This document shows positions 1-64,000 of a DNA stretch of 64,000 nt, in pieces; within the stretch, counting starts at the first letter, position 1, and every line of letters starts with the position of its first letter. Made by a program: the position numbers and the translations under genes. A model generated the notes under the pieces. That model worked only from the letters and a program-made list of their open reading frames with translations, searched no databases and was not told the origin of the DNA. Origin of the DNA: Nostoc sp. 106C (GTDB taxonomy: Bacteria > Cyanobacteriota > Cyanobacteriia > Cyanobacteriales > Nostocaceae); assembly GCF_002154725.1 (NCBI RefSeq), contig NZ_MTAW01000147.1:1-64000 (forward strand), read 5' to 3'.

Positions 1-54
1 TTCGTTTGGTTCTTTATTAGAGAAACCAAAGGTATGGAGTTAGAAGATATGTAA
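1..54 (+). CDS. MFS sugar porter, C-terminal end only (partial)
   Basis: The window opens inside a reading frame that ends at the TAA at 52-54. The 17 visible residues include FVWFFIRETKGMELEDM, which matches the C-terminal tail of sugar-porter-family MFS transporters (PETKG signature after the last membrane helix). The remainder lies outside the window. The next two genes, an aldose epimerase and a Gfo/Idh/MocA oxidoreductase, follow on the same strand, which fits a sugar uptake and oxidation operon. Confidence 0.75.
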   Translation, partial: FVWFFIRETKGMELEDM

Positions 55-239
55 TTGACATCTATCTAGAGCCAGATTGCAAAAATTTTAGGGCAGATGC
101 AGATTTAAATTCCAGGCTTTATATTAGGTAGGGAAAATTAGCTGCATCCGCTTTCCCCGGGCACAACTTTTCGACCTTTGATAATCAATAAAATTTTTAG
201 ATTAAATTTTCTCAGTTAAGCAAAACCAGGGATAAAACA

Positions 240-1328
240 ATGTCTACAGCAGAAAATATTTCATATCAGAACCAACCAGAAAACACTAATCAAAAAATCA
301 GCGCGATCAAAGAAAATTTTGGTGAAGTAGATAATTTACCTATCTATCTGTTTACATTTACCAATAGAAAAGGCGAGCAGGTAAAAATTACAAATTATGG
401 AGGTATCGTTACCGCATGGAATGCGGCTGATAAAAATGGTAACCAATCAAGTATAGTAATAGGCTATAAAAATTTAGATACTTACTTAGCACAACCACCA
501 TATTTCGGTGCTTTAATTGGTCGCTTTGCTAATCGTATTGCCAAAGGAAAATTTCAGATTGAAGGTCAAACCTATTCGTTAGCTGTCAACAATGGCGAAA
601 ATCATCTGCACGGGGGTAACAAAGGCTTTGACAAAGTAGTTTGGGATGCAGAAATCATCAATAATGATCTACCGACATTATTATTAAGTTATCTCAGCAA
701 AGATGGGGAAGAGGGTTATCCTGGCAATCTTAAAGTAACAGTTCGTTATACATTTACAGACGATAATGAACTAAAAATTGAATATAATGCCGAAACAGAC
801 AAACCTACTCCGATTAACTTAACAAATCATTCTTATTTTAACTTAACAGGTGATGTTAGTAATTCGATTTTAAATCATACTCTGATGATTGATGCGGATA
901 ATTACACGCCTATTGATAGTAATATGATTCCAACTGGGGAAATAAAATCAGTCACAGGTACTGCTTTTGATTTTAAAAAAGCTGAAAAAATTGGTGCAAG
1001 AATCAATGAGGTTGGTGGGTTCGACCATAATTATGTGTTGAATAAAAAAGATAGTTTTGAAACACCAATAGCAATATTAAATGACGAGCTAAGTGGCAGA
1101 AAATTGGAAGTATTTACAGATCAGCCAGGAATGCAGTTTTATTCAGGTAATATGCTGAATGGCACATTTAAAACAGATGCAGGTAAAGCAATTGAACAAC
1201 ATACAGCGCTATGTTTAGAAACACAGCATTTTCCGAATTCACCCAATGAGCCTGGATTCCCATCTGTGATACTACATCCTGGAGAGAAATATCACACAAT
1301 AACCAAATACAAACTTTCGCTTCGGTAA
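240..1328 (+). CDS. galM: Aldose 1-epimerase (galactose mutarotase)
   Basis: This enzyme interconverts alpha and beta anomers of aldohexoses in the cytoplasm. The 362 residues span the full family length. Visible landmarks are GRFANRIAKGKF near residue 95, NNGENHLHGGNKGFDK near 115 (first catalytic His region), NHSYFNL near 197 (second His) and LCLETQHFPNSPNEPGFP near 328 (catalytic Glu). An AGGGA about 10 nt upstream of the ATG can serve as ribosome binding site. It sits 185 nt after the sugar-porter end and 12 nt before the oxidoreductase, so the three probably form one operon. The first 30 residues are a polar extension before the fold starts. The sugar specificity cannot be read from sequence. 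Confidence 0.9.
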   Translation: MSTAENISYQNQPENTNQKISAIKENFGEVDNLPIYLFTFTNRKGEQVKITNYGGIVTAWNAADKNGNQSSIVIGYKNLDTYLAQPPYFGALIGRFANRIAKGKFQIEGQTYSLAVNNGENHLHGGNKGFDKVVWDAEIINNDLPTLLLSYLSKDGEEGYPGNLKVTVRYTFTDDNELKIEYNAETDKPTPINLTNHSYFNLTGDVSNSILNHTLMIDADNYTPIDSNMIPTGEIKSVTGTAFDFKKAEKIGARINEVGGFDHNYVLNKKDSFETPIAILNDELSGRKLEVFTDQPGMQFYSGNMLNGTFKTDAGKAIEQHTALCLETQHFPNSPNEPGFPSVILHPGEKYHTITKYKLSLR

Positions 1329-1340
1329 ATTAGTAATAAG

Positions 1341-2387
1341 ATGGAAATTATTAATACGGCTCTTTGTGCTTATGGATTATCCGGGATGATATTTCATGCG
1401 CCGTTCATTGATTTGCATACCGGATTTCATTTAGCAGGGTCTTGGGAAAGAAGCAAAAAGTTGATACAGGAACATTATCCTGGGGTAAAAAGTTATCCTT
1501 CTTTAGAAGCATTGCTAGCAGATGATGCAGTAGACTTGGTAGTAGTAAACACACCAACTTCTACCCATTACGATTACACTAAACAGGCTTTACTTGCTCT
1601 TAAGCATGTAGTAGTCGAAAAAGCATTCACCACAACAGTAAAAGAAGCTGAAGAACTCAAAAAACTAGCGCAAAAAACACAAAAGAAATTATCTGTATAT
1701 CAAAACCGTAGATGGGATAGTGATTTTCAAACAGTAAAACAAGTTATAAACGAAGGGTTGCTAGGAGACATTGTGGAAGCAGAATTTCATTTTGAAAGAT
1801 ACAAACCCACAATCAGCCCTAAACAACACTTAGAAGTTCCGAATGCGGGGTCAGGGATAATTAAAGATTTAGGACCGCATTTAATAGACCAAGCTTTGCA
1901 CTTATTTGGGATGCCTGATGCTGTGTTTGCAGATATGCGAATAATCAGGGCAGCATCGCAGATAGATGATTATTTTGAATCGATATTATATTACGACAAA
2001 CTGCGCGTAAAATTAAAAACGAGTTTCCTGGTACGTGAGCCTGTACCGTCTTTCATCATACATGGCACCAAGGGTTCTTTTATTAAAAGCAGGGCTGATG
2101 CACAAGAAGAAAAATTACGAGCAGGTATGAAGCCTAACACATCTGACTGGTACACAGAACCCGAAAATCAGTATGGCTTGCTTCATACAGAAAAAGATGG
2201 AAAAGTTATTCGAGAAAAAGTAAAAAGCTTACAGGGTAGTTATTTAGGCTACTACGATGCTTTATACAAATCAATTGTTGATAATCAACCAATTGCTGTT
2301 ACTGCCGAAGACGGAATTAATGTGATGCGTATTATAGAAGCGGCTATTAAAAGCAGCAATGAGCAAAAAGTAATAACACTAAAATAA
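1341..2387 (+). CDS. Gfo/Idh/MocA-family NAD(P)-dependent oxidoreductase
   Basis: A 348-residue cytoplasmic dehydrogenase of the glucose-fructose oxidoreductase/inositol dehydrogenase family. The N-terminal Rossmann part (residues 1-120) carries ALCAYGLSGMIFHAPFI and the sugar-binding VVEKAF (variant of the EKP motif). The C-terminal domain carries DLGPHLIDQALHLFG with the family catalytic His. It begins 12 nt behind the aldose epimerase, so co-transcription is likely. The wording of the N-terminus and the AT-rich codon use resemble Bacteroidota members more than cyanobacterial ones. That is my impression from family knowledge, not a computed result. The substrate is unknown. Confidence 0.88.
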   Translation: MEIINTALCAYGLSGMIFHAPFIDLHTGFHLAGSWERSKKLIQEHYPGVKSYPSLEALLADDAVDLVVVNTPTSTHYDYTKQALLALKHVVVEKAFTTTVKEAEELKKLAQKTQKKLSVYQNRRWDSDFQTVKQVINEGLLGDIVEAEFHFERYKPTISPKQHLEVPNAGSGIIKDLGPHLIDQALHLFGMPDAVFADMRIIRAASQIDDYFESILYYDKLRVKLKTSFLVREPVPSFIIHGTKGSFIKSRADAQEEKLRAGMKPNTSDWYTEPENQYGLLHTEKDGKVIREKVKSLQGSYLGYYDALYKSIVDNQPIAVTAEDGINVMRIIEAAIKSSNEQKVITLK

Positions 2388-2520
2388 GTGGTTAGGTAAA
2401 ATTAAAGTTACGGCTGAAGATAAGGAAACAGGGAACAGCAGAGAGCATGTGTAAGAGTAGCTGTAATGCTAATGGAGCATAGCTTAGAGTCTTTATCATT
2501 GCCATTCCCTGATAACATCC

Positions 2521-4317
2521 CTACTTATTATTAATCCTAGCCCAGTGGATCTGAGGAGATTCAACTGAAGCACCAGATTCAATGTTAGAAAGCGGAATGA
2601 TCACCTCGTTTTTCTTAGGTACTTGAACTCTCGTCCCAGGTGGCAACAAGTTACCATTGACGATGCTTTCTTTGCCGAGAGTTGTTCCTTTTGTGGCGTA
2701 ACCTGTTGCCAGGGATGGCAAAATACTATTCTCTTGTCTGACGACTTCCTTAACAAGCATTAACTCGGCAGGAGAAACCTCTCGTGGTTTTCCAACAAAA
2801 GGCTGGGATAAGTCGCTATCCACCACACCAAGAAGGTGGTTCTGGTAATTGAAGGCATACCCAACCTTCTGTACTGAAGAAAGAGCCATTCCTTTTTCCT
2901 TTGCAATTCTTTTCGCTTCCTCCTCAAGGTTAAAAGTCTTGTCTTGTTCCTCAGCCTGAAGAAGCTTACGAATCTCTTCAAACGCTTTTTTGGGTTCTCG
3001 GTCGGCTGCAAGCTGTTGGGCTTTTTCAAAAGCTTTAGGAGATATAGACTTTCGTACAAAGAGGATCTTGTCAGGCATACTCTCTACCTCAACAGCATCA
3101 ACAACTAACTGTTCTACAACCTGCCTTTTCTCGCCTATCCAACGTTCAGATTGGAGGCGAAATGTTTCAGGGTTTGCATTAGGGGGAGTTAGTCCAGTCT
3201 TTCTAATCTCGTCAGCATATGGATTAGCCCCAATGAGAGTCACAACGTATTTAGTGACTTTTACGACGTTAGAGGAGGCGCTAGTCCGTCTCATTCCACA
3301 AGAAGTTCCAAAAAAGTCAAAATTAAAGATCCCTCTTAAACCCCATTCCGAGTCTTGGTTAGATCCAACTGTATAATCTCCTGCAAAGCTAACACCAGAT
3401 GCACAAGATAGAGCTAGAGACATTCCCCCCGAAATTCTTGCTGCTTGACCCTGCGCCGACTTTGCGAAAGAGTACAAGCGCTGAGCCGCCTCTGCCTGAG
3501 CAAACACAGAGACTTTTTCTCCAACGGGACGCTGAAGCCCTCCAATGATTCCTAAGTTTCCAAAGGCAGTCTGAGAAATATCGTCTCCTCCGGTATTTCC
3601 AATACCGAAGATGTTGCTATAAACCCCGATATAGCTGTTGTTACGAATAGACTCACCAGGTGCGTTTAATACAACTCCAGTGGTCACACCTCCCACTCCA
3701 ATTGCACTAGATGGAGCAGCAGGGTTGTATGTAGCCTGTCCAAAGAGGAAGGTATTTTTAGACAAACGATGGCTGACAGTACCTTCTACTCCGGCACTGG
3801 GGAAAGTACCACCTCCGGCAAAAACAGAACCAGAAACGTTCGTATGACCTACTTCTACCCTTCTCGCTCCACTAAGCGGTATGGAAATAGGAATGAGATT
3901 TCCAACGTTTTTCTCCTTCTTTTCCGGTTGTGTTTGAGGATTGGGATTGGATTGAGGGTTTGGTTGGGGTTGTGGATTAAGTTGTGGATTAGGTTGCGGA
4001 TTGGGTTGTAGATTATGTTCTGGATTGGGCTGCGGATTGGGTTGTAGATTATGTTCTGGATTGGGTCGGGGATTATGTTCTGGATTGGGCTGCGGATTAG
4101 GTCGGGGATTATGTTCTGGATTGGGTTTATGTTCTAGATTGGGTTGCGGATTGGCTTTTGGATTGGGTTGTGGATTATGTTCTGGATTGGGCTGCGGATT
4201 AGGTCGGGGATTATGTTCTGGATTGGATTTGGGTAAACACGGTTCTTGTGCCAGTGCAGATTGCGTCAGCAAGAGTAACAACAGATGAGATACTGCAAAA
4301 GAAACCTTATAAATCAT
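2521..4317 (-). CDS. Secreted Asn-Pro-repeat protein of unknown function
   Basis: I do not recognise a family for this 598-residue protein. It starts with a clear signal peptide (MIYKVSF, then a leucine stretch, cleavage near ALAQ-EP, residue 24). Residues 28-133 are a low-complexity run of short Pro/Asn units such as PNPQPNPEHN, which should be an extended, non-globular spacer. Residues 140-345 are rich in Gly, Ser, Thr and Val, with alternating hydrophobic patterns (beta-rich, possibly cell-surface or outer membrane). Residues 350-598 are charged and partly helical. On the minus strand GAGGAGG lies just upstream of the ATG, a strong ribosome binding site that supports the start. It stands alone, tail-to-tail with the sugar operon. 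Confidence 0.7.
   Translation of the reverse strand: MIYKVSFAVSHLLLLLLTQSALAQEPCLPKSNPEHNPRPNPQPNPEHNPQPNPKANPQPNLEHKPNPEHNPRPNPQPNPEHNPRPNPEHNLQPNPQPNPEHNLQPNPQPNPQLNPQPQPNPQSNPNPQTQPEKKEKNVGNLIPISIPLSGARRVEVGHTNVSGSVFAGGGTFPSAGVEGTVSHRLSKNTFLFGQATYNPAAPSSAIGVGGVTTGVVLNAPGESIRNNSYIGVYSNIFGIGNTGGDDISQTAFGNLGIIGGLQRPVGEKVSVFAQAEAAQRLYSFAKSAQGQAARISGGMSLALSCASGVSFAGDYTVGSNQDSEWGLRGIFNFDFFGTSCGMRRTSASSNVVKVTKYVVTLIGANPYADEIRKTGLTPPNANPETFRLQSERWIGEKRQVVEQLVVDAVEVESMPDKILFVRKSISPKAFEKAQQLAADREPKKAFEEIRKLLQAEEQDKTFNLEEEAKRIAKEKGMALSSVQKVGYAFNYQNHLLGVVDSDLSQPFVGKPREVSPAELMLVKEVVRQENSILPSLATGYATKGTTLGKESIVNGNLLPPGTRVQVPKKNEVIIPLSNIESGASVESPQIHWARINNK
3918..4233 (-). repeat. In-frame tandem repeat coding Pro-Asn units
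   Basis: Imperfect repetition of 12- and 24-nt units (on the plus strand variants of GGATTGGG and GATTATGTTCTGGATTGG) encodes the PNPQPNPEHN segment of the secreted protein. Such DNA is prone to slippage, so copy number is likely to vary between strains. It also creates long spurious Gly/Leu-rich open frames on the opposite strand. Confidence 0.85.
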
Positions 4318-5894
4318 TTGATTTCCTCCTCACTTGTATAGGTTTCAAACTCTCTTTTCTCTTGGAATAGAGAGCAACTAAGCATCGGAAACAATCGCAC
4401 AACCTAATGCCGATCGCTCATCACGACAAAAATATAGTTAGATATCTCAAGAGAGCAAATTAGGGGCAAGTTTCCTCTTGCAAGTGGCAATATATGCATT
4501 AATGATGTATCCCAAAATTACAAAATTTGAAAAATCTTTGTTTTTGTCTCTTAACTGCTATTAAATATGCCAAGTTATGATTAGCAATTTAATTGAAGAC
4601 ATAGAAGAAGTCTTGAAAGCTGTTGTAAAGGCTGTACTATAAATTTTTGGCCAAGCCTATTTATCAGTTAACGAGAGATGTGAACTATTTTGACTAGAGG
4701 TTTTTTCAGATTCCATCTCAAAGTTGAGACCCTTACTCAAAACAACCATCTTTATCAAACAACAAAGTAAGATTTGTGATTAGCTTTAGGAATCCGATAA
4801 GATTTTGAGCAAATTAAGCACCATCTTTACCAAAAGAGGTGTTTTAAGATATTTATTGGTGATAAAAAGGCAAAATAAAGCATTGATTGCAGATCATTAC
4901 TAATCTTTGCAATTTCAATGATTTTATACTGTAAAAATCAACGCTCCAATTTTTAATTTCACAATTCCACCCATTGTCATAATTACCTCACAATATGTAG
5001 ATGCATTTACCCTAATTCTCTTCTGGAGACTCGAAATCATCAGATAACTTCTGTACCTGATGGCATATTTCTATAGCCTGTGTTACAAGCTTCTATAAAA
5101 GCTTATACTTCAGACTGCATTAGCATTTTTATTAATTAAAGGCAAAATCAGCTATAACCTTTGCAAAATAAGAGTTTTAGCAAACAAATCTTGATTTCGA
5201 CTATTTTGTTAGCAAATAAATGCTCAAAACCTTTCTCTGTCTTCGTTTAAAAAAATAAATTTTACTTTTATTCGCTCACAGTGACCAAAGCTGTTTAAAT
5301 ACTGCGAATGTTGTGTATTTTGTAGGATGCACTCAAAAACAAAATTCATATTTGTTAGTAGAAATGCTGTATAGATATCCTTGTACCATATATTATCTAG
5401 CTTTTGGATAAATTAAACACATATTCATCTGGCATACACGGAATTGACAGAATAATAAATATATGCATTGTAATTATAACTGAGAAAGATAAAGTTAGTT
5501 TAGGAGACGTTAATCCAGGACAAAAATATATTACAACTGCTAATATTTCTTACTTGACAACCGAAGCCAGGGTCTTGAATAAGTAATTATGTAAAATTAA
5601 TTACATTGCCATTTGTAGATTGTTAAATAAATTTTTTTAGAATTCCTAGATTATTCCAGCTTTGATAAACCTCTATTTAAATCCATTGATACTTCATAAA
5701 GTGCCAGAATACTTCAAAGAAATTTAGTTGAGAAATGCAAATTTAATAACCTGTAATTCTGGTTGGATGGGGAATGATATGGAATGAGTTTTAAAAAATA
5801 ATTTGCGTCAATTGGTTATAAAACTTACCTCAAGGTTTTACGCAAAAGGTAATCAGTCACGTCTTATGTGAGATCGCTCCCGCAATAAGTTAGG
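4318..5894. other. Long AT-rich gene-poor stretch
   Basis: Nearly 1.6 kb without a convincing gene. The first part carries the promoter side of the minus-strand Asn-Pro-repeat gene. The rest is AT-rich with stops in every frame. The only open frame of note is a 60-codon TTG-start frame at 5404-5586 that lacks a ribosome binding site and family resemblance. The acetyltransferase remnant just to the right suggests decayed sequence. Confidence 0.5.
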
Positions 5895-6027
5895 TCAAAT
5901 CACTTCTTTTCCATAACTGAAGTAACATTTGCTAATGATTTGAAAACCCAAGGATTTATACAGTGCGATCGCTCCAATATTCTCATCATCTACCCAGAGT
6001 CTTACCCTTGGGTATGTGTGCAATAAT
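5895..6027 (-). pseudogene. C-terminal remnant of a GNAT acetyltransferase
   Basis: Read on the minus strand, an open stretch ends at the TGA at 5895-5897 and contains RLWVDDENIGAIALYKSLGF. This is the typical last motif of GNAT N-acetyltransferases (L-x-V-x-x-x-N-x-x-A-x-x-L-Y-x-x-x-G-F), followed by a short tail. An in-frame stop lies directly upstream, and no acetyl-CoA-binding P-loop segment is visible before it. Only about 44 codons survive, so this is a gene end left by deletion or decay. Confidence 0.6.
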
Positions 6028-6194
6028 TACCCAGGACAAATGCATCTAAATATTGACGAACCATAAAAGTGAAATTAACCAAATTAAAAATTTGGTGGGG
6101 GTCTTAAACCCTTGTTCCCTACGGTCATGGGCAGAGATCAAGAATCAGAAGGAAATTCTGCCTTATGCCTCCTACCTTCTGCCTTTCTTGATAA

Positions 6195-7217
6195 TTAAAC
6201 CCAAAATGATACCTTGACTGACTGGTTTGGTAGCGATCGCGGATCTTCTCCACGAGCAATAGCGCCTCGAATTGACTCGACAAATACATGAATGGTGTCA
6301 GCAGGAGTATTAGAAAATTCTGTGCCGTATTTAGCGATCGCCTCACCCTGAATGCCCAAAATTTTAATGTCCTGGCGAATAATATGTTGAGCCGTCCACC
6401 GCACAAACGGACGTGCTAGCTTGTTCCAAATACCGTAGTTGTAGGTGACATCGGTGTAGACTAAAGTTGAATTATCGGTTTCGGGGATAGATTGACTGGT
6501 AATGAACAAATGGCGATTGCGTCCCATTTGATATTCCACAGAGGTAATATTGGGCAGATAAAAGCGATCGCTATGTTTAATCTCTGCACCCTCTCGATTA
6601 AGGAAACGGCTGTACCATCCTAAATTGCTGGTTTCGTTGCGATACTCTACTAAAACTGAACCATTCCAACGTTCTACAGTCATCTCTAACTTTTGATGGC
6701 GAGAGTTACGGAATATGCCAGGATGCACAAAAGCGGTGTGGGGAATATCAATAAAGTTCTCCGCACAATTGGTAACATTGTTAGCAAAACGGTTAATTAC
6801 CCGCACCGTCTCCCACCCTGGTTGTCCATAATGGGGCATAGAAAATGGTTCAAACTCTTCGCTGGGTGTGTCTGCTAACCGCACATATATATAACCATCC
6901 TGTTCTTTGGTGGCGTAACCCTTGGCTCGACGCTGCTGAGTAGGCTTGAAATCATCTCCTTCAGCAGGAACAGCAATAACGTTACCACCCCGATCGTATA
7001 CCCAACCATGATAAGGACATTGCAAAGCACCGCCACAGACTTTACCTGCGGACAAACGGCTACTGCGGTGCAAACAGCGATCGCGCAACGCTACAGGTTG
7101 TCCATTCTCGCTACGAAATATTGCCAACCACTCGCCTAAAACAGTTCGCGCCAGTACTGTGTTAGGTCGTAATTGCTCGCTGGGTGCGACAATATACCAA
7201 AAATCAGTAAATTGCAT
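6195..7217 (-). CDS. Rieske [2Fe-2S] aromatic-ring-hydroxylating oxygenase, alpha-subunit type
   Basis: An oxygenase with a Rieske iron-sulfur domain followed by a mononuclear-iron catalytic domain. Numbered from an upstream TTG at 7286, Rieske ligands are C71, H73, C90 and H93 (RDRCLH and QCPYHGW). The iron site is DIPHTAFVH with H183 and H188. I prefer the ATG at 7217 (MQFTDFWYIVAP), where family similarity starts; the frame stays open to a TTG at 7286, across two HIP1 sites, so the longer form is possible. The family includes chlorophyll-catabolic and choline/aromatic oxygenases; the substrate cannot be assigned. The gene stands alone, divergent from the phosphatase genes, and no reductase partner is nearby. 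Confidence 0.85.
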   Translation of the reverse strand: MQFTDFWYIVAPSEQLRPNTVLARTVLGEWLAIFRSENGQPVALRDRCLHRSSRLSAGKVCGGALQCPYHGWVYDRGGNVIAVPAEGDDFKPTQQRRAKGYATKEQDGYIYVRLADTPSEEFEPFSMPHYGQPGWETVRVINRFANNVTNCAENFIDIPHTAFVHPGIFRNSRHQKLEMTVERWNGSVLVEYRNETSNLGWYSRFLNREGAEIKHSDRFYLPNITSVEYQMGRNRHLFITSQSIPETDNSTLVYTDVTYNYGIWNKLARPFVRWTAQHIIRQDIKILGIQGEAIAKYGTEFSNTPADTIHVFVESIRGAIARGEDPRSLPNQSVKVSFWV

Positions 7218-7522
7218 TGTCGATAGTAGGGATTTTGAAGGGCGATCGCTTTGAAAGAGCGATCGCCATTGTTTGTCAGTACTCAATTAAATTATTACTT
7301 CACTATTAGTAGTATCAAACCATACCTATATAAAACTATTCATCCCTTCATTCAGCAATACCCGAATTTGTAATACTTTGTACCTAGACTAGAGATGTTG
7401 TAAAAGTCAGATTATACTCACCATGCAGGATGGCTGCAATGAACGAGTTAGCACCGCAAGGTCTGGATAGCGGCAAAGTAATTACTTCTCTCTTCAGCAG
7501 CTCCAACAATTTTATTGTTTTT

Positions 7523-7552
7523 TTTAACCGTTTGCTATCTATTTCTTAACGT
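7523..7552 (+). promoter_or_regulatory. Pho-box-like repeat upstream of the 2950-residue phosphatase
   Basis: TTTAACCG at 7523 and CTTAACGT at 7545 are spaced exactly 22 bp, twice the 11-bp period of the cyanobacterial Pho box (8-bp PyTTAAPyPyT units with 3-bp spacers). A degenerate unit lies between, and both spacers are TTT. The site is 292 bp before the start codon, which implies a long leader. This is inferred from the motif; SphR/PhoB binding is not demonstrated. Confidence 0.45.
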
Positions 7553-7604
7553 TATCAAGATAACTTGGTTAACTGAATGAATATCAATTAATAATCATAA
7601 TTCT

Positions 7605-7628
7605 GTAGGGTGGGCAATACCTACCCTC
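7605..7628. repeat. GTAGGGTGGGCA-type dispersed hairpin
   Basis: An imperfect inverted repeat (GTAGGGTGGGCAATACCTACCCTC) belonging to a family seen at several other intergenic places in this window (17194, 28094, 32814, 33098, 37150). It is preceded by AT-rich AATTAATAAT-like sequence, as is the copy at 17194. Confidence 0.6.
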
Positions 7629-7843
7629 CGAAGTCTTAATAAATAATTGAGGATTAATAAATATATATAAATAACATAGAAATTCAATTACTTATTTAAC
7701 AAAAATAATTATTTTAATAATCCTTAAACATGAGATTTATTCCTAAATTAAAATTTAATTTTATAAATGCTTATTATTGAAAATTTATCTTTTTAAAGAA
7801 TCGCGCTTATTCTCTAAAGCACAATTTACCTCAAAGCTAATTT

Positions 7844-10800
7844 ATGCCAACTACCAACACAATCCGCTTTTCCCAATTCAATGCTTCCCTGAATCGCAAT
7901 GCTGATGGTCAGTTAATTACTGATTTATCCACACCTAATAATGCTCAGGTGAAAGCTGTTGCAGAAATCATCCAGCGCAACAATCCTGATATATTATTAG
8001 TCAATGAGTTCGACTACGTGCAGGAAAATCCTTTACAAGCAGTTCAATTACTTCAGCAAAATTATCTTGCGGTTAGCCAAAATGGTGCAACTCCTGTTAA
8101 CTATCCCTACTTTTATATTGCTCCAAGTAATACAGGAATCGCTTCTGGGTTTGACTTAAATAATGACGGTAAAGTTGTAACGACCCCAGGCGCACCAACA
8201 TACGGCGATGATGCTTTTGGATTTGGCAATTTCCCTGGTCAATATGGGATGTTGCTGCTTTCCAAGTATCCTATTGATACTGCCAATATCCGCACCTTCC
8301 AAAATTTCCTATGGAAGGATATGCCCGATTCTTTACTTTCTACTATCTCAACACCAAATTCTAATACTCCTTGGTATTCCCCAGAAGAACAAAACACTTT
8401 ACGCCTTTCTTCTAAGAGTCATTGGGATGTACCGATTAAAGTTAACGGCGAGACAATTCACGTCCTTGTGAGTCATCCCACACCACCAACTTTTGATGGA
8501 ACCGAAGATCGCAACGGTAAGCGCAATCATGATGAGATTCGCTTTTGGGCAGATTACATCACCCCTGGTAAAGGCGATTACATCTATGATGATGCGGGAA
8601 AAAAGGGCGGGATTGCTTCTGGTTCAAGCTTTGTGATCATGGGTGACCAAAATGCTGACCCTGTAGATGGTGATAGCTTTGACAATGCAATTCGCCAACT
8701 ATTACAGAACCCTGGCATCAATACTAATGTCATCCCCACCAGTCCTGGCGCACCGCAACAATCAGCTCTACAGGGTGGTGCAAACGTTAACCAAAAAGGG
8801 AATGCTAATTTTGATACCGCAGATTTTGCTGATAGTGCTCCTGGTAATCTGCGGACTGACTATGTACTACCCTCAGCAGATTTGAGTATTAGCAATTCCG
8901 CAGTGTTCTGGCCTGCAAACTCTGACCCAAACTTTCCATTAGTAGGTACTTATAACGCCAGCCTTCCTGGTGGTTTCCCCAGTTCCGACCATCGTTTAGT
9001 ATATGCAGATGTGGTAGTGGGGCCAACAACAGCAGGGAAAACGATTCCCGATGTAGAATTTTTGGGGCAAACTATATTACCTACAGGCTTTATTCCCTCA
9101 GGTGCGGCGGGAACGGTAAATGGCGTACAAACCGCTTTGGGTGGGTTGTCTGGTGTCGCCTATGATGCAGCTAAAAACCAGTTCTACACTATTTCTGACG
9201 ATCGCTCTCAATTTGCTCCCGCCCGCTTTTATACTTTTACTACTGACCCTGCGAAAATTGCCACAACTGGGGCGACTTTTACCAATGTTACGCCGCTAAA
9301 AGATGCTAACGGCAATTTCTTCGCTATCAACAGTCTCGATCCAGAAGGCATTGCTTTAACTAACAATGGCACAGTTTTCATCTCCTCAGAGGGTGAGGTG
9401 AATCCAGGTGTAGGTAGGGTGACCAATCCGTTCATTAAAGAATTTTCCCTCACTACGGGGCAGGAAGTTCGCACTTTATCTGTCCCTAAAAAGTTTTTAC
9501 CAGTTGTTCAGGACACTAACGCTAACAGTGTTGTAGATACAGGCGATACTCAAACCGCAGGCGTTTACAATAATTTGGCGTTTGAAAGCCTCACCATCAC
9601 ACCTGACCAAAAAACCCTATTCACTGCCACAGAAAACGCTTTATTTCAAGATGGCCCGAAGGTTTCGACTACAATCGGTAGCCGTTCCCGGATTTTGCAA
9701 TACAACTTGGAAACTGGACAACCAGAAAAAGAATATCTTTACATTACAGATGCATCTGTCACCCCAAATCCAGCTACAGGCGCTACTGATAACGGCTTGG
9801 TGGATTTATTAGCAATAGATAATCGCGGTACATTACTGGCGTTGGAACGTTCTTTTGCACAGGGTGTAGGGAACACGATTAAAATCTACGAAATTTCTCT
9901 ACAAGGTGCAACCGATATTAGCAGTATCGACTCACTCAGCAGTTTAAATGCACTTCAACTAGCTGCGATCGCACCAGTCCAAAAGCGTCTACTGTTGAAT
10001 TTAAATGACCTAAATCTGCCAACAGACCCCAATCATCCGATTACTGGTACAGATAACATTGAAGGTATAGCCTACGGGCCAAAATTAGCTGATGGTCGTC
10101 AATCGATTGTTTTGGTGAGTGACAACAACTTTGGTGCAACTCAATATACGCAAATTTTAACTTTGGATGCAGATTTAGTCACTACCGCAGCGCCAAGAGT
10201 TGAAACCCGTCCTGATTTGTTTGACGATAAGACATTACCGACAGACCAGCGTGCTGATGCTGATGACCCAGCTATCTATATTAACGCCAACAACGCTGCT
10301 GATAGCTTAGTTCTGACCTCAGTGAAAAATGCCGGACTGCGGGTGTATGACTTGTCTGGTAAACTGTTGCAGGAAGTCAATCCTGGCGGTATTCGCTATA
10401 ACAACATTGACCTGCAATATGGTTTTAAATTAGGCGGTCAAACAATAGATATTGCTGTAGCGAGCGATCGCGGTAACGATAAACTAGCAATATTCAAAAT
10501 TAACCCCAATCCCAGTACTCCCGGTAAATATCTCGAAAATATTACCGATAGCAGTCTTGGTACTATTTTCCAAGCTGCACCCTTTCTTGCTCCCTATTCC
10601 TCATCTTCTCGCAGTTCCTACGGACTAGCTTTATATCGTAGTCCCATCACCAATGACTACTACGTCTTTACCAGTCGCCGGGAAACTGGAGATATCGCAC
10701 AGTTCAAGCTGATTGACAAAGGTAATGGCAAAATAGGTGCTGAACGGGTACGAGAATTTACCATTCCTTCCCCTACAGATCCTGAACGTTCAGCTCAAAC

Positions 10801-13800
10801 AGAGGGAATGGTTGTAGACCAGGAAACTGGATTTCTCTACATTGGCCAAGAAGATGTCGGTATTTGGAAATTTCCAGCAGAACCCGACGGCGGTACAACT
10901 GGCAAGTTAATTGATAAAGTTAAAGGCTTGGGTGGTAGTCACCTCATTGATGATGTCGAAGGATTGACTATCTACTACGGTAAAAACGGCACAGGCTATC
11001 TGTTAGCATCCAGCCAAGGTGATAATACTTTTGTTGCTTACACCCGTGAAGGAAACAATGATTATTTAGGTAACTTTGCGGTTGGTAGTAATGGGGGAAT
11101 TGATAGCGTACAAGAATCAGATGGTGCGGATGTTGTTAACGTACCTCTAGGCCCTAACTTCCCCAACGGTTTATTTGTCACCCAAGATGGTTCTAATGAA
11201 CCAGCCAAAATAGTTAGCGATGGCGATGAAGCAGAGAATATCAACTCTAACTTTAAGTTAGTACCTTGGGAAAATATTGCTAACGCCTTTCCCACTCCTT
11301 TAAATATTGACACCACTAGTTACAATCCGCGTAATCCTGTTGCGCAACCCAAACTGACTATATATGATTTTGAAGACCTACCAAAGTTAGGCACAACTTC
11401 CAAAGGCGAAGATATTTTCTTGGGTGGATTTTCTGGGTTATATTTCCAAGGAATTGCACCTAATGGTAATCTCAGATTTGTCACCCACACAGACAGAGGC
11501 CCCAATGGCGAACCTGTTGGTGCAAATAGACCATTTTATTTACCCGACTTCCAACCAGAAATCGTTAATTTTGAACTCAACCGCACTACAGGCAAAATTA
11601 CAATTACCAAGAGAACAGGTTTATTCCGCCAAGATGGTAAAACTCCATTAACCGGACTACCAAATTTACAAGCTGGGGCGAATGGTACAGCATATACAGA
11701 TGAAATTGGCGTTGATTTAGACAATAAACCTCTAGCTAACGATCCTTTAGGTGCAGATTTAGAGGGAATTGTAGTTGCTGAAAATGGTGATTACTGGATG
11801 GTGGATGAGTACCGTCCTGCAATTTACCATTTTGATACTAAGGGTAAATTAATTGATCGGTTTATCCCCAAAGGAACTGCAACTGCACCTAATCCAGATC
11901 AAAGCGCGGGTACTTTTGGTATTGAATTATTACCAGAAGTTTACGCCCAACGCCGCAACAACCGAGGTTTTGAGGCTGTGGCTTTAGAAGGTTCTAAACT
12001 CTACGCCTTTATTCAAAGCCCAATTGATAACCCTGATGTCGCTAATGATGGAACTTCTAAAGCGTCTCGTAATCTCAGAATTTTAGAGTTTGATATCAAC
12101 AGTAAACAGGTAATAGGCGAGTACTTATATCTTCTCGAAGGTCTACCTGGAACTGACAAAATTGGTGATGCAGTTTCCCTAGGTAATGGCAAATTTACAG
12201 TTGTAGAACGAGATGATAATGGTACATCTGCTGGTAACAAATTAATCTACCAAATTAATTTAGCAGGGGCTACAAACATCCATAATTCTGCTAACTTTAG
12301 CTTGCCAGATGGTAAAACCATTGAACAACTTACTCCGGCTGAGTTAGCATCTGCCAAAATTACCCCTGTCAGCAAAAGCCTAATAGCTAATGCTGCACAG
12401 TTGGGTTACACCGGGGTAGAAAAATTGGAGGGTTTAGCATTAGTTGCGCCCAACACTCTGGCTTTAATTAATGACAACGATTTCAATGTTACTGGTAAGA
12501 CCCCTGCTGAAAGATTGGGAATTTTGGAATTACCAAATAACATAGCAGTTACTAAAGCGAAAACATCCCTGAATATTCTCTTAGTCAATGATGATGGCTA
12601 TCAGGCGAAAGGGATAAATGTTCTCTACAACAAATTAGTTGCGGCGGGTCATAAAGTAACATTAATTGCACCAAAGCAACAACAAAGTGGTCAAGGTACA
12701 GCCCTGGATACCGATAAATTTGGCAAATCCTTGGAGGTTGTCAACTATGAACCAAATAAATGGTATGTCGATGGCAAACCAGTTGTTACCACTTGGGCGG
12801 GAATCGATTACATCTTAAAAGATAACCCCCCAGATTTAGTCATCTCTGGGATTAACGAAGGTGAAAATCTCGGTTTAGAAGGAATCATTTCCGGGACTCT
12901 CAGTGCAGCAGTTTCGGCATTAAATCGCGGTGTGCCTACGATCGCAGTTAGTGCGGGTATTAACTCAGCCGAACGTAGTACAGGTTACCCTAGTACTGAT
13001 AAAGCCTATGATGTTGGTGCTAATTACGTTGTTGATTTAATTTCCCAATTACAAGCAAAACAAGGTAATAATTCAACCTTATTACCAAAAGGTATTGGTT
13101 TAAACGTCAATATCCCCGCAACTGACAAAATTCAAGGTATAGCCTTTACAGAGTTTGATAGTGTAGGTAGTTTTGATTTCAAATTTGGGGAATTACCGCC
13201 TAACTTTGGCACAGGTCAAGGTATACTTTATACTCAAAATTCTTTACCTGCTGGGACAACACCCAAACCATTCTCAGAAGGCGAACAATTCTTAGCAGGG
13301 AGGGTGACGGTAACTCCATTTGATGGCGATTGGGGTACAATTCCAGACCAACGCCAAGCACTGAGTTCTCGCCTTAACTTAGAAGTCCCAGCTTTAACTG
13401 ATGCCATCAAGCCTGCTAGCAAGCCGTTAAATATTTTGCTGGTAAATGATGATGGTTATCAAGCAAAAGGTATTGATGTTATCTACAAGGCTTTAACTGC
13501 TGCTGGTCATAACGTCATCTTAGTCGCACCCAAAGACCAGCAAAGTGGGAAAGGTACTTCCATCAACACCAACAAAATTTTTCAGAATACCGAAGTTGCA
13601 GAATTTGATACCAACAAAAATAAATGGTATGTCGATGGCACTCCAGTTGTCACTACCTGGGCTGGACTTGATTACATCTTCCCCAACAAAGAGAAGATTG
13701 CTAAACCTGATTTGGTGATCTCCGGCATTAACGAAGGTGAAAATATCGGTTTAGATGCCATTTCTTCTGGTACACTCAGCGCGGCGGTAACAGCATTACA

Positions 13801-16696
13801 AAATGGGATTCCCGCGATCGCAGTTAGTGCAGGGCTAGACTTAGCTGGGTTACAAACAGGCGACAAATCCAGCACAGAAAAAGCCTATGAAATCGGTGCT
13901 AGGTTGGTTGTTGATGCGATTAACCAACTCCAAGCCACTCAAGGTAGTAATGCAGATTTACTGCCGAAAGGGGTTGGTTTAAATATAAATATCCCTGCTT
14001 ATAATCCCGATATTGCCAAATTCAGCACAATTACGGGGGTTGCATTTACCAAATTTGACCAAGCTAGCAGCCTGGGTTTAAAGGTTTCTGAGATTCAGCC
14101 TGGCGTTCCTGGTTTAACTTTAGGTGCATCAACCAATACAGGCACAGGGGATTTAGAATCGGAAGGTGGTAGATTCTTAGCACGCAATATTACAATTACA
14201 CCAATTGATGGCAATTGGAGTGCAACCGCAACCAGCCGTCAACAGGTCGCCAACGCCGCCGGAGAAATTCCCGTGAATGCGATCGCAAGTGGTGACACTA
14301 CCCAAAACTCTACAGTTCTCTGGGCGCGGAGTATCTTTCCTGGGGAAGTTAAATTTGAATATTCCACCGATGCTAACTTTAATGCGATCGCTGGGACAAA
14401 AACCATCAGCGTTACGAATATCAACCAGCCTGTGAAAGTTGAAGTTGCTGGTTTGCAAGCGGGAACGCAGTATTACTACAAAGTCACAGATGCAGCTGGT
14501 GCAACCGCAATAGGTAAGTTTAGTACTGCTGCAACAATTGGGACAAAAGCAGGTTTAACATTCGGTATCTCTGGTGACTGGCGGGGAGAATTAGCCCCTT
14601 ATCCAGCTATTAGCAATGCAGATGATGCCAACCTGAAATTCTTCTTTGAATTTGGCGATACCATCTATGCAGACTACCCCTCACCCGGACTGAGAAACCC
14701 AGATGGCACAGAAAAAGCCCAAGCTAAAACCCTAGAAGATTACCGCGCTAAACAAGCAGAAGTCTACAGCGATCGCTATGGCAAAAATACCTGGCAAGAT
14801 TTACGGGCTTCAACTTCTATCTTGGCAACAATTGATGACCATGAGGTAGTCAACGACTTCCAAGGCGGTGAGAATTTAGCAACCGCCTCCGCCGCAGATA
14901 AAGCTTTATACGGTGCGACTTCCGGCTTAGTCAACGACTCGCCTCTATACGAAAATGGTCTGCAAGCCTTCCAAGAATACAACCCCATCCGCGACCAATT
15001 CTACGGTCAAACAGCTGATGCTCGCACCGAAGGAGAACGCAAACTTTACCGCTATAATACTTACGGCAGTGATGCTGCCACCTTCGTTCTTGATGCGCGT
15101 TCCTTCCGAGATCCAGAATTACCAGCTATTACCAACCCCAACGCTCCGGCGCAAGTTGCTGACTATCTTGGAAAATCTTTTAAAAGCGACCGTACTTTAT
15201 TAGGAAAACAACAACTAGAGGATCTCAAACATGACCTCTTGCAAGCTAAGAACGATGGCATCACCTGGAAGTTTATCATGGTGCCAGAGCCTATTCAGAA
15301 TTTAGGGGTGCTGGCAGCGAGCGATCGCTTTGAGGGTTACGCCGCCGAACGCACTGAAATTCTCAAGTTTATCAATAATAACAACATCAGCAATGTTGTC
15401 TTTGTAACTGCCGATATTCACGGTACAGTAGTCAACAACCTCACCTACCAATTAGCGCCAGGCCAACCACAAATTGCTACCAGTGCCTTTGAAATCAGTA
15501 CAGGTTCCGTTGCTTTTGATGCACCGTTTGGCCCTACAGTAGCGGACTTTCTCACCCCTGCACAAAAGACATTCTACAATTCCCTACCTGTAGTTAATGA
15601 TGCCGATAGCCTACCCAACGACAAAGACGATTTCATCAAGCAGGCTATAGACGCTGGTTTAACTCCTCTCGGTTATGACCCTGTGGGTTTGAATAACAAT
15701 CTCCCCCAAGCCCACGGCTTAATCAACGCCAAGCTATTACAAGGAGATTACGTCGCCACCCAAACCTACGGCTGGACTGAGTTTAATATAGACGCCCAAA
15801 CTCAGAAGCTAACTGTCACCACATACGGGATTGAACCATATACCCGTGAGGAATTAGAAGCTAATTCCAGTGCAGTTACTAGCCGTCAACCAAAAATTGT
15901 CAGCCAATTTGAAGTAGATCCTGCTAAAAAACCAGATATCCAATTTGGTTCTGGAAACAGCGATACCATCAATCTCCAGCCCAGTCAAACTATATTCACA
16001 GGTAACGGTGCAGATATTATCGAGGCTACTACAGGAAATACCATCGTGACGGGTAACGGTGATGACACGGTGTTTGCAGGTAGTGACTCTTCTGTATCAA
16101 CAGGCGACGGTAACGATCAAGTCTTTGTTGGTGCTAATGGCCCTGCTAAAAATACTAATGTGGATGGTGGCGCAGATAACGATGAACTCACCATAGTAGA
16201 AGCTAGTGGTAGCAATAATCTATTTGGGGGTGCTGGTTCCGACAATCTTCAGGTAGTTGAAGGTTCTGGTCAATTCCTCTTTGGTGGTTCAGGTAACGAC
16301 ACTCTCACCAGTAACGGAAAGAATAACCGACTTTATGGTGGTTCCGGAGATGACAAACTCTTTGCTAATACCAATGACACCCTAGTTGGTGGTGATGGCG
16401 ATGATGTGTTATTTGCTGGTCAAGAAGGTGCTAACCGCTTGACTGGTGGTGCTGGTGCTGACCAATTTTGGATTGCTAATGGTGGTCTCCCCACGACTAA
16501 GAACATTGTCACTGACTTTACCTCAGGAATTGATGTAATTGGACTTGGCGGTATTGGAGTAACTAAGTTCAGTGACTTAAGTTTATTGCAACAGGGCGAT
16601 GATACTTTAGTGAAAACTGGAAATGTAGAGTTAGCTTCATTACTGAGAATTACCGCAAATATATTGACGGCTAATAACTTCACCTTCATAGGCTAA
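7844..16696 (+). CDS. Giant eight-module secreted phosphatase: EEP, phytase-like, phytase, phytase-like, SurE, SurE, PhoD, RTX-like tail
   Basis: A 2950-residue protein joining many phosphate-releasing enzymes. Order with approximate residues: 1-390 endonuclease/exonuclease/phosphatase fold ([33 protein letters not shown]); 400-780 esterase-like phytase domain; 783-1150 beta-propeller phytase ([13 protein letters not shown]); 1170-1565 second esterase-like phytase domain; 1576-1850 and 1861-2130 two SurE nucleotidase domains (each [32 protein letters not shown]); 2140-2690 PhoD with a beta-sandwich lead-in ([24 protein letters not shown]); 2698-2950 Gly-Asp-rich calcium-binding repeats. There is no N-terminal signal peptide, so type I secretion through the tail is expected. 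The start lacks a Shine-Dalgarno. A Pho-box-like site lies upstream. Likely role: extracellular release of phosphate from phytate, nucleotides, DNA and phosphodiesters. Confidence 0.9.
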
Positions 16697-16770
16697 AGTT
16701 AGTTACACCTGACAGCGATTTTCCGCTGTTATTTCAACAATGAAATGTTTAGTTAAGGTGTACTGATTAT

Positions 16771-16805
16771 TTTAAGGCGAGGGAGGGAGTATCTCTCGCC
16801 TTAAA
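16771..16805 (+). terminator. Hairpin after the first giant phosphatase
   Basis: A perfect 11-bp inverted repeat (TTTAAGGCGAG at 16771, CTCGCCTTAAA at 16795) lies 75 nt after the stop codon. There is no T-run directly behind it, so it may be a weak terminator or an mRNA-stabilising hairpin. Confidence 0.5.
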
Positions 16806-16847
16806 TAGTGTTTCTCTTTCTAAAAAATCTACCTTGAGAAATATTTT

Positions 16848-16885
16848 TAAATTACTAAAAATAGCTATGCATTTTTAGTAATTTA
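16848..16885. repeat. Perfect 15-bp AT-rich inverted repeat
   Basis: TAAATTACTAAAAAT at 16848-16862 is matched by its exact complement at 16871-16885 with an 8-nt centre AGCTATGC. It lies between the first hairpin and the second gene's Pho-box-like sites. It could be a second terminator or a regulator site; nothing further decides. Confidence 0.5.
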
Positions 16886-17011
16886 TTGCTTCTTCCTAAA
16901 TACTTATTTGGTAGAGTCAAACTTTGTTTTTGCAGTCATGGCAATTCAGGGCGGTTTTTCTGACTGGTTCTTCAAAGGTTTAATCTTTTGTTCTATTCAC
17001 GTTATTTTTTT

Positions 17012-17109
17012 CTTAACCTTGGTATGAAATTATAGAAAATATTATTTAAAGTTAGTTATTTAGTAGATTTTAACTATTTGTTTTATCTAACTTATTTCTT
17101 TCTTAACCT
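17012..17109 (+). promoter_or_regulatory. Pho-box-like repeats upstream of the second giant phosphatase
   Basis: CTTAACCT, an exact match to the cyanobacterial Pho-box unit, occurs at 17012 and at 17102. Both sit in a near-identical context: TTT before, TGG and ATGAAA after. Around the second copy an 11-bp period can be followed: TTTAACTA 17069, GTTTTATC 17080, CTTATTTC 17091, CTTAACCT 17102. The array ends about 310 bp before the preferred ATG. Confidence 0.55.
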
Positions 17110-17193
17110 TGGAATGAAAAGCTGATTGATGCTAGTTTAGTCCTCTCATATTGCTACAGCAATCCTAAATTATTAGTGAAAATTAATAATTCT

Positions 17194-17218
17194 GTAGAGC
17201 GGGCATTGCCCACCCTAC
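17194..17218. repeat. GTAGAGCGGGCATTGCCCACCCTAC dispersed hairpin
   Basis: A near-perfect palindrome of the same family as 7605 and 37150, lying in the leader between the Pho-box-like sites and the second phosphatase gene. If transcribed it would fold into a strong hairpin about 200 nt before the start codon. Confidence 0.65.
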
Positions 17219-17419
17219 TAAAAAACTTTCACTGAAATGATCTTCTAGTGAAATCACAATTATGGTGATGCTTGATAGTTAACGGTTCAGCATAAATAAG
17301 TTTATAACTAAATTCCATCCTTGAACCTAAAACTATTAGTTTTGCCCTCACTATATTAGTTTTTGATTCCACTAGAGCTAAGACTAGCTAAACAGTTAAA
17401 CACACGGAGATTCTCTTTC

Positions 17420-20400
17420 ATGGCTAAGAACGTCATCATTATGATTGGGGATGGTATGGGCTGGGAAATGGCTCGTGCTGCATCCATATATAAAGAGATT
17501 CAAAATGGTAAGACAGGCGCTAATCTAAGTGATTTCTATACACAGGGTAAGGGTCAAGGACTGAACTTTCAAACGCTCCAAGGCTACGGTTTAGTAACCA
17601 CTTATGGCACAACGATCGCCGATAGCAAAGGAGTGTTTAATACTGGTAACTCAGCTCTTGACGCTACTAATCCCATCACCGGAGAAAGCCCAGTTCGTCC
17701 TGGTTTCAAATTTGATCCAACTTTTAACCCAGGTAATACCCCAACAGGTGGTGCAAAAGTTAGTGATGGTGCTGTTGGTAATTTAGTAGGTTATGACCCT
17801 GCTAGAGGTGGTGTTAATCCTTGGACTCCCGGTAGTGACCCAGAATATATTAAATACAGCTATCCTGACTCTGCAAACACTGCTACAACTCTCTACACTG
17901 GGGTCAAGAGCTACAACAACGCTATTGGCGTTGATATTTTTGAAGATCCTCTCGAATCGATTTTAAAAACTGCGAACAGTGTTGGTAAATCAACCGGTTT
18001 AGTGACTTCAGTTCCCATTGATCATGCTACACCTGGGGCTGCTGCTGCTAATGTTAACCGTCGCAGCAAGTATGATGGCGACTATCCTGCATTAGATAAC
18101 ATCCTGCAACAGGAACTCCGGGTCTATCAACCAACAGTATTACTTGGTGGTGGTCATCCACTTTCTGCGCCTGGAGACATACTGCCAACAGGGGTTGAGC
18201 CAAATACGAGCAATGAATATATTGGTAAGGATACTTACAAAGAACTTAGCACTAAACCAACTGATAACCGCTACGATTACACCTTTTTAGAACGAGGTCA
18301 GGATGCGGCTAAGAAACTAGCTGAAACTGCGGCGAAACTCGATCCAGAAAAAGGCGATCGCCTCTTCGGTCTCTACGGTGCTCGTGGTCAAAATGGTAAC
18401 TTGCCTGTAAGTTCTGCTAACGGCGACTACAGCACCACCGGTTTAGATATGTTCAGCGTTTTCGCTAACCAAGGTGTTGACGCAAAAGTGGATACCAAGC
18501 GTCCGCTACTTCCAGGGGAGACGGATGCATCTTTTATTGCCAAAGAGGTTAACGAAAACCCCACCCTTAACGATCTAACAAACGCTGCATTAAGTGTGTT
18601 AGGTAAAGACCCCGACGGTTTCTGGTTAATGGTTGAGGGTGGCGATATTGATTGGTCAGCCCATGATGACAACATGGACAACCTCATCGGCACCACATTA
18701 GACTTCGACAAAGCAGTCGGCTCAACAATTGACTGGATTGACAAAAATGGTGGTTGGGAAAACAATCTCCTCATCGTTACTGCCGACCACGATCACTACT
18801 TAACTCTCAACGGTGACTTTCCCACTTTAGTCCAAAATAAAGGTGCTGAAGCGTTAACCAACCTGGATACTCCAGGCGAAGTTGGACATTACTGGGGGTC
18901 TGATCCTAATGTCAAGTATGGTTGGGGAAGCCACGCCAACCGTCCAGTACCCGTTTACTACCAAGGTGCTGGTTCAGAAGTGCTAAATAGCTTGACAGGT
19001 AAAGGCTATGAAGCCTACGGTTATCAGATACCTGGAATTGCGGGTTTAAACGATCAAACCCACATTTACCAGACCATGTTTGCTTCAATAGTGCCCAAAG
19101 TTGAGTTAGTCGGTTTTGCTTCTCTCCCAGCGGATACCTATAGTGATGGGCCGGCTTCTGGTAGCAAAATTTCTGCAAATGGTAGAACAGGGCCTTTTCC
19201 TGGACAGCCAGTACAAGGCTTTAGCGGCGTACAATTCGCTAACAGTAACTCTTTCTACTTTCTGTCAGACAATGGCTATGGTGCTAAAGACAACAGTGCA
19301 GATTTTCTGCTGCGTATCCAACGTTTAGACCCGAATTTTAAGGGAGCAGAAAATGGTGATGGTAGTGTTAAGTTTTTAGACTACATCCAACTATCTGATC
19401 CAGATAAAAAGGTTCCTTTCAAAATTGTGAATGAAGGAACTACAGAAAGAGCGCTGACTGGTGCAGACTTTGATGTTGAGTCATTTGTCCTTGATAAAGA
19501 CGGTAGTATCTGGGTTGGCGATGAATTTGGCCCCTATCTATTACATTTTGATAGCAGTGGTAAGTTATTAGAAGCTCCCATTGCAACACCCGACGAATTC
19601 AAGACTTTAGATGGCAAAGCACCGAAAGTAATTGGTCATAGAGGTGCAAGTGGCTATCGCCCAGAACATACGCTTGAGTCTTATAAGCAAGCTATCGAGA
19701 AAGGTGCAGACTTTATTGAGCCTGACTTAGTAGTTACTAAAGATGGTGTGTTGATTGCTCGCCACGAACCTGCTTTGGCGATTTTGAACGCTGATGGTAC
19801 TGTCAATTTCAGCAATACAACCACAGATGTTTACAAACATCCAGAGTTTGCCGATCGCAAGAAAACTGTAAGTTTGGATGGAACTCAAATTACAGGTTGG
19901 TTTGCTGAAGACTTCACCTTAGCTGAAATCAAGACTCTAAGAGCAGAAGAGCGTTTGCCTTTCCGCGACCACTCCTTTGACGATCAATTACAGATTCCTA
20001 CCCTGAAGGAAATCATTGATCTAGTCAAGGATGTGGAAGCGAAGACAGGTAAAAAGATTGGTATCTACCCTGAAACTAAGCATCCAACTTACTTTCAGCA
20101 AGAAGCTACTTATGTAGGAACCACCGAGAAAATTAACAGAAATATCAGTCAGCTGTTAATCGATACGCTAAAAGCAAATAACTTCACTGACCCCAGCCGC
20201 ATCTTCATCCAGTCCTTTGAAGTAGGTAACCTTAAACAGTTGCATGATGACATCATGCCTAAGGCAGGAGTAGATATTCCCCTTGTGCAACTTCTAGATG
20301 CAAGTGATACCGATATCAACGGTAAGATTATTGAGAGTCAGCCTTACGACTTGAAGGTTAGCGGTGATAAACGCACCTATGGCGATTTGCGAACTCCAGA

Positions 20401-22180
20401 AGGCTTGGCGGAAATTGCCAAATATGCTGATGGTATTGGCCCCTGGAAACGAATGATTGTCAGCGTCAAGGGTACTGATGCGAATGGCGATGGCAAGGCA
20501 GATGATGTCAATGGTGATGGAGCAGTTAATGATGCTGACAAGACATTATTGCCTCCCAGTACCTTAGTTCAAGATGCTCACAAAGCAGGTTTGCAGGTTC
20601 ACCCCTACACCTTCCGTAAGGAAGATCAGTATTTAGCAGCAGATTACAAAGGTAGTTTAAATGCTGAGATTCAGCAATTCTATCAATTAGGCGTAGATGC
20701 ACTATTCACAGACTTCCCAGATATCGGGGATAAAGTGCGGGATCAACTCAGCGATCCTCAGTACAATATAGTGCGATCGCCACAAAATCCTGATGTGCTG
20801 CCTGGAAATGCCTTTGCTAATTTGGGTAGTTCCAAAGGTTTTGAAGGTGGCGCAATCAACGCCAGCAAAACTAAGCTCTATATGCTGTTAGAGGGAACAG
20901 TTCAGGGCGATCCGGCTGGTGCTTTGCGGATTAACGAATTTGATATTGCTAGCCGCAAATACACAGGTAAAGAGCTTTATTACAGATTGGATAATCCGAC
21001 CAATTCAATTGGTGACTTAACAGTCATTAATGATAATGAGTACCTAGTTATTGAACGGGATAATGGTCAGGGAGCTTCTGCTAAATTCAAGCGGATTTAT
21101 AAAGTAGACCTGTCTAAAACCGATGCCAATGGTTATGTAGAAAAACAAGAAGTTGCCGACTTGTTAAATATCCAAGACCCCAACGATCTAAATGGGGATG
21201 GTAAGAAAACCTTTGACTTCCCATTCCAAACTATTGAAGATGTGTTGGTTGTTGACAAAAATACCATTTTGGTAGCTAACGACAACAACTATCCTTTCTC
21301 CACAGGTCGTCCAGGGAGCGATCCTCAAAATCCCAAAATCGACAACAACGAAATTCTGTTGCTGAAGTTGGAGAAGCCTCTTAACCTTGCTCCTGGTGTA
21401 GGTCAGCCCTCAGCGCTAGATATCAATTTTGGTTCTGCCAATAGCGATGATGTTACTCCCAAGCCTGGACAATTTTCAATCACAGGTGATGGAGCAGATA
21501 ATATCGAAGCTACCAATGGTATTTTAATTAACGCTGGGGGTGGTAATGACACGGTACAGGTAGGAAGTAACTCTTCTGTGCTTGGTGGTGATGGTGATGA
21601 TAATATCGTCGTTGGTCAAAACGGCCCTGCCAGCGGTACTGGTGTTGACGGTGGTAATGGTAAAGATACCCTCGTTGTGGCTGAAGCCAGCGGTCGCAAT
21701 AATCTGTTTGGCGGGGCTGGTGCTGACACTCTGGTAGTTATCGAGGGTTCAGGACAATTACAATTCGGCGGTTCCGGTAACGATACCATCACTAGTGGCG
21801 GTAGCAATAACCGTCTTTATGGCGGTTCTGGAGATGACATACTCAACTCCAACACTAAAGATTCCCTATTTGGTGGTGATGGCGATGATGTGCTGTTTGC
21901 TGGTCAAGGAGGTAGTAACCGCCTGACTGGTGGCGCTGGTGCTGACTCTTTCTGGATTGCCAATGCTAGTCTGCCAACTAGCAAGAACATTATCACCGAC
22001 TTTACCCCAGGAATTGACGCGATCGGTATTGGCGGTATTAGTGGAGTGACTAAGTTCAGTGACCTGACGCTTTTGCAACAGGGCAATGATACTTTGGTAA
22101 AAGCTGCAAATACAGAGTTAGCTTCATTGTTGGGAATTACATCAACTACCATCACGGCAAATAATTTCGTTTTTGCATAG
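17420..22180 (+). CDS. Giant secreted phosphatase: PhoA-type alkaline phosphatase, split phytase-like domain with nested GDPD, RTX-like tail
   Basis: About 1586 residues. 1-560: alkaline phosphatase of the PhoA superfamily ([11 protein letters not shown] metal site, [10 protein letters not shown] nucleophile Ser, [37 protein letters not shown]). 565-730: first part of an esterase-like phytase domain ([18 protein letters not shown]). 735-1105: glycerophosphodiester phosphodiesterase ([39 protein letters not shown]) containing a calcium-loop-like [15 protein letters not shown] insert. 1115-1330: remainder of the phytase-like domain. 1333-1586: Gly-Asp repeats as in both neighbours. The frame is open to a TTG at 17363, but ATG 17420 follows GGAGA and starts exactly at the catalytic motif, so I choose it. 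No Sec signal is visible. It should act outside the cell on phosphomonoesters and deacylated phospholipids. Confidence 0.9.
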
Positions 22181-22270
22181 TGCGGTAATTTTCACTAAAG
22201 CTATTTGCAGCTTAAATTCAACAATCAAAGTTAGATAGAATCTGTTTAAGTTGTACTAATTTTTCTCATT

Positions 22271-22298
22271 GAGGGAGTTCTACTCCCTCTCTTTTTTT
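22271..22298 (+). terminator. Rho-independent terminator after the second phosphatase
   Basis: GAGGGAGT (22271-22278), loop TCT, ACTCCCTC (22282-22289), then TC and seven T. The same terminator, with loop ATG, follows the third gene at 27256, within a duplicated 3' region. Confidence 0.9.
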
Positions 22299-22445
22299 AT
22301 CTATATATTAACTGCATCTTAATGTTTAAGATACAGGGGCTAATAGCAAATTCACGCCTCTATCTTAGAGCGGATTTCCTCTATTTTAATTTGTCTTCTT
22401 CAGAGTCTGAGACTCTTGCCTCACAGGAAGATTCAGATTTATAAC

Positions 22446-22475
22446 CTTAACTTGCTTATAACCTTTCTTAAACTT
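22446..22475 (+). promoter_or_regulatory. Pho-box-like triple repeat upstream of the third giant phosphatase
   Basis: Three 8-bp units at exact 11-bp spacing: CTTAACTT 22446, TATAACCT 22457, TTAAACTT 22468, with 3-nt spacers GCT and TTC. This is the best-formed Pho-box candidate in the window. It lies about 350 bp before the ATG. A decayed copy is found at 27361-27379 behind the gene. Confidence 0.6.
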
Positions 22476-22827
22476 TGAAAGATTATCCTTTTATGTGTTT
22501 ACTAAAATTACAGCATTTTAATTATCTACAGCAATTAGTTGTGGATGTATAGCATTTTGTCGCCTAATACTACTTTTCTGTACCAAAAAAACAATTTGAA
22601 ATGGAGATAGGCAATTAATAACAAAGTCCTATGAAGGTGTTTTTCTAAAACTCAAAAAAGCAAACAGATATCTGAATGTACAAAATAGTCATTTATATCT
22701 TGCTTTTTTTTCTATGTGAATGAAGTTACATAAACAGTAAATTTGCTACGACACCTCAATAAGACTATATGTTAGCGACCTTATCTCCCTATTAATTGCC
22801 AAACTAAATACTTAAGGAGTAGCAGGC

Positions 22828-25800
22828 ATGGCTGATACAAACAGCAACGGTAGAAATGTCATTATTTTTGTTGCGGATGGATTGCGAAACGGTTCTGTAA
22901 ATCCAATTGATACTCCAACTTTATATAGCATCCGTCAGCAAGGGGTTAATTTTACCAATAGTCATTCACTGTTTCCTACTTTTACAACCCCGAATGCTTC
23001 TGCGATCGCAACTGGACATTATCTTGGTGATACAGGTGATTTCAGTAACACCGTTTACACTGGCTTTCCTACTCCTAACGCTAATGGCAGTGTCACTCCA
23101 TTTATTGAAAATGATGCGGTTCTAGGCGATATTGACGAAAAGTTTCCTGGTAACAACTTCCTTGATGAAGAGTCGCTGCTTGCTTATGCACGGGCACAGG
23201 GCTTTAATACAGCCGCAATTGGGAAGTTAGGGCCAGTTGCAATCCAAGATGTCACCCAAGTTAACCGCGAAGGTGGAACTGCGGGAACTATTCCCACGCC
23301 AGAGACCGTTATTATTGACGATCGCACTGGCGCAGCAGCTAGCACAACCACAGGTTCACCTCAAGCTGTCCCACTCGATCCTGATATCGTTGCGCGTTTG
23401 ACTGCGGCTGGCTTACCAACAACGACTCCTGGTAGAGGGGCAAATGGCAGTTCTGGTAATAACACAACTCCTGGAACTACAGTTGCGAATGTCGATCAGC
23501 AAAAGTTTTTTATAGATGCTACTACCAAAGCAGTTCTACCCAAGTTTCAGGAAGATGGTAAACCATTTGCCTTGGTTTATTGGTCTAGAGATCCTGATGG
23601 TAGCCAACACAATCAAGGTGATAGCTTAAATAGCTTAACGCCAGGTATCAATGGCCCAACTTCCAAAGCTGGAGTCAAGAATGCTGATGATAACTTAAAG
23701 CAACTACTTGATTACCTCAAGAGTACAGGCTTAGACAAAACTACAGATATCTTTATCACCTCCGATCACGGTTTTTCTACCATCAGCAGACAACTTATTG
23801 ATAACCAAGGCACAAAGACCAATAGTTATGCTGCTACTCAAACCTACTCTGATGTCAACTCAGGATTTCTACCAGTTGGCTTTGTGGCGATTGATTTAGC
23901 TCATGATTTAGGTCTACCTTTATACGATCCTGATAACAATACAATCACTCCTCTAAACATCAAGGACATTGAGTATGGGGCTGTTGATGCTACAAAAGGT
24001 CAACATCCCAAGTCTGGAAATGGCGTGATTGGTGGTACAGGTAAGGTCATAAATGGCCAGCTTGACCCAAGCACGAAGGTAATTGTAGCTGCTAATGGTG
24101 GCTCGGACTTGATCTATCTACCTAATGGTGATGCAGCGACAGCAAAGCAAGTAGTTGATTTACTCTCTCAGAAAGACTATATCAGCGGAATTTTTGTAGA
24201 CGATGCTTATGGAAAGATTCCAGGTGCATTACCACTGAGCACTATTGGTCTGAAAGGTGATGCTCAAACACCGACTCCAGCTATAGTAATTAATTTCAAA
24301 ACCTTCAGTACAGACCCCAATAATCCCAACAATCCGCAAGCAGAAGTAGAGATTGCAGATACAGCTTTGCAGGAAGGACAGGGGATGCATGGGAGCTTTG
24401 GTCGCGGTGATACCTTTAATAACATGGAGGCTATTGGCCCTGACTTCAAAGCGGGTTATGTGGACTCTGCGCCTGTGAGTAATGCTGATGTCGCACCCAC
24501 ACTTGCCAAAATTCTAGGGTTGAATATTCCTAGTAATGGTGATTTGAAAGGTCGAGCAGCTACCGAGGCATTAGTAGGCGGGCCTGATACAGTTGCCTAT
24601 ACTAAAGGAACTTTAACTTCTGAAGCTGCGGCCAACGGTCAAGCAACAATTCTCAATTATCAAACTGTAGGCGATACTAAATACTTTACAGCCGCAGGAT
24701 TTGGCGATCGCACTGTCGGACTAAATGCAAAACCAGCTTTTTCTGGTGTCGCCGCAGGTGATGCGACTGCAAATAGTGCCATTCTTTGGACTCGTACCTT
24801 TGATGCCACAACTAATCAAGGTATCAGTACTAACCTGAAACTCGAAGTTTCAACCGATCCCAACTTTACTACTTTCCTTTCCTATGCTGGAACCACCAAC
24901 CCTAACCGCGATTACACGCTGAAGGTTGATGCTACTGGTTTAAAGAGTGGAACTCGCTACTACTATCGCTTTGAAGCAACACCAGGTGATTTTAGTGCAG
25001 TTGGGACTTTCAAAACAGCGCCAGATCCAACTGCTCAGGTTCCTGTGCGATTTGGTTTTAGTGGAGATGCTGATGGTCTGATGCGACCTTATATATCTAC
25101 CCAAAACTTCCCGCAATTGAATTTAGACTACTTTGTGTTCTTGGGAGACACAATTTATGAGACTGCAAGTAATGGATCTCCCGCCGCTGCCGATGCTGTT
25201 GCTAACCCGACCCAGGCTTTAGCCGATTACCATCGCAAATATCTGGAGAACATTCAACCAGTTTCCAAAGGTGGCTTTGCTAGTTTGGAAACAATGTTTA
25301 CTTCTCAAGGCAACTATACAGTCATAGATAACCACGAACTAGGAAATAAACAGCTGATCAATGGTGGCGCGCCCAGTGTTTTAGCTAGTACTTCCGGTAA
25401 TGGTTCCAACAATTCAGCTTACGACGCGAATACAACTGGTACGTTTATTAATGACACTACCGGATTTAAAATCCTAGAACAAGCTTATTCTGATTACGAG
25501 CCAATTCGGGAAAAAATTATCTCTGCTCCCAACGATCCGCGTACAGATGGTACTCAGCAGCTTTACCTTGCTCAACAGTGGGGTAAGAATGTTATTTATG
25601 TGAACACAGACACTCGCTCTTACCGCGATGTTCGTCTGAAACAAGCCGATGGTACGACAGATGATACTGGTTCTCGTGCGGATAATCCCAACCGCACCTT
25701 ACTAGGAGCCACTCAACTGACTTGGCTGAAGCAAACTCTTCTGGACGCTCAGAAAAATGGCACAACCTGGAAGTTTGTGAGCGTATCTGACCCCATCGAT

Positions 25801-27165
25801 CAAATTGGTGCGATCGGGTCTGGTGCGGATGGTGGTAAGTCATGGATTGGCGGCTATCGTGCGGAACGCAATGACTTGCTCAAGTTTATTGCTGATAATG
25901 GCATTAAGAATGTGGTCTTTCTGGCCACTGATGACCATCAAAATCGGATCAACGAGTTAACCTACTTGGATAATATCAACGATCCTACTAGTGTTAAGGT
26001 TCTGCCCAATGCTTTATCAATCGTTGATGGGCCTTTAGGTGCGACTGGCCCCGATGTCATTACCGACCACAGTTTCAGCAATATTAAATCTCTGGCTGAT
26101 ACCTTGGCGGCAACTCAAATAGCAGCTAAAGTAAACCCCATCGGCTTAGATCCTAATTTCCCTGGACTCAAAAATGTTGTGCGTGAAGGCGATCCAAATG
26201 CCGATACTTTACGACAACCAATTGATTTCTATTCACCTGATACCTTTAACTACACCACTTTTGATATTTCTGCTGATGGCAAAACATTGAATGTGAATGT
26301 GCAAGGAATTAATTCTTATGCAAAAAATACATTCCCAGAGCCATCAGCAGCAAATCCTGTGCGATCGCTTCTCAGCTTTAGTCTTGATGCTGCACTACCA
26401 CCAGATATTCAATTTGGTTCTAGCAACAGCGATAATGTTACCCCTAAGACAGGACAAATTCTGTTTACAGGTGATGGCGCAGATACGGTAGATTCAACCA
26501 ACAGCAACACCATTATTACCGGAAACGGCGATGATACCGTATTTGCAGGCAGTAACTCTACTGTATACAGTGGTGACGGTAATGACCAAGTGTTTGTTGG
26601 CGTCAATGGACCTGCTAACAATACCACTGTTGATGGTGGTACAGGTAATGATCAAATCACCGTAGTGGAAGCCAAGGGTAGTAATAGCCTGTTTGGGTCT
26701 GCTGGTTCTGATAGCCTGCAAGTAGTTGAAGGTTCAGGTCAATTACTCTTCGGCGGTTCTGGCAACGATACCATCACCAGTAACGGCAACAATAACCGTC
26801 TCTATGGTGGTTCTGGGGATGACAAACTCTTCTCCAATGTCAATGACTCCCTATTTGGTGGTGACGGTGATGATGTGCTGTTCGCTGGTAACAAGGGTGG
26901 TAACCGCCTAACTGGTGGCGCTGGTGCTGACTCTTTCTGGATTGCCAATGCTAGCCTCCCAGCTAGCAAGAATATTGTCACCGACTTTACCCCAGGAATT
27001 GACGCGATCGGCATTGGCGGTATTACTGGAGTTACTAAGTTCAGCGACTTAACGCTGTTACAACAGGGCAATGATACTTTGGTGAAAGCTGCAAATACAG
27101 AGTTAGCTTCATTGCTAGGAATTACATCAACTACGCTCACAGCAAATAACTTTGCTTTTGCATAG
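22828..27165 (+). CDS. Giant secreted phosphatase: nucleotide pyrophosphatase/phosphodiesterase type, PhoD, RTX-like tail
   Basis: 1445 residues. 1-590: type I phosphodiesterase/nucleotide pyrophosphatase domain of the alkaline phosphatase superfamily ([10 protein letters not shown] metal site, [16 protein letters not shown] with the nucleophile Thr, [18 protein letters not shown]). 636-735: beta-sandwich PhoD lead-in. 740-1186: PhoD-type phosphatase ([25 protein letters not shown]). 1191-1445: Gly-Asp calcium-binding tail nearly identical to that of the second gene. AAGGAG about 14 nt upstream of the ATG is a strong ribosome binding site. No Sec signal is visible. The PhoD motif reads DNHE where the first giant protein has DDHE. 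Expected role: extracellular hydrolysis of phosphodiesters and nucleotides. The gene ends in its own terminator. Confidence 0.9.
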
Positions 27166-27255
27166 TGCGGTGATTTTCACTAAAGCTATTTACAGCTTAA
27201 ATTCAACAATCAAAGTTAGATAGAATCTGTTTAGGCTGTACTAGTTTTTCTCATT

Positions 27256-27282
27256 GAGGGAGTATGACTCCCTCTCTTTTTT
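27256..27282 (+). terminator. Rho-independent terminator after the third phosphatase
   Basis: GAGGGAGT (27256-27263), loop ATG, ACTCCCTC (27267-27274), then TC and a T-run. It is the duplicate of the terminator at 22271. Confidence 0.9.
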
Positions 27283-27438
27283 ATCTATTATTAACCGAAT
27301 CTTAAGGTTAAAAAAAGCTAGTAGATTTATGACTCTTTCCTATACGGATTTTTTTGTATTTACAACCTTTATTAAATTTTGAAAAATTATCCTTTTATGT
27401 GTAGAAATCCGTTTTGATTCCTGAAATTATTTGTGTAG

Positions 27439-27680
27439 GGAGAGAACAGGGAACAGTGAAGAAGAAATAAAAGTGTACTGAGTTTTTTCAAAAATCAAAT
27501 ATGAGTTCTATATTTACTAAAATTACAATGATTTTAAGGTTCTTCAGTACCTAGTATGCTAAATTTCCGTGAAAACATATCAAAAAGCTTGGTATATATG
27601 GGAAATCATGCTTATTTGTCAGATTATTTCTTAATATTGCCTCTTTCCCCTGTTCCCCGTTCCCTGTTCCCTGTTCTCTC
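27439..27680. repeat. Inverted GAGAGAACAGGGAACAG repeats
   Basis: GAGAGAACAGGGAACAG at 27439-27455 is complementary to CTGTTCCCTGTTCTCTC at 27664-27680. The right arm is part of a run of heptameric TGTTCCC units. Both fall within the foreign pieces of the decayed promoter copy. Confidence 0.6.
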
Positions 27681-27775
27681 TTAAAGACTATGAATTTAGC
27701 ATAACAAGTACGGTAGAGCCGATTTTATTTGCCCACATTAACGCTCTTCCGTCACTTTGGGCAGAGAAAATAAAT

Positions 27776-27899
27776 GTAGGTTGGGGAGCTACTCACGTGG
27801 GCGGGTTTCCCGACTTGAGTGAAGTGGCGTTTGAACGCAGTGAAACCCAACTAGATCAAGGTTTAAGGATGTTGGGTTTCGTTCCTCAACCCAACCTAC
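27776..27899. repeat. 124-bp element with GTAGGTTGGG terminal inverted repeats
   Basis: GTAGGTTGGG at 27776 and CCCAACCTAC at 27890-27899 bound a noncoding element containing GTTGGGTTTCGTTCCTC. Related sequence (GTAGGTTGAGG ... GTTGGGTTTCGTTCCTC) occurs at 62856-62916, so this is a dispersed repeat of the genome. Confidence 0.65.
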
Positions 27900-28091
27900 G
27901 CCTAAATTTATAAAAGTCCGGCATAATAAGGGTTGTAGATTTTTATCTCACGAGAGTGATTAAAGAGCGTTAATAAGTAAGTTGTGGATGTAAAGTATTT
28001 TGTCGCCAAATACCACTTTTCTTTAGCAAAAAAATTTAAATCTGAAATACAGATAAGTAGTGCTTATTCTGTTTTATTATGAGAAAACACG

Positions 28092-28144
28092 CAGGGTAGG
28101 GATTGCCCACTATAACCCGGATACAGTGGGCAGTGCTACCCTAC
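28092..28144. repeat. Dispersed GGGCA hairpin overlapping the 3' end of the hglT candidate
   Basis: GTAGGG-ATT-GCCCACT and AGTGGGC-AGTGC-TACCCTAC form a long hairpin of the same family as 7605 and 17194. Its right arm supplies the minus-strand stop codon of the glycosyltransferase, so it may also work as its terminator. Confidence 0.65.
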
Positions 28145-29406
28145 TTAAGTTTCACCTTTTGCTTTTTTGGTAAAGCAACTAGTTGATAGAGTTTTTCTTC
28201 AAACTTTTCCATACAGGCTGACCAATCAAATTCTAATATTGAGGGGCGAGCTTGCTGGGTCATCTCGGCTTTGAGTTCGGGATTTTTCAAAATAGCAATG
28301 ACTTTTTGCGCTAAATCTGCTGGGTTATTGGGTTCAGCGAGGAAGCCGTTGATTCCAGAAACAACCTGTTCTGGATTTCCGCCAGCGTTGGCTGCGACGA
28401 CGGGGGTTCCAGATGCTAGAGCTTCCATATTGGTAGTACAGAAGTTTTCAGTTACAGAAGGATTCACAAATATGTCTGCTCGAGCAAACCAACCCAAAAG
28501 TTCTGTTCCGTGAGACTCGCCCCACACAGTAATACCAGATCCATACTTTTGGGCACACTGACGGATTTCTTGATCCACGGGACCGCTACCAACAATCACC
28601 AGATGGACATGAGGAATTTTGGCAGCAATGATCGGAAATGCATCAATTAGTTGAGTGACATTTTTTTCTGCGGTGATGCGTCCGACAAACAGAAGCGTTG
28701 GCCGATGGTCGTTAGGAATGGGATTATAGATAATGTTTTGAGGATGAAATTTTTCGCAATCGATGCCTTGATAAGGAACGTATTCACTGCGTTGACATTT
28801 CAGAATATTGTACTTAGCAAGCAGTTCCTGCGACGGAAATAAATTGAAGTTATAAGCATCACTAACCTGCTTAACTATCAAGGGAAGAATTGGACGCAGC
28901 AAGCTAAAGAGGAAATTTCCTAGATAATATTTGATATAGGCGATGATATCTGTATGGAACACTGAGATGATTGGAGTACCTGTTTGCTTGGCATATTTAA
29001 CTCCTACAGGGCGGCCGTAACCTTGCAAGAAAGCTGAGTAAGCTCCTCTCATTTGGGCTGATTCTTCGACAACAATTATGTCGGGTTGGAAGTTTGAGAG
29101 TAACTTAGTATCGCTCCAATGTCTGTAATTTAATGGTTGAGGCAGAGATTTGTAGAAAATCAGCGGCTGTGTGGGAAATGCATAGGAAGAAAAGTTGGGA
29201 AAAGTTTGTAACTCTTCTAATCCTGGCATGGGACGATTGCCGACTTGTTTAGGATATTTATCGTTAATTTCTGGATGAATGAGAAAAACCTCATGTCCTT
29301 GTTCTAATAACCAACGAACTCGCTGGTGGACTGCGACTGAAACCCCTGTTAGGAAAGGAGCGTACAATCCGGTTAACAGAGCTATCCGCAGAGGTTGGTT
29401 TTTCAT
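28141..29406 (-). CDS. hglT: GT4-family glycosyltransferase, heterocyst glycolipid glycosyltransferase candidate
   Basis: 421 residues with a GT-B fold. The N-terminal acceptor half begins RIALLTGLYAPFLTGVSVAVH. The C-terminal nucleotide-sugar half has LLFVGRITAEKNV and the E-x7-E motif ENFCTTNME followed by ALASGTPVVA. In Anabaena PCC 7120, HglT (all5341) glycosylates the long-chain polyol to give the heterocyst glycolipid. It lies at the outer edge of the hgd/hgl gene group on the minus strand, as here. The hglT assignment therefore rests on family plus position. The stop codon lies in a dispersed hairpin. A repeated stretch of about 50 bp precedes the start and recurs before the next GT2 gene. 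Confidence 0.72.
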   Translation of the reverse strand: MKNQPLRIALLTGLYAPFLTGVSVAVHQRVRWLLEQGHEVFLIHPEINDKYPKQVGNRPMPGLEELQTFPNFSSYAFPTQPLIFYKSLPQPLNYRHWSDTKLLSNFQPDIIVVEESAQMRGAYSAFLQGYGRPVGVKYAKQTGTPIISVFHTDIIAYIKYYLGNFLFSLLRPILPLIVKQVSDAYNFNLFPSQELLAKYNILKCQRSEYVPYQGIDCEKFHPQNIIYNPIPNDHRPTLLFVGRITAEKNVTQLIDAFPIIAAKIPHVHLVIVGSGPVDQEIRQCAQKYGSGITVWGESHGTELLGWFARADIFVNPSVTENFCTTNMEALASGTPVVAANAGGNPEQVVSGINGFLAEPNNPADLAQKVIAILKNPELKAEMTQQARPSILEFDWSACMEKFEEKLYQLVALPKKQKVKLK

Positions 29407-29420
29407 GGTTAAAGGAAATA

Positions 29421-29467
29421 TTTCATGAAAGGGCTGGTTTTAGGATTTACGCAGCGAGATTTCATGA
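29421..29467. repeat. About 50-bp repeat upstream of hglT, second copy at 30854-30906
   Basis: CATGAAAGGGCTGGTTTTAG, then GATTTACGCAGC and GATTTCATGA, are matched at 30854-30906 with a few differences. Both copies lie just upstream of a minus-strand glycosyltransferase start, so they may be duplicated leader or promoter sequence. Confidence 0.6.
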
Positions 29468-29479
29468 CTTTTCCTGAAG

Positions 29480-29575
29480 AGGTGTCTCACGCAGAGACGC
29501 AGAGAGAAATTGCGGTGCGGGGGTTCCCCCCATTGAGCAAACTTCGGTGGGCGCAGAGAGAAGAGATTAGAGAGA
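29480..29575. repeat. Cyanobacterial CGCAGAGACGCAGAG-type intergenic repeat
   Basis: The stretch between hglT and the GT2 gene holds the CACGCAGAGACGCAGAGAG repeat type also found in the gaps of the hgl operon (52200, 59440) and before hgdA. The 70-codon frame crossing it (29425-29637) is repeat sequence, not a gene. Confidence 0.55.
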
Positions 29576-30835
29576 TTAAAGCGAGAGTTTGCGATCGCTT
29601 GGTTGATCTAAGATTTGGTAAGGGCGGTAGTCCATGAGTTGCAGGTTCCAAGGCCCTTTAACTTCATAGGTGACTCCACGCCACTTAACTGTTGGCATCC
29701 ACAGAGATCGTAGCATTGCTAAACCATAAACCCACTGTGTAAAGGGAAGCCCCATGAACAGTTTGATGATTGTGGCAGATGATAATTTAGTTTCTGGTTC
29801 ACCATGACGGCGAAGTAGTTGCTGTATTTCTTTTTCTAAGATCAGTAAAAGCAAGAGCAGTGCTAGCATATAGCCGCTATAGCAACTAAAGCAGAAGACA
29901 GCGGTATGCCATTGTTTGGTGAATAAAGCTGCTAAAAATAACAGCGCGATCGCAGTCGGGATGAATATGGTTAAAATTGTGTCACCAACTACAGCCAGCC
30001 ACCAAGGATGATACAGTCGAGAAGCTAGTAATTGCCGTTGGAGCCAGTATCTTAAGCTAGGTAAATCTGATTCTTCCCGATTCAGCACAATTAAGGAAGG
30101 TACAAATTTAACCCGGAACTTATTTTTACCCATGACGCTACGGATCATGGTATCTTCGCCAAAAGCTTTACTCCACTTATCCAAAAGTCCTGTTTGATGC
30201 AGCACTTGGGTTTTCACAGCTAGAGTTCCACCCCAAGGAATCCCATAAAAATACATCTGCACAACTGCGGATGCGTTCCAAATGTACCGTACTAAAGAAC
30301 CGCAATATTTGCCTGTAGGTAAGTACCAACGGTTACCTGTTGTCGCGCCAATTTGGGGATTGGCTAGTGGACTGACTAATTCACGCAGCCAATTAGAATG
30401 AACAACTGTATCAGCATCTACTAGAGCAACGACTTGATAGGAATCGTCTAACTCTGACACTGCTTGCACCAGGGAACTGCATTTCAGGCTACAATTTTTG
30501 CGGATGAACCTCAAAGGGCTAATTTCAACGTTAGTGGCTCCTAGCTCTTGGATGGTATCATGAGCAATTTTCCATGCCGGATCTTCCTGGCGATCGACAA
30601 TCAGCTTTAAATCATACTGAGGATAGTTCTGATTTAATAAAGCACGCAAACAGTTAGGCAGAAAGGGATCGGCACCCCTCAAGCAAAGAACGATCGCAGT
30701 TTTGGGTAACTTGTCATCTGGTAGTAATCTGCCCTGGTGAAAATGCAGATTCCATACAAAGATAAGAATTAACAAGACTTGAATGGCCAGCCAGCCCAGC
30801 AAAACCTGAGAAAGCAACACCGCCCAATCGTTCAT
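29576..30835 (-). CDS. Membrane-bound GT2 family glycosyltransferase (intact copy of a tandem pair)
   Basis: 419 residues. One N-terminal membrane helix (VLLGWLAIQVLLILIFVW) comes before a GT-A domain: TAIVLCLRGADPFLPNCLRA, VALVDADTVVHSNW with the metal-binding DxD (DAD), AFGEDTMIRSVM (ED acid) and an LQRQLLASRLYHP region. Two or more C-terminal membrane helices follow (near residues 280-340). It resembles ceramide-glucosyltransferase/HpnI-like GT2 enzymes. It is about as long as the next gene upstream and shares many identical blocks with it, so the two arose by tandem duplication. Its place beside hglT suggests a role in envelope glycolipid or polysaccharide glycosylation, but this is inference. 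Confidence 0.85.
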   Translation of the reverse strand: MNDWAVLLSQVLLGWLAIQVLLILIFVWNLHFHQGRLLPDDKLPKTAIVLCLRGADPFLPNCLRALLNQNYPQYDLKLIVDRQEDPAWKIAHDTIQELGATNVEISPLRFIRKNCSLKCSSLVQAVSELDDSYQVVALVDADTVVHSNWLRELVSPLANPQIGATTGNRWYLPTGKYCGSLVRYIWNASAVVQMYFYGIPWGGTLAVKTQVLHQTGLLDKWSKAFGEDTMIRSVMGKNKFRVKFVPSLIVLNREESDLPSLRYWLQRQLLASRLYHPWWLAVVGDTILTIFIPTAIALLFLAALFTKQWHTAVFCFSCYSGYMLALLLLLLILEKEIQQLLRRHGEPETKLSSATIIKLFMGLPFTQWVYGLAMLRSLWMPTVKWRGVTYEVKGPWNLQLMDYRPYQILDQPSDRKLSL

Positions 30836-30990
30836 GCTTCATCACCTATAAAATTCCATGAAAGTGCCGGTTTTGATTTAGGATTTACGCAGCAAAGATT
30901 TCATGAAAATCTTTAGGAGTCACTTGTCATTGGGTATGTAGAAGAAATGGAGGAGAAAACTCCCATACTCCCCACACCCCCCACACCCCC

Positions 30991-32247
30991 TCATCCCCCT
31001 TGATAAGGTTTATACTCTTCTAACCTGATCTTCCAAGGGCCGGAAATTCGATAGCTGATACCACGCCACTTAAGCGTAGACATTCCCAGAGATGACAACA
31101 GCCCTAACCCATATAGCCATTGAGTTAGGGGAATTCCAATCAGCAGTTTGATGATTGTGGTAAATGAAATTCGGGACACTGGTTGATTGCGATCGCAAGT
31201 TATTTGCTGTACTCCATGCTCTAAAATCAGCATCAGCCAAAGTAATCCCACGGTATAGCTGCTATAACACCCCAATAAGAGCGCGAAATTATCCCATTGC
31301 GAAGTGAACAATGCCCATAGCAAACACATTAAAACTAAAGTCGGCTGCAATATGCTGGAGAGAGTATCGCCAATAATAGCTGATGGTTGGGGATGATAAA
31401 ATCGAGAACAGGTTAATTGACGCTCAATCTGGTCTCTTAAGCTTGGTAAATCGCATTCTTCACGATTCACCATTAATAAGGAAGGTATAAACTTCACCCG
31501 CAACTTATATTTGCGCAAAACGCTACGGATCATGATGTCTTCGCAAAGGGCTTGACTCCACTTATAAAGGAGTCCGGTTTGGTGAATGACTTCGGTTTTG
31601 ATAGCCAAACTCCCACCCCAAGGTATCCCGAACAGATACATCTGTATAGCTAAGGATACATTACTGATATAAGGTACTAAAGACCACCAATGTTTACCTC
31701 TAGGTAAATACCAACGGCTACCAGTTGCTGCTCCCACTTTGGGATGGGCTAGGGGCTTAACTAGTTCTCGCAGCCAATTACGATGAACTACAGTATGGCT
31801 ATCTACCAGAGCAACTATTTTGTAGGAATCATCTAATTCTGAGACAGCTTGCACTAAGGAACTGCACTTGAGACTACAATTCTTGCGTATATTTCGCAGA
31901 TAGCTAATCTCAACATTGGTTGCGCCTAGGTCTTGGATTGTGTCAATGGCAATGTTCCAAGCTGGATCTTCTTGATGATCTACAACAACCTTTAATTCAT
32001 ATTGGGAGTAATTTTGTTGCAACAGCGCCTGTAAGCATTGCCTCAGATAGGGATCAGCTCCGCGCAGACAAAGTATAATCGCAGTTTTAGGCAACTGGTC
32101 ATCTGGTAACAAGTTTTTCTGGCTTGAATGCAGAGACAATAAAAACACCAGGGTTAAACATACCTGAATTGCCAGCCAACTTAGCAACGAGTTACACAAA
32201 AATTTTACCAAATCTGGCATTAATTTTAGAGTCTCCAAAAGAAGCAT
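30991..32247 (-). CDS. Membrane-bound GT2 family glycosyltransferase paralogue with altered DxD motif
   Basis: 418 residues with the same layout as the neighbour: N-terminal membrane helix, GT-A domain (TAIILCLRGADPYLRQCLQA), C-terminal membrane helices. The metal-binding triplet reads DSH in VALVDSHTVVHRNW, where the neighbour has DAD. The ED motif (ALCEDIMIRSV) and the RQL region remain. Loss of the second Asp would be expected to weaken Mn/Mg-nucleotide binding, so it may be inactive, use other chemistry or serve as a partner subunit. The start is one of two Met codons 9 residues apart. The gap to the next gene on its right is 37 nt, suggesting one transcript with it. Confidence 0.83.
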   Translation of the reverse strand: MLLLETLKLMPDLVKFLCNSLLSWLAIQVCLTLVFLLSLHSSQKNLLPDDQLPKTAIILCLRGADPYLRQCLQALLQQNYSQYELKVVVDHQEDPAWNIAIDTIQDLGATNVEISYLRNIRKNCSLKCSSLVQAVSELDDSYKIVALVDSHTVVHRNWLRELVKPLAHPKVGAATGSRWYLPRGKHWWSLVPYISNVSLAIQMYLFGIPWGGSLAIKTEVIHQTGLLYKWSQALCEDIMIRSVLRKYKLRVKFIPSLLMVNREECDLPSLRDQIERQLTCSRFYHPQPSAIIGDTLSSILQPTLVLMCLLWALFTSQWDNFALLLGCYSSYTVGLLWLMLILEHGVQQITCDRNQPVSRISFTTIIKLLIGIPLTQWLYGLGLLSSLGMSTLKWRGISYRISGPWKIRLEEYKPYQGG

Positions 32248-32284
32248 TACCCTGTAACCAGTGACCAGTTAAGAGTTAACTGAT

Positions 32285-32758
32285 TTAGGGATCGAGGGAA
32301 TATTTTACGGTGATGTTGATAGTGGTATTTTTATTCACTGCAAAACTAGCATCACGAAATTTGGGTGTACCAGTTTGTATAGATACAGTGGGATTTTGGG
32401 AGATACCAAAACCCTCTGTGGGAATTCCGAAAAAGTCGCGATTAAGTTTGCGATCGCCATTTTGATCGTCCACTATGGCAACAGCATAATTGCCAGGTTT
32501 TAAACCAACAAACTGGTGTTTTAAACTCCTACCTGTAATTTTCTTGCAAGTACTTTGCAATACATTAGAAGTATTTAAAGGAAATCCTTTCTCTTTATCT
32601 TGAGAGTAAACTCCTATACAAATTTCACCCTTCTGACTACGGATACCATTCACTACAACAGTTAGAGTTTCAGCAGGTGCAGCATTTACAATTTGAATGG
32701 AGCTTATGCTTGTTAAGGTAGCAATAACCAAAGCAGAGATTTTAGATAGCTTCAACAT
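32285..32758 (-). CDS. DUF2141 secreted protein
   Basis: 157 residues with a signal peptide (MLKLSKISALVIATLTSISS, cleavage near VNAA-PAE). A DUF2141 beta-sandwich domain follows, recognised by GLKPGNYAVAIVDDQNGDRK and FFGIPTEGFGIS. The protein should sit in the periplasm or outer layers; the function of the family is unknown. AGGAGA lies upstream of the ATG on the minus strand. It lies in one direction with the glycosyltransferases (37-nt gap to the next), so it is probably co-expressed with the glycolipid genes. Confidence 0.8.
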   Translation of the reverse strand: MLKLSKISALVIATLTSISSIQIVNAAPAETLTVVVNGIRSQKGEICIGVYSQDKEKGFPLNTSNVLQSTCKKITGRSLKHQFVGLKPGNYAVAIVDDQNGDRKLNRDFFGIPTEGFGISQNPTVSIQTGTPKFRDASFAVNKNTTINITVKYSLDP

Positions 32759-32813
32759 TATTTAGTAGTCTCCTACAAATACTAACTGGATGAATAATTA
32801 ATCGCCGATAACA

Positions 32814-33146
32814 GTAGGGTGGGCATTGCCTAGGGTGTTGACTCTGTAACTTTTTAGGAGTGGAAAAATCATGCAAAATATGTGTTGTCATTGCGTAAAG
32901 CCTACGGCATAGCTTCGCTTAGCGCGTAGCGTCTCGCAGAGAGGAGGAACGACGAAGCAATCCCAGTATCTTTGCGATTGCTACTCTTCGAGAACGCTTT
33001 CAGCGAACGCTTCGCTCGCAATGACTAAAGGAAGACTTTGCAGTAGACAGAAAAGTTGCATGAACCAAAAATGGGAAAATTCTATCAAAGTGAACAGCCC
33101 AGGCAATGCCCACCATATCCGGATTTTGCTGGGCATTGCCCTACCT
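32814..33146. repeat. Cluster of three dispersed palindromic elements
   Basis: The 393-nt gap between the DUF2141 gene and the epimerase holds only repeats. 32814-32837 is a GTAGGGTGGGCATTGCC half hairpin. 32887-33025 is a 139-bp element bounded by GTCATTGCG and CGCAATGAC with GCTTCGCTTAGCGCGTAGCG-type inner palindromes. 33098-33146 is a hairpin of GGCAATGCCCACC and GGGCATTGCCCTACC. Confidence 0.65.
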
Positions 33147-33151
33147 TTAGA

Positions 33152-34156
33152 CTATTTCATCAAGTTTTGAATATCCGTTTTTTCCAGCCATTTCTGTATA
33201 AGCTGAAATCCTTTCTCTAGCCCAATTTTAGGTTGATAATTTAATAAACTTTGAGCTTTGCTAATAGAACAAGCGTAGGGACGAGTCATAAAATCTATAG
33301 ACTCTGGCAGAATATCAGCTTTTTTGCGAAATAGCTTTTGTCCTTGAACACGGAGTTTGAGAAATAGTTTGATTTCATCTTTTCCGAGAGACATAGGTGC
33401 AGGTGAACCGGATATCTCTGCTAAACGCGTAAAATACTCTTTCCAAGAAGTTTGTTCACCATCAGTAATATTAAATATTTCTCCATAGCTTTCTTTTTCG
33501 ATAGCTAGAAAAATACCATCAATCAAGTTATCTACATATACATGATTGATTACGCCGTGTTCATCACTAGCATAAGCAAATAATTTTTGGCGCATAAAAT
33601 GAACCGGACGGACTATCCAAGGGATACATCCGGGGCCGTAGACATCGCCTGCTCGAATGACAATAATGCCAAAATCTGGAGGATTATTTAGTGGTAGTAA
33701 TGCAACTTCGGCTTCAATTTTGCTTTGGCAGTAGGGGTTCTTTTCTTCAGCAAGTGGCTCAGATTCTGTGACGCGATCGCTATAATCAAAACCATAAACC
33801 AATACACTAGAAAGATGCACAAAGGTTTTGACACCAGCATTTTTGGCAGCTTTTGCTATATTGATGGTTCCGTCAACATTAATCTCACGAAAATCTTTGA
33901 GTGCGCCAGCTTCTTGCGCAAGTTGAGCAGTATGTATAACGATGTCTACTCCCTCACAAGCTTTTTGAGCGGTCTTAGCATCGTTAATATTGCCAACAAT
34001 TACCTCAACGCCTAGACTTTGCGCTTTTTTATCCTGAACAGTAGAACTTTGCAGCCCTCGGACTTTCATTCCCTTTGCTATGGCTAACTCAGCCGCACGC
34101 CAGCCGATAAATTCGTCAATTCCGGTGATCAGGAGAGTTTTGTTTTCCAGGTTCAT
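33152..34156 (-). CDS. hgdA: NAD-dependent sugar-nucleotide epimerase/SDR, HgdA-like
   Basis: An extended SDR of about 334 residues: LLITGIDEFIGWRAAE (nucleotide-binding TGxxxFxG), HLSSVLVYGFDYSD (Ser), NPYCQSK (catalytic YxxxK) and RAGDVYGPGC. In Anabaena PCC 7120 HgdA (all5345) is described as a UDP-galactose 4-epimerase needed for the normal heterocyst glycolipid mixture. It lies beside hgdC and hgdB as here, which is the basis for the name. The frame stays open to an ATG at 34246, but those 30 residues are coded by the CACAGAGGCACTAAGACAC-type repeat. The ATG at 34156 (MNLENKTLLITG) is the natural start. It probably belongs to one operon with hgdC and hgdB. Confidence 0.8.
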   Translation of the reverse strand: MNLENKTLLITGIDEFIGWRAAELAIAKGMKVRGLQSSTVQDKKAQSLGVEVIVGNINDAKTAQKACEGVDIVIHTAQLAQEAGALKDFREINVDGTINIAKAAKNAGVKTFVHLSSVLVYGFDYSDRVTESEPLAEEKNPYCQSKIEAEVALLPLNNPPDFGIIVIRAGDVYGPGCIPWIVRPVHFMRQKLFAYASDEHGVINHVYVDNLIDGIFLAIEKESYGEIFNITDGEQTSWKEYFTRLAEISGSPAPMSLGKDEIKLFLKLRVQGQKLFRKKADILPESIDFMTRPYACSISKAQSLLNYQPKIGLEKGFQLIQKWLEKTDIQNLMK

Positions 34157-34199
34157 AAAGCAGAGATAATTGATTAAAGGGAAAAAACTTAATTCTTTA

Positions 34200-34262
34200 C
34201 TTTGTGTCTTTGTGGTAAATAAATTATTTTTAAAACACAGAGGCACTAAGACACAGAGAAGA
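34200..34262. repeat. CACAGAGGCACTAAGACACAGAG repeat between hgdA and hgdC
   Basis: TTTGTGTCTTTGTGG and CACAGAGGCACTAAGACACA face each other as an imperfect inverted repeat. It is the same class as the repeats in the hgl PKS operon gaps. Confidence 0.5.
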
Positions 34263-34269
34263 ATAAGGG

Positions 34270-35448
34270 TTAGAAAATATCAGCCGGGTCTGCGGAACGC
34301 AGTTTATTGATAGCGAGTGACCCAGAAGTTAAACACATTAAAATTGCTGAAACTAAGACCAGTAAGGCATTATTAAGGGTCATCATAATTGGCAGCTTAG
34401 TGGCTTTCATGGCAAAATCGTATAGCAGCACGGATAAAATAAATCCGGGTATAAAACTTAAAATTGCCAATAATAAAGCTTGTTGAAAAACCACATTTAA
34501 TAAGTATTTATTTGCATAACCCATTGCTTTTAATGTTGCATAAGCAACAAATTGAGTAGCAATGTTACTGTAGAGAATTTGATAAACAATTACTACACCT
34601 ACAACAGCAGCCATTGTCAACATCAGGTTAAGAATAAAACCAATTGGTGTTCTGACAGCCCAATATTGTTTTTCAAAATCAATAAAACCCTGATATGTAA
34701 AAATTTGGACATCATTAGGTAATGTGGCTTGTAAATTTTTTAAAACCTTGTTTGCATCTGTGCCAGGTTTTAAGGTAACTACGCCCACATCTATCATTTC
34801 TGCTGGACGAGTATTGGGATTTATCCGCAGAAAAGTTGAGTCACTAACAATTAAATTACCATCTACACCAAAGGAAGGCCCCAAGCTGAATAAGCCTCCT
34901 ACTCTGACGCGATAACCAATTAAAGAATTAAAGGGAAATATTTCAACTGTCTGTTCAGTGTTACCTTGATCGTATCTTTCCGCAATCGGCCCAAATTCTG
35001 GACGTGAATCCCGGTCAAAAAGCATCATATCCGGAATTTTGAGTTTGTCTAAATTCTCCTCAACTTCTGGGATATTTAAAACAGATCTTCCGGGATCAAA
35101 CCCAATAACATAGATTGAGTATTTCTCACTATTTACCGGGTTTTTCAACTTGGCAAATTGCAAATACATGGGGCTAACTGACTCGACACCATCAAACCCC
35201 AAAGCTTGATATAAACGAGTTCGCGAAAAACTTTGATTTGAGGTCAAAGACTTGTATTGAGAACTGACTAAAAACAAATCTCCTCGCAGACTTTGATGGA
35301 CTGCGGTAGCACTAGAATAGAGTGCGTCTTGAAAGCCTAGCTGAATAAACATCAGCAGCACAATAAAAGCAATCCCCGCTACAGCTACCAGAAAACGAAC
35401 TTTTTGCTGGACTAGCTGTAGCCATGCTAAAGGAATTTTAAAATTCAT
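34270..35448 (-). CDS. hgdC: DevC-type ABC exporter permease, HgdC-like
   Basis: 392 residues of the FtsX/MacB-like permease family. There is one N-terminal membrane helix (FLVAVAGIAFIVLLMFIQLGF), then a large extracytoplasmic domain (about residues 45-255) and three C-terminal helices (near 260-375). The N-terminus, IPLAWLQLVQQKVRF, is typical of cyanobacterial DevC. With the DevB-type fusion protein upstream it would form the inner-membrane part of a glycolipid exporter for the heterocyst envelope. In Anabaena the pair all5347/all5346 (hgdB/hgdC) serves this layer. No ATP-binding DevA partner gene follows; hgdA-like epimerase takes its place. Confidence 0.85.
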   Translation of the reverse strand: MNFKIPLAWLQLVQQKVRFLVAVAGIAFIVLLMFIQLGFQDALYSSATAVHQSLRGDLFLVSSQYKSLTSNQSFSRTRLYQALGFDGVESVSPMYLQFAKLKNPVNSEKYSIYVIGFDPGRSVLNIPEVEENLDKLKIPDMMLFDRDSRPEFGPIAERYDQGNTEQTVEIFPFNSLIGYRVRVGGLFSLGPSFGVDGNLIVSDSTFLRINPNTRPAEMIDVGVVTLKPGTDANKVLKNLQATLPNDVQIFTYQGFIDFEKQYWAVRTPIGFILNLMLTMAAVVGVVIVYQILYSNIATQFVAYATLKAMGYANKYLLNVVFQQALLLAILSFIPGFILSVLLYDFAMKATKLPIMMTLNNALLVLVSAILMCLTSGSLAINKLRSADPADIF

Positions 35449-35464
35449 GAATTTAGTTAACAGG

Positions 35465-35648
35465 TGTTATTTGTTTTTTTGTCATTTGTTCTTTGTCATT
35501 TGTCCTTTGTTCTTTATCATTTGTCCTTTGTCCAATGACCAATGACTCATGACTCATGACCAATGACTCATGACCAATGACTAATGACTAATGACCAATG
35601 ACCAGTGACCAATGACTAATGACCAGTGACCAATGACCAATGACTCAT
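35465..35648. repeat. Heptameric short tandemly repeated repeats between hgdC and hgdB
   Basis: The gap is filled by two families of 7-nt units: TTTGTCC/TTTGTTC on the left, then AATGACC/AATGACT/CATGACT on the right. Together they can pair partly as complements. Such STRR sequences are known from heterocystous cyanobacteria. They sit inside the presumed hgdBC transcript. Confidence 0.8.
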
Positions 35649-35650
35649 GA

Positions 35651-36850
35651 CTAAATATGAATAGCAACATCCACTTGTAAATTGGTGAGTCGCGACACCC
35701 GCGCACTATCAGTGGGATTGTCTATGCAGATTTTTACCTCGACAATTTTGCGATCGGTATCCGATCCAGGATTGAGGCTGAAGATACTTTGCTTGCCAAC
35801 TTGCCAACCAACTTCTTCTACGGTTCCTTGCAATTTTCCGACAATTGCTGGGCTGGTAATGGTCACTTTTTGACCTTTACGCACTTTTTGAATATCGGTT
35901 TGGTAGACTTCTGCAACTACATACATTTGAGATATTTTACCTATCTCAGCAAACCCAGAAGTAGCAATTACTTCGCCGGTTTTAGCGTGAATTTTCAAAA
36001 TTGTGCCATCAATAGGAGATTTAATGTATGTTAAATCTTGGTCGGCTTTTGCTTGTTTAATAGCCGTTGTAGCACTTCTGACTTGAGTTTGTGCTAACTC
36101 AACATCTAAAGGACGCACTTCGCTAACACTGTTGAGTTGCGATTTTGCTTGTTTAATCTGGCTTTGAAGGGTATCTTGAGTACGCTTGAGGGTAGCTTGG
36201 GCTTCTAGTAACTGCTGTTGTGCAGTTTTGAGTTGCAGCGCCTTGCTATCTCCAACAGAAGCTGCGATCGCACCTTGTTTGTATAATTGCTGATAGCGAT
36301 CGTTCTCGGTTTTAGCATTTTCTACCTGAGCCTGGAGACGAACGATTGTTGCTTCTTGGGCTGCAACGTCTCCTTTTAATTGCGACTGTAAACTCGCGAT
36401 CGTTGCTTTTTGAGCATCGATATCTCCGGTTTTAGCCCCAGATTTTACCTGGGCTAGCTGGGCTTTAGCAACTTGCAATTTATCTAAAGCTTGTTGCAGG
36501 GCTGTTGTAGAGCGATTGTAATCTTCTAGGTAAGCTAAAACCTGCCCAGCTTGTACCTTGTCTCCTTCCTTAATCAAGAGTTTTTCAACTCGTACACCAT
36601 TAATTGAATGAGGTGCAGACAAGTAAGTAATCTCACCTTCAGGCTGTAAACGTCCTAAAGCGGTGATCGCAACTTTAACAGGAGCAGCCTTTGGCGGATT
36701 AGTTGGGCGACTCTGAATATTAGAGCGAAACAATGTAGATAAAGCGTAAAAAGATGCTAACCCAGTAGCGAAGATGACAGAAACTCCTAAAACTATTTGC
36801 CACCGCTGTACGGGCTTTGAGAATAACTGGCTTTCCTTGTTTACTGCCAT
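35651..36850 (-). CDS. hgdB: DevB-type membrane fusion protein (HlyD family), HgdB-like
   Basis: 399 residues. One N-terminal membrane helix (IVLGVSVIFATGLASFYAL), a lipoyl/barrel-sandwich half (VEKLLIKEGDKVQAGQVLAYLED, about residue 90), a long coiled-coil hairpin (about 115-265, many Gln/Lys/Ala heptads), the second lipoyl half (SPIDGTILKIHAKTGEVI, about 280) and a beta-barrel with VRKGQKVTITSPA. It bridges the inner-membrane permease to an outer-membrane TolC-like channel. Position and family match HgdB of Anabaena, which is needed for the heterocyst glycolipid layer. The promoter should lie in the 930-nt gap shared with the divergent ParB-like gene; I found no clear NtcA box (GTA-N8-TAC) there. 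Confidence 0.85.
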   Translation of the reverse strand: MAVNKESQLFSKPVQRWQIVLGVSVIFATGLASFYALSTLFRSNIQSRPTNPPKAAPVKVAITALGRLQPEGEITYLSAPHSINGVRVEKLLIKEGDKVQAGQVLAYLEDYNRSTTALQQALDKLQVAKAQLAQVKSGAKTGDIDAQKATIASLQSQLKGDVAAQEATIVRLQAQVENAKTENDRYQQLYKQGAIAASVGDSKALQLKTAQQQLLEAQATLKRTQDTLQSQIKQAKSQLNSVSEVRPLDVELAQTQVRSATTAIKQAKADQDLTYIKSPIDGTILKIHAKTGEVIATSGFAEIGKISQMYVVAEVYQTDIQKVRKGQKVTITSPAIVGKLQGTVEEVGWQVGKQSIFSLNPGSDTDRKIVEVKICIDNPTDSARVSRLTNLQVDVAIHI

Positions 36851-36957
36851 ATTTCCATTCCAATTGTGCTATGCCAAGAGATAATCTAAACGGTTATATC
36901 AGTTGATTAAAGTGAACTTATCCCAACTTTTTTGATTTGCAGAAATGAGATGAGTTT

Positions 36958-37090
36958 CAATACGGTTCGGTTAACGTTTTAGTATTTTGAGATCCTCCTA
37001 ACACCCCTTAAAAAGGGAGGCTTATAATTCTCTTTTACCCCTTTTTAAGGGGGTCGCCGCAGGCGGGGGGATCTTAACCAAACCGTATTG
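36958..37090. repeat. 133-bp MITE-like element with 17-bp terminal inverted repeats
   Basis: CAATACGGTTCGGTTAA at 36958-36974 pairs with TTAACCAAACCGTATTG at 37074-37090 (16 of 17). Inside are further palindromes (CCCCTTAAAAAGGGAGG, CCCCTTTTTAAGGGGG). A single terminal repeat of the same type lies at 62831-62847. It carries no gene. Confidence 0.7.
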
Positions 37091-37781
37091 GGATGAGTTT
37101 AATTAGTTGTTTAGGAATCCTAAATCATTTATGAAAAACCTGATGTAGTGTAGGATGGGCGGTGCCCACTCTACATATATTTCAAAAATCAACCAGGATT
37201 CCTGTATGTGAATTTTTTTACGCTTTTGTAGCCAAGACAAATTACTAGTTAGGTAGCTAAGTTTAGCTTAGCTCTATTCTTAAACATCCTGAGTTTTATC
37301 CACTACAACTATCAAATTATGTAGCTTAATACTGGGTTAGCGCTGGCAATATAATCAAGATTTCAAATAACCTAGCGCTGATAAAATAATGTGGAAAAAC
37401 TAGGATAAAGCTTTGTTCAAGTATTGCAAAAACCTTTTAGCTTGTCAACCATCTACGCTGGATAAGTTTTCCTTGAATGACCATAATATCTCTGATAAAA
37501 TGATGAGGAAATAGTTAAAACAGACTAAGTAAATTTCCTCATTCACTTTTCAAATATTATGTTTAATCAACTGACTTTGCTATTATCAGCGAATTATTGT
37601 TAGTTCAGTTGTGTACCATAAGACATTCTCATTAAATTGAGTCTTGGGAACTAGGAAGATGAGCAGGGTAAGGGGACAAGGTAGGTAAATAAGAAATGCT
37701 CAATGCCCCATAACGAAGAAATTAGCTGTATCTTAATGCTATTGTTAGTGTTTTAACTGGCTGCACTGAAGAACAGTAGTT
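37091..37781. other. Gap between the hgdB operon and the ParB-like gene
   Basis: AT-rich, with a dispersed hairpin at 37150-37174 (GTAGGATGGGCGGTGCCCAC). I see no reading frame of note. Divergent promoters for hgdB and the ParB-like gene should lie here and in 36851-36957, but I cannot place them. Confidence 0.4.
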
Positions 37782-39089
37782 ATGCCTATTGTGCCCATAG
37801 ACCAAATTTTGATTGGTTGTAACCGCCGTCCTCTTAAAGGTGAGAAAGTTGATGAACTGAAGGAATCAATCAAGGCTAATGGTCTATTGAACCCGATTAC
37901 AGTAGATCAAAAGCTGAATTTGATTGCCGGACTGCATCGTTTGACAGCTTGTAAGCTCTTAGGGTTAGATGCTATTGAGTGCAATATTGTTACCTACCAA
38001 TATGCCGAGCAAGCGCGTTTGGCAGAAATTGATGAGAATTTGATCCGCAATGAGCTTGAACCCTTAGAGCGCTCAGAACTGTGGTTAGAGCGAGATCAAA
38101 TTCTAGAACACATGGGATTGCGGGCGAAAGCAGGAGATAACCAACATACTTATAAAGGTGGTGAAATGATTTCACCACCTAAAAGAACTTTGGAGTTAGC
38201 CAAAGAAGCTGGCTATTCTGAACGGACTTTTCAGCATGGTAAGCAGATTGCCAAAGGCATTCACCCTGATGTAAAACAAATGATTAAGGGGACTGCGATC
38301 GCCCAAAGTCCTACAGCATTAATTAAGATAGCTAGAGCTGGTAATGAAGAACGCGCTGTAGCAGAAGCAGCACAACAGGCTTGGGAATTAGCTCAGGCGC
38401 AAGGAGATGTACAAGAAGCCGAACGGCAAGCTAAACTTTTGGCTGAGGTGAGGAATAAGCAAAAAGAGTTACAGACTTTAGCATATAACAGTGCTGTAGC
38501 TGAGAAAGAAGCAAAGTTACTGCCCAAGAAAAGCCAGTGTCAGCCATCCCACCCAGCGACAAAGGTAAAAGTAGGTGAGGAATGGATGCTGGGACGGCAT
38601 TTAGTGTATTGTGGCGATACAGCACAGCCAGAATTTATGAACTTGCTACCTTCGGATGCAGCTTTAGCGATCGCGACTGTTTCCGCAACGTGGAATCATA
38701 ATTATTTGGTTGGGGAAGCGCGGGTTGTGGCAGTATTGCGATCGCAAGGGCAGATTTACGAATTTTATCAGCGTAGTCAAATGCCTTTTCAATATGAATT
38801 AGTGTTAGGGAATATCTATGTAGGGATTTTTTCTCATCATTCTCTATCCCAGCCACAGACCGCAATTAATGTTGAAGGTGTGGAAGGAATTGTCAATTAC
38901 TTAATTAATTTATATACCAGTCCCAATAATTTTGTGATTGCACCGTTTATGGGGAATGGAGAAGTGTTGATTGCTTGCGAAAGGCTGGGGCGGATCTGTT
39001 TTATTGGCGACGATCGGCCGGAGTTAGTTAGCCGGGGAATTGGGCGATGGGAGAAGTGGACAGGAAAGCGATGTCAGAAGATAGGATGA
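37782..39089 (+). CDS. ParB-like nuclease domain fused to a degenerate DNA-methyltransferase domain
   Basis: 435 residues. 1-105: ParB/Srx N-terminal domain (GEKVDELKESIKANGLLNPI, LIAGLHRLTACKLLG with the GxxR box). 105-265: helical, HTH-like and coiled part (EAGYSERTFQHGKQIAKGI). 265-430: remains of an N4/N6 DNA methyltransferase: EEWMLGRHLVYCGDT (normally LGdHrLlcGDs) and FMGNGEVLIACERLGR, close to the SAM motif FxGxG, with RGIGRWEKWTGK at the end. The catalytic DPPY/SPPY motif expected after the CGDT block is absent; the place reads ALAIATVSATW. Intact ParB-methylase fusions are common in prophages and plasmids. This one may only bind DNA, or be decaying. No ribosome binding site is obvious. 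Confidence 0.8.
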   Translation: MPIVPIDQILIGCNRRPLKGEKVDELKESIKANGLLNPITVDQKLNLIAGLHRLTACKLLGLDAIECNIVTYQYAEQARLAEIDENLIRNELEPLERSELWLERDQILEHMGLRAKAGDNQHTYKGGEMISPPKRTLELAKEAGYSERTFQHGKQIAKGIHPDVKQMIKGTAIAQSPTALIKIARAGNEERAVAEAAQQAWELAQAQGDVQEAERQAKLLAEVRNKQKELQTLAYNSAVAEKEAKLLPKKSQCQPSHPATKVKVGEEWMLGRHLVYCGDTAQPEFMNLLPSDAALAIATVSATWNHNYLVGEARVVAVLRSQGQIYEFYQRSQMPFQYELVLGNIYVGIFSHHSLSQPQTAINVEGVEGIVNYLINLYTSPNNFVIAPFMGNGEVLIACERLGRICFIGDDRPELVSRGIGRWEKWTGKRCQKIG

Positions 39090-39110
39090 TAAAAGACGCA
39101 GAGTCTGGCA

Positions 39111-39158
39111 TTGCTCAGTTCCCCTTCTCCCTGAGGGAGAAGGGGCTAGGGGATGAGG
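39111..39158. repeat. CCCCTTCTCCCTGAGGGAGAAGGGG palindrome
   Basis: A perfect hairpin (CCCCTTCTCCC-TGA-GGGAGAAGGGG) followed by CTAGGGGATGAGGGC. It covers the 3' end of the DUF559 gene and could end both convergent genes. Sister copies lie at 39520, 39612 and 40704. Confidence 0.7.
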
Positions 39159-39658
39159 GCTTGAGCAATTTTCTGTAAAACTGACTCGATATCATTAAAT
39201 ATTTGCTCATTACTAAAGCGAATAACAGTAAATTGATGAGATAGCAACCAGTTTTCTCTAATATAATCTTCAGTTTGTTGACTTGCATGAATACTACCAT
39301 CTACCTCGATAATTAGTAACTTTTCGTGACAATAAAAATCAACAATATATCTATCAATATTATGTTGTCTGCGAAATTTTTTATTTAATAAACGTCGATT
39401 TCTTAAACATTCCCACAATATTGTTTCTGCTGGTGTTTGTTGTTTTCTTAATTCGCGAGCGCGTTCTAATAATACATCGGGAATTTGTCGGTTGCTACCT
39501 GCTAATTCCGCAATTTCTGCCCTCACCCCTAGCCCCTCTCCCAGAGGGAGAGGGGGATAAGAGTTATTTTTATATTTTTGTTGATTCTCTTGTTCTTTTT
39601 CTTTTTCTTTACTCCCTCTCCCAGAGGGAGAGGGTAGGGGTGAGGGTTCATATTCCAT
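39146..39658 (-). CDS. DUF559-family endonuclease-like protein with repeat-coded N-terminus
   Basis: 170 residues. Residues 58-168 are a DUF559 domain, a PD-(D/E)xK-type fold: RELRKQQTPAETILWECLRN, KKFRRQHNI, YIVDFYCHEKLLIIEVDGS and IRFSNEQIF, with the catalytic-looking D...E-x-D-G in place. Residues 1-50 are coded by two copies of the CCCTCTCCC-type intergenic repeat (SPLPSPSGRG and PPLPLGEGLGVRA), so this part is probably a repeat insertion that stayed in frame. The C-terminus also runs into a repeat. The family is linked to Vsr-like repair nucleases, but its function is not known. Confidence 0.7.
   Translation of the reverse strand: MEYEPSPLPSPSGRGSKEKEKEQENQQKYKNNSYPPLPLGEGLGVRAEIAELAGSNRQIPDVLLERARELRKQQTPAETILWECLRNRRLLNKKFRRQHNIDRYIVDFYCHEKLLIIEVDGSIHASQQTEDYIRENWLLSHQFTVIRFSNEQIFNDIESVLQKIAQALIP
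39520..39650. repeat. Two copies of a CTCTCCCAGAGGGAGAGGG repeat inside the DUF559 frame
   Basis: CCCTCACCCCTAGCCCCTCT plus the CCCAGAGGGAGAGGG palindrome at about 39520-39558, and CCCTCTCCCAGAGGGAGAGG at about 39612-39648 in opposite order. Both lie within codons 1-50 of the DUF559 gene and are translated as Pro/Gly-rich linker. Confidence 0.7.
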
Positions 39659-39736
39659 AATAAAATAAACTCATCTCATCCTTAGCTTTTAGGAATAGAG
39701 GGTTTAACCCTTCGTGAATTGACAAACAGTCTCACT

Positions 39737-40144
39737 CTATTCGCTAAAAGTCCCAATTTTACTATTATTATCTGATGCTTGTTGTGCCACATTTTTCATG
39801 CGGCTCGACCTCATTTTGCGGACGCGATCGCTATCTCGAACACCACCTGCTGTTTCATATTGAGGGCTATCTGTGCCGTACTTAATAGCAATTAGCATTA
39901 GCATTTTTTGAGAAAGTTTATTCAAATTTTTCTCCATCTCTTCAACTTCAGCCAAAGAAGAATCAGCTAAAGATAAAGCGTTATTATGAATCTCAATTTT
40001 ATTCCGTAACTGTTCCATTGACTCCATCAGTTTTTCCAGACTATAATCATCATCCAGTTTCAGATTTGGATCGACCAATTTTATCCCGGCTGCTCTTGAC
40101 TCAACTTTTTCTAAAACGCTTGATTTACGTTTTTTGCGACTCAT
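39737..40144 (-). CDS. Small basic coiled-coil protein, unknown
   Basis: 135 residues, not recognised. The N-terminus is strongly basic (MSRKKRKSSVLEKVE). Residues 35-90 form an amphipathic, probably coiled-coil stretch (LEKLMESMEQLRNKIEIHNN, EMEKNLNKLSQKMLMLIAI). The C-terminus is polar. It has no signal peptide or membrane helix and should be cytoplasmic. A GGGC stretch precedes the ATG on the minus strand. It stands between repeat-rich gaps with no clear operon partner. Confidence 0.6.
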   Translation of the reverse strand: MSRKKRKSSVLEKVESRAAGIKLVDPNLKLDDDYSLEKLMESMEQLRNKIEIHNNALSLADSSLAEVEEMEKNLNKLSQKMLMLIAIKYGTDSPQYETAGGVRDSDRVRKMRSSRMKNVAQQASDNNSKIGTFSE

Positions 40145-40354
40145 AAATTTGCCCTGTTAAAATACTTCTAAACATAGCTTGCCTTAATTAAATCGAAATC
40201 TGGTTCAGCATAAATAGCAATTTTTGAACGTACAATTTTCAGCTAATATTCAGTAATATTTCGGTATCTAATACCAATTCAAATAATGTTTGCGACACAT
40301 CAATATATTCTAGAGGGCAAGAGGCAAAAACAAGAGGTAGGAAACATCAGGAAA
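40145..40354. other. Short AT-rich gap left of the 21-bp repeat array
   Basis: Apart from a frame that runs on into the repeat array (40286-40471) I see nothing here. The promoter of the minus-strand coiled-coil gene should lie in its left part. Confidence 0.35.
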
Positions 40355-40529
40355 GCCCCTAGTGAGTTGAGGATAGCCGCTATTGAGTTAAGGAAAGCCG
40401 CTAGTGAGTTGAGGATGGCCCCTAGTGAGTTGAGGATAGCCGCTATTGAGTTAAGGATAAGCCGCTATTGAGTTAAGAATAGCCGCTACTGAGTTGACAA
40501 TAGCCACTATTGACTTAACGATAGTGGCT
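40355..40529 (+). repeat. Tandem 21-bp repeat array
   Basis: About eight imperfect copies of GCCGCTATTGAGTTAAGGATA run head to tail and end in a short hairpin (AGCCACTAT at 40502, ATAGTGGCT at 40521). The 21-bp period is a multiple of three, so it opens a spurious 61-codon frame (40286-40471). Confidence 0.8.
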
Positions 40530-40629
40530 TCTGTTGTTGGCGAGTTTGCGATGCCTACGGCGGGCTTCGCCTACGCAAATGAATAAGTAGTTAAACATAA
40601 TTAATTACACAATGTCATAAAGATTGTAG

Positions 40630-40854
40630 GGGCAAGGCAATGCCCATAGGTGTCAACTTAAGCTAAAAGCTATATAGGGCAGGCGTTGTACAAATACCTC
40701 GCGCCCTCATCCCCTAACCCCTTCTCCCCGAGGAGAAGGGGAATTGAATCTCTTGCTCCCCTCTCCCTGAGGGAGAGGGGCTGGGGGTGAGGGCAAAACC
40801 TTGCACAAGAGCGGGTTTCACGTTAAGTTGACACCAATGGGCACTGCCATGCCC
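40630..40854. repeat. 225-bp MITE-like element with 32-bp terminal inverted repeats and a nested element
   Basis: GGGCAAGGCAATGCCCATAG... at 40630-40661 pairs with 40823-40854 (29 of 32 positions). Inside, GCCCTCATCCCC at about 40704 and GGGGGTGAGGGC ending at about 40795 bound a second palindromic element. It contains CCCCTTCTCCCCGAGGAG and TCTCCCTGAGGGAGA hairpins, the same family as 39111. One repeat thus seems inserted in another. Confidence 0.75.
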
Positions 40855-40955
40855 TCTAGAATATAAGGAAACGCGATCGCCTGACATTTTTACGGAATTT
40901 AGGCTAAAAAGTTTGTATTATCTCACATAAGCTTCCACACCCCAAACCGCCCGCT

Positions 40956-43900
40956 ATGGAATTAAATCTCCGCTTCCCAGAGAATCATCAAGTCATTGTA
41001 ACATTTGATGGGCAAGACACTGAGAGGCTGGATTTTGCCTCACCGTTGAGTGCAGCAGACAGAGAAGAGATTCGCTGGTACTTAGAAACTTATGCGACAC
41101 GTTACACAACGGATGTAGATGATACACGGGCAGAAGGGATAGCAAAAAAATTCCGGCAATGGGGCGAAGATTTATTTAATGCGGTTTTTCAACATCGGAC
41201 TGCTCAACGGCTGTTTAATTATTTTCAAGAGCAAAATCAACCAGGACGCTTATTAACAATCAGCGCTAGTCATCCAGCAATTTTATCGCTGCCTTGGGAA
41301 TTGTTACGCGACCCACAAGGTACTTATTTGTTTCACGAAAATCCCCGCATTTCGATTCGTCGCCGCTTGGCTGGTGCAGGGGGTGGACGCAGGCCGTTTA
41401 AAGTGCAAGTCAAAGACCGATTGCGGTTATTGTTTGTCGTCAGTCGTCCCAGTGATGCGGGATTTATTGACCCCCGTGGTGAAGCAATGGCAGTTTTGAA
41501 CGCCATTCAACAAGCAGCAGCCGGACGGGTTGAGGTAGAGTTTTTGCGTCCAGCAACCTTGGATAATTTAGTAGCGCGGCTAGAAGACTCCCGCCAACCC
41601 CCTGTTGATATTGTGCATTTTGACGGTCATGGGGTATTTGATTTAGATGGGCGTTTCCAAGAACAGGCTAAACATAGCGACCCGGTGGGACTAACTAAAG
41701 GCGGGAACGAGAACGGCGGCAATATAGGTTATTTGTTATTTGAGGATAAAGAAGGGAAAAAAGCCCTGATTACTGCCGAAACCTTGGGTGATATGCTGAA
41801 TCAGCAAAAAGTGGGGTTAATTGTTTTGTCTGCCTGTCAGTCGGCGGCGATGGGTGGCGAAGATGGAGAAGATGCAATGGGTAGTGTAGCCGCTAGGTTA
41901 ACCCATGCAGGTATTCCCACAGTCTTGGCAATGACTCATTCGGTATTAGTGACAACTACCCAACAACTGTTTGCCAAGTTTTATCAGGGTTTAGTATCTG
42001 GTGCTGGTATGGGTGAAGCATTAGATAATGCGCGGCGAGACTTGTATCTCAACCAACAACGGGGAGAACGGCAACGGGGTGAGGAACGAGTACAGTTAAA
42101 ATTACAAGATTGGTTTTTACCTGCCTTGTATCAAGCGGCTGGTGATACCCCATTATTGCAGCAGCAAGACTTGAACAACCAAGAAAGCGGCGAGACACGA
42201 AAATGGGGAAACTTGCCGGATTTACAAGAAGCTGGATTCTTCGGTCGTAGCCGGGAATTATGGCAGATAGAACGGTGGTTTGTGCAGGGAACGCGCCGCC
42301 TCACAGTATCGGGTTTTGGTGGACAGGGAAAAACCTATCTCGCCCAGGAAGCAGGACGCTGGTTACAGCGCACGGGGATGTTTGAGAAAGTTTGTTTTGT
42401 TGATTATGCTGCTTTTGGTGGTGTGGATGCTGTAGGCTGGGCAGTTAGCACCCTGGCGACAGTGTTAGAGGAGAGTTTAATTGATGGGGTGGCGGCAACT
42501 CAGGCGTTGCGTAAGCAAGCCACATTACTGATTTTAGATAACTTAGAAACCTTGCCAGCCGAAACCCTACGGGAACTGTTAACCGTGGCAAAACAGTGGT
42601 CTGAGGTTGGGGAATGTCGGGTATTACTCACCACTCGCACACCAGATTTTCACCCTCCCGATTATCCCACACAAGGCAGTCGCAAACATATCTCCTTATC
42701 TTTGCGAGGTTTGGGACAAGAAGATGCCCTAGCGTATTTCCAGAGTTTGATTAAACTGACGCTAGCACCCAAATTTGACCCACCTAAACGCGAAGTGTTG
42801 TTGGAATTATTTAAACTGGTGGATTTTCATCCCCTGTCGATTGGTTTGTTAGCAAAACAGTTGGAAAGTCGCCGTCCGGCAGAGTTGGGACAACGCTTAG
42901 AAGCGTTGATTGCTCAAACACCAGATAATCCCCTATTGGCATCATTGAATTTATCTTTAGAACGGTTGGATGCTGAAGCAATGCAGTTGTTGCCTCGTTT
43001 AGGCGTGTTTCAGGGTAGGGCGTTAGAACTTTACTTGCTGAAAATTACAGAAGTTTCTCAGTCACAGTGGCAAACTTTGCGCCCAGCATTAGAAGCCCTT
43101 GGTTTAATTCAAGTCCATGAGCCTTTTCTCAAATTTCACCCCACCTTAGCCCCTGCTTTGTGGCCGCGTTTATCCCTAGAAGCACAGACAGAACTGCTTG
43201 CCCGTTATCAAGGGTGGTATTATCAACTTTCTGACTATTTGTATTTTGAAAATAGCAAAAATCCTCATGCAGTTCGTACCATTGCTCAATGGGAATTACC
43301 GAATTTACTTTATGCAGTTGATGGGGCGTTGAATGCAGGTACAGAATGGGCAGTAGACTTTGTTGATAAGGTAAACTTTTTTCTTGGTATCTTTGGACTT
43401 AACCGCGATCACACTAGACTAAATCAACGGATTGCTCAATTGACTGGGGAAGTAAGTTCTAATACATGGTATATCAGCCGTACTAGTTCAGGCGAGCAAT
43501 TATTCAACGCTGGTCGCTATCAACAAGCAGCGCAGGTGTTTAGTGAGATACTGGCAGAGTTGGGCGAGCAACCAAGTTATGAGCAATGTGCTACTTTTGC
43601 TAGGCTGGGACGGTGCTTGAGGTTCCAAACACAAACAGCACAAGCAGCAGAAATTTACCGTCAGGGGTTAGCAGTGGCGCAGCAGTTGGAACAGTCTGAT
43701 TATGTCAATAACCTGATGGGAGCGTTGCAGACTGAATTGGCAGATGCGCTGACGGATATGGGAGATTATGGTGAGGCACGCATTGCTTATGAAGCAGGAT
43801 TAGCTATTAACACAGAAGTTGGAAACTTTCGTGAGGCTGCGGTATCAAATGGGCAACTCGGAACTCTAGCCCTGCGGCAAGGCAACCTCCCAGAAGCAGA

Positions 43901-44705
43901 ACAGCGTTACCGAGAAGTACTGACTACTTTCCAGCAACTCAACGAACCAGCAGCAGAAGCCACGGTTTGGCATCAACTGGGTATGGTGTACGAAGAAGGC
44001 AAGCAGTGGGACGCTGCGGAAGATGCCTACCGAACATCAGCACAAATTAAAGAATCTCTAGGAAATCTGGCAGATGCAGCAGATACTTGGCAACAATTAG
44101 GCAACCTCAATGACAGTGCTGGCAAACTGGGAGAGGCAGAGGCTTGGTATCGCAAGGCTTTGAAGCAATATCAACAATTAGAAAATCGAGCAAGTGCATC
44201 TCTAGTATTAAATAACCTCGCTTTCACACTACAAAACCAACCCCACCGCCTCAGCGAAGCCCGACAATTGGCAGAAGAAGCCTTAGCTATCAAGAAAACC
44301 TTAGACCCAGCTGCGGCTAAGATTTGGAGAATCCATAACATCTTGGCAGAGATTGCCGACAAGCAGGGCGACACCACCCAAGCTAAAGAATATCGTCGCC
44401 AAGCAAGGCAAGCAAAAGCGGCGTTTGCGGGGACACAGTATGAGTTGCGGAAATATGGGCAGTGGATTGCAAGGGTAGTAGCTGCTGTGGATAATGCACA
44501 AATCAGGGAACAGCTAGAAATTGAGATGGAGAATGCCGCAGAAGGTAGGCAAAATCTCTTTGCTGCCATTCGTCGCATCTTAGCCCGCGAGCGAGATGAG
44601 AATATACTGTGCGAGCAGTTAAATTTGGAAGATTCTATGATTATCTCCGCTATCCTGCGGGGTATTGCTGACCCTCAATCCCTTGCAGCGTTATTGGCAG
44701 AGTGA
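40956..44705 (+). CDS. CHAT-protease / STAND NTPase / TPR protein
   Basis: 1249 residues. 1-400: CHAT (caspase-like) domain with the catalytic His in VHFDGHGVFDLDG (about 225) and the Cys in IVLSACQSAAMGG (about 292). 430-830: STAND-type NTPase with Walker A SGFGGQGKT (452-460), Walker B LLILDNLE (about 525) and RVLLTTRTPDF, then a winged-helix-like part (PRLGVFQGRALELYLL). 842-1130: about seven TPR repeats (for example ALADMGDYGEARIAYEAGL-like units). 1130-1249: helical tail. This is the plan of a signal-sensing protease: TPRs sense, ATP-driven oligomerisation activates CHAT. Such proteins act in cyanobacterial cell death or antiphage defence, though neither is shown here. No partner substrate is obvious next to it. 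Confidence 0.9.
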   Translation: MELNLRFPENHQVIVTFDGQDTERLDFASPLSAADREEIRWYLETYATRYTTDVDDTRAEGIAKKFRQWGEDLFNAVFQHRTAQRLFNYFQEQNQPGRLLTISASHPAILSLPWELLRDPQGTYLFHENPRISIRRRLAGAGGGRRPFKVQVKDRLRLLFVVSRPSDAGFIDPRGEAMAVLNAIQQAAAGRVEVEFLRPATLDNLVARLEDSRQPPVDIVHFDGHGVFDLDGRFQEQAKHSDPVGLTKGGNENGGNIGYLLFEDKEGKKALITAETLGDMLNQQKVGLIVLSACQSAAMGGEDGEDAMGSVAARLTHAGIPTVLAMTHSVLVTTTQQLFAKFYQGLVSGAGMGEALDNARRDLYLNQQRGERQRGEERVQLKLQDWFLPALYQAAGDTPLLQQQDLNNQESGETRKWGNLPDLQEAGFFGRSRELWQIERWFVQGTRRLTVSGFGGQGKTYLAQEAGRWLQRTGMFEKVCFVDYAAFGGVDAVGWAVSTLATVLEESLIDGVAATQALRKQATLLILDNLETLPAETLRELLTVAKQWSEVGECRVLLTTRTPDFHPPDYPTQGSRKHISLSLRGLGQEDALAYFQSLIKLTLAPKFDPPKREVLLELFKLVDFHPLSIGLLAKQLESRRPAELGQRLEALIAQTPDNPLLASLNLSLERLDAEAMQLLPRLGVFQGRALELYLLKITEVSQSQWQTLRPALEALGLIQVHEPFLKFHPTLAPALWPRLSLEAQTELLARYQGWYYQLSDYLYFENSKNPHAVRTIAQWELPNLLYAVDGALNAGTEWAVDFVDKVNFFLGIFGLNRDHTRLNQRIAQLTGEVSSNTWYISRTSSGEQLFNAGRYQQAAQVFSEILAELGEQPSYEQCATFARLGRCLRFQTQTAQAAEIYRQGLAVAQQLEQSDYVNNLMGALQTELADALTDMGDYGEARIAYEAGLAINTEVGNFREAAVSNGQLGTLALRQGNLPEAEQRYREVLTTFQQLNEPAAEATVWHQLGMVYEEGKQWDAAEDAYRTSAQIKESLGNLADAADTWQQLGNLNDSAGKLGEAEAWYRKALKQYQQLENRASASLVLNNLAFTLQNQPHRLSEARQLAEEALAIKKTLDPAAAKIWRIHNILAEIADKQGDTTQAKEYRRQARQAKAAFAGTQYELRKYGQWIARVVAAVDNAQIREQLEIEMENAAEGRQNLFAAIRRILARERDENILCEQLNLEDSMIISAILRGIADPQSLAALLAE

Positions 44706-44805
44706 CATTAATATTAATTCGTAATACTTCGACTTCGCTCAGTACAAGTTCGTAATTCGCAGTTCGCAATTACGAAAGTCTGACAGCATATTTACCCCCC
44801 TTAAT

Positions 44806-44865
44806 CCCCCCTTGAAAAGGGGGGAAATAAGACAATCTAGTTCCCTCCCCTTTCCAAGGGGAGGG
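44806..44865. terminator. Two GC-rich hairpins between convergent genes
   Basis: CCCCCCTT-GAA-AAGGGGGG (44806-44824) and CCCTCCCCTT-TCC-AAGGGGAGGG (44843-44865) are perfect hairpins in the 194-nt gap between the CHAT gene and the minus-strand small membrane protein. They resemble dispersed repeats of the genome. No long T-run follows the first; they may work as bidirectional terminators. Confidence 0.5.
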
Positions 44866-44899
44866 TTAGGGTGGGGTAATCCGAACACTAGCAGCGCCA

Positions 44900-45322
44900 C
44901 TACGCAGAATAATCTTCACAAAAAGCTTTCAACCCAATGTGAATAATAATCACCGTCACCGCCACAACTAAAGGAGATAACACATCCCCCGAAAAACCCA
45001 TCGTTACCAACACTGCACCCAAGCGTTCCACAGCATCCTTATTATCTAAATCACCCCATTTCTTCCACTGCTTATTCAGCATTCCCCCTTCTTGGCATAA
45101 ATCACTTTTAGCAGCTCGTCCAAATTTCTGCAAAAAACTCCGAGAATTTTCTTGTGTAACTTGTGTAATTGCTGCGGTTTGTTTTACCAGCAATTTTTCA
45201 TCTGATATTTTATCCTCTCCTTGTTTTTGCTCTGAATCTGGGGCAGAGCGCAGTTCTATTAACTGGCGGTCAATTTCAGCAGAGAGGGCAGTAATTTCTT
45301 CGGGGGTAAAGATGCTGTTCAT
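44900..45322 (-). CDS. Small protein with C-terminal membrane helix, unknown
   Basis: 140 residues, not recognised. Residues 1-45 are acidic and helical (FTPEEITALSAEIDRQLIEL). 45-110 are polar with Trp/Gly (KQWKKWGDLDNKDAVERLGA). 111-133 form one membrane helix (LSPLVVAVTVIIIHIGLKAF), then a short tail. It is probably tail-anchored in the inner membrane. It faces the CHAT gene tail-to-tail. I have no evidence that they work together beyond position, and the hairpins between them argue for separate transcripts. Confidence 0.6.
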   Translation of the reverse strand: MNSIFTPEEITALSAEIDRQLIELRSAPDSEQKQGEDKISDEKLLVKQTAAITQVTQENSRSFLQKFGRAAKSDLCQEGGMLNKQWKKWGDLDNKDAVERLGAVLVTMGFSGDVLSPLVVAVTVIIIHIGLKAFCEDYSA

Positions 45323-46125
45323 TACTGAGCTTCAAGATAATTCTGTTAAGAATAATCATAGAGTAGTATATGTCATGCACGGCAAAACTGCTGTAGTTGG
45401 CGACACATCCAAAAGTGATGACGAGTTGCGAGGAGTCAGATCCCCGACTTCTTAGAGAAGTCGGGGATCTAGCAGCTGGTCTTTTAGGTAAACGAGAGAA
45501 TGTTTGGCACAAAATTGCTGTTTATAATGCACTTTTAGCAAAATTAAGCTTTGCTTTATAAAACACTTATTTATTTCTTATGTTGATTTATCTTGAAAAA
45601 ACACTAAAAAATTTTGGGGATTTATGATGTTATGCTGAAAAAAATACGGTTGCGGCTTCATGCAATCTTTGTACTAATTACAACGTAATCTATTTGGCTT
45701 ATTCATTACGGTTATTATTGCAATTATTATTTAATCTGTTATCTAGCTAGTAAGCAAGCAAATATGAGGTTGCTAATTAAGGCGAAAAAAGATACTGATG
45801 CTTTTAGTTTAATTAAATCTTTTTGTCAGTAGCACTCAATTTTCTTTCTTAAATTACTTGAAATAAACAGAATTGTTTATTTAAGTTGTGCTAGTCTTTG
45901 TATTAATTCAAGTGTTTCAAAGCGGCAGGTAAATTAGTTGATTTCTGGTGAGTAGAAAAGAAAAAACTAAACCAAGCCGCATTGTTATCACCTTAAGAAT
46001 GTTCGGAGATTATTTAAATAACTGCATTAATTCGGAGTAAATGTGAGGTTTTTTCTGTAACGAAATTGTCAACTTCTATCGGGCAAATTGCATAAAATAC
46101 ATTATCCTGGAAGCTGAAACTGGCT
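45323..46125. other. Gap upstream of the hgl PKS genes
   Basis: The left end has a 33-bp palindromic repeat (45438). The rest is AT-rich and noncoding. Developmental promoters for the hgl operon may lie here or in 46405-46642, but I find no clear NtcA-type GTA-N8-TAC site and mark none. Confidence 0.4.
45438..45470. repeat. AGATCCCCGACTTCTT palindrome, copy 1
   Basis: A 33-bp inverted repeat: AGATCCCCGACTTCTT, one centre base, then its complement with one mismatch. The same element, perfect, lies at 54189-54221. Confidence 0.8.
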
Positions 46126-46404
46126 ATGACATTTATCAAGATACAGAACGTTGTCATTAACACCAGCTATGTGGCTGCAATAAACTTAGATAGTCAAACT
46201 AGTTTGGGAGAAAAAAGCGTTTCTGTCTTAATAGCTACTCCTAAGTTTCCATTACTCCAGTGGGATACAGTTGCCCAAAATCTCTATCACTACGAATGGA
46301 TGGAATTCACTGGTCAAGCTGCTAAAGCGCTCCACGATTATTTTACCAATTTCAACAACGTTATTGACCTGCTGCCACAATATCAAGAGTCGGGCGTTGT
46401 CTAG
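46126..46404 (+). CDS. Small conserved-looking hypothetical upstream of hglE
   Basis: 92 residues, not recognised. It begins MTFIKIQNVVINTSYVAAIN, a strand-rich start reminiscent of small beta-barrel or FlbD-like folds. It then has a helical part with KALHDYFTNFNNVIDLLPQY. There is no signal peptide. It lies 238 nt before hglE on the same strand and may share its upstream region. No clear Shine-Dalgarno. Any link with glycolipid synthesis is only positional. Confidence 0.6.
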   Translation: MTFIKIQNVVINTSYVAAINLDSQTSLGEKSVSVLIATPKFPLLQWDTVAQNLYHYEWMEFTGQAAKALHDYFTNFNNVIDLLPQYQESGVV

Positions 46405-46642
46405 TATTTTTTCCAAATCACTACTCGTTATGCTCCTAAATTAGCTGATAACGCCAAAAGCGCCAATTAATCAAAGCTTAATTAGGGCAGTATGTGTCGT
46501 GCGGTGTTATTCCAAAAAAAGCATTTAGCTTTTGCAGATAGGGTAGCTACCTGCTTATTAAAACAGATAGCTTTCATTATTGCTAGGCACAGAAATTACT
46601 GTTGCTGCGCAATTCACAGTCCCCCAGATTAGTCTATGTCCT

Positions 46643-49600
46643 ATGTCTGCTTATTCCATTGATACTGCCTTAGCGGATTTGGAAATCCAGATCAACAGTT
46701 GTGAAAAGGCTTTGATTAAGTTTATAGAGGAGAAAAAAGTGAAGTCAGACAAACCAATTTCCCTTAACAAGATTAACAGACAATTACAACAAAATCCTAT
46801 AGCCATTGTTGGGATGGCGTCTCTATTTCCGAAAGCGCGAAATTTACGGGAATATTGGCGCAATATTGTTAATAAAATTGACTGTATTACTGATGTTCCT
46901 GATACACATTGGAGCGTTAAAGATTACTACGATCCAAACCCCAGAACACCTGAGGATAAAACCTACTGTAAAAGAGGTGGGTTTATTCCTGAGGTTGATT
47001 TTAACCCAATGGAATTTGGCATTCCTCCTAGCATTTTAGAAGTCACAGATGTATCGCAACTATTAAGTTTAGTCGTTGCGAAAGAAGCAATGGAAGATGC
47101 TGGCTATGGTGAAGCGCGTGAGTTTAGCCGGGAGACTGTTGGGGTAATCTTAGGCGTGGCGATGGCTAAGCAGCTAGGAATGCCACTTTCCGCCCGGTTA
47201 GAGTACCCTATTTGGGAAAAAGCGCTGAAAAGCAGTGGTTTATCTGATGAAGATACTCAAAAAATTGTTGAAAAAATTAAAAGCGCTTACGTCAAGTGGG
47301 ATGAGAATGCATTCCCTGGAATGTTAGCCAACGTAGTTGCAGGTAGAATTGCCAACCGTCTGAATTTTGGCGGGATGAATTGTGTAGTTGACGCAGCTTG
47401 TGCTAGTTCCTTTGGCGCTTTGAAAATGGCGATTAGCGAACTAGTTGAGTATCGCAGCGACATGATGCTGACTGGTGGCGTTGATACCGACAACACCATT
47501 ATGGCTTACATTTCCTTCAGCAAAACCCCGGCTGTTTCTCCCAGCGAGAATGTCAAACCTTTCGATGCTAAATCCGATGGGATGATGCTGGGTGAAGGTA
47601 TCGGGATGATTGTCCTCAAGCGCTTGGAAGATGCGGAACGGGACAAAGATAAAATCTATGCAGTCATTAAAGGGATTGGTACTTCTAGCGATGGACGCTA
47701 CAAGAGCATTTATGCTCCCCGCAAAGAAGGTCAAGTCAAAGCCTTAGAACGTGCTTACGAAGATGCAGGTATTTCTCCGGCTACTGTGGGTTTGATGGAA
47801 GCGCACGGCACAGGTACAATGGCTGGCGACCCCACAGAATTCGGCTCTTTAAGAGATTTCTTTAACGAACATGATTCCCAGAAACAGCACATTGCTCTTG
47901 GTAGTGTGAAGTCGCAAATTGGGCATACAAAAGCGGCTGCGGGTGCAGCAAGTTTAATTAAAACTGCTTTGGCACTACATCACAAGGTATTGCCACCCAC
48001 AATTAACATTACCGAGCCAAACCCCAAACTCAACATTAAAAATTCCTCATTCTATTTAAATACAGAAACCAGACCTTGGATTCGGGCGGAAGGTGAAGCG
48101 CCAAGACGTGCGGGTGTGAGTTCCTTTGGCTTTGGCGGCACAAATTATCACGTGGTTTTGGAAGAATACGGTGCTGAACAAAATCAGCCTTACCGTTTAC
48201 ACAATGCACCTGCGGAAATTCTGCTGTTTGCTGGGACTTCTGCTCAACTTGTGAGCAAGTGTGAAGAAACTTTGGCTAAGTTGCAGTCAAAAGACGGCGA
48301 AAGACATTATGCAGAATTGATTCAAGAGTGTACATCTGGTGAAATTCCCCAAGCTGCGGCGAGAGTTGGGTTTGTTGCTGAGAATCTGCAAGAAGCTTGC
48401 AAGCTAATGCAAATTAGTCTGGACTGGCTAAAACACAAGGGTTCAGCAATCTCTTGGGAGCATCCCCAAGGAATTTACTTCCGTTCTGCTGGAATGAATT
48501 TAGGCGGTAAAGTAGTCGCGCTATTTTCTGGACAAGGTTCTCAGTACTTAGAGATGGGTCGGGAAGTGGTGATGAACTTCCCCGAAATGCGCCGTCTTTA
48601 CAGCAAAATGGATAGCCTGTTGCTCAAAGATAATTTGCGGCCGTTATCAGAGATAGTGTTTCCTGCACCGACCTTTGAGGAAGCAGAAAAGAATGCTCAA
48701 GTCGCGGCTTTACAACGCACAGAATATGCTCAACCCGCAATTGGGGTATTGAGTGCTGGGTTGTATTCCATACTGCAACAAGCCGGTTTTAAATCAGATT
48801 TTGTCGCGGGACACAGCTTTGGTGAACTGACAGCTTTATGGGCTGCGGGTGTTTTGAGCGAGCAAGATTACTTATTTTTGGTCAAGGCTAGGGGTCAAGC
48901 AATGGCGGCTCCGGAAGACCCAGACCATGATGCGGGAAGTATGCTGGCTGTCAAAGAAAATATCGCCAAGGTAGAAGCTGTCATCAGACATTACCCTCAA
49001 GTTGCGATCGCTAATATTAATTCTCCTACACAAGTAGTCTTGGCAGGCCCCACCGCCGAAATCGCTAAAGTTCGCCAAGCATTGCATGACAAAGGCTATG
49101 CGGCTGTTTTACTACCTGTATCCGCAGCTTTCCACACACCTTTAATTGCTTTTGCACAGAAATCCTTTGCCATTGCAACTAAGTCTGTCAGCTTCCAAGC
49201 TCCGCAAATCCCAGTTTTTAGCAACGTTACTGGACAAAAGTATCCCCAAGAATCCCAATCAATTCAAAAAATCCTGGAAACTCACCTATCAAACTCGGTG
49301 TTGTTTAAGCAGGAAATTGAAAATATTTACGCTGCTGGTGGTTACTGCTTTGTAGAATTTGGCCCCCGGCGGATTCTGACTAACTTAGTCAAAGATATTT
49401 TAGGCGATCGCCCGCATCTTACGATTTCCTTGAACCCCAGCACTCAAAAGAATAGCGATCGCTCTTTACGAGAAGCGGCTGTACAGTTGCGTGTGGTTGG
49501 CTTATCTTTAAAAAATCTCGATCCTTATCAACTACAACCTGTGCTACCTGCACCGGAAAACGAGAAGAAAAAGGCGTTAACTGTAAAGTTAAACGGCATT

Positions 49601-52108
49601 AATTATGTGTCGGAAAAAACCAAAAACGCCTTTCCTCAAGCTTTGCAAAATGGTCATCAAGTTAAGTTAGCTGCTAGTTCAGAACCCACAGTTACCAGTA
49701 CCCCAGAAGTCTCTGTACCTGCACCTACAGTTACAAGTATTCCCGAATTCTCTGCATCGTCACCTGCACCTGTGAACATAGAACCTGTAAATCCTATACC
49801 TGCACCCATCCAAAGTAACGGACATAAAAAAATTGCCACTGCTCCTACTCCAGTAGTCAACACCGTTACTTATGCTCCTGAACCAACGCCTCAAATGAAT
49901 CCTGCGACCCTATTACAAATACCTGCCCAGGAATCAAAGATGCAAACACCAGAAAAACCTGTAAATTATCAACGAGTTCTAGAAAGTTTAGAATACCTCC
50001 TGTCACAGTTTCAAAACAATCAAAGCGAAAATTTACAAGTTCACGAGCATTATCTCAGTCATCAGATGGAATATGCCAAGACATTTTTCCAACTGATGCA
50101 ACAACAAAACTCCTTGCTAGCTGAAGCTAAATCTTCACCAGAAACCGCCAAGCTCAAGCAAGTTGTCATGGAAAGCTTAGAACGGAGCATGATGCAGTTT
50201 CATTCCCAACAAGGTGAAACTTTACGCATTCATGAGCAATATCTCCAAGAGCAAATCGAATATACGAAAAACTTTTTCCAACTAATTCAGCAAGAGTACT
50301 CTCACCTAGTTTCAGGTGAAGAACTCACCCTACCCCAGGTAACACTACCCTTTGTCAGCGAACCTGTTACCGAAGCACCTGTTCCTCCTACCGTCCAAAT
50401 TGTTGAAACTTTCACTGCACCTGTAGTTGAGCCTGTTGTAAAAAATGGCTCAACTCCCAAAATAGTTGAAACTCAACCTGAGCCTGTAGCTGAGATTCCG
50501 GCTCCTCCAGTTGTAGAAATTCCCCCTCAACCTGTAGTTGAGATTCCTGCACCTGTAGCCGAAACTGTCGCCTTCATCCCCGAACCCGCACCTGCACCTA
50601 CACCTGTAACTGTATCCAGCACCATCGATTTATCTCAATTGGCTACTAACCTGTTAACCATCACCAGTGAAAAGACAGGCTATCCCATTGAAATGTTAGA
50701 GATGGACATGGACATGGAGGCAGATTTAGGGATTGACTCCATCAAACGGGTAGAAATCTTAGGCGGATTGCAAGAATTATACCCCGACCTACCCAAGCCA
50801 AACTTGGAAGAATTAGCAGAAAAACGTACAATCGGACAAGTTGTTGAGTATCTGCAAACCAACGCTACTGGAAATGTCTCCGTAGTTGTGCAGGGTACTT
50901 CAGTACAAGTAACAACGGAAATTCCTCAAGGAGTCACCGCAGTAACAACTGTAATTACTACTCCTGAGCCAGTCGCCCCAGTCACCGCAGTAACAACTGT
51001 AATTACTGCTCCTGAGCCAGTCGCCCCAGTCAGCGAAGTAGTCTCCTTCGTCCCCGAAGTAGAAACCACAACTACCACTGATTACGCAGACATCGGTCAA
51101 ACTCTACTCAACATTACCAGTGAAAAAACAGGCTACCCAGTAGAGATGCTGGAACTGGAAATGGACATGGAAGCCGACTTAGGAATCGACTCCATTAAAC
51201 GAGTAGAAATCCTGGGGGCGATGCAAGAAATGTACCCCGACTTACCCAAGCCAGACATCGAAGAACTCGGAGACCTCCGCACCATCGGTCAAATAGTTGA
51301 TTATCTCCAGAAGCTGGCTGGAGGTGAAAAAAAAAAGTATCAGCTTGAGTTTGACGACGAGCCGATAATAGATGTAGAGCATAACGTTCAACGTCTACCC
51401 GCCAAACTCAAATACCTTCCCCACCCAGATTACTTAGACTTCAGCTTACCTGAGGGACACATTGGTTTAGTCACCGATGATGGTTCCCTCACCACCTCGG
51501 TGGTAGTACAATCCTTAATCGACAAAGGTTGGAAGGTCGTAGTTTTAAGTTTCCCCCAATCAATTGTTCCGCTACAAGCACTTTTACCCCCAAGCGTTAC
51601 CCGCATCACCCTAGCCGATTTAAGCGAACAACTACTGCAAGATAAATTATCTGCGATCGCAAGTACCATCGGCAGCATTGGGGCCTTCATTCATATTCAG
51701 CCAGTATTCCAAGTCAGTCACACAAAGACACTTCCATATATTGAACAAGAAAAGGCGATCGTTAAACACGTCTTCTTCATGGCCAAACACCTGAAAAAAT
51801 CTCTCAACGAAGCCGCACGTTACGGACGCAGTTGTTTTATTACAGTAGCTCGCTTAGATGGAGCCTTCGGGTTTGAGCATAACACTAACTTTGGAGTCAT
51901 CGGAGCCGGTTTAGCTGGCTTAACCAAAACCATGAGATGGGAATGGCCTAAAGTATATTCGAGAGCGATCGATATTAGTCCTGCTCTAGATGCTCAACAA
52001 TCAGCGCAACATATTATTGCTGAGTTGCACGACTCTAATCTTTATCTTAGTGAAGTTGGCTACGGTATTCAGGGAAGAGTTACCCTAATCACTTCATCTG
52101 ATAAGTAA
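46643..52108 (+). CDS. hglE: Heterocyst glycolipid polyketide synthase HglE (KS-AT-ACP-ACP-partial KR)
   Basis: 1821 residues, related to PfaA of polyunsaturated-fatty-acid synthases. KS 50-510: Cys253 in DAACASSFGAL, EAHGTGT, SVKSQIGHTKAAAG. AT 621-933: LFSGQGSQYLEMG, Ser725 in GHSFGE. Pro/Val-rich linkers follow. Two helical repeats lie at about 1106-1223 (MQFHSQQGETLRIHEQYLQE type). ACP1 has Ser1366 and ACP2 Ser1517, both in LGIDSIKRVEIL. Residues 1560-1821 resemble the structural, non-catalytic half of a PKS ketoreductase; the catalytic half starts the next gene. The frame is open to a TTG at 46580, but ATG 46643 (MSAYSIDTALADLE) looks natural. It is first in the PKS operon that elongates the heterocyst glycolipid chain. 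Confidence 0.92.
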   Translation: MSAYSIDTALADLEIQINSCEKALIKFIEEKKVKSDKPISLNKINRQLQQNPIAIVGMASLFPKARNLREYWRNIVNKIDCITDVPDTHWSVKDYYDPNPRTPEDKTYCKRGGFIPEVDFNPMEFGIPPSILEVTDVSQLLSLVVAKEAMEDAGYGEAREFSRETVGVILGVAMAKQLGMPLSARLEYPIWEKALKSSGLSDEDTQKIVEKIKSAYVKWDENAFPGMLANVVAGRIANRLNFGGMNCVVDAACASSFGALKMAISELVEYRSDMMLTGGVDTDNTIMAYISFSKTPAVSPSENVKPFDAKSDGMMLGEGIGMIVLKRLEDAERDKDKIYAVIKGIGTSSDGRYKSIYAPRKEGQVKALERAYEDAGISPATVGLMEAHGTGTMAGDPTEFGSLRDFFNEHDSQKQHIALGSVKSQIGHTKAAAGAASLIKTALALHHKVLPPTINITEPNPKLNIKNSSFYLNTETRPWIRAEGEAPRRAGVSSFGFGGTNYHVVLEEYGAEQNQPYRLHNAPAEILLFAGTSAQLVSKCEETLAKLQSKDGERHYAELIQECTSGEIPQAAARVGFVAENLQEACKLMQISLDWLKHKGSAISWEHPQGIYFRSAGMNLGGKVVALFSGQGSQYLEMGREVVMNFPEMRRLYSKMDSLLLKDNLRPLSEIVFPAPTFEEAEKNAQVAALQRTEYAQPAIGVLSAGLYSILQQAGFKSDFVAGHSFGELTALWAAGVLSEQDYLFLVKARGQAMAAPEDPDHDAGSMLAVKENIAKVEAVIRHYPQVAIANINSPTQVVLAGPTAEIAKVRQALHDKGYAAVLLPVSAAFHTPLIAFAQKSFAIATKSVSFQAPQIPVFSNVTGQKYPQESQSIQKILETHLSNSVLFKQEIENIYAAGGYCFVEFGPRRILTNLVKDILGDRPHLTISLNPSTQKNSDRSLREAAVQLRVVGLSLKNLDPYQLQPVLPAPENEKKKALTVKLNGINYVSEKTKNAFPQALQNGHQVKLAASSEPTVTSTPEVSVPAPTVTSIPEFSASSPAPVNIEPVNPIPAPIQSNGHKKIATAPTPVVNTVTYAPEPTPQMNPATLLQIPAQESKMQTPEKPVNYQRVLESLEYLLSQFQNNQSENLQVHEHYLSHQMEYAKTFFQLMQQQNSLLAEAKSSPETAKLKQVVMESLERSMMQFHSQQGETLRIHEQYLQEQIEYTKNFFQLIQQEYSHLVSGEELTLPQVTLPFVSEPVTEAPVPPTVQIVETFTAPVVEPVVKNGSTPKIVETQPEPVAEIPAPPVVEIPPQPVVEIPAPVAETVAFIPEPAPAPTPVTVSSTIDLSQLATNLLTITSEKTGYPIEMLEMDMDMEADLGIDSIKRVEILGGLQELYPDLPKPNLEELAEKRTIGQVVEYLQTNATGNVSVVVQGTSVQVTTEIPQGVTAVTTVITTPEPVAPVTAVTTVITAPEPVAPVSEVVSFVPEVETTTTTDYADIGQTLLNITSEKTGYPVEMLELEMDMEADLGIDSIKRVEILGAMQEMYPDLPKPDIEELGDLRTIGQIVDYLQKLAGGEKKKYQLEFDDEPIIDVEHNVQRLPAKLKYLPHPDYLDFSLPEGHIGLVTDDGSLTTSVVVQSLIDKGWKVVVLSFPQSIVPLQALLPPSVTRITLADLSEQLLQDKLSAIASTIGSIGAFIHIQPVFQVSHTKTLPYIEQEKAIVKHVFFMAKHLKKSLNEAARYGRSCFITVARLDGAFGFEHNTNFGVIGAGLAGLTKTMRWEWPKVYSRAIDISPALDAQQSAQHIIAELHDSNLYLSEVGYGIQGRVTLITSSDK
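50933..51028 (+). repeat. 48-bp in-frame tandem duplication between the two ACP domains of HglE
   Basis: 50933-50980 and 50981-51028 are almost identical (16 codons, VTAVTTVIT-T/A-PEPVAP). They lengthen the flexible linker between ACP1 and ACP2, and their sequence points to a recent duplication. Confidence 0.9.
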
Positions 52109-52386
52109 GGAAATAAGGGAGATAAGGAATAATAACACCTCATCTCCCTCTCTCTTAAACTCTTATTTCTCCGCGTCCTCTGTGTCCTCTGCGGTTCGTT
52201 TAAAAATCTTTTTTTCTCACGCAGAGACGCAGCGAAAAGTCGGAGCGCCGGCTTCCGGCGATCTGAACTTTTCAAGACAGAGGCGCAGAGAAGAGAAAAC
52301 AAGAGAAGAAAGCATTTGTAATTATCTGCGTTTATCAGCGTACCCTGCGGGAAGCCCTTCGGTCTATATCGGCATTTAAAAATAAA
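52109..52386. repeat. Repeat-filled gap in the hgl operon
   Basis: TCCTCTGTGTCCTCTGCGGT at about 52178 faces CACGCAGAGACGCAGCG and GACAGAGGCGCAGAG at 52219-52290 as an imperfect inverted repeat. Around them are CGGAGCGCCGGCTTCCGGCG and GTACCCTGCGGGAAGC pieces. No gene is seen; open frames here are repeat-derived. Confidence 0.6.
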
Positions 52387-54120
52387 ATGACAACACAAAC
52401 ACCTATTCGTTCCTCATCAGTTTTTCTTGTTAGCGGTGGAGCTAAAGGTATCACCGCAGAATGCACCATTGAACTCGCCAAAAAACAACCTTGTAAATTC
52501 ATCCTCTTAGGACGTTCCGAACTATTAGAAACCGAACCAGATTACGCTCAAAATTGTCTTGAAGAAGCTGCATTAAAAAAACGCATCATGGAAAATCTTC
52601 TCGCCCAAGGTGAGAAGCCCACACCCATGAGTGTACAAAAAATATATAACAAAATTCACTCCAGCCGCGACATCAAAAAAACCCTCGCAGCTATTCAACA
52701 AACAGGCGCTACCGCCGAATATTTGAGCGTAGATGTCACAGATACCCAAGCATTAAAAGAAAACCTAGCGGCTGTTGTTAACCGCATGGGGCCAATTACA
52801 GGCATCATACATGGTGCAGGAAACTTAGCTGATAAGCTAATTGAAAAGAAAACAGAACAGGATTTTGAAAAGGTTTACACTGCCAAAGTTCAAGGATTAG
52901 AAAACCTTTTAGACTGCGTTCCTGCTGAACAACTTCAGCATTTAGTTTTGTTCTCCTCCATAACAGGATTTTACGGTAATATCGGTCAGTCCGATTATGC
53001 GATCGCCAACGAAATCCTTAACAAGTCAGCGCATTTGATGAAACAGTACTACCCTAACTGTCATGTAGTAGCGATTAATTGGGGCGGCTGGGATAGTGGA
53101 ATGGTAACACCAGAACTCAAAAAAGCGTTTGCAGAAAGGGGAATTGATATTATTCCTGTGGAAGTGGGGACAAAGATGTTAGTCAAAGAACTACATCCCA
53201 AGAATCATGAAACTACCCAATTGGTAATTGGTAGCCCTCTAATTCCACCACCTGCACCTCTAGATCCAGAACTAAAAACTTATCAAATTCGTCGCCGGAT
53301 TGTAGTAGAAGCTAATCCTTTTTTAATGGATCATGTAATTGCTGGTTATCCAGTAGTTCCAGCTACCTGTGCGATGTCATGGATGATTAATGGTTGTGAA
53401 GAAGTTTATCCAGGTTATAGATATTTCAGTTGCAAAGATTTCAAAGTTTTGAAAGGAATTACCTTTAATGAATCTGTAGCCAGCGAGCATATTTTGCAAC
53501 TGAAAGAAATTGCTAAATCTGACGGAGAGTTCATTGAATTTCAAACAACTATCTTTAGTAAAACTCCTGCTGGCAAAACTCATTATCACTTCACTTCTAC
53601 TATCAAACTGGTGCGAAAATTACCTGATGCACCTATGTATGATGGCATAAATCTCACTGAGGATAATATCATTACCGCTACTGGTAAAGATTTTTATCAG
53701 AATGGCCCATCTACATTATTTCATGGCCCATGTTTTCAGAAAATTCAAAGAGTTATAAACATTAGCCCCGAAAAAATTACGACAGAATGCTTTTGGGAAC
53801 AAATCACCGAACAACAACAAGGACAGTTTCCAATTCATTGGCATAATCCTTACGCAACTGATTTGAGTACACAACCTTTATGGATATGGTTAAGCCATTT
53901 TCATGAAGAAGTTTGTTTACCTGGACAGTTAACACATTCAGAACAGTATAGAGCAATACCAGTCAATGAAACTTTTTATGTCTCTTGTGATATTAAAGAG
54001 AAAAAAGGCACTGGTTTAACTGCCGATTTTATCCTTCACGATCGCGAAGGGAAATTATACTCACGTATCTTAGGAGCTAAGGCTGTTGTTGTGCCGATGA
54101 GTTTGCTACAACCTAAGTAA
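52387..54120 (+). CDS. Ketoreductase-dehydratase protein of the hgl PKS
   Basis: 577 residues. 8-290: SDR-type ketoreductase, VFLVSGGAKGITAE (NADP loop), LILLGRS-like RS pair, Lys in YTAKVQGLENLL, Ser in LFSSITGFYG and Tyr204 in SDYAIAN, so complete. 290-577: PKS dehydratase with His316 in HVIAGYPVVP (H-x3-G-x4-P) and Asp492 in ATDLSTQP (D-x3-Q). The KR lacks its structural half, which is fused to the end of HglE; the two products should assemble. Together they reduce and dehydrate the beta-keto intermediate. I cannot tell which published letter (hglF or hglG) applies, so no symbol is given. A perfect palindrome follows 69 nt downstream. Confidence 0.87.
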   Translation: MTTQTPIRSSSVFLVSGGAKGITAECTIELAKKQPCKFILLGRSELLETEPDYAQNCLEEAALKKRIMENLLAQGEKPTPMSVQKIYNKIHSSRDIKKTLAAIQQTGATAEYLSVDVTDTQALKENLAAVVNRMGPITGIIHGAGNLADKLIEKKTEQDFEKVYTAKVQGLENLLDCVPAEQLQHLVLFSSITGFYGNIGQSDYAIANEILNKSAHLMKQYYPNCHVVAINWGGWDSGMVTPELKKAFAERGIDIIPVEVGTKMLVKELHPKNHETTQLVIGSPLIPPPAPLDPELKTYQIRRRIVVEANPFLMDHVIAGYPVVPATCAMSWMINGCEEVYPGYRYFSCKDFKVLKGITFNESVASEHILQLKEIAKSDGEFIEFQTTIFSKTPAGKTHYHFTSTIKLVRKLPDAPMYDGINLTEDNIITATGKDFYQNGPSTLFHGPCFQKIQRVINISPEKITTECFWEQITEQQQGQFPIHWHNPYATDLSTQPLWIWLSHFHEEVCLPGQLTHSEQYRAIPVNETFYVSCDIKEKKGTGLTADFILHDREGKLYSRILGAKAVVVPMSLLQPK

Positions 54121-54188
54121 TTGGTTTTGTGACAAAAATAGCATTTCCTTGATGTATTATAATCAATTTGAAATGCTATTGAACAATA

Positions 54189-54221
54189 AGATCCCCGACT
54201 TCTTAAAGAAGTCGGGGATCT
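54189..54221. repeat. AGATCCCCGACTTCTT palindrome, copy 2
   Basis: A perfect 16-bp inverted repeat with a single centre base, inside the operon between the KR-DH gene and hglD. It could act as processing site or attenuator; there is no T-run. The other copy is at 45438. Confidence 0.85.
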
Positions 54222-54373
54222 GAAGCCAACTAAAAGCGTAAATCCTGTCATGTTCGGGGAATCTAATTGATGCGGTTTTATTTTTAATTAACCGCTAAGA
54301 GTGCCAAGGGGATAAGAGTGAGGAATAGAGATAATATCCCCTTTTATTTAATACCCCAACGAGGATATCAGCA

Positions 54374-55735
54374 GTGGAAAAAATAGCTATTATTGGATTA
54401 TCATGCCTCTTTCCCGATGCCAATAATCCTGAACAGTTTTGGCAAAACCTTACAAATGAGAAAGATTCGACTTCAGCTACTACTATTGCAGATTTGGGTG
54501 TAGATCCCACAATATTTTACGAGCCAATTAAGGGACAACCGGAAAAAATATATTTTCTCCAAGGTGGATTTATTCGTAATTTTGAATTTGATGCCAGCGA
54601 ATACAATCTACCTCCGGAGTTGGTTGACAGTTTGGATAATTCTTTTAAATGGTCGCTGTATGCGGCTAAACAGGCGATTCAGCACAGTGGTTATTGGGGA
54701 AATCAAAAAGTTCTCTCAAAATGTGGGGTAATTTTGGGGACTTTATCCTTACCCACGAAGATGTCTAATCAATTGTTTGCCCCAATTTACCAGCAAACGA
54801 TTCAACCTGCGATCGCAGAACTTTTACAAGATGAAAATTTCCGGTTGGCTGCGTTACCAACAACAACCAAGGCTTCACCATATAATGCGATGATAACCGG
54901 CTTTCCAGCCGCGCTCGTCTCTCAAGCATTTTCTTTGTCCAGTAATCATTTTTGTATAGACGCTGCTTGTTCGTCATCATTTTATGCGATTAAAATGGCC
55001 TCGCATTACTTGCAAACACGCAAAGCTGATGTGATGTTAGCTGGGGCGATTAGTTGTGTAGATCCCCTGTTTTTACGAATGTTATTTTCTGGGATTCATG
55101 GTTATCCCGAAAATGGTATTAGCCGTCCTTTAGATAAGTCTTCTCGTGGCTTAATTACCTCCGATGGCATTGGGATGGTGATGCTGAAGCGCTACAGCGA
55201 TGCTGTCAGAGATGGCGATAAAATTCTTGCCACAATTGCTGGTAATGGACTCTCTAATGATGGCAAAGGTAAGCATTTATTGAGTCCTAATTCCAAAGGA
55301 CAAATTCTCGCTTTTGAACGAGCATATCATGAAGCGCAACTTAGCCCCAAAGACATTGATTATATGGAGTGCCATGCTACGGGGACATTATTAGGAGATA
55401 CCACAGAATTTAGCTCTATAGAAACTTTTTTTGGTGAACATCAAGCATCGCCTTTGGTGGGTTCTACTAAAGCTAATGTGGGTCACTTATTAGTAGCGGC
55501 TGGTATGGTTGGCTTGGCTAAGGCGATTTGTAGCATGAATGCTGGTGTGATTCCAGCAACTATTAACGTGAGTGAACCGATTGGTTCTGAAAATAGTGTC
55601 ATTTCTGACAAAAATATTGTGAGAACTGCGACGACATGGCCAAATAATTCGCCAGTTAAACGTGCAGCTTTAAGCGCTTTTGGTTTTGGCGGAACTAACT
55701 CGCATCTGATTCTGGAAAAGAAGCATGAAGTGTAA
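54374..55735 (+). CDS. hglD: Beta-ketoacyl synthase HglD
   Basis: A free-standing ketosynthase of 453 residues resembling the first KS of PfaC. The active site is complete: Cys199 in DAACSSSF, His in MECHATGT and Lys/His in GSTKANVGHLLVAAG; it ends in SAFGFGGTNSHLILE. It has no AT or ACP, so it must work in trans on chains carried by the HglE ACPs, probably paired with the CLF part of HglC. The start is GTG, with CGAGGA about 12 nt upstream. The name follows the gene order known for the Anabaena hgl cluster (hglD before hglC). Confidence 0.82.
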   Translation: MEKIAIIGLSCLFPDANNPEQFWQNLTNEKDSTSATTIADLGVDPTIFYEPIKGQPEKIYFLQGGFIRNFEFDASEYNLPPELVDSLDNSFKWSLYAAKQAIQHSGYWGNQKVLSKCGVILGTLSLPTKMSNQLFAPIYQQTIQPAIAELLQDENFRLAALPTTTKASPYNAMITGFPAALVSQAFSLSSNHFCIDAACSSSFYAIKMASHYLQTRKADVMLAGAISCVDPLFLRMLFSGIHGYPENGISRPLDKSSRGLITSDGIGMVMLKRYSDAVRDGDKILATIAGNGLSNDGKGKHLLSPNSKGQILAFERAYHEAQLSPKDIDYMECHATGTLLGDTTEFSSIETFFGEHQASPLVGSTKANVGHLLVAAGMVGLAKAICSMNAGVIPATINVSEPIGSENSVISDKNIVRTATTWPNNSPVKRAALSAFGFGGTNSHLILEKKHEV

Positions 55736-56031
55736 AGAAATCAGGAACATTTAAACGCCGATATAGACACGAAGTGGCTTCCCGCAGGCAAGAACTCTAG
55801 ATTTTTTGTGAACATCTTCTCTCTTTCTTTTCTTCCTTCGTGTCCTTCGCGTACTTTGCGGTTCGTTGTGAATTTATTAAAAAACTAACCACAAAGACAC
55901 GAAGGACACAAAGGTAAGAGTATTTAAGAGAGATTTAGCGTAAGTACTTTGAGATTGCTGTAACAAGCAAATAAATCTCTGAAAAATATTTCATACTTTA
56001 TCCTTCAAACTTTAGTTAGCGTAATTAAACA
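55736..56031. repeat. Repeat-filled gap between hglD and hglC
   Basis: TCCTTCGTGTCCTTCGCGTA at about 55835 pairs with ACACGAAGGACACAAAGG near 55897-55914. Both belong to the same intergenic repeat class as 52178 and 59432. Upstream lies ACACGAAGTGGCTTCCCGC. No gene is seen. Confidence 0.6.
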
Positions 56032-59000
56032 ATGTTTGAACAAGAAATACAATCATCTAAAATTGCCATTGTTGGCATGGATGCCTTTTTTGGTGAATGT
56101 AAAGATTTAGATGCTTTTGAACGTACTATTTATGACGGCAAACAGCATTTTATTCCCTTACCGTCTCAAAGATGGTATGGCATAGACGAGAAAGCAGATT
56201 TACTCAAAGAATACGGGTTACCAGATGGGAAAGCACCTCTGGGCGCATATATCCAAGATTTTGCCCTTGATACTTTAGCTTACAAAATTCCCCCCAATGA
56301 AGTAGAACAACTGAATCCGCAACAACTGTTACTGTTAACAGTGGCAGATGGTGCATTGAAGGATGCAGGAATTCAAGAAGGGGGAAATGTCGCTGTAATT
56401 ATTGCGGCTGAAGCAGATTTGTCTGTTCACCAGCTACAGCAAAGATGGAATTTATCGTGGCAAATTAAAGATGGTTTAAATGCTGCGGAAATTGCTTTGC
56501 CTGCGGATAAAATTACTCAGTTGGAAACTATTGTTAAAGATAGTGTTCACCATCAAGTAGATATTGGTGAATACCTGAGTTACATCGCCAACATTATGGC
56601 GAGTCGGATTTCTGCGCTGTGGAATTTTACTGGCCCATCATTTACAATGACGGCGGTGGAAACCTCTGCTTTCAAAGCTTTGGAAGTAGCACAAATGCTA
56701 CTCATGACTGGGGAAGTAGACGCTGTTGTCGTTGGTGCTGTCGATTTAGCTGGCGGGATAGAAAATGTCTTGCTGCGTAGCCAATGGGGAACGGTGAATA
56801 CTGGCGCTAATACCTTAAGCTATGACCAAAATGCTAATGGCTGGACGGTTGGCGAAGGTGCAGGTGCAGTTGTTCTCAAGCGTTATGATACTGCCAAAGC
56901 TGCGGGCGATCGCATCTACGCGGTGATTGATGCTATCAGTATTGGTCAAGCTTCCTCTACTTCTGTAGATGCAGATACGATTAACCAAGTCTGCCAAACA
57001 GCTTTCCAAATGGCGGGAATTCAGCCGACAGCAGTTAACTATGTAGAAGTGGTTGCTAGTGGTTTTCCCCAGGAAGATGAAGCGGAAATTGCGGGGATGC
57101 TTCAGGCTTATCCCTCTGTAGGCGATGGTTTACATTGTGCGATTGGTAGTGTGAAGTCCAATATTGGGCACACCTATGTAGCATCGGGAATTGCTAGCTT
57201 AATTAAAACGGCTTTGTGTCTCTATCACAACTATATTCCTGCTACGCCCAACTGGTCTGGTGTGAAAACACCGCAAGTATGGCAAGGTAGTCCTTTCTTT
57301 GTGGCGACAGAATCTAGACCTTGGTTTCTCCATAAAGATAGTACCCACAGAATCGCCGCTATTAATGGTATGGGTTGTGATGGTACTTGTGCCCATGTCA
57401 TCTTGTCGGATGAACCAGACCAAATCAATCACAGCAGCAAGTATCTACAGCAAAGGCCGTTTTATCTATTCCCTTTAGCAGCTGATGACCGTTCATCTGT
57501 ACTAAATCTGTTAAATAACCTCCAACAAGAAATTGAGAATTCTGAGTCTCTATCTGATGCTGCTAGCCAAAACTTTGTCAAATTTCAGCAGCATTCTACA
57601 GCCAATTACACCCTAGCCATTACCGGACGCAACAAAAAGGAATTACTTAAAGAAATCGCCTCAGCGCAAAAAGGTGTAAATACCGCCTTTGAACGGGGTA
57701 CTGATTGGCAAACACCTATAGGTAGTTATTTTACCGCCAAACCACTGGGTAAAGAGGGTTCAGTTGCATACGTTTATCCGGCGGCTGTCAATTCTTATGT
57801 GGGTATTGGTCGGACTCTCTTCCGGCTGTTCCCTAATCTGCAAAATGAACCCTTCGTTAAGAGTCTGTATAAACGAGTCTCAGATGTAGAGAAACTGGTT
57901 TTTCCCAGAAGCTTACATAAGTTATCTACCAGAGAACTAGAAACGCTAGAGAAGAAATTGCTGGATGATTCCCTAGCAATGTTTGAAGCGGAAATGTTTT
58001 TTACTAGGTTAATCACCACAGTAATCCGCGATCGCTTTCAAGTCAAACCCAAATATGTGTTTGGCTATAGCCTTGGTGAAACCAGCATGATGGTTGCCCA
58101 AGGCGTTTGGAGTGATTTCTTTGCTGGAAGTAACAGCTTTAACTCTTCAGCTTTATTTGGCGATCGCTTATCTGGCCCGAAAAACGCTGTGCGTGAGTAC
58201 TGGAACTTACCACCAGCCTCCGATGCTTCAGACAATAACTTCTGGGCTAATTATGTACTCATGGCTACCCCAGACAAAGTAAGAGAATGTCTAAAAAATG
58301 AGAGTCGCGTTTATTTAACGCAGATTAATACACCAGAAGAAGTATTAATCGCCGGCGAACCAGCAGCTTGTCAGCGCGTGATTAAAGCCTTGGGCTGCAA
58401 CTCCTTCCCTGCCCCCTTCGACCATGTAATCCATTGTGAAGCCATGCGATCGGAGTACACGGAGTTAGTAAAACTCAACACTTTACCAACTCAGGAGATT
58501 CCTGGAATTACTTTTTATTCTGCTGCTGGGTATAAACCCATCACAGTTAACAGTGAAGTAGTAGCCCATAGTATCGCCACCGGACTCAGCCAACAACTTG
58601 ATTTTCCTCGCTTAGTTAACCGCGTTTACGCCGATGGAGTCAAAATTTTTATCGAAGCCGGTGCTGGTGGGGTCTGTTCTCGCTGGGTAGGTAAAATTCT
58701 TGAAGGAAAAGAACACATCACCGTTTCTCTGAATAGAAGAGGTATGGATGACCATACTTCTATAGTCAAAGCACTAGCTAAATTACTCAGCCATAAAGTT
58801 AAGTTAGATATCTCATCTCTTTACAACCTCACCCAAGAAACGGCAAATCACAGTAAACTAACCCAACGAAACATTACATTAGGCAGTAACTCAATTACTG
58901 CCACAATTTTGAGTGAAGAGAATCGCCAAATTTTCCAAAATCTAGTTAGCAACCCACAAAACAAATCCTCCACAGTTGATTATTTCAGAGTAAATCCTGT

Positions 59001-59400
59001 CATCAACTCCCTGAATATTCCAGTGGTAATTGCTACCAACAATAAACCAAGCAATGATATTTTACTGCCAACAAATCAACCAGAAGAAATCGCAGAGAAA
59101 AATATCATGGAACACGGTTTAGTCTCAACGGAACAATTACAATCCTTTGAGATAACTACCACTCCTCAACAAGCAACTCAGCCTAGTTTCCCTACACAAA
59201 ATATAACTCGCAAACCTGTCCAAACTATCCGTATGCTCGATTTAAATAAGACTCAATATCAAAAGCTCAATGCTAACAATGCCAATTTGACCAAATCCCA
59301 TACAGCCTTCTTACAATCTCGACAAGACTTTAGCAAGCAAATGAGCGAAATCATTCAATTGCAATTAGCTTGTGCCCAAAATTTACTCAATGAAGAATGA
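56032..59400 (+). CDS. hglC: HglC: chain-length-factor KS and acyltransferase
   Basis: 1122 residues. 8-465: KS fold without catalysis. The site equivalent to the active Cys is Glu210 (MTAVETSAFKAL) and the EAHGTGT region reads EVVASGFPQED, while GSVKSNIGHTYVASG remains, as in the chain-length-factor domain of PfaC. 570-900: acyltransferase resembling PfaB, VAYVYPAAVNSYVGIGRTLF and Ser680 in GYSLGET. 900-1060: low-complexity linker. 1070-1122: helical tail (LQSRQDFSKQMSEIIQLQLA) like the two helical repeats of HglE. It probably pairs with HglD to make a KS/CLF heterodimer that sets chain length. Confidence 0.85.
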   Translation: MFEQEIQSSKIAIVGMDAFFGECKDLDAFERTIYDGKQHFIPLPSQRWYGIDEKADLLKEYGLPDGKAPLGAYIQDFALDTLAYKIPPNEVEQLNPQQLLLLTVADGALKDAGIQEGGNVAVIIAAEADLSVHQLQQRWNLSWQIKDGLNAAEIALPADKITQLETIVKDSVHHQVDIGEYLSYIANIMASRISALWNFTGPSFTMTAVETSAFKALEVAQMLLMTGEVDAVVVGAVDLAGGIENVLLRSQWGTVNTGANTLSYDQNANGWTVGEGAGAVVLKRYDTAKAAGDRIYAVIDAISIGQASSTSVDADTINQVCQTAFQMAGIQPTAVNYVEVVASGFPQEDEAEIAGMLQAYPSVGDGLHCAIGSVKSNIGHTYVASGIASLIKTALCLYHNYIPATPNWSGVKTPQVWQGSPFFVATESRPWFLHKDSTHRIAAINGMGCDGTCAHVILSDEPDQINHSSKYLQQRPFYLFPLAADDRSSVLNLLNNLQQEIENSESLSDAASQNFVKFQQHSTANYTLAITGRNKKELLKEIASAQKGVNTAFERGTDWQTPIGSYFTAKPLGKEGSVAYVYPAAVNSYVGIGRTLFRLFPNLQNEPFVKSLYKRVSDVEKLVFPRSLHKLSTRELETLEKKLLDDSLAMFEAEMFFTRLITTVIRDRFQVKPKYVFGYSLGETSMMVAQGVWSDFFAGSNSFNSSALFGDRLSGPKNAVREYWNLPPASDASDNNFWANYVLMATPDKVRECLKNESRVYLTQINTPEEVLIAGEPAACQRVIKALGCNSFPAPFDHVIHCEAMRSEYTELVKLNTLPTQEIPGITFYSAAGYKPITVNSEVVAHSIATGLSQQLDFPRLVNRVYADGVKIFIEAGAGGVCSRWVGKILEGKEHITVSLNRRGMDDHTSIVKALAKLLSHKVKLDISSLYNLTQETANHSKLTQRNITLGSNSITATILSEENRQIFQNLVSNPQNKSSTVDYFRVNPVINSLNIPVVIATNNKPSNDILLPTNQPEEIAEKNIMEHGLVSTEQLQSFEITTTPQQATQPSFPTQNITRKPVQTIRMLDLNKTQYQKLNANNANLTKSHTAFLQSRQDFSKQMSEIIQLQLACAQNLLNEE

Positions 59401-59636
59401 AGCCTGAAATTACTCTCTAATCTTTCTTCTCTCTGTGTTCTCTGCGCCTCTGTGGTTCGTTAAAAAATTCTCGCAACTCAGAACTCACGCAAAGGCGCAT
59501 AAACACGAAGTCGTTTCCGTTGGCGCAGCCTCTCGTAGAGAAGGGTAGGGTAGGCGCAAAAGTAAGAGTTTTCTATGCCAATTCATCACCCTTAATACTT
59601 TATAAACCATTGCTTAGAAATCGAGGTATAACTAGC
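59401..59636. repeat. Repeat-filled gap between hglC and hglA
   Basis: CTCTGTGTTCTCTGCGCCTC at about 59431 and CTCACGCAAAGGCGCATAAA near 59485 are the same intergenic repeat class. GTTGGCGCAGCCTCTCGTAG at 59518 is another common Nostoc repeat. It opens the frame of the next gene leftward, giving a false N-terminus. Confidence 0.6.
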
Positions 59637-61307
59637 GTGACCACTGTAGATACGCCACTAAGTAAACACGAAAACGGACTAGGATTTACCTGCTATTCTT
59701 ATGGACAAAATCTCATTTGGAAAGGTTCCCTAGATTGCATATCTTTTGATCAACAAGGCATAGTAGATAAATTTCTATCCTTAGAACAACCTTGTTATAT
59801 CGTCAACGTGTCAGGGAAAATTGGTGTTACCAATGTAGGGTATTTATGCCCAGTTGATAGCACTGTAACTGCACCAGTAGAACTTTTAGCATCCATCCCA
59901 CCAATTAAAATTCAACAATTAGGAGACCCTAGTTTTCTCTCCTTTTATGGAGTGAGATATGCCTATGCTACTGGTGCAATGGCTGGGGGTATTTCTTCCG
60001 AGGAAATGGTAATTGCACTCGGAAAAGAGAAAATTTTGAGTTCATTTGGTGCAGGCGGTTTAACTCCCGAAAGATTAGAAGCTGCTATCAACAAAATACA
60101 ACAAGCCTTACCACAAGGCCCCTATGCTTTTAATTTAATTCACAGCCCCAATGAACCAATGGTTGAACGCCGGGCTGTAGATTTATTCCTCAAATATGGC
60201 GTGAAAGTAGTCGAAGCATCGGCATTTCTTGACTTAACTCCCAACATTGTTTATTACCGCGTTGCAGGATTAAGTTTGAATGCAGCTAATCAAATTGAAA
60301 TCAAAAATAAAGTCATTGCCAAAATTTCTCGTAGAGAAGTAGCTACCAAATTCCTCCAACCACCACCACCCAGAATCCTTAAAGAACTGCTTGAACAAGG
60401 ATTAATTACTGAGTTACAAGTAACCCTAGCAGCCCAAGTTCCAATGGCAGATGATATTACCGTCGAGGCTGATTCTGGCGGTCATACAGATAATCGTCCT
60501 CTGGTTTGTCTGTTACCTTCCATCATGGCTTTGAGAGATGAAATTCAGGAACAATATCATTACTCACAACCAATTAGAGTCGGAGTAGCAGGCGGAATTG
60601 CTACACCACAATCAGCTTTAGCTGCTTTTATGATGGGTGCAGCTTATGTAGTCACAGGTTCAATTAATCAATCTTGCGTTGAATCTGGTGCTTGCGAACA
60701 TACTAAAAAATTACTTGCACAAGCTGAAATGGCTGATGTAATGATGGCTCCCGCCGCCGATATGTTTGAAATGGGAGTGAAATTACAAGTTCTCAAACGG
60801 GGTACAATGTTCCCGATGCGCGCGCAAAAATTGTATGAGTTATACCGGACTTATGACTCAATTGAAGACATTCCCCTAGCTGAAAGAGAGAAATTAGAAA
60901 AACAAGTTTTCCGTAAGACGATTGCTGAAGTTTGGGAAGGAACTGCTGCTTATTTATCCCAAAGAAATCCGGAAAAACTTGGCAAGGCAGTAAATAATCC
61001 CAAATTAAAAATGGCTGTGATTTTCCGCTGGTATTTAGGATTATCTTCCCGTTGGTCTAATACTGGCGAAAAAGGACGAGAAGTTGATTATCAAATTTGG
61101 TGCGGCCCGGCGATGGGTAGCTTCAATGACTGGGTGCGCGGTACTTATTTAGCTGAACCCCAAAACCGCAAAGTTGTTGATGTTGCTAATCACTTAATGA
61201 CTGGTGCAGCATTTTTATATCGCATACAAAGTTTAAAATTTCAAGGTTTGCAAATTCCCGATTATTACAGTCAATATCGCCCAGCTAGTTCTACATTGGA
61301 GATGTAA
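59637..61307 (+). CDS. hglA: PfaD-type FMN enoyl reductase of the hgl PKS
   Basis: 556 residues of the PfaD/2-nitropropane-dioxygenase-like family, a TIM-barrel flavoenzyme that reduces enoyl-ACP in trans. Landmarks: [47 protein letters not shown] (flavin site region), [34 protein letters not shown]. The open frame reaches a TTG at 59520, but that part is repeat-coded. GTG 59637 has GAGG 10 nt upstream and starts where the family does ([14 protein letters not shown]). It ends 2 nt before hglB, with which it is surely co-translated. The symbol hglA rests on position between hglC and hglB. Confidence 0.83.
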
Positions 61308-61309
61308 AA

Positions 61310-62818
61310 ATGAATTCAAAACATTCTTATAGTGCAGCAGATATTCAAGTATGGTTGGTGTCTAATTTGGCTGAATTGATAGGGGTAGAAACTGACGAAA
61401 TAGATGTCCACGAACATTTGGAAAACTACGGTTTGGATTCAGCCCAAGCAATGATTCTCGTCAGCAAATTAGAGAAAATGCTGGGATTCCAACCGTCTCC
61501 TTTGCTGTTGTGGCATTACCCAAATATTGCTGCACTTTCTCAACGTTTAGCTGAAGATTTACCGGAAGAGTCAGCAATTCAAGACACAACTACTGCCTCT
61601 GTTAATACTCCTGTCCAGACTTTAGATTTAAACGCCGAGGTAGTTCTTGACCCCATCATTCGTCCTGACGCTTTACCTCCAGTCTCAATAACTGAGCCAA
61701 AACACATCTTTTTAACTGGTGGTACAGGCTATTTAGGAGCATTTATCATTCGGGAACTGCTACAGCAAACTAATGCAGATATCTACTGCTTAGTACGGGC
61801 GGCTAATCCTCAAGAAGGTAAGAGCAAATTAGTAAAGAATCTCGAAACTTACGCCATTTGGGACGAAAAATATCAATCAAGAATTGTCCCAGTTGTCGGT
61901 GATTTAGCTCTACCATTGTTGGGTATGGGTGCGGAACAGTTCCAAATTTTAGCTGCCAATATTGACACGATTTATCATAGTGGTGCTTTGCTGAACTATG
62001 TTTTTCCCTACTCAGCATTGAAAGCCGCTAATGTGTTGGGAACTCAAGAAGTATTGAGATTAGCTAGCCAAATCAAACTCAAGCCTGTACATTACGTTTC
62101 TAGTGTGGCGGTGTTTGAATCACCTGCTTATGCTGGCAAGGTGGTTAAAGAGCAAGATGACTTTAATCATTGGGAAGGTATTTTCCTCGGTTACTCCCAA
62201 ACAAAATGGGTAGCGGAAAAGTTAGTTAAACTTGCGCGCGACAGAGGTTTACCTGTAACTATCCACAGACCACCATTAATTTCTGGAGATAGCGAGACAG
62301 GTATTTGTAACACCCATGACTTTATCAACTTGATGGTCAAAGGCTGCCTACAAATGGGATATTTCCCAGATGTGGAATATATGATGGATATGTCTCCTGT
62401 AGATTATGTTAGCAAAGCCATTGTTTATCTATCAATGCAGCCATCATCTATAGGTAAAGCATTCCATTTGCAACATCCCCAACCTGCACCATTGAGTACT
62501 TTAATTAAATGGGTGCAATCATTTGGTTATCCAGTTAAGGCGATTCCTTATGAACAATGGCAAGCAGAGTTGATCAATAATGTCTCTTCTGTAGACAATC
62601 CTTTATATACACTGCGACCATTTTTGTTAGAACGTTGGTCTGATGAACAATTAACAATTCCAGATTTGTATCTGCAAGCAAGAAGACCACACATTAGCTG
62701 TCAGGAAACTCTACAAGCACTCGCTGGTAGTTCTATTGTCTGCCCGCCAATCAGTTCGGAAATGTTTATGACCTATACTGCGTATTTGATTCAAACTGGT
62801 TTTTTGAATGTTGCGTAG
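61310..62818 (+). CDS. hglB: HglB/HetM: ACP-thioester reductase
   Basis: 502 residues. 8-85: ACP with the phosphopantetheine Ser44 in YGLDSAQAM. 130-500: thioester-reductase SDR domain with [29 protein letters not shown] and [13 protein letters not shown] (Y-x3-K). It releases the finished chain from its carrier as aldehyde and then alcohol, which explains the alcohol aglycone of heterocyst glycolipids. The length matches HetM/HglB of Anabaena (about 500 residues). GGAG precedes the ATG, within the end of hglA. It is the last gene of the operon. hetN and hetI, which follow hglB in Anabaena PCC 7120, are not seen behind it. Confidence 0.9.
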
Positions 62819-62830
62819 TCGTTAATAGCC

Positions 62831-62916
62831 CAATACGGTTCAGTTAAGGGTCATTGTAGGTTGAGGCTTTGCGAAATCCAACAAACCCCGCACTTAGGTT
62901 GGGTTTCGTTCCTCTA
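62831..62916. repeat. Dispersed repeat pieces after hglB
   Basis: CAATACGGTTCAGTTAA at 62831-62847 is one terminal repeat of the 133-bp element at 36958. GTAGGTTGAGG at 62856 with GTTGGGTTTCGTTCCTC ending at 62915 is a diverged copy of the 124-bp element at 27776. They fill the gap between convergent hglB and the acetyltransferase-like gene. Confidence 0.65.
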
Positions 62917-62920
62917 CTGA

Positions 62921-63613
62921 TTAAAGTGTGGAATGTGGGTTAAATCTTTCTTTAAAATCTTGAATGAGTAAATCAAGCACAAAAGGATCGTTACAAGCAT
63001 GATGCAATTTAGCAGCAAAAGGAATAAAAAGTTGATCATTTTGCCAATAGCGTTTACCAAAATAAAAATAGGGATGACCGATAATTTCGCTGCTTCGCCA
63101 ATGTAAAGTTAATCCAGTAAATTGTAAATTGGGTAAATTACCTATAAAATAAGAAAGTAAAAATGTTTCTACTTTGGCTCTTTCACCTTTTCCGTTTCTT
63201 ATTTGGTCTAATTTTTGTCGATATTGAATAATGAAATCTTGGTAACTTGTTTGGCTAACATTTTCTAACAACATTTCCGAGAAACGTTCTTGTCCTCCCA
63301 CTGCTACTGGAATCATTACGGGAGGATTATCTAGAATAAACCACTGGTTTTTAATAAGTCGTAGATTAAAACAAAAATGATTTTTAAGACTTTGAACTAA
63401 ATGCCAAGTTAAAAAACTAAAGAAGGTTGCTCCTTTTATGGGATTTGTTTGATACATTTTATAAGCATCAGTAACATCAAGTTGAATTGTTATATCAACA
63501 CAAGGAACTTGAATGACATTTGGATCGGTAAAAAAATCTAAAGACCAATTTAGATAACCTTCTTTGGCTTTGTCATCTAATAATCTTGATTGATATTGAT
63601 TGGGAATAATCAT
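62921..63613 (-). CDS. Chloramphenicol-acetyltransferase-fold (CatA-like) acyltransferase
   Basis: 230 residues, the usual CAT length. The active-site motif reads LHHACNDPF with His204/His205 and Asp209 (CAT: HHAVCDG). Other CAT-like blocks are GYLNWSLDFF near residue 19, GATFFSFLTWHLVQSLK near 81 and FLLSYFIGNLPNLQFTG. The cytoplasmic trimer would transfer an acetyl or longer acyl group from CoA. The Gly after Asp is replaced (DP for DG), so true chloramphenicol resistance is doubtful. It faces hglB tail-to-tail. A role in acylating a glycolipid or metabolite is possible but unproven. Confidence 0.8.
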   Translation of the reverse strand: MIIPNQYQSRLLDDKAKEGYLNWSLDFFTDPNVIQVPCVDITIQLDVTDAYKMYQTNPIKGATFFSFLTWHLVQSLKNHFCFNLRLIKNQWFILDNPPVMIPVAVGGQERFSEMLLENVSQTSYQDFIIQYRQKLDQIRNGKGERAKVETFLLSYFIGNLPNLQFTGLTLHWRSSEIIGHPYFYFGKRYWQNDQLFIPFAAKLHHACNDPFVLDLLIQDFKERFNPHSTL

Positions 63614-63686
63614 AAGTTGTATTGACCCTAAATAATCTCACAAACGGCAATAGTAGCTGTAGAATACCATCAGGAGAGTAAGAACT

Positions 63687-63929
63687 ATGCAGACAACCAA
63701 TACCAGCACAGTTAAAAATATTTTAGACTACTTACCTGAGCGTATTAGACAGGCAATAGAGGAATACTCCAAAGAAACTCAACTTCCTCCTGAATTGGTG
63801 ATTAAGTTAGCGATCGCTCACTTTTTAGATGTAGACTCTGTAACTTTTAACGATTGTAGAATTGATTCACCAGGGGAACTGAGAGAACAGAATAAAATTC
63901 TTAAGATTCAGCTAGCAGCTAAGGAATAA
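63687..63929 (+). CDS. Small helical hypothetical protein
   Basis: 80 residues, not recognised. The N-terminal 50 residues (ILDYLPERIRQAIEEYSKE, LPPELVIKLAIAHFLD) look like amphipathic helices similar in style to ribbon-helix-helix DNA-binding proteins. The C-terminus is polar and may coil (LREQNKILKIQLAA). GGAGAG lies about 12 nt before the ATG, which supports the start. It is divergent from the acetyltransferase-like gene. Confidence 0.6.
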   Translation: MQTTNTSTVKNILDYLPERIRQAIEEYSKETQLPPELVIKLAIAHFLDVDSVTFNDCRIDSPGELREQNKILKIQLAAKE

Positions 63930-64000
63930 CGCCTTTACAGTAATTTAAATCACTGAAATTCTCTGTAAGTACTGGGTTTTTTAGGTAAATAAGGTACATA

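Follow-up and report, generated by a model that had tools for sequence, protein, structure and literature searches.

What brings so many hydrolase modules together in three adjoining genes, and what would such proteins do? In the window analysed here, a stretch of 64,000 nucleotides from Nostoc sp. 106C (contig NZ_MTAW01000147.1), three neighbouring genes of the forward strand, on which all modules and Pho-box-like sites placed by coordinates below also lie, encode giant proteins of 2950, 1586 and 1445 residues. By ORF calls and Pfam matches, P1 (7844–16696) has the order EEP-PL-BPP-PL-SurE-SurE-PhoD-RTX, P2 (17420–22180) PhoA-PL[GDPD]-RTX and P3 (22828–27165) NPP-PhoD-RTX, where PL is Phytase-like and BPP beta-propeller phytase. 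A TTG at 17363 would open a P2 frame of 1605 residues (17363–22180), and the ATG at 17420, behind GGAG, gives the 1586 residues stated. An earlier note on this DNA had proposed a secreted phosphorus-scavenging set built by shuffling, a reading that our sequence analysis supports. It had called for a domain search of all three proteins, and Pfam recovered each module of its tally (one EEP, one BPP, three PL, two SurE, two PhoD, one PhoA, one GDPD and one NPP), with E-values for the named enzyme families from 3e-145 to 5e-26; given these values and the open homologues in other genomes, the modules are not chance matches. The count of three PL modules stood, with the refinement that the third is split by the GDPD. 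The common Gly-Asp tail was likewise borne out, the three RTX tails being 66, 72 and 76% identical over 252–254 aligned positions.

P1 opens with an EEP (Exo_endo_phos) module (7931–8992, Pfam 4.9e-26) which returned no PDB match at 0.01 with phmmer, and which contains NEFD, GDQNAD and SDHR, motifs that we take to be meaningful for this family. Two PL propellers, at 9134–10132 (PF13449, 310.9 bits) and, by profile positions, at 11420–12484, flank the BPP (10241–11332, Pfam 3.9e-83); no PDB relative of the PL modules was found by sequence. The BPP matches Bacillus phytase 1poo at 6.9e-69 and its model resembles 1qlg in a fold search (TM 0.88 by target length), so that it appears to have both the sequence and the predicted fold of a Bacillus phytase; beyond phytases, the EEP-PL-BPP model drew only long, loose fold matches, mostly to propeller proteins. 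Two SurE modules follow, a (12569–13153; Pfam and PDB alignment) and b (13433–14053; Pfam, 54.8% identical to a), both with the NDDG and SGINxGxNxG motifs, although the PDB alignment covers copy a only. PhoD_N and PhoD (14282–15523, Pfam) and the RTX tail (15929–16693; Pfam, tail alignment) complete the protein.

In P2, the exchangeable slot is filled by a PhoA head (17420–19075, Pfam 5.6e-52) which matches PDB alkaline phosphatases and contains motifs, partly aligned with 3wbh, whose residues presumably serve as metal ligands and nucleophile. The third PL propeller (19205–21292) follows in two halves, 19205–19651 and 20786–21292, which map to profile positions 1–118 and 117–284. Between them lies a GlpQ-like GDPD (19637–20722, Pfam 5.9e-45) that matches E. 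coli GlpQ 1ydy at 3.3e-34 and 1t8q by fold; its HRG/PEHT, ExD and Glu are all present, and we take them to be the residues of a GlpQ-type metal site. The AlphaFold2 model of the PL with the GDPD is weak (mean pLDDT 67, pTM 0.53, first PL half poor), and because of this the nesting is argued from profile positions and relatives, and a closed nested propeller as a structural result was dropped. Nor is the nested GDPD a cyanobacterial novelty, a possibility ruled out by Deinococcus matches: a GDPD/esterase-like-phytase protein of the Deinococcus radiodurans megaplasmid (NC_000958) is 53% identical across the PL[GDPD] part, the match stopping before the RTX tail, which suggests that the pairing of PL with GDPD predates the cyanobacterial proteins. 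The tail of P2 lies at 21410–22177 (Pfam, tail alignment).

P3 begins with an NPP-type (Phosphodiest) head (22828–24726, Pfam 5.7e-30). Its relation to the PDB is weak, with ENPP4 at 1.5e-8, and the motifs to which we assign the roles of Thr nucleophile and of metal-binding Asp/His are in place. PhoD_N and PhoD (24745–26001, Pfam) and the RTX tail (26392–27162; Pfam, tail alignment) follow. The PhoD modules of P1 and P3 both carry Asp at the position of Cys124 of Bacillus subtilis PhoD, a residue that we assume to be a ligand; their other motifs, GDTIY and D[ND]HE, were found, and on the strength of the Pfam match we still class both as PhoD-like, the ligand being a variant one. The same Asp occurs in 27 of 28 multi-module PhoDs (these two included), the remaining row being gapped. 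Among stand-alone PhoDs, L007 of the same genome has Cys at this site, and L006 has Asp, in a poor alignment.

If these proteins serve phosphate acquisition, candidate Pho boxes might be expected upstream of them. We scanned 127,940 sites of the window with weights and spacing of our own choosing; a different spacing is given in the accessible part of PMC6713934. The four top-scoring sites of the window all fall within the cluster. The best (22446–22475, score 16.25) is a triple repeat upstream of P3, the second (22296–22325, 15.5) lies in the P2–P3 spacer, the third (27279–27308, 15.25) lies downstream of P3 in a region resembling that behind P2, and the fourth (7523–7552, 15.0) is a triple repeat upstream of P1. 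The stretch marked out in the earlier note starts on the first base of this last site (7523) and ends inside the third (27282). Similar sites occur upstream of relatives. The middle repeat of the P1 site, GCTATCTA, lacks TTAA; according to the portion of PMC11126600 available, PhoB bound less well or not at all once any one of the three TTAA cores had been mutated. The best site of P2 is degenerate (17080–17109, 13.25), and its block is kept in six of seven aligned PhoA- or PhoX-headed sequences and absent from the L125 piece. Scores of at least 15 were reached by 35 of 78 P1-type upstreams (the other 43 fell below), 9 of 10 P3-type and 4 of 26 P2-type, compared with 17 of the 307 other ORFs and roughly 1% of shuffled sequences; for P2-type upstreams, a period of 8 (3/26) did nearly as well as one of 11 (4/26). 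Elsewhere in this genome, two pstS-like genes and both stand-alone phoX genes have upstream sites by the same score, and some pstS-like loci have no oriented site. Two Nodularia genes, likened to ours by annotation, were induced with a log2 change of 3.8–5.5 in the accessible part of PMC9846622. Together with the candidate Pho boxes, these genes support a link of P1–P3 to phosphate. The three need not form one operon, since they lie 647–723 nt apart and P1 and P3 are each preceded by a Pho-box-like site.

As to export, Pfam finds HemolysinCabind in all three proteins, with five to seven GGxGxD repeats per tail. Cys does not occur once in their 5981 residues, in keeping with type I cargo, against 115 in the 11,246 residues of 20 other ORFs of the window; among 133 RTX-tailed ORFs, the window's three counted, 107 are Cys-free and the total is 37 in 191,414 residues. 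Very low cysteine is usual for type I RTX proteins without strictly defining them. The Pfam enzyme matches start at residue 30 in P1 and 11 in P3, which leaves little space for a signal peptide, the N-termini being judged by eye. Five HlyB-type ABC genes score over the cut-off elsewhere in the genome. Against export by this route, no type I ABC gene adjoins P1–P3; the FtsX/HlyD pair at 34273–36850 resembles a MacAB/DevBC-type exporter. From the tails, the lack of Cys and the five HlyB-type transporters, we infer export by type I secretion.

The explanation that we consider fairly probable is that P1–P3 are phosphate-starvation exoenzymes exported in this way and evolving by module exchange. 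PhoB would activate them from the Pho boxes. The C-terminal RTX tail would direct each Cys-free chain, still unfolded, out of the cell by a TolC-type system whose genes lie elsewhere, and the chain would fold once it met calcium outside. With several hydrolases per chain, one secreted molecule could attack many substrates: phosphodiesters (GDPD, NPP, EEP, PhoD), monoesters (PhoA), nucleotides (SurE, NPP) and phytate (BPP); the phosphate released would then be taken up by Pst. Module exchange would occur mostly at fixed joints and would leave promoter and tail in place; it is the catalytic heads that would come, go or give way to others, as PhoA for PhoX. Recombination would also homogenise the tails of neighbouring genes.

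The search for the set in relatives, another suggestion of the note, found partial matches to be widespread: parts of P1, P2 and P3 are matched in 114, 129 and 59 of 145 family genomes, their own included. P1 is found at full length and with its module order repeated in G095, G108 and G035 (L014–L016; 86–90% identity), and P2 at full length in G056, G134, G122, G108 and G059 (85–93%). The trio is an elaborate example of a type that is widespread among cyanobacteria. That modules recombine among genes, as had been proposed, is seen in the 41 module orders, by our own labels, of 160 complete ORFs, and in the exchange of heads in place. On a 57-row tree the head changes 14 times; upstream DNA is homologous between PhoA-headed and PhoX-headed genes, and within one genus the P2 head is either PhoA or the unrelated PhoX, the promoter before it and the PL(GDPD)-RTX body behind it being conserved. 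The in-place exchange of the P2 head is what appears to be new here. RTX tails from different genes of one genome group together, and we propose that recombination keeps the tails of neighbouring genes alike. Spread by plasmids was considered and rejected, as none of the 44 records matching a PL-GDPD-RTX query or the 17 matching an EEP-PL-BPP query covered more than 80% of the query.

The modules might also have stayed joined chiefly as a recombination by-product, with side-by-side RTX-tailed Pho genes fused by deletion or unequal crossing-over, each part an ordinary phosphatase, and no benefit from combination or head exchange. An un-fused state, PhoA-RTX adjoining PL(GDPD)-RTX, does exist in L044 (by length on the same contig as L148), L145, L147, L150, L151 and L152, and P2 and P3 are 80.5% identical in DNA over 917 nt, reaching about 149 nt beyond the P2 stop, with pieces similar to the P2–P3 spacer behind P3, as expected of tandem duplication. 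However, the enzyme modules that we checked have kept their motifs, breakpoints between module orders lie mostly at module joints, and hardly any Cys occurs from one end of the chains to the other. These features suggest that selection acts on the fused chains, and we regard the by-product reading as doubtful. Going further than module exchange, we put forward, tentatively and at somewhat less than an even chance, an evolvable plug-in platform in which a fixed Pho promoter and PL(GDPD)-RTX body receive heads swapped in place between unrelated enzymes of different metal need. The tail would be both recombination arm and export ticket, and the exclusion of Cys would force changes of metal ligand, for instance from Cys to Asp in PhoD. 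PhoA needs Zn, and PhoX Fe and Ca.

We think it unlikely that P1–P3 are instead surface-bound enzymes of a sheath or S-layer, with the RTX tail as anchor and phosphate freed close to the filament. Large size would limit diffusion, and cyanobacterial RTX proteins include S-layer proteins, which lack cysteines, in the available portion of PMC3034196. However, Pfam finds no known anchoring domain in P1–P3, and the Anabaena phosphatases All0207, Alr4976 and All2843, for which we claim no kinship with P1–P3, are listed in exoproteomes in the accessible part of PMC4390845. It is very improbable that the giant ORFs, or the P3 fusion in particular, are draft-assembly artefacts, as the 240 contigs of the assembly, the single NPP-PhoD-RTX order among 160 annotated complete ORFs (P3 itself) and the full-length presence of P3, among the matches listed from the 145 family genomes, in its own genome only might suggest, given the full-length P1 and P2 of other genomes, which do not touch the P3 joint.

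For exported exoenzymes with exchangeable modules, the modules, RTX export and the Pho induction of similar genes are already known. A large atypical alkaline phosphatase, not a classical PhoA, was reportedly described by Ray et al. in 1991 from Synechococcus PCC 7942; by description it resembles our proteins, and differs in being a single gene rather than a trio. In Nodularia spumigena CCY9414, nsp6490, with two GlpQ domains and a phytase domain, and nsp7010, an atypical alkaline phosphatase of the esterase-like-phytase family, are likened by description and induced by P limitation, whereas exchangeable heads on a shared tail are not described in the accessible parts of these sources (PMC3610870, PMC9846622). 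RTX/type I exoenzymes have C-terminal Gly-Asp repeats as in P1–P3, and four phytases and five phosphatases are named among predicted RTX proteins; the portion available of PMC3034196 describes no chain that joins several phosphatases and exchanges its modules. The exact trio had been thought undescribed, and we found neither it nor the head exchange in the literature covered, most subscription journals lying outside that coverage.

Natural chains of several hydrolases whose heads can be swapped would be an example of bacteria retooling their nutrient acquisition quickly, and designers of secreted enzymes could draw module borders and linkers from them. Phosphorus is limiting in many waters where filamentous cyanobacteria bloom. 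With PhoA and PhoX exchanged at one locus, close relatives could be used to test whether zinc or iron limits phosphatases, and the Cys-free rule would offer an easy way to ask whether the demands of export restrict the chemistry of active sites.

The plus-strand genes P1, P2 and P3 correspond to long ORFs at 7844–16696, 17363–22180 and 22828–27165; the start of P2 is most likely the ATG at 17420, which is preceded by GGAG and gives a product of 1586 aa. The earlier note had described them as giant multi-enzyme phosphatases with a common secretion-type tail, and this observation is confirmed by the ORFs, the Pfam modules and the RTX tails, which are 66, 72 and 76% identical in pairwise comparison. 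Pfam domain search recovered every module named there, with one correction: the third Phytase-like module (PL) is not a single uninterrupted one, as profile positions 1–118 match at 19205–19651 and 117–284 at 20786–21292 of P2, with GDPD in between (hereafter PL[GDPD]). All catalytic motifs sought in EEP, both SurE, both PhoD, PhoA, GDPD and NPP were present in a motif check, and PDB alignments were obtained for the beta-propeller phytase (BPP), PhoD, PhoA, GDPD, NPP and one SurE. The structure model of EEP-PL-BPP is fair (pLDDT 80, pTM 0.82), its BPP part matching Bacillus phytase with a TM of 0.88 by target length.

The three proteins contain no cysteine in 5981 residues, while 20 other ORFs of the window contain 115 in 11,246. 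With the window's three counted, 107 of 133 ORFs that combine an RTX tail with an enzyme module are Cys-free (37 Cys in 191,414 residues), as are 29 of 48 that have an enzyme module and no tail match, being cut, divergent-tailed or stand-alone. A passage of PMC3034196 notes the absence of cysteines in S-layer RTX proteins. Near-absence of Cys fits type I cargo, and export of P1–P3 is predicted from sequence. Both PhoD modules of the window carry Asp where B. subtilis PhoD has its Cys124 ligand; so do 27 of 28 multi-module PhoDs (these two counted), the 28th having a gap there. Two stand-alone PhoDs of the same genome have Cys (L007) and, in a poor alignment, Asp (L006). Replacement of the Cys124 ligand by Asp in the multi-module PhoDs seems to be a consequence of the Cys-free rule.

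P2-type genes share a PL[GDPD]-RTX body that can be preceded by different enzyme modules, here called heads. PhoA is the head in the window, in five family genomes (G056, G108, G122, G134, G059) and in loci L033, L035 and L040; a PhoX pair takes its place in, for example, L047, L122, L125 and L136, a single PhoX in L124, and a divergent PhoX in L138–L140 (96–97% identical to one another; Pfam PhoX 3.8e-9 in L139), and some such genes are headless. In the window's genus, PhoA-headed L130 and PhoX-headed L139 have upstream DNA that is 78% identical over 354 nt and match P2 at 85% (whole protein) and 82% (residues 556–1586) respectively, and their heads show no blastp similarity to each other. 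L130, L138, L125 and L140 have a downstream gene family in common, which in L130 is DUF4114. On a quick tree of 57 PL modules with one support value, head labels (23 none, 14 fused to P1, 10 PhoX, 9 PhoA, 1 other) need 14 changes, the minimum possible being 4, and PhoA and PhoX heads are mixed within a clade of four (support 98). Separate PhoA-RTX genes adjoin PL[GDPD]-RTX in L044 (L148 is probably the same contig), L145, L147 and L150–L152, which points to fusion with such a neighbour as the origin of the PhoA head. The downstream gene at L130:1104–3281 encodes a DUF4114-Calx-beta-RTX protein (Pfam was run for L130 only), and its family recurs beside P2- and P3-type genes; a section of PMC9846622 places a DUF4114 gene adjoining nsp7010 among P-induced genes.

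Parts of P1, P2 and P3 were matched at E ≤ 1e-100 in 114, 129 and 59 of 145 family genomes, the window's own included. Among the matches listed, all three types fell within 25 kb of one another in at least six genomes (G000, G029, G059, G090, G134, G142), the third gene of the G029 cluster being without NPP. A simpler trio, composed of (EEP-)PL-BPP(-PL)-RTX, a headed or headless PL[GDPD]-RTX, and NPP, occurs in at least eight of 78 named loci (L034, L035, L038, L040, L047, L050, L067, L070), a count bounded by contig and locus ends, with L034 possibly on the same contig as the G134 cluster. By our own labels, 160 distinct complete ORFs from all fetched loci, the window's three counted, show 41 module orders, with identical sequences removed, near-identical ones kept, module-free stretches ignored and a few orders representing broken-gene fragments; among these ORFs, NPP-PhoD-RTX is found in the window only.

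Breakpoints of relatives cluster along the three proteins. Against P1, 75 of 85 internal starts fall at 2690–2709, and ends fall at 1560–1579 (29 of 74) and 1160–1179 (22 of 74); against P3, 70 of 79 starts fall at 1180–1199 and 16 of 18 ends at 630–639. P2 starts concentrate at 550–569 (22 of 56) and 1330–1339 (23 of 56), and its ends show a less sharp pattern: 9 of 29 fall at 1130–1139 (the GDPD-PL border), 8 at 550–569 and 5 at 1150–1159 within PL. Six of the 74 P1 ends lie within the second PL, at 1340–1359, probably the point where relatives have GDPD. A tandem GDPD pair occupies the same PL point in 14 proteins of one set and in L150–L152 and L156; the fifteenth row of that set, L075, is a single GDPD in two pieces. 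Since a 53% identical PL[GDPD] pair occurs in Deinococcus radiodurans, the pair predates the multi-module RTX kind. Two loci stand apart: in Nostoc sp. T09 (L028:3399–8870; best segment 96% identical) the P1 gene is broken after EEP, inside the first PL, into two ORFs, and an alphaproteobacterial record (Reyranella, L086:9953–14320) holds an EEP-PL-BPP protein with RTX repeats, its best segment 52% identical to P1, for which transfer and contamination are candidate readings.

The tails followed gene type across much of a tree of 79 tails (matches covering >90% of the tail model), with 17 label changes vs 35.7 in shuffles. Tails of different genes from one genome nevertheless grouped in G116 (P2 and P3, support 99), L038 (P1 and P2, 99), L131 (P2 and its neighbour, 98) and L067 (P2 and P3, 91), and the window's P3 tail groups with the P2 tails of the window and G056 (95). 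P2 and P3 of the window are 80.5% identical in DNA over 917 nt, extending about 149 nt beyond the P2 stop, and the region 3' of P3 contains pieces similar to the P2–P3 spacer. These likenesses fit tandem duplication plus gene conversion, two processes that the tree does not separate case by case.

To score Pho-box-like sites, we took three 8-mers spaced at period 11 and weighted them by a YTTAAYYW consensus. The best four of 127,940 window sites on both strands (22446, 22296, 27279, 7523) are all on the + strand and within the trio cluster. In a survey with mechanically set gene starts, covering upstreams of at least 300 nt outside L001–L012, scores of at least 15 were reached by 35 of 78 P1-type, 9 of 10 P3-type and 4 of 26 P2-type genes, by 17 of 307 other ORFs and by 0.5–1.3% of shuffles. 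With periods 8, 9, 10, 12, 13 and 14 the maxima were 5 of 78 (P1-type, period 10), 5 of 10 (P3-type, period 10) and 3 of 26 (P2-type, period 8), the last so close to period 11 that the P2-type signal is not specific. The P2 site is degenerate (13.25); its block is kept in 6 of 7 aligned PhoA- or PhoX-headed sequences, the window counted, and is absent from the aligned L125 piece. Counting against a Pho box, no TTAA is present in the middle repeat of the P1 site, GCTATCTA, where many P1-type relatives carry GCTAGCT. In parts of PMC11126600, Synechocystis PhoB is described as recognizing three directly repeated units, each with TTAA at its core, mutation in any of which cut or abolished binding, and a passage of PMC6713934 gives 8-bp repeats with 5-bp spacing, which differs from the spacing scored here. 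As controls, the same score picked out sites preceding pstS-like genes in L158 and L161 (L162 repeats the L161 site) and preceding the two stand-alone phoX genes (L166, L167), found none in L159, L164, L165 and L168, and gave sites in L160 and L163 that do not point towards the target gene.

Already known from earlier work are the individual modules, export by way of RTX tails, and induction of enzymes like these by the Pho system. According to sections of PMC9846622, a GDPD with a phytase domain is induced in Nodularia by log2 4.6 at day 7 and 5.5 at day 14, and an atypical alkaline phosphatase by 5.5 and 3.8 on the same days; both carry annotations similar to those of the trio. Similar by description are the alkaline phosphatases of the Anabaena exoproteome (PMC4390845, in part) and the alkaline phosphatases and phytase-like protein of the Synechococcus exoproteome (PMC4949707, in part). 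In our literature search, neither the trio nor the exchange of heads was found described. The earlier proposal of a phosphorus-scavenging set built by domain shuffling is supported at the level of sequence. The trio itself is not the novel part; what is new is a platform whose heads are exchanged in place, together with the rule of Cys-free chains and the ligand swap that goes with it.

By Pfam name, no obvious phosphate gene is among the trio's neighbours in the window, which are, on the 5' side, an epimerase, an oxidoreductase, a Rieske protein and a 598-aa ORF of no assigned family and, on the 3' side and the opposite strand, glycosyltransferases and an FtsX/HlyD pair, with a polyketide-type cluster farther on. 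The trio has no type I secretion ABC gene next to it; five HlyB-type ABC genes above the curated cut-off lie elsewhere in the genome. The same genome encodes further members of this kind: a 2506-aa PL protein (contig C169, L137), a 394-aa PL (C237, L106), two stand-alone PhoDs (C240, L127) and a 1499-aa NPP protein (C115, L126:1727–6223), the last Cys-free and combining NPP with a propeller of lactonase type and a domain of the Phosphoesterase family. The 598-aa ORF (2524–4317, - strand) has a signal-like start, then a long Asn-Pro-rich repeat, its sole Pfam match being under the cut-off. The FtsX permease and HlyD-type adaptor (34273–36850, - strand), close to the glycosyltransferases, resemble DevBC/MacAB-type exporters. 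The polyketide-type cluster at 46580–63613 (KS-AT-ACP, KR-DH, KS, KS, PfaD-type, thioester reductase, followed by a CAT-fold protein) resembles a heterocyst glycolipid (hgl) cluster. A 1249-aa CHAT-TPR protein with weak NACHT/AAA matches, of a type often tied to signalling or defence, is encoded at 40956–44705.
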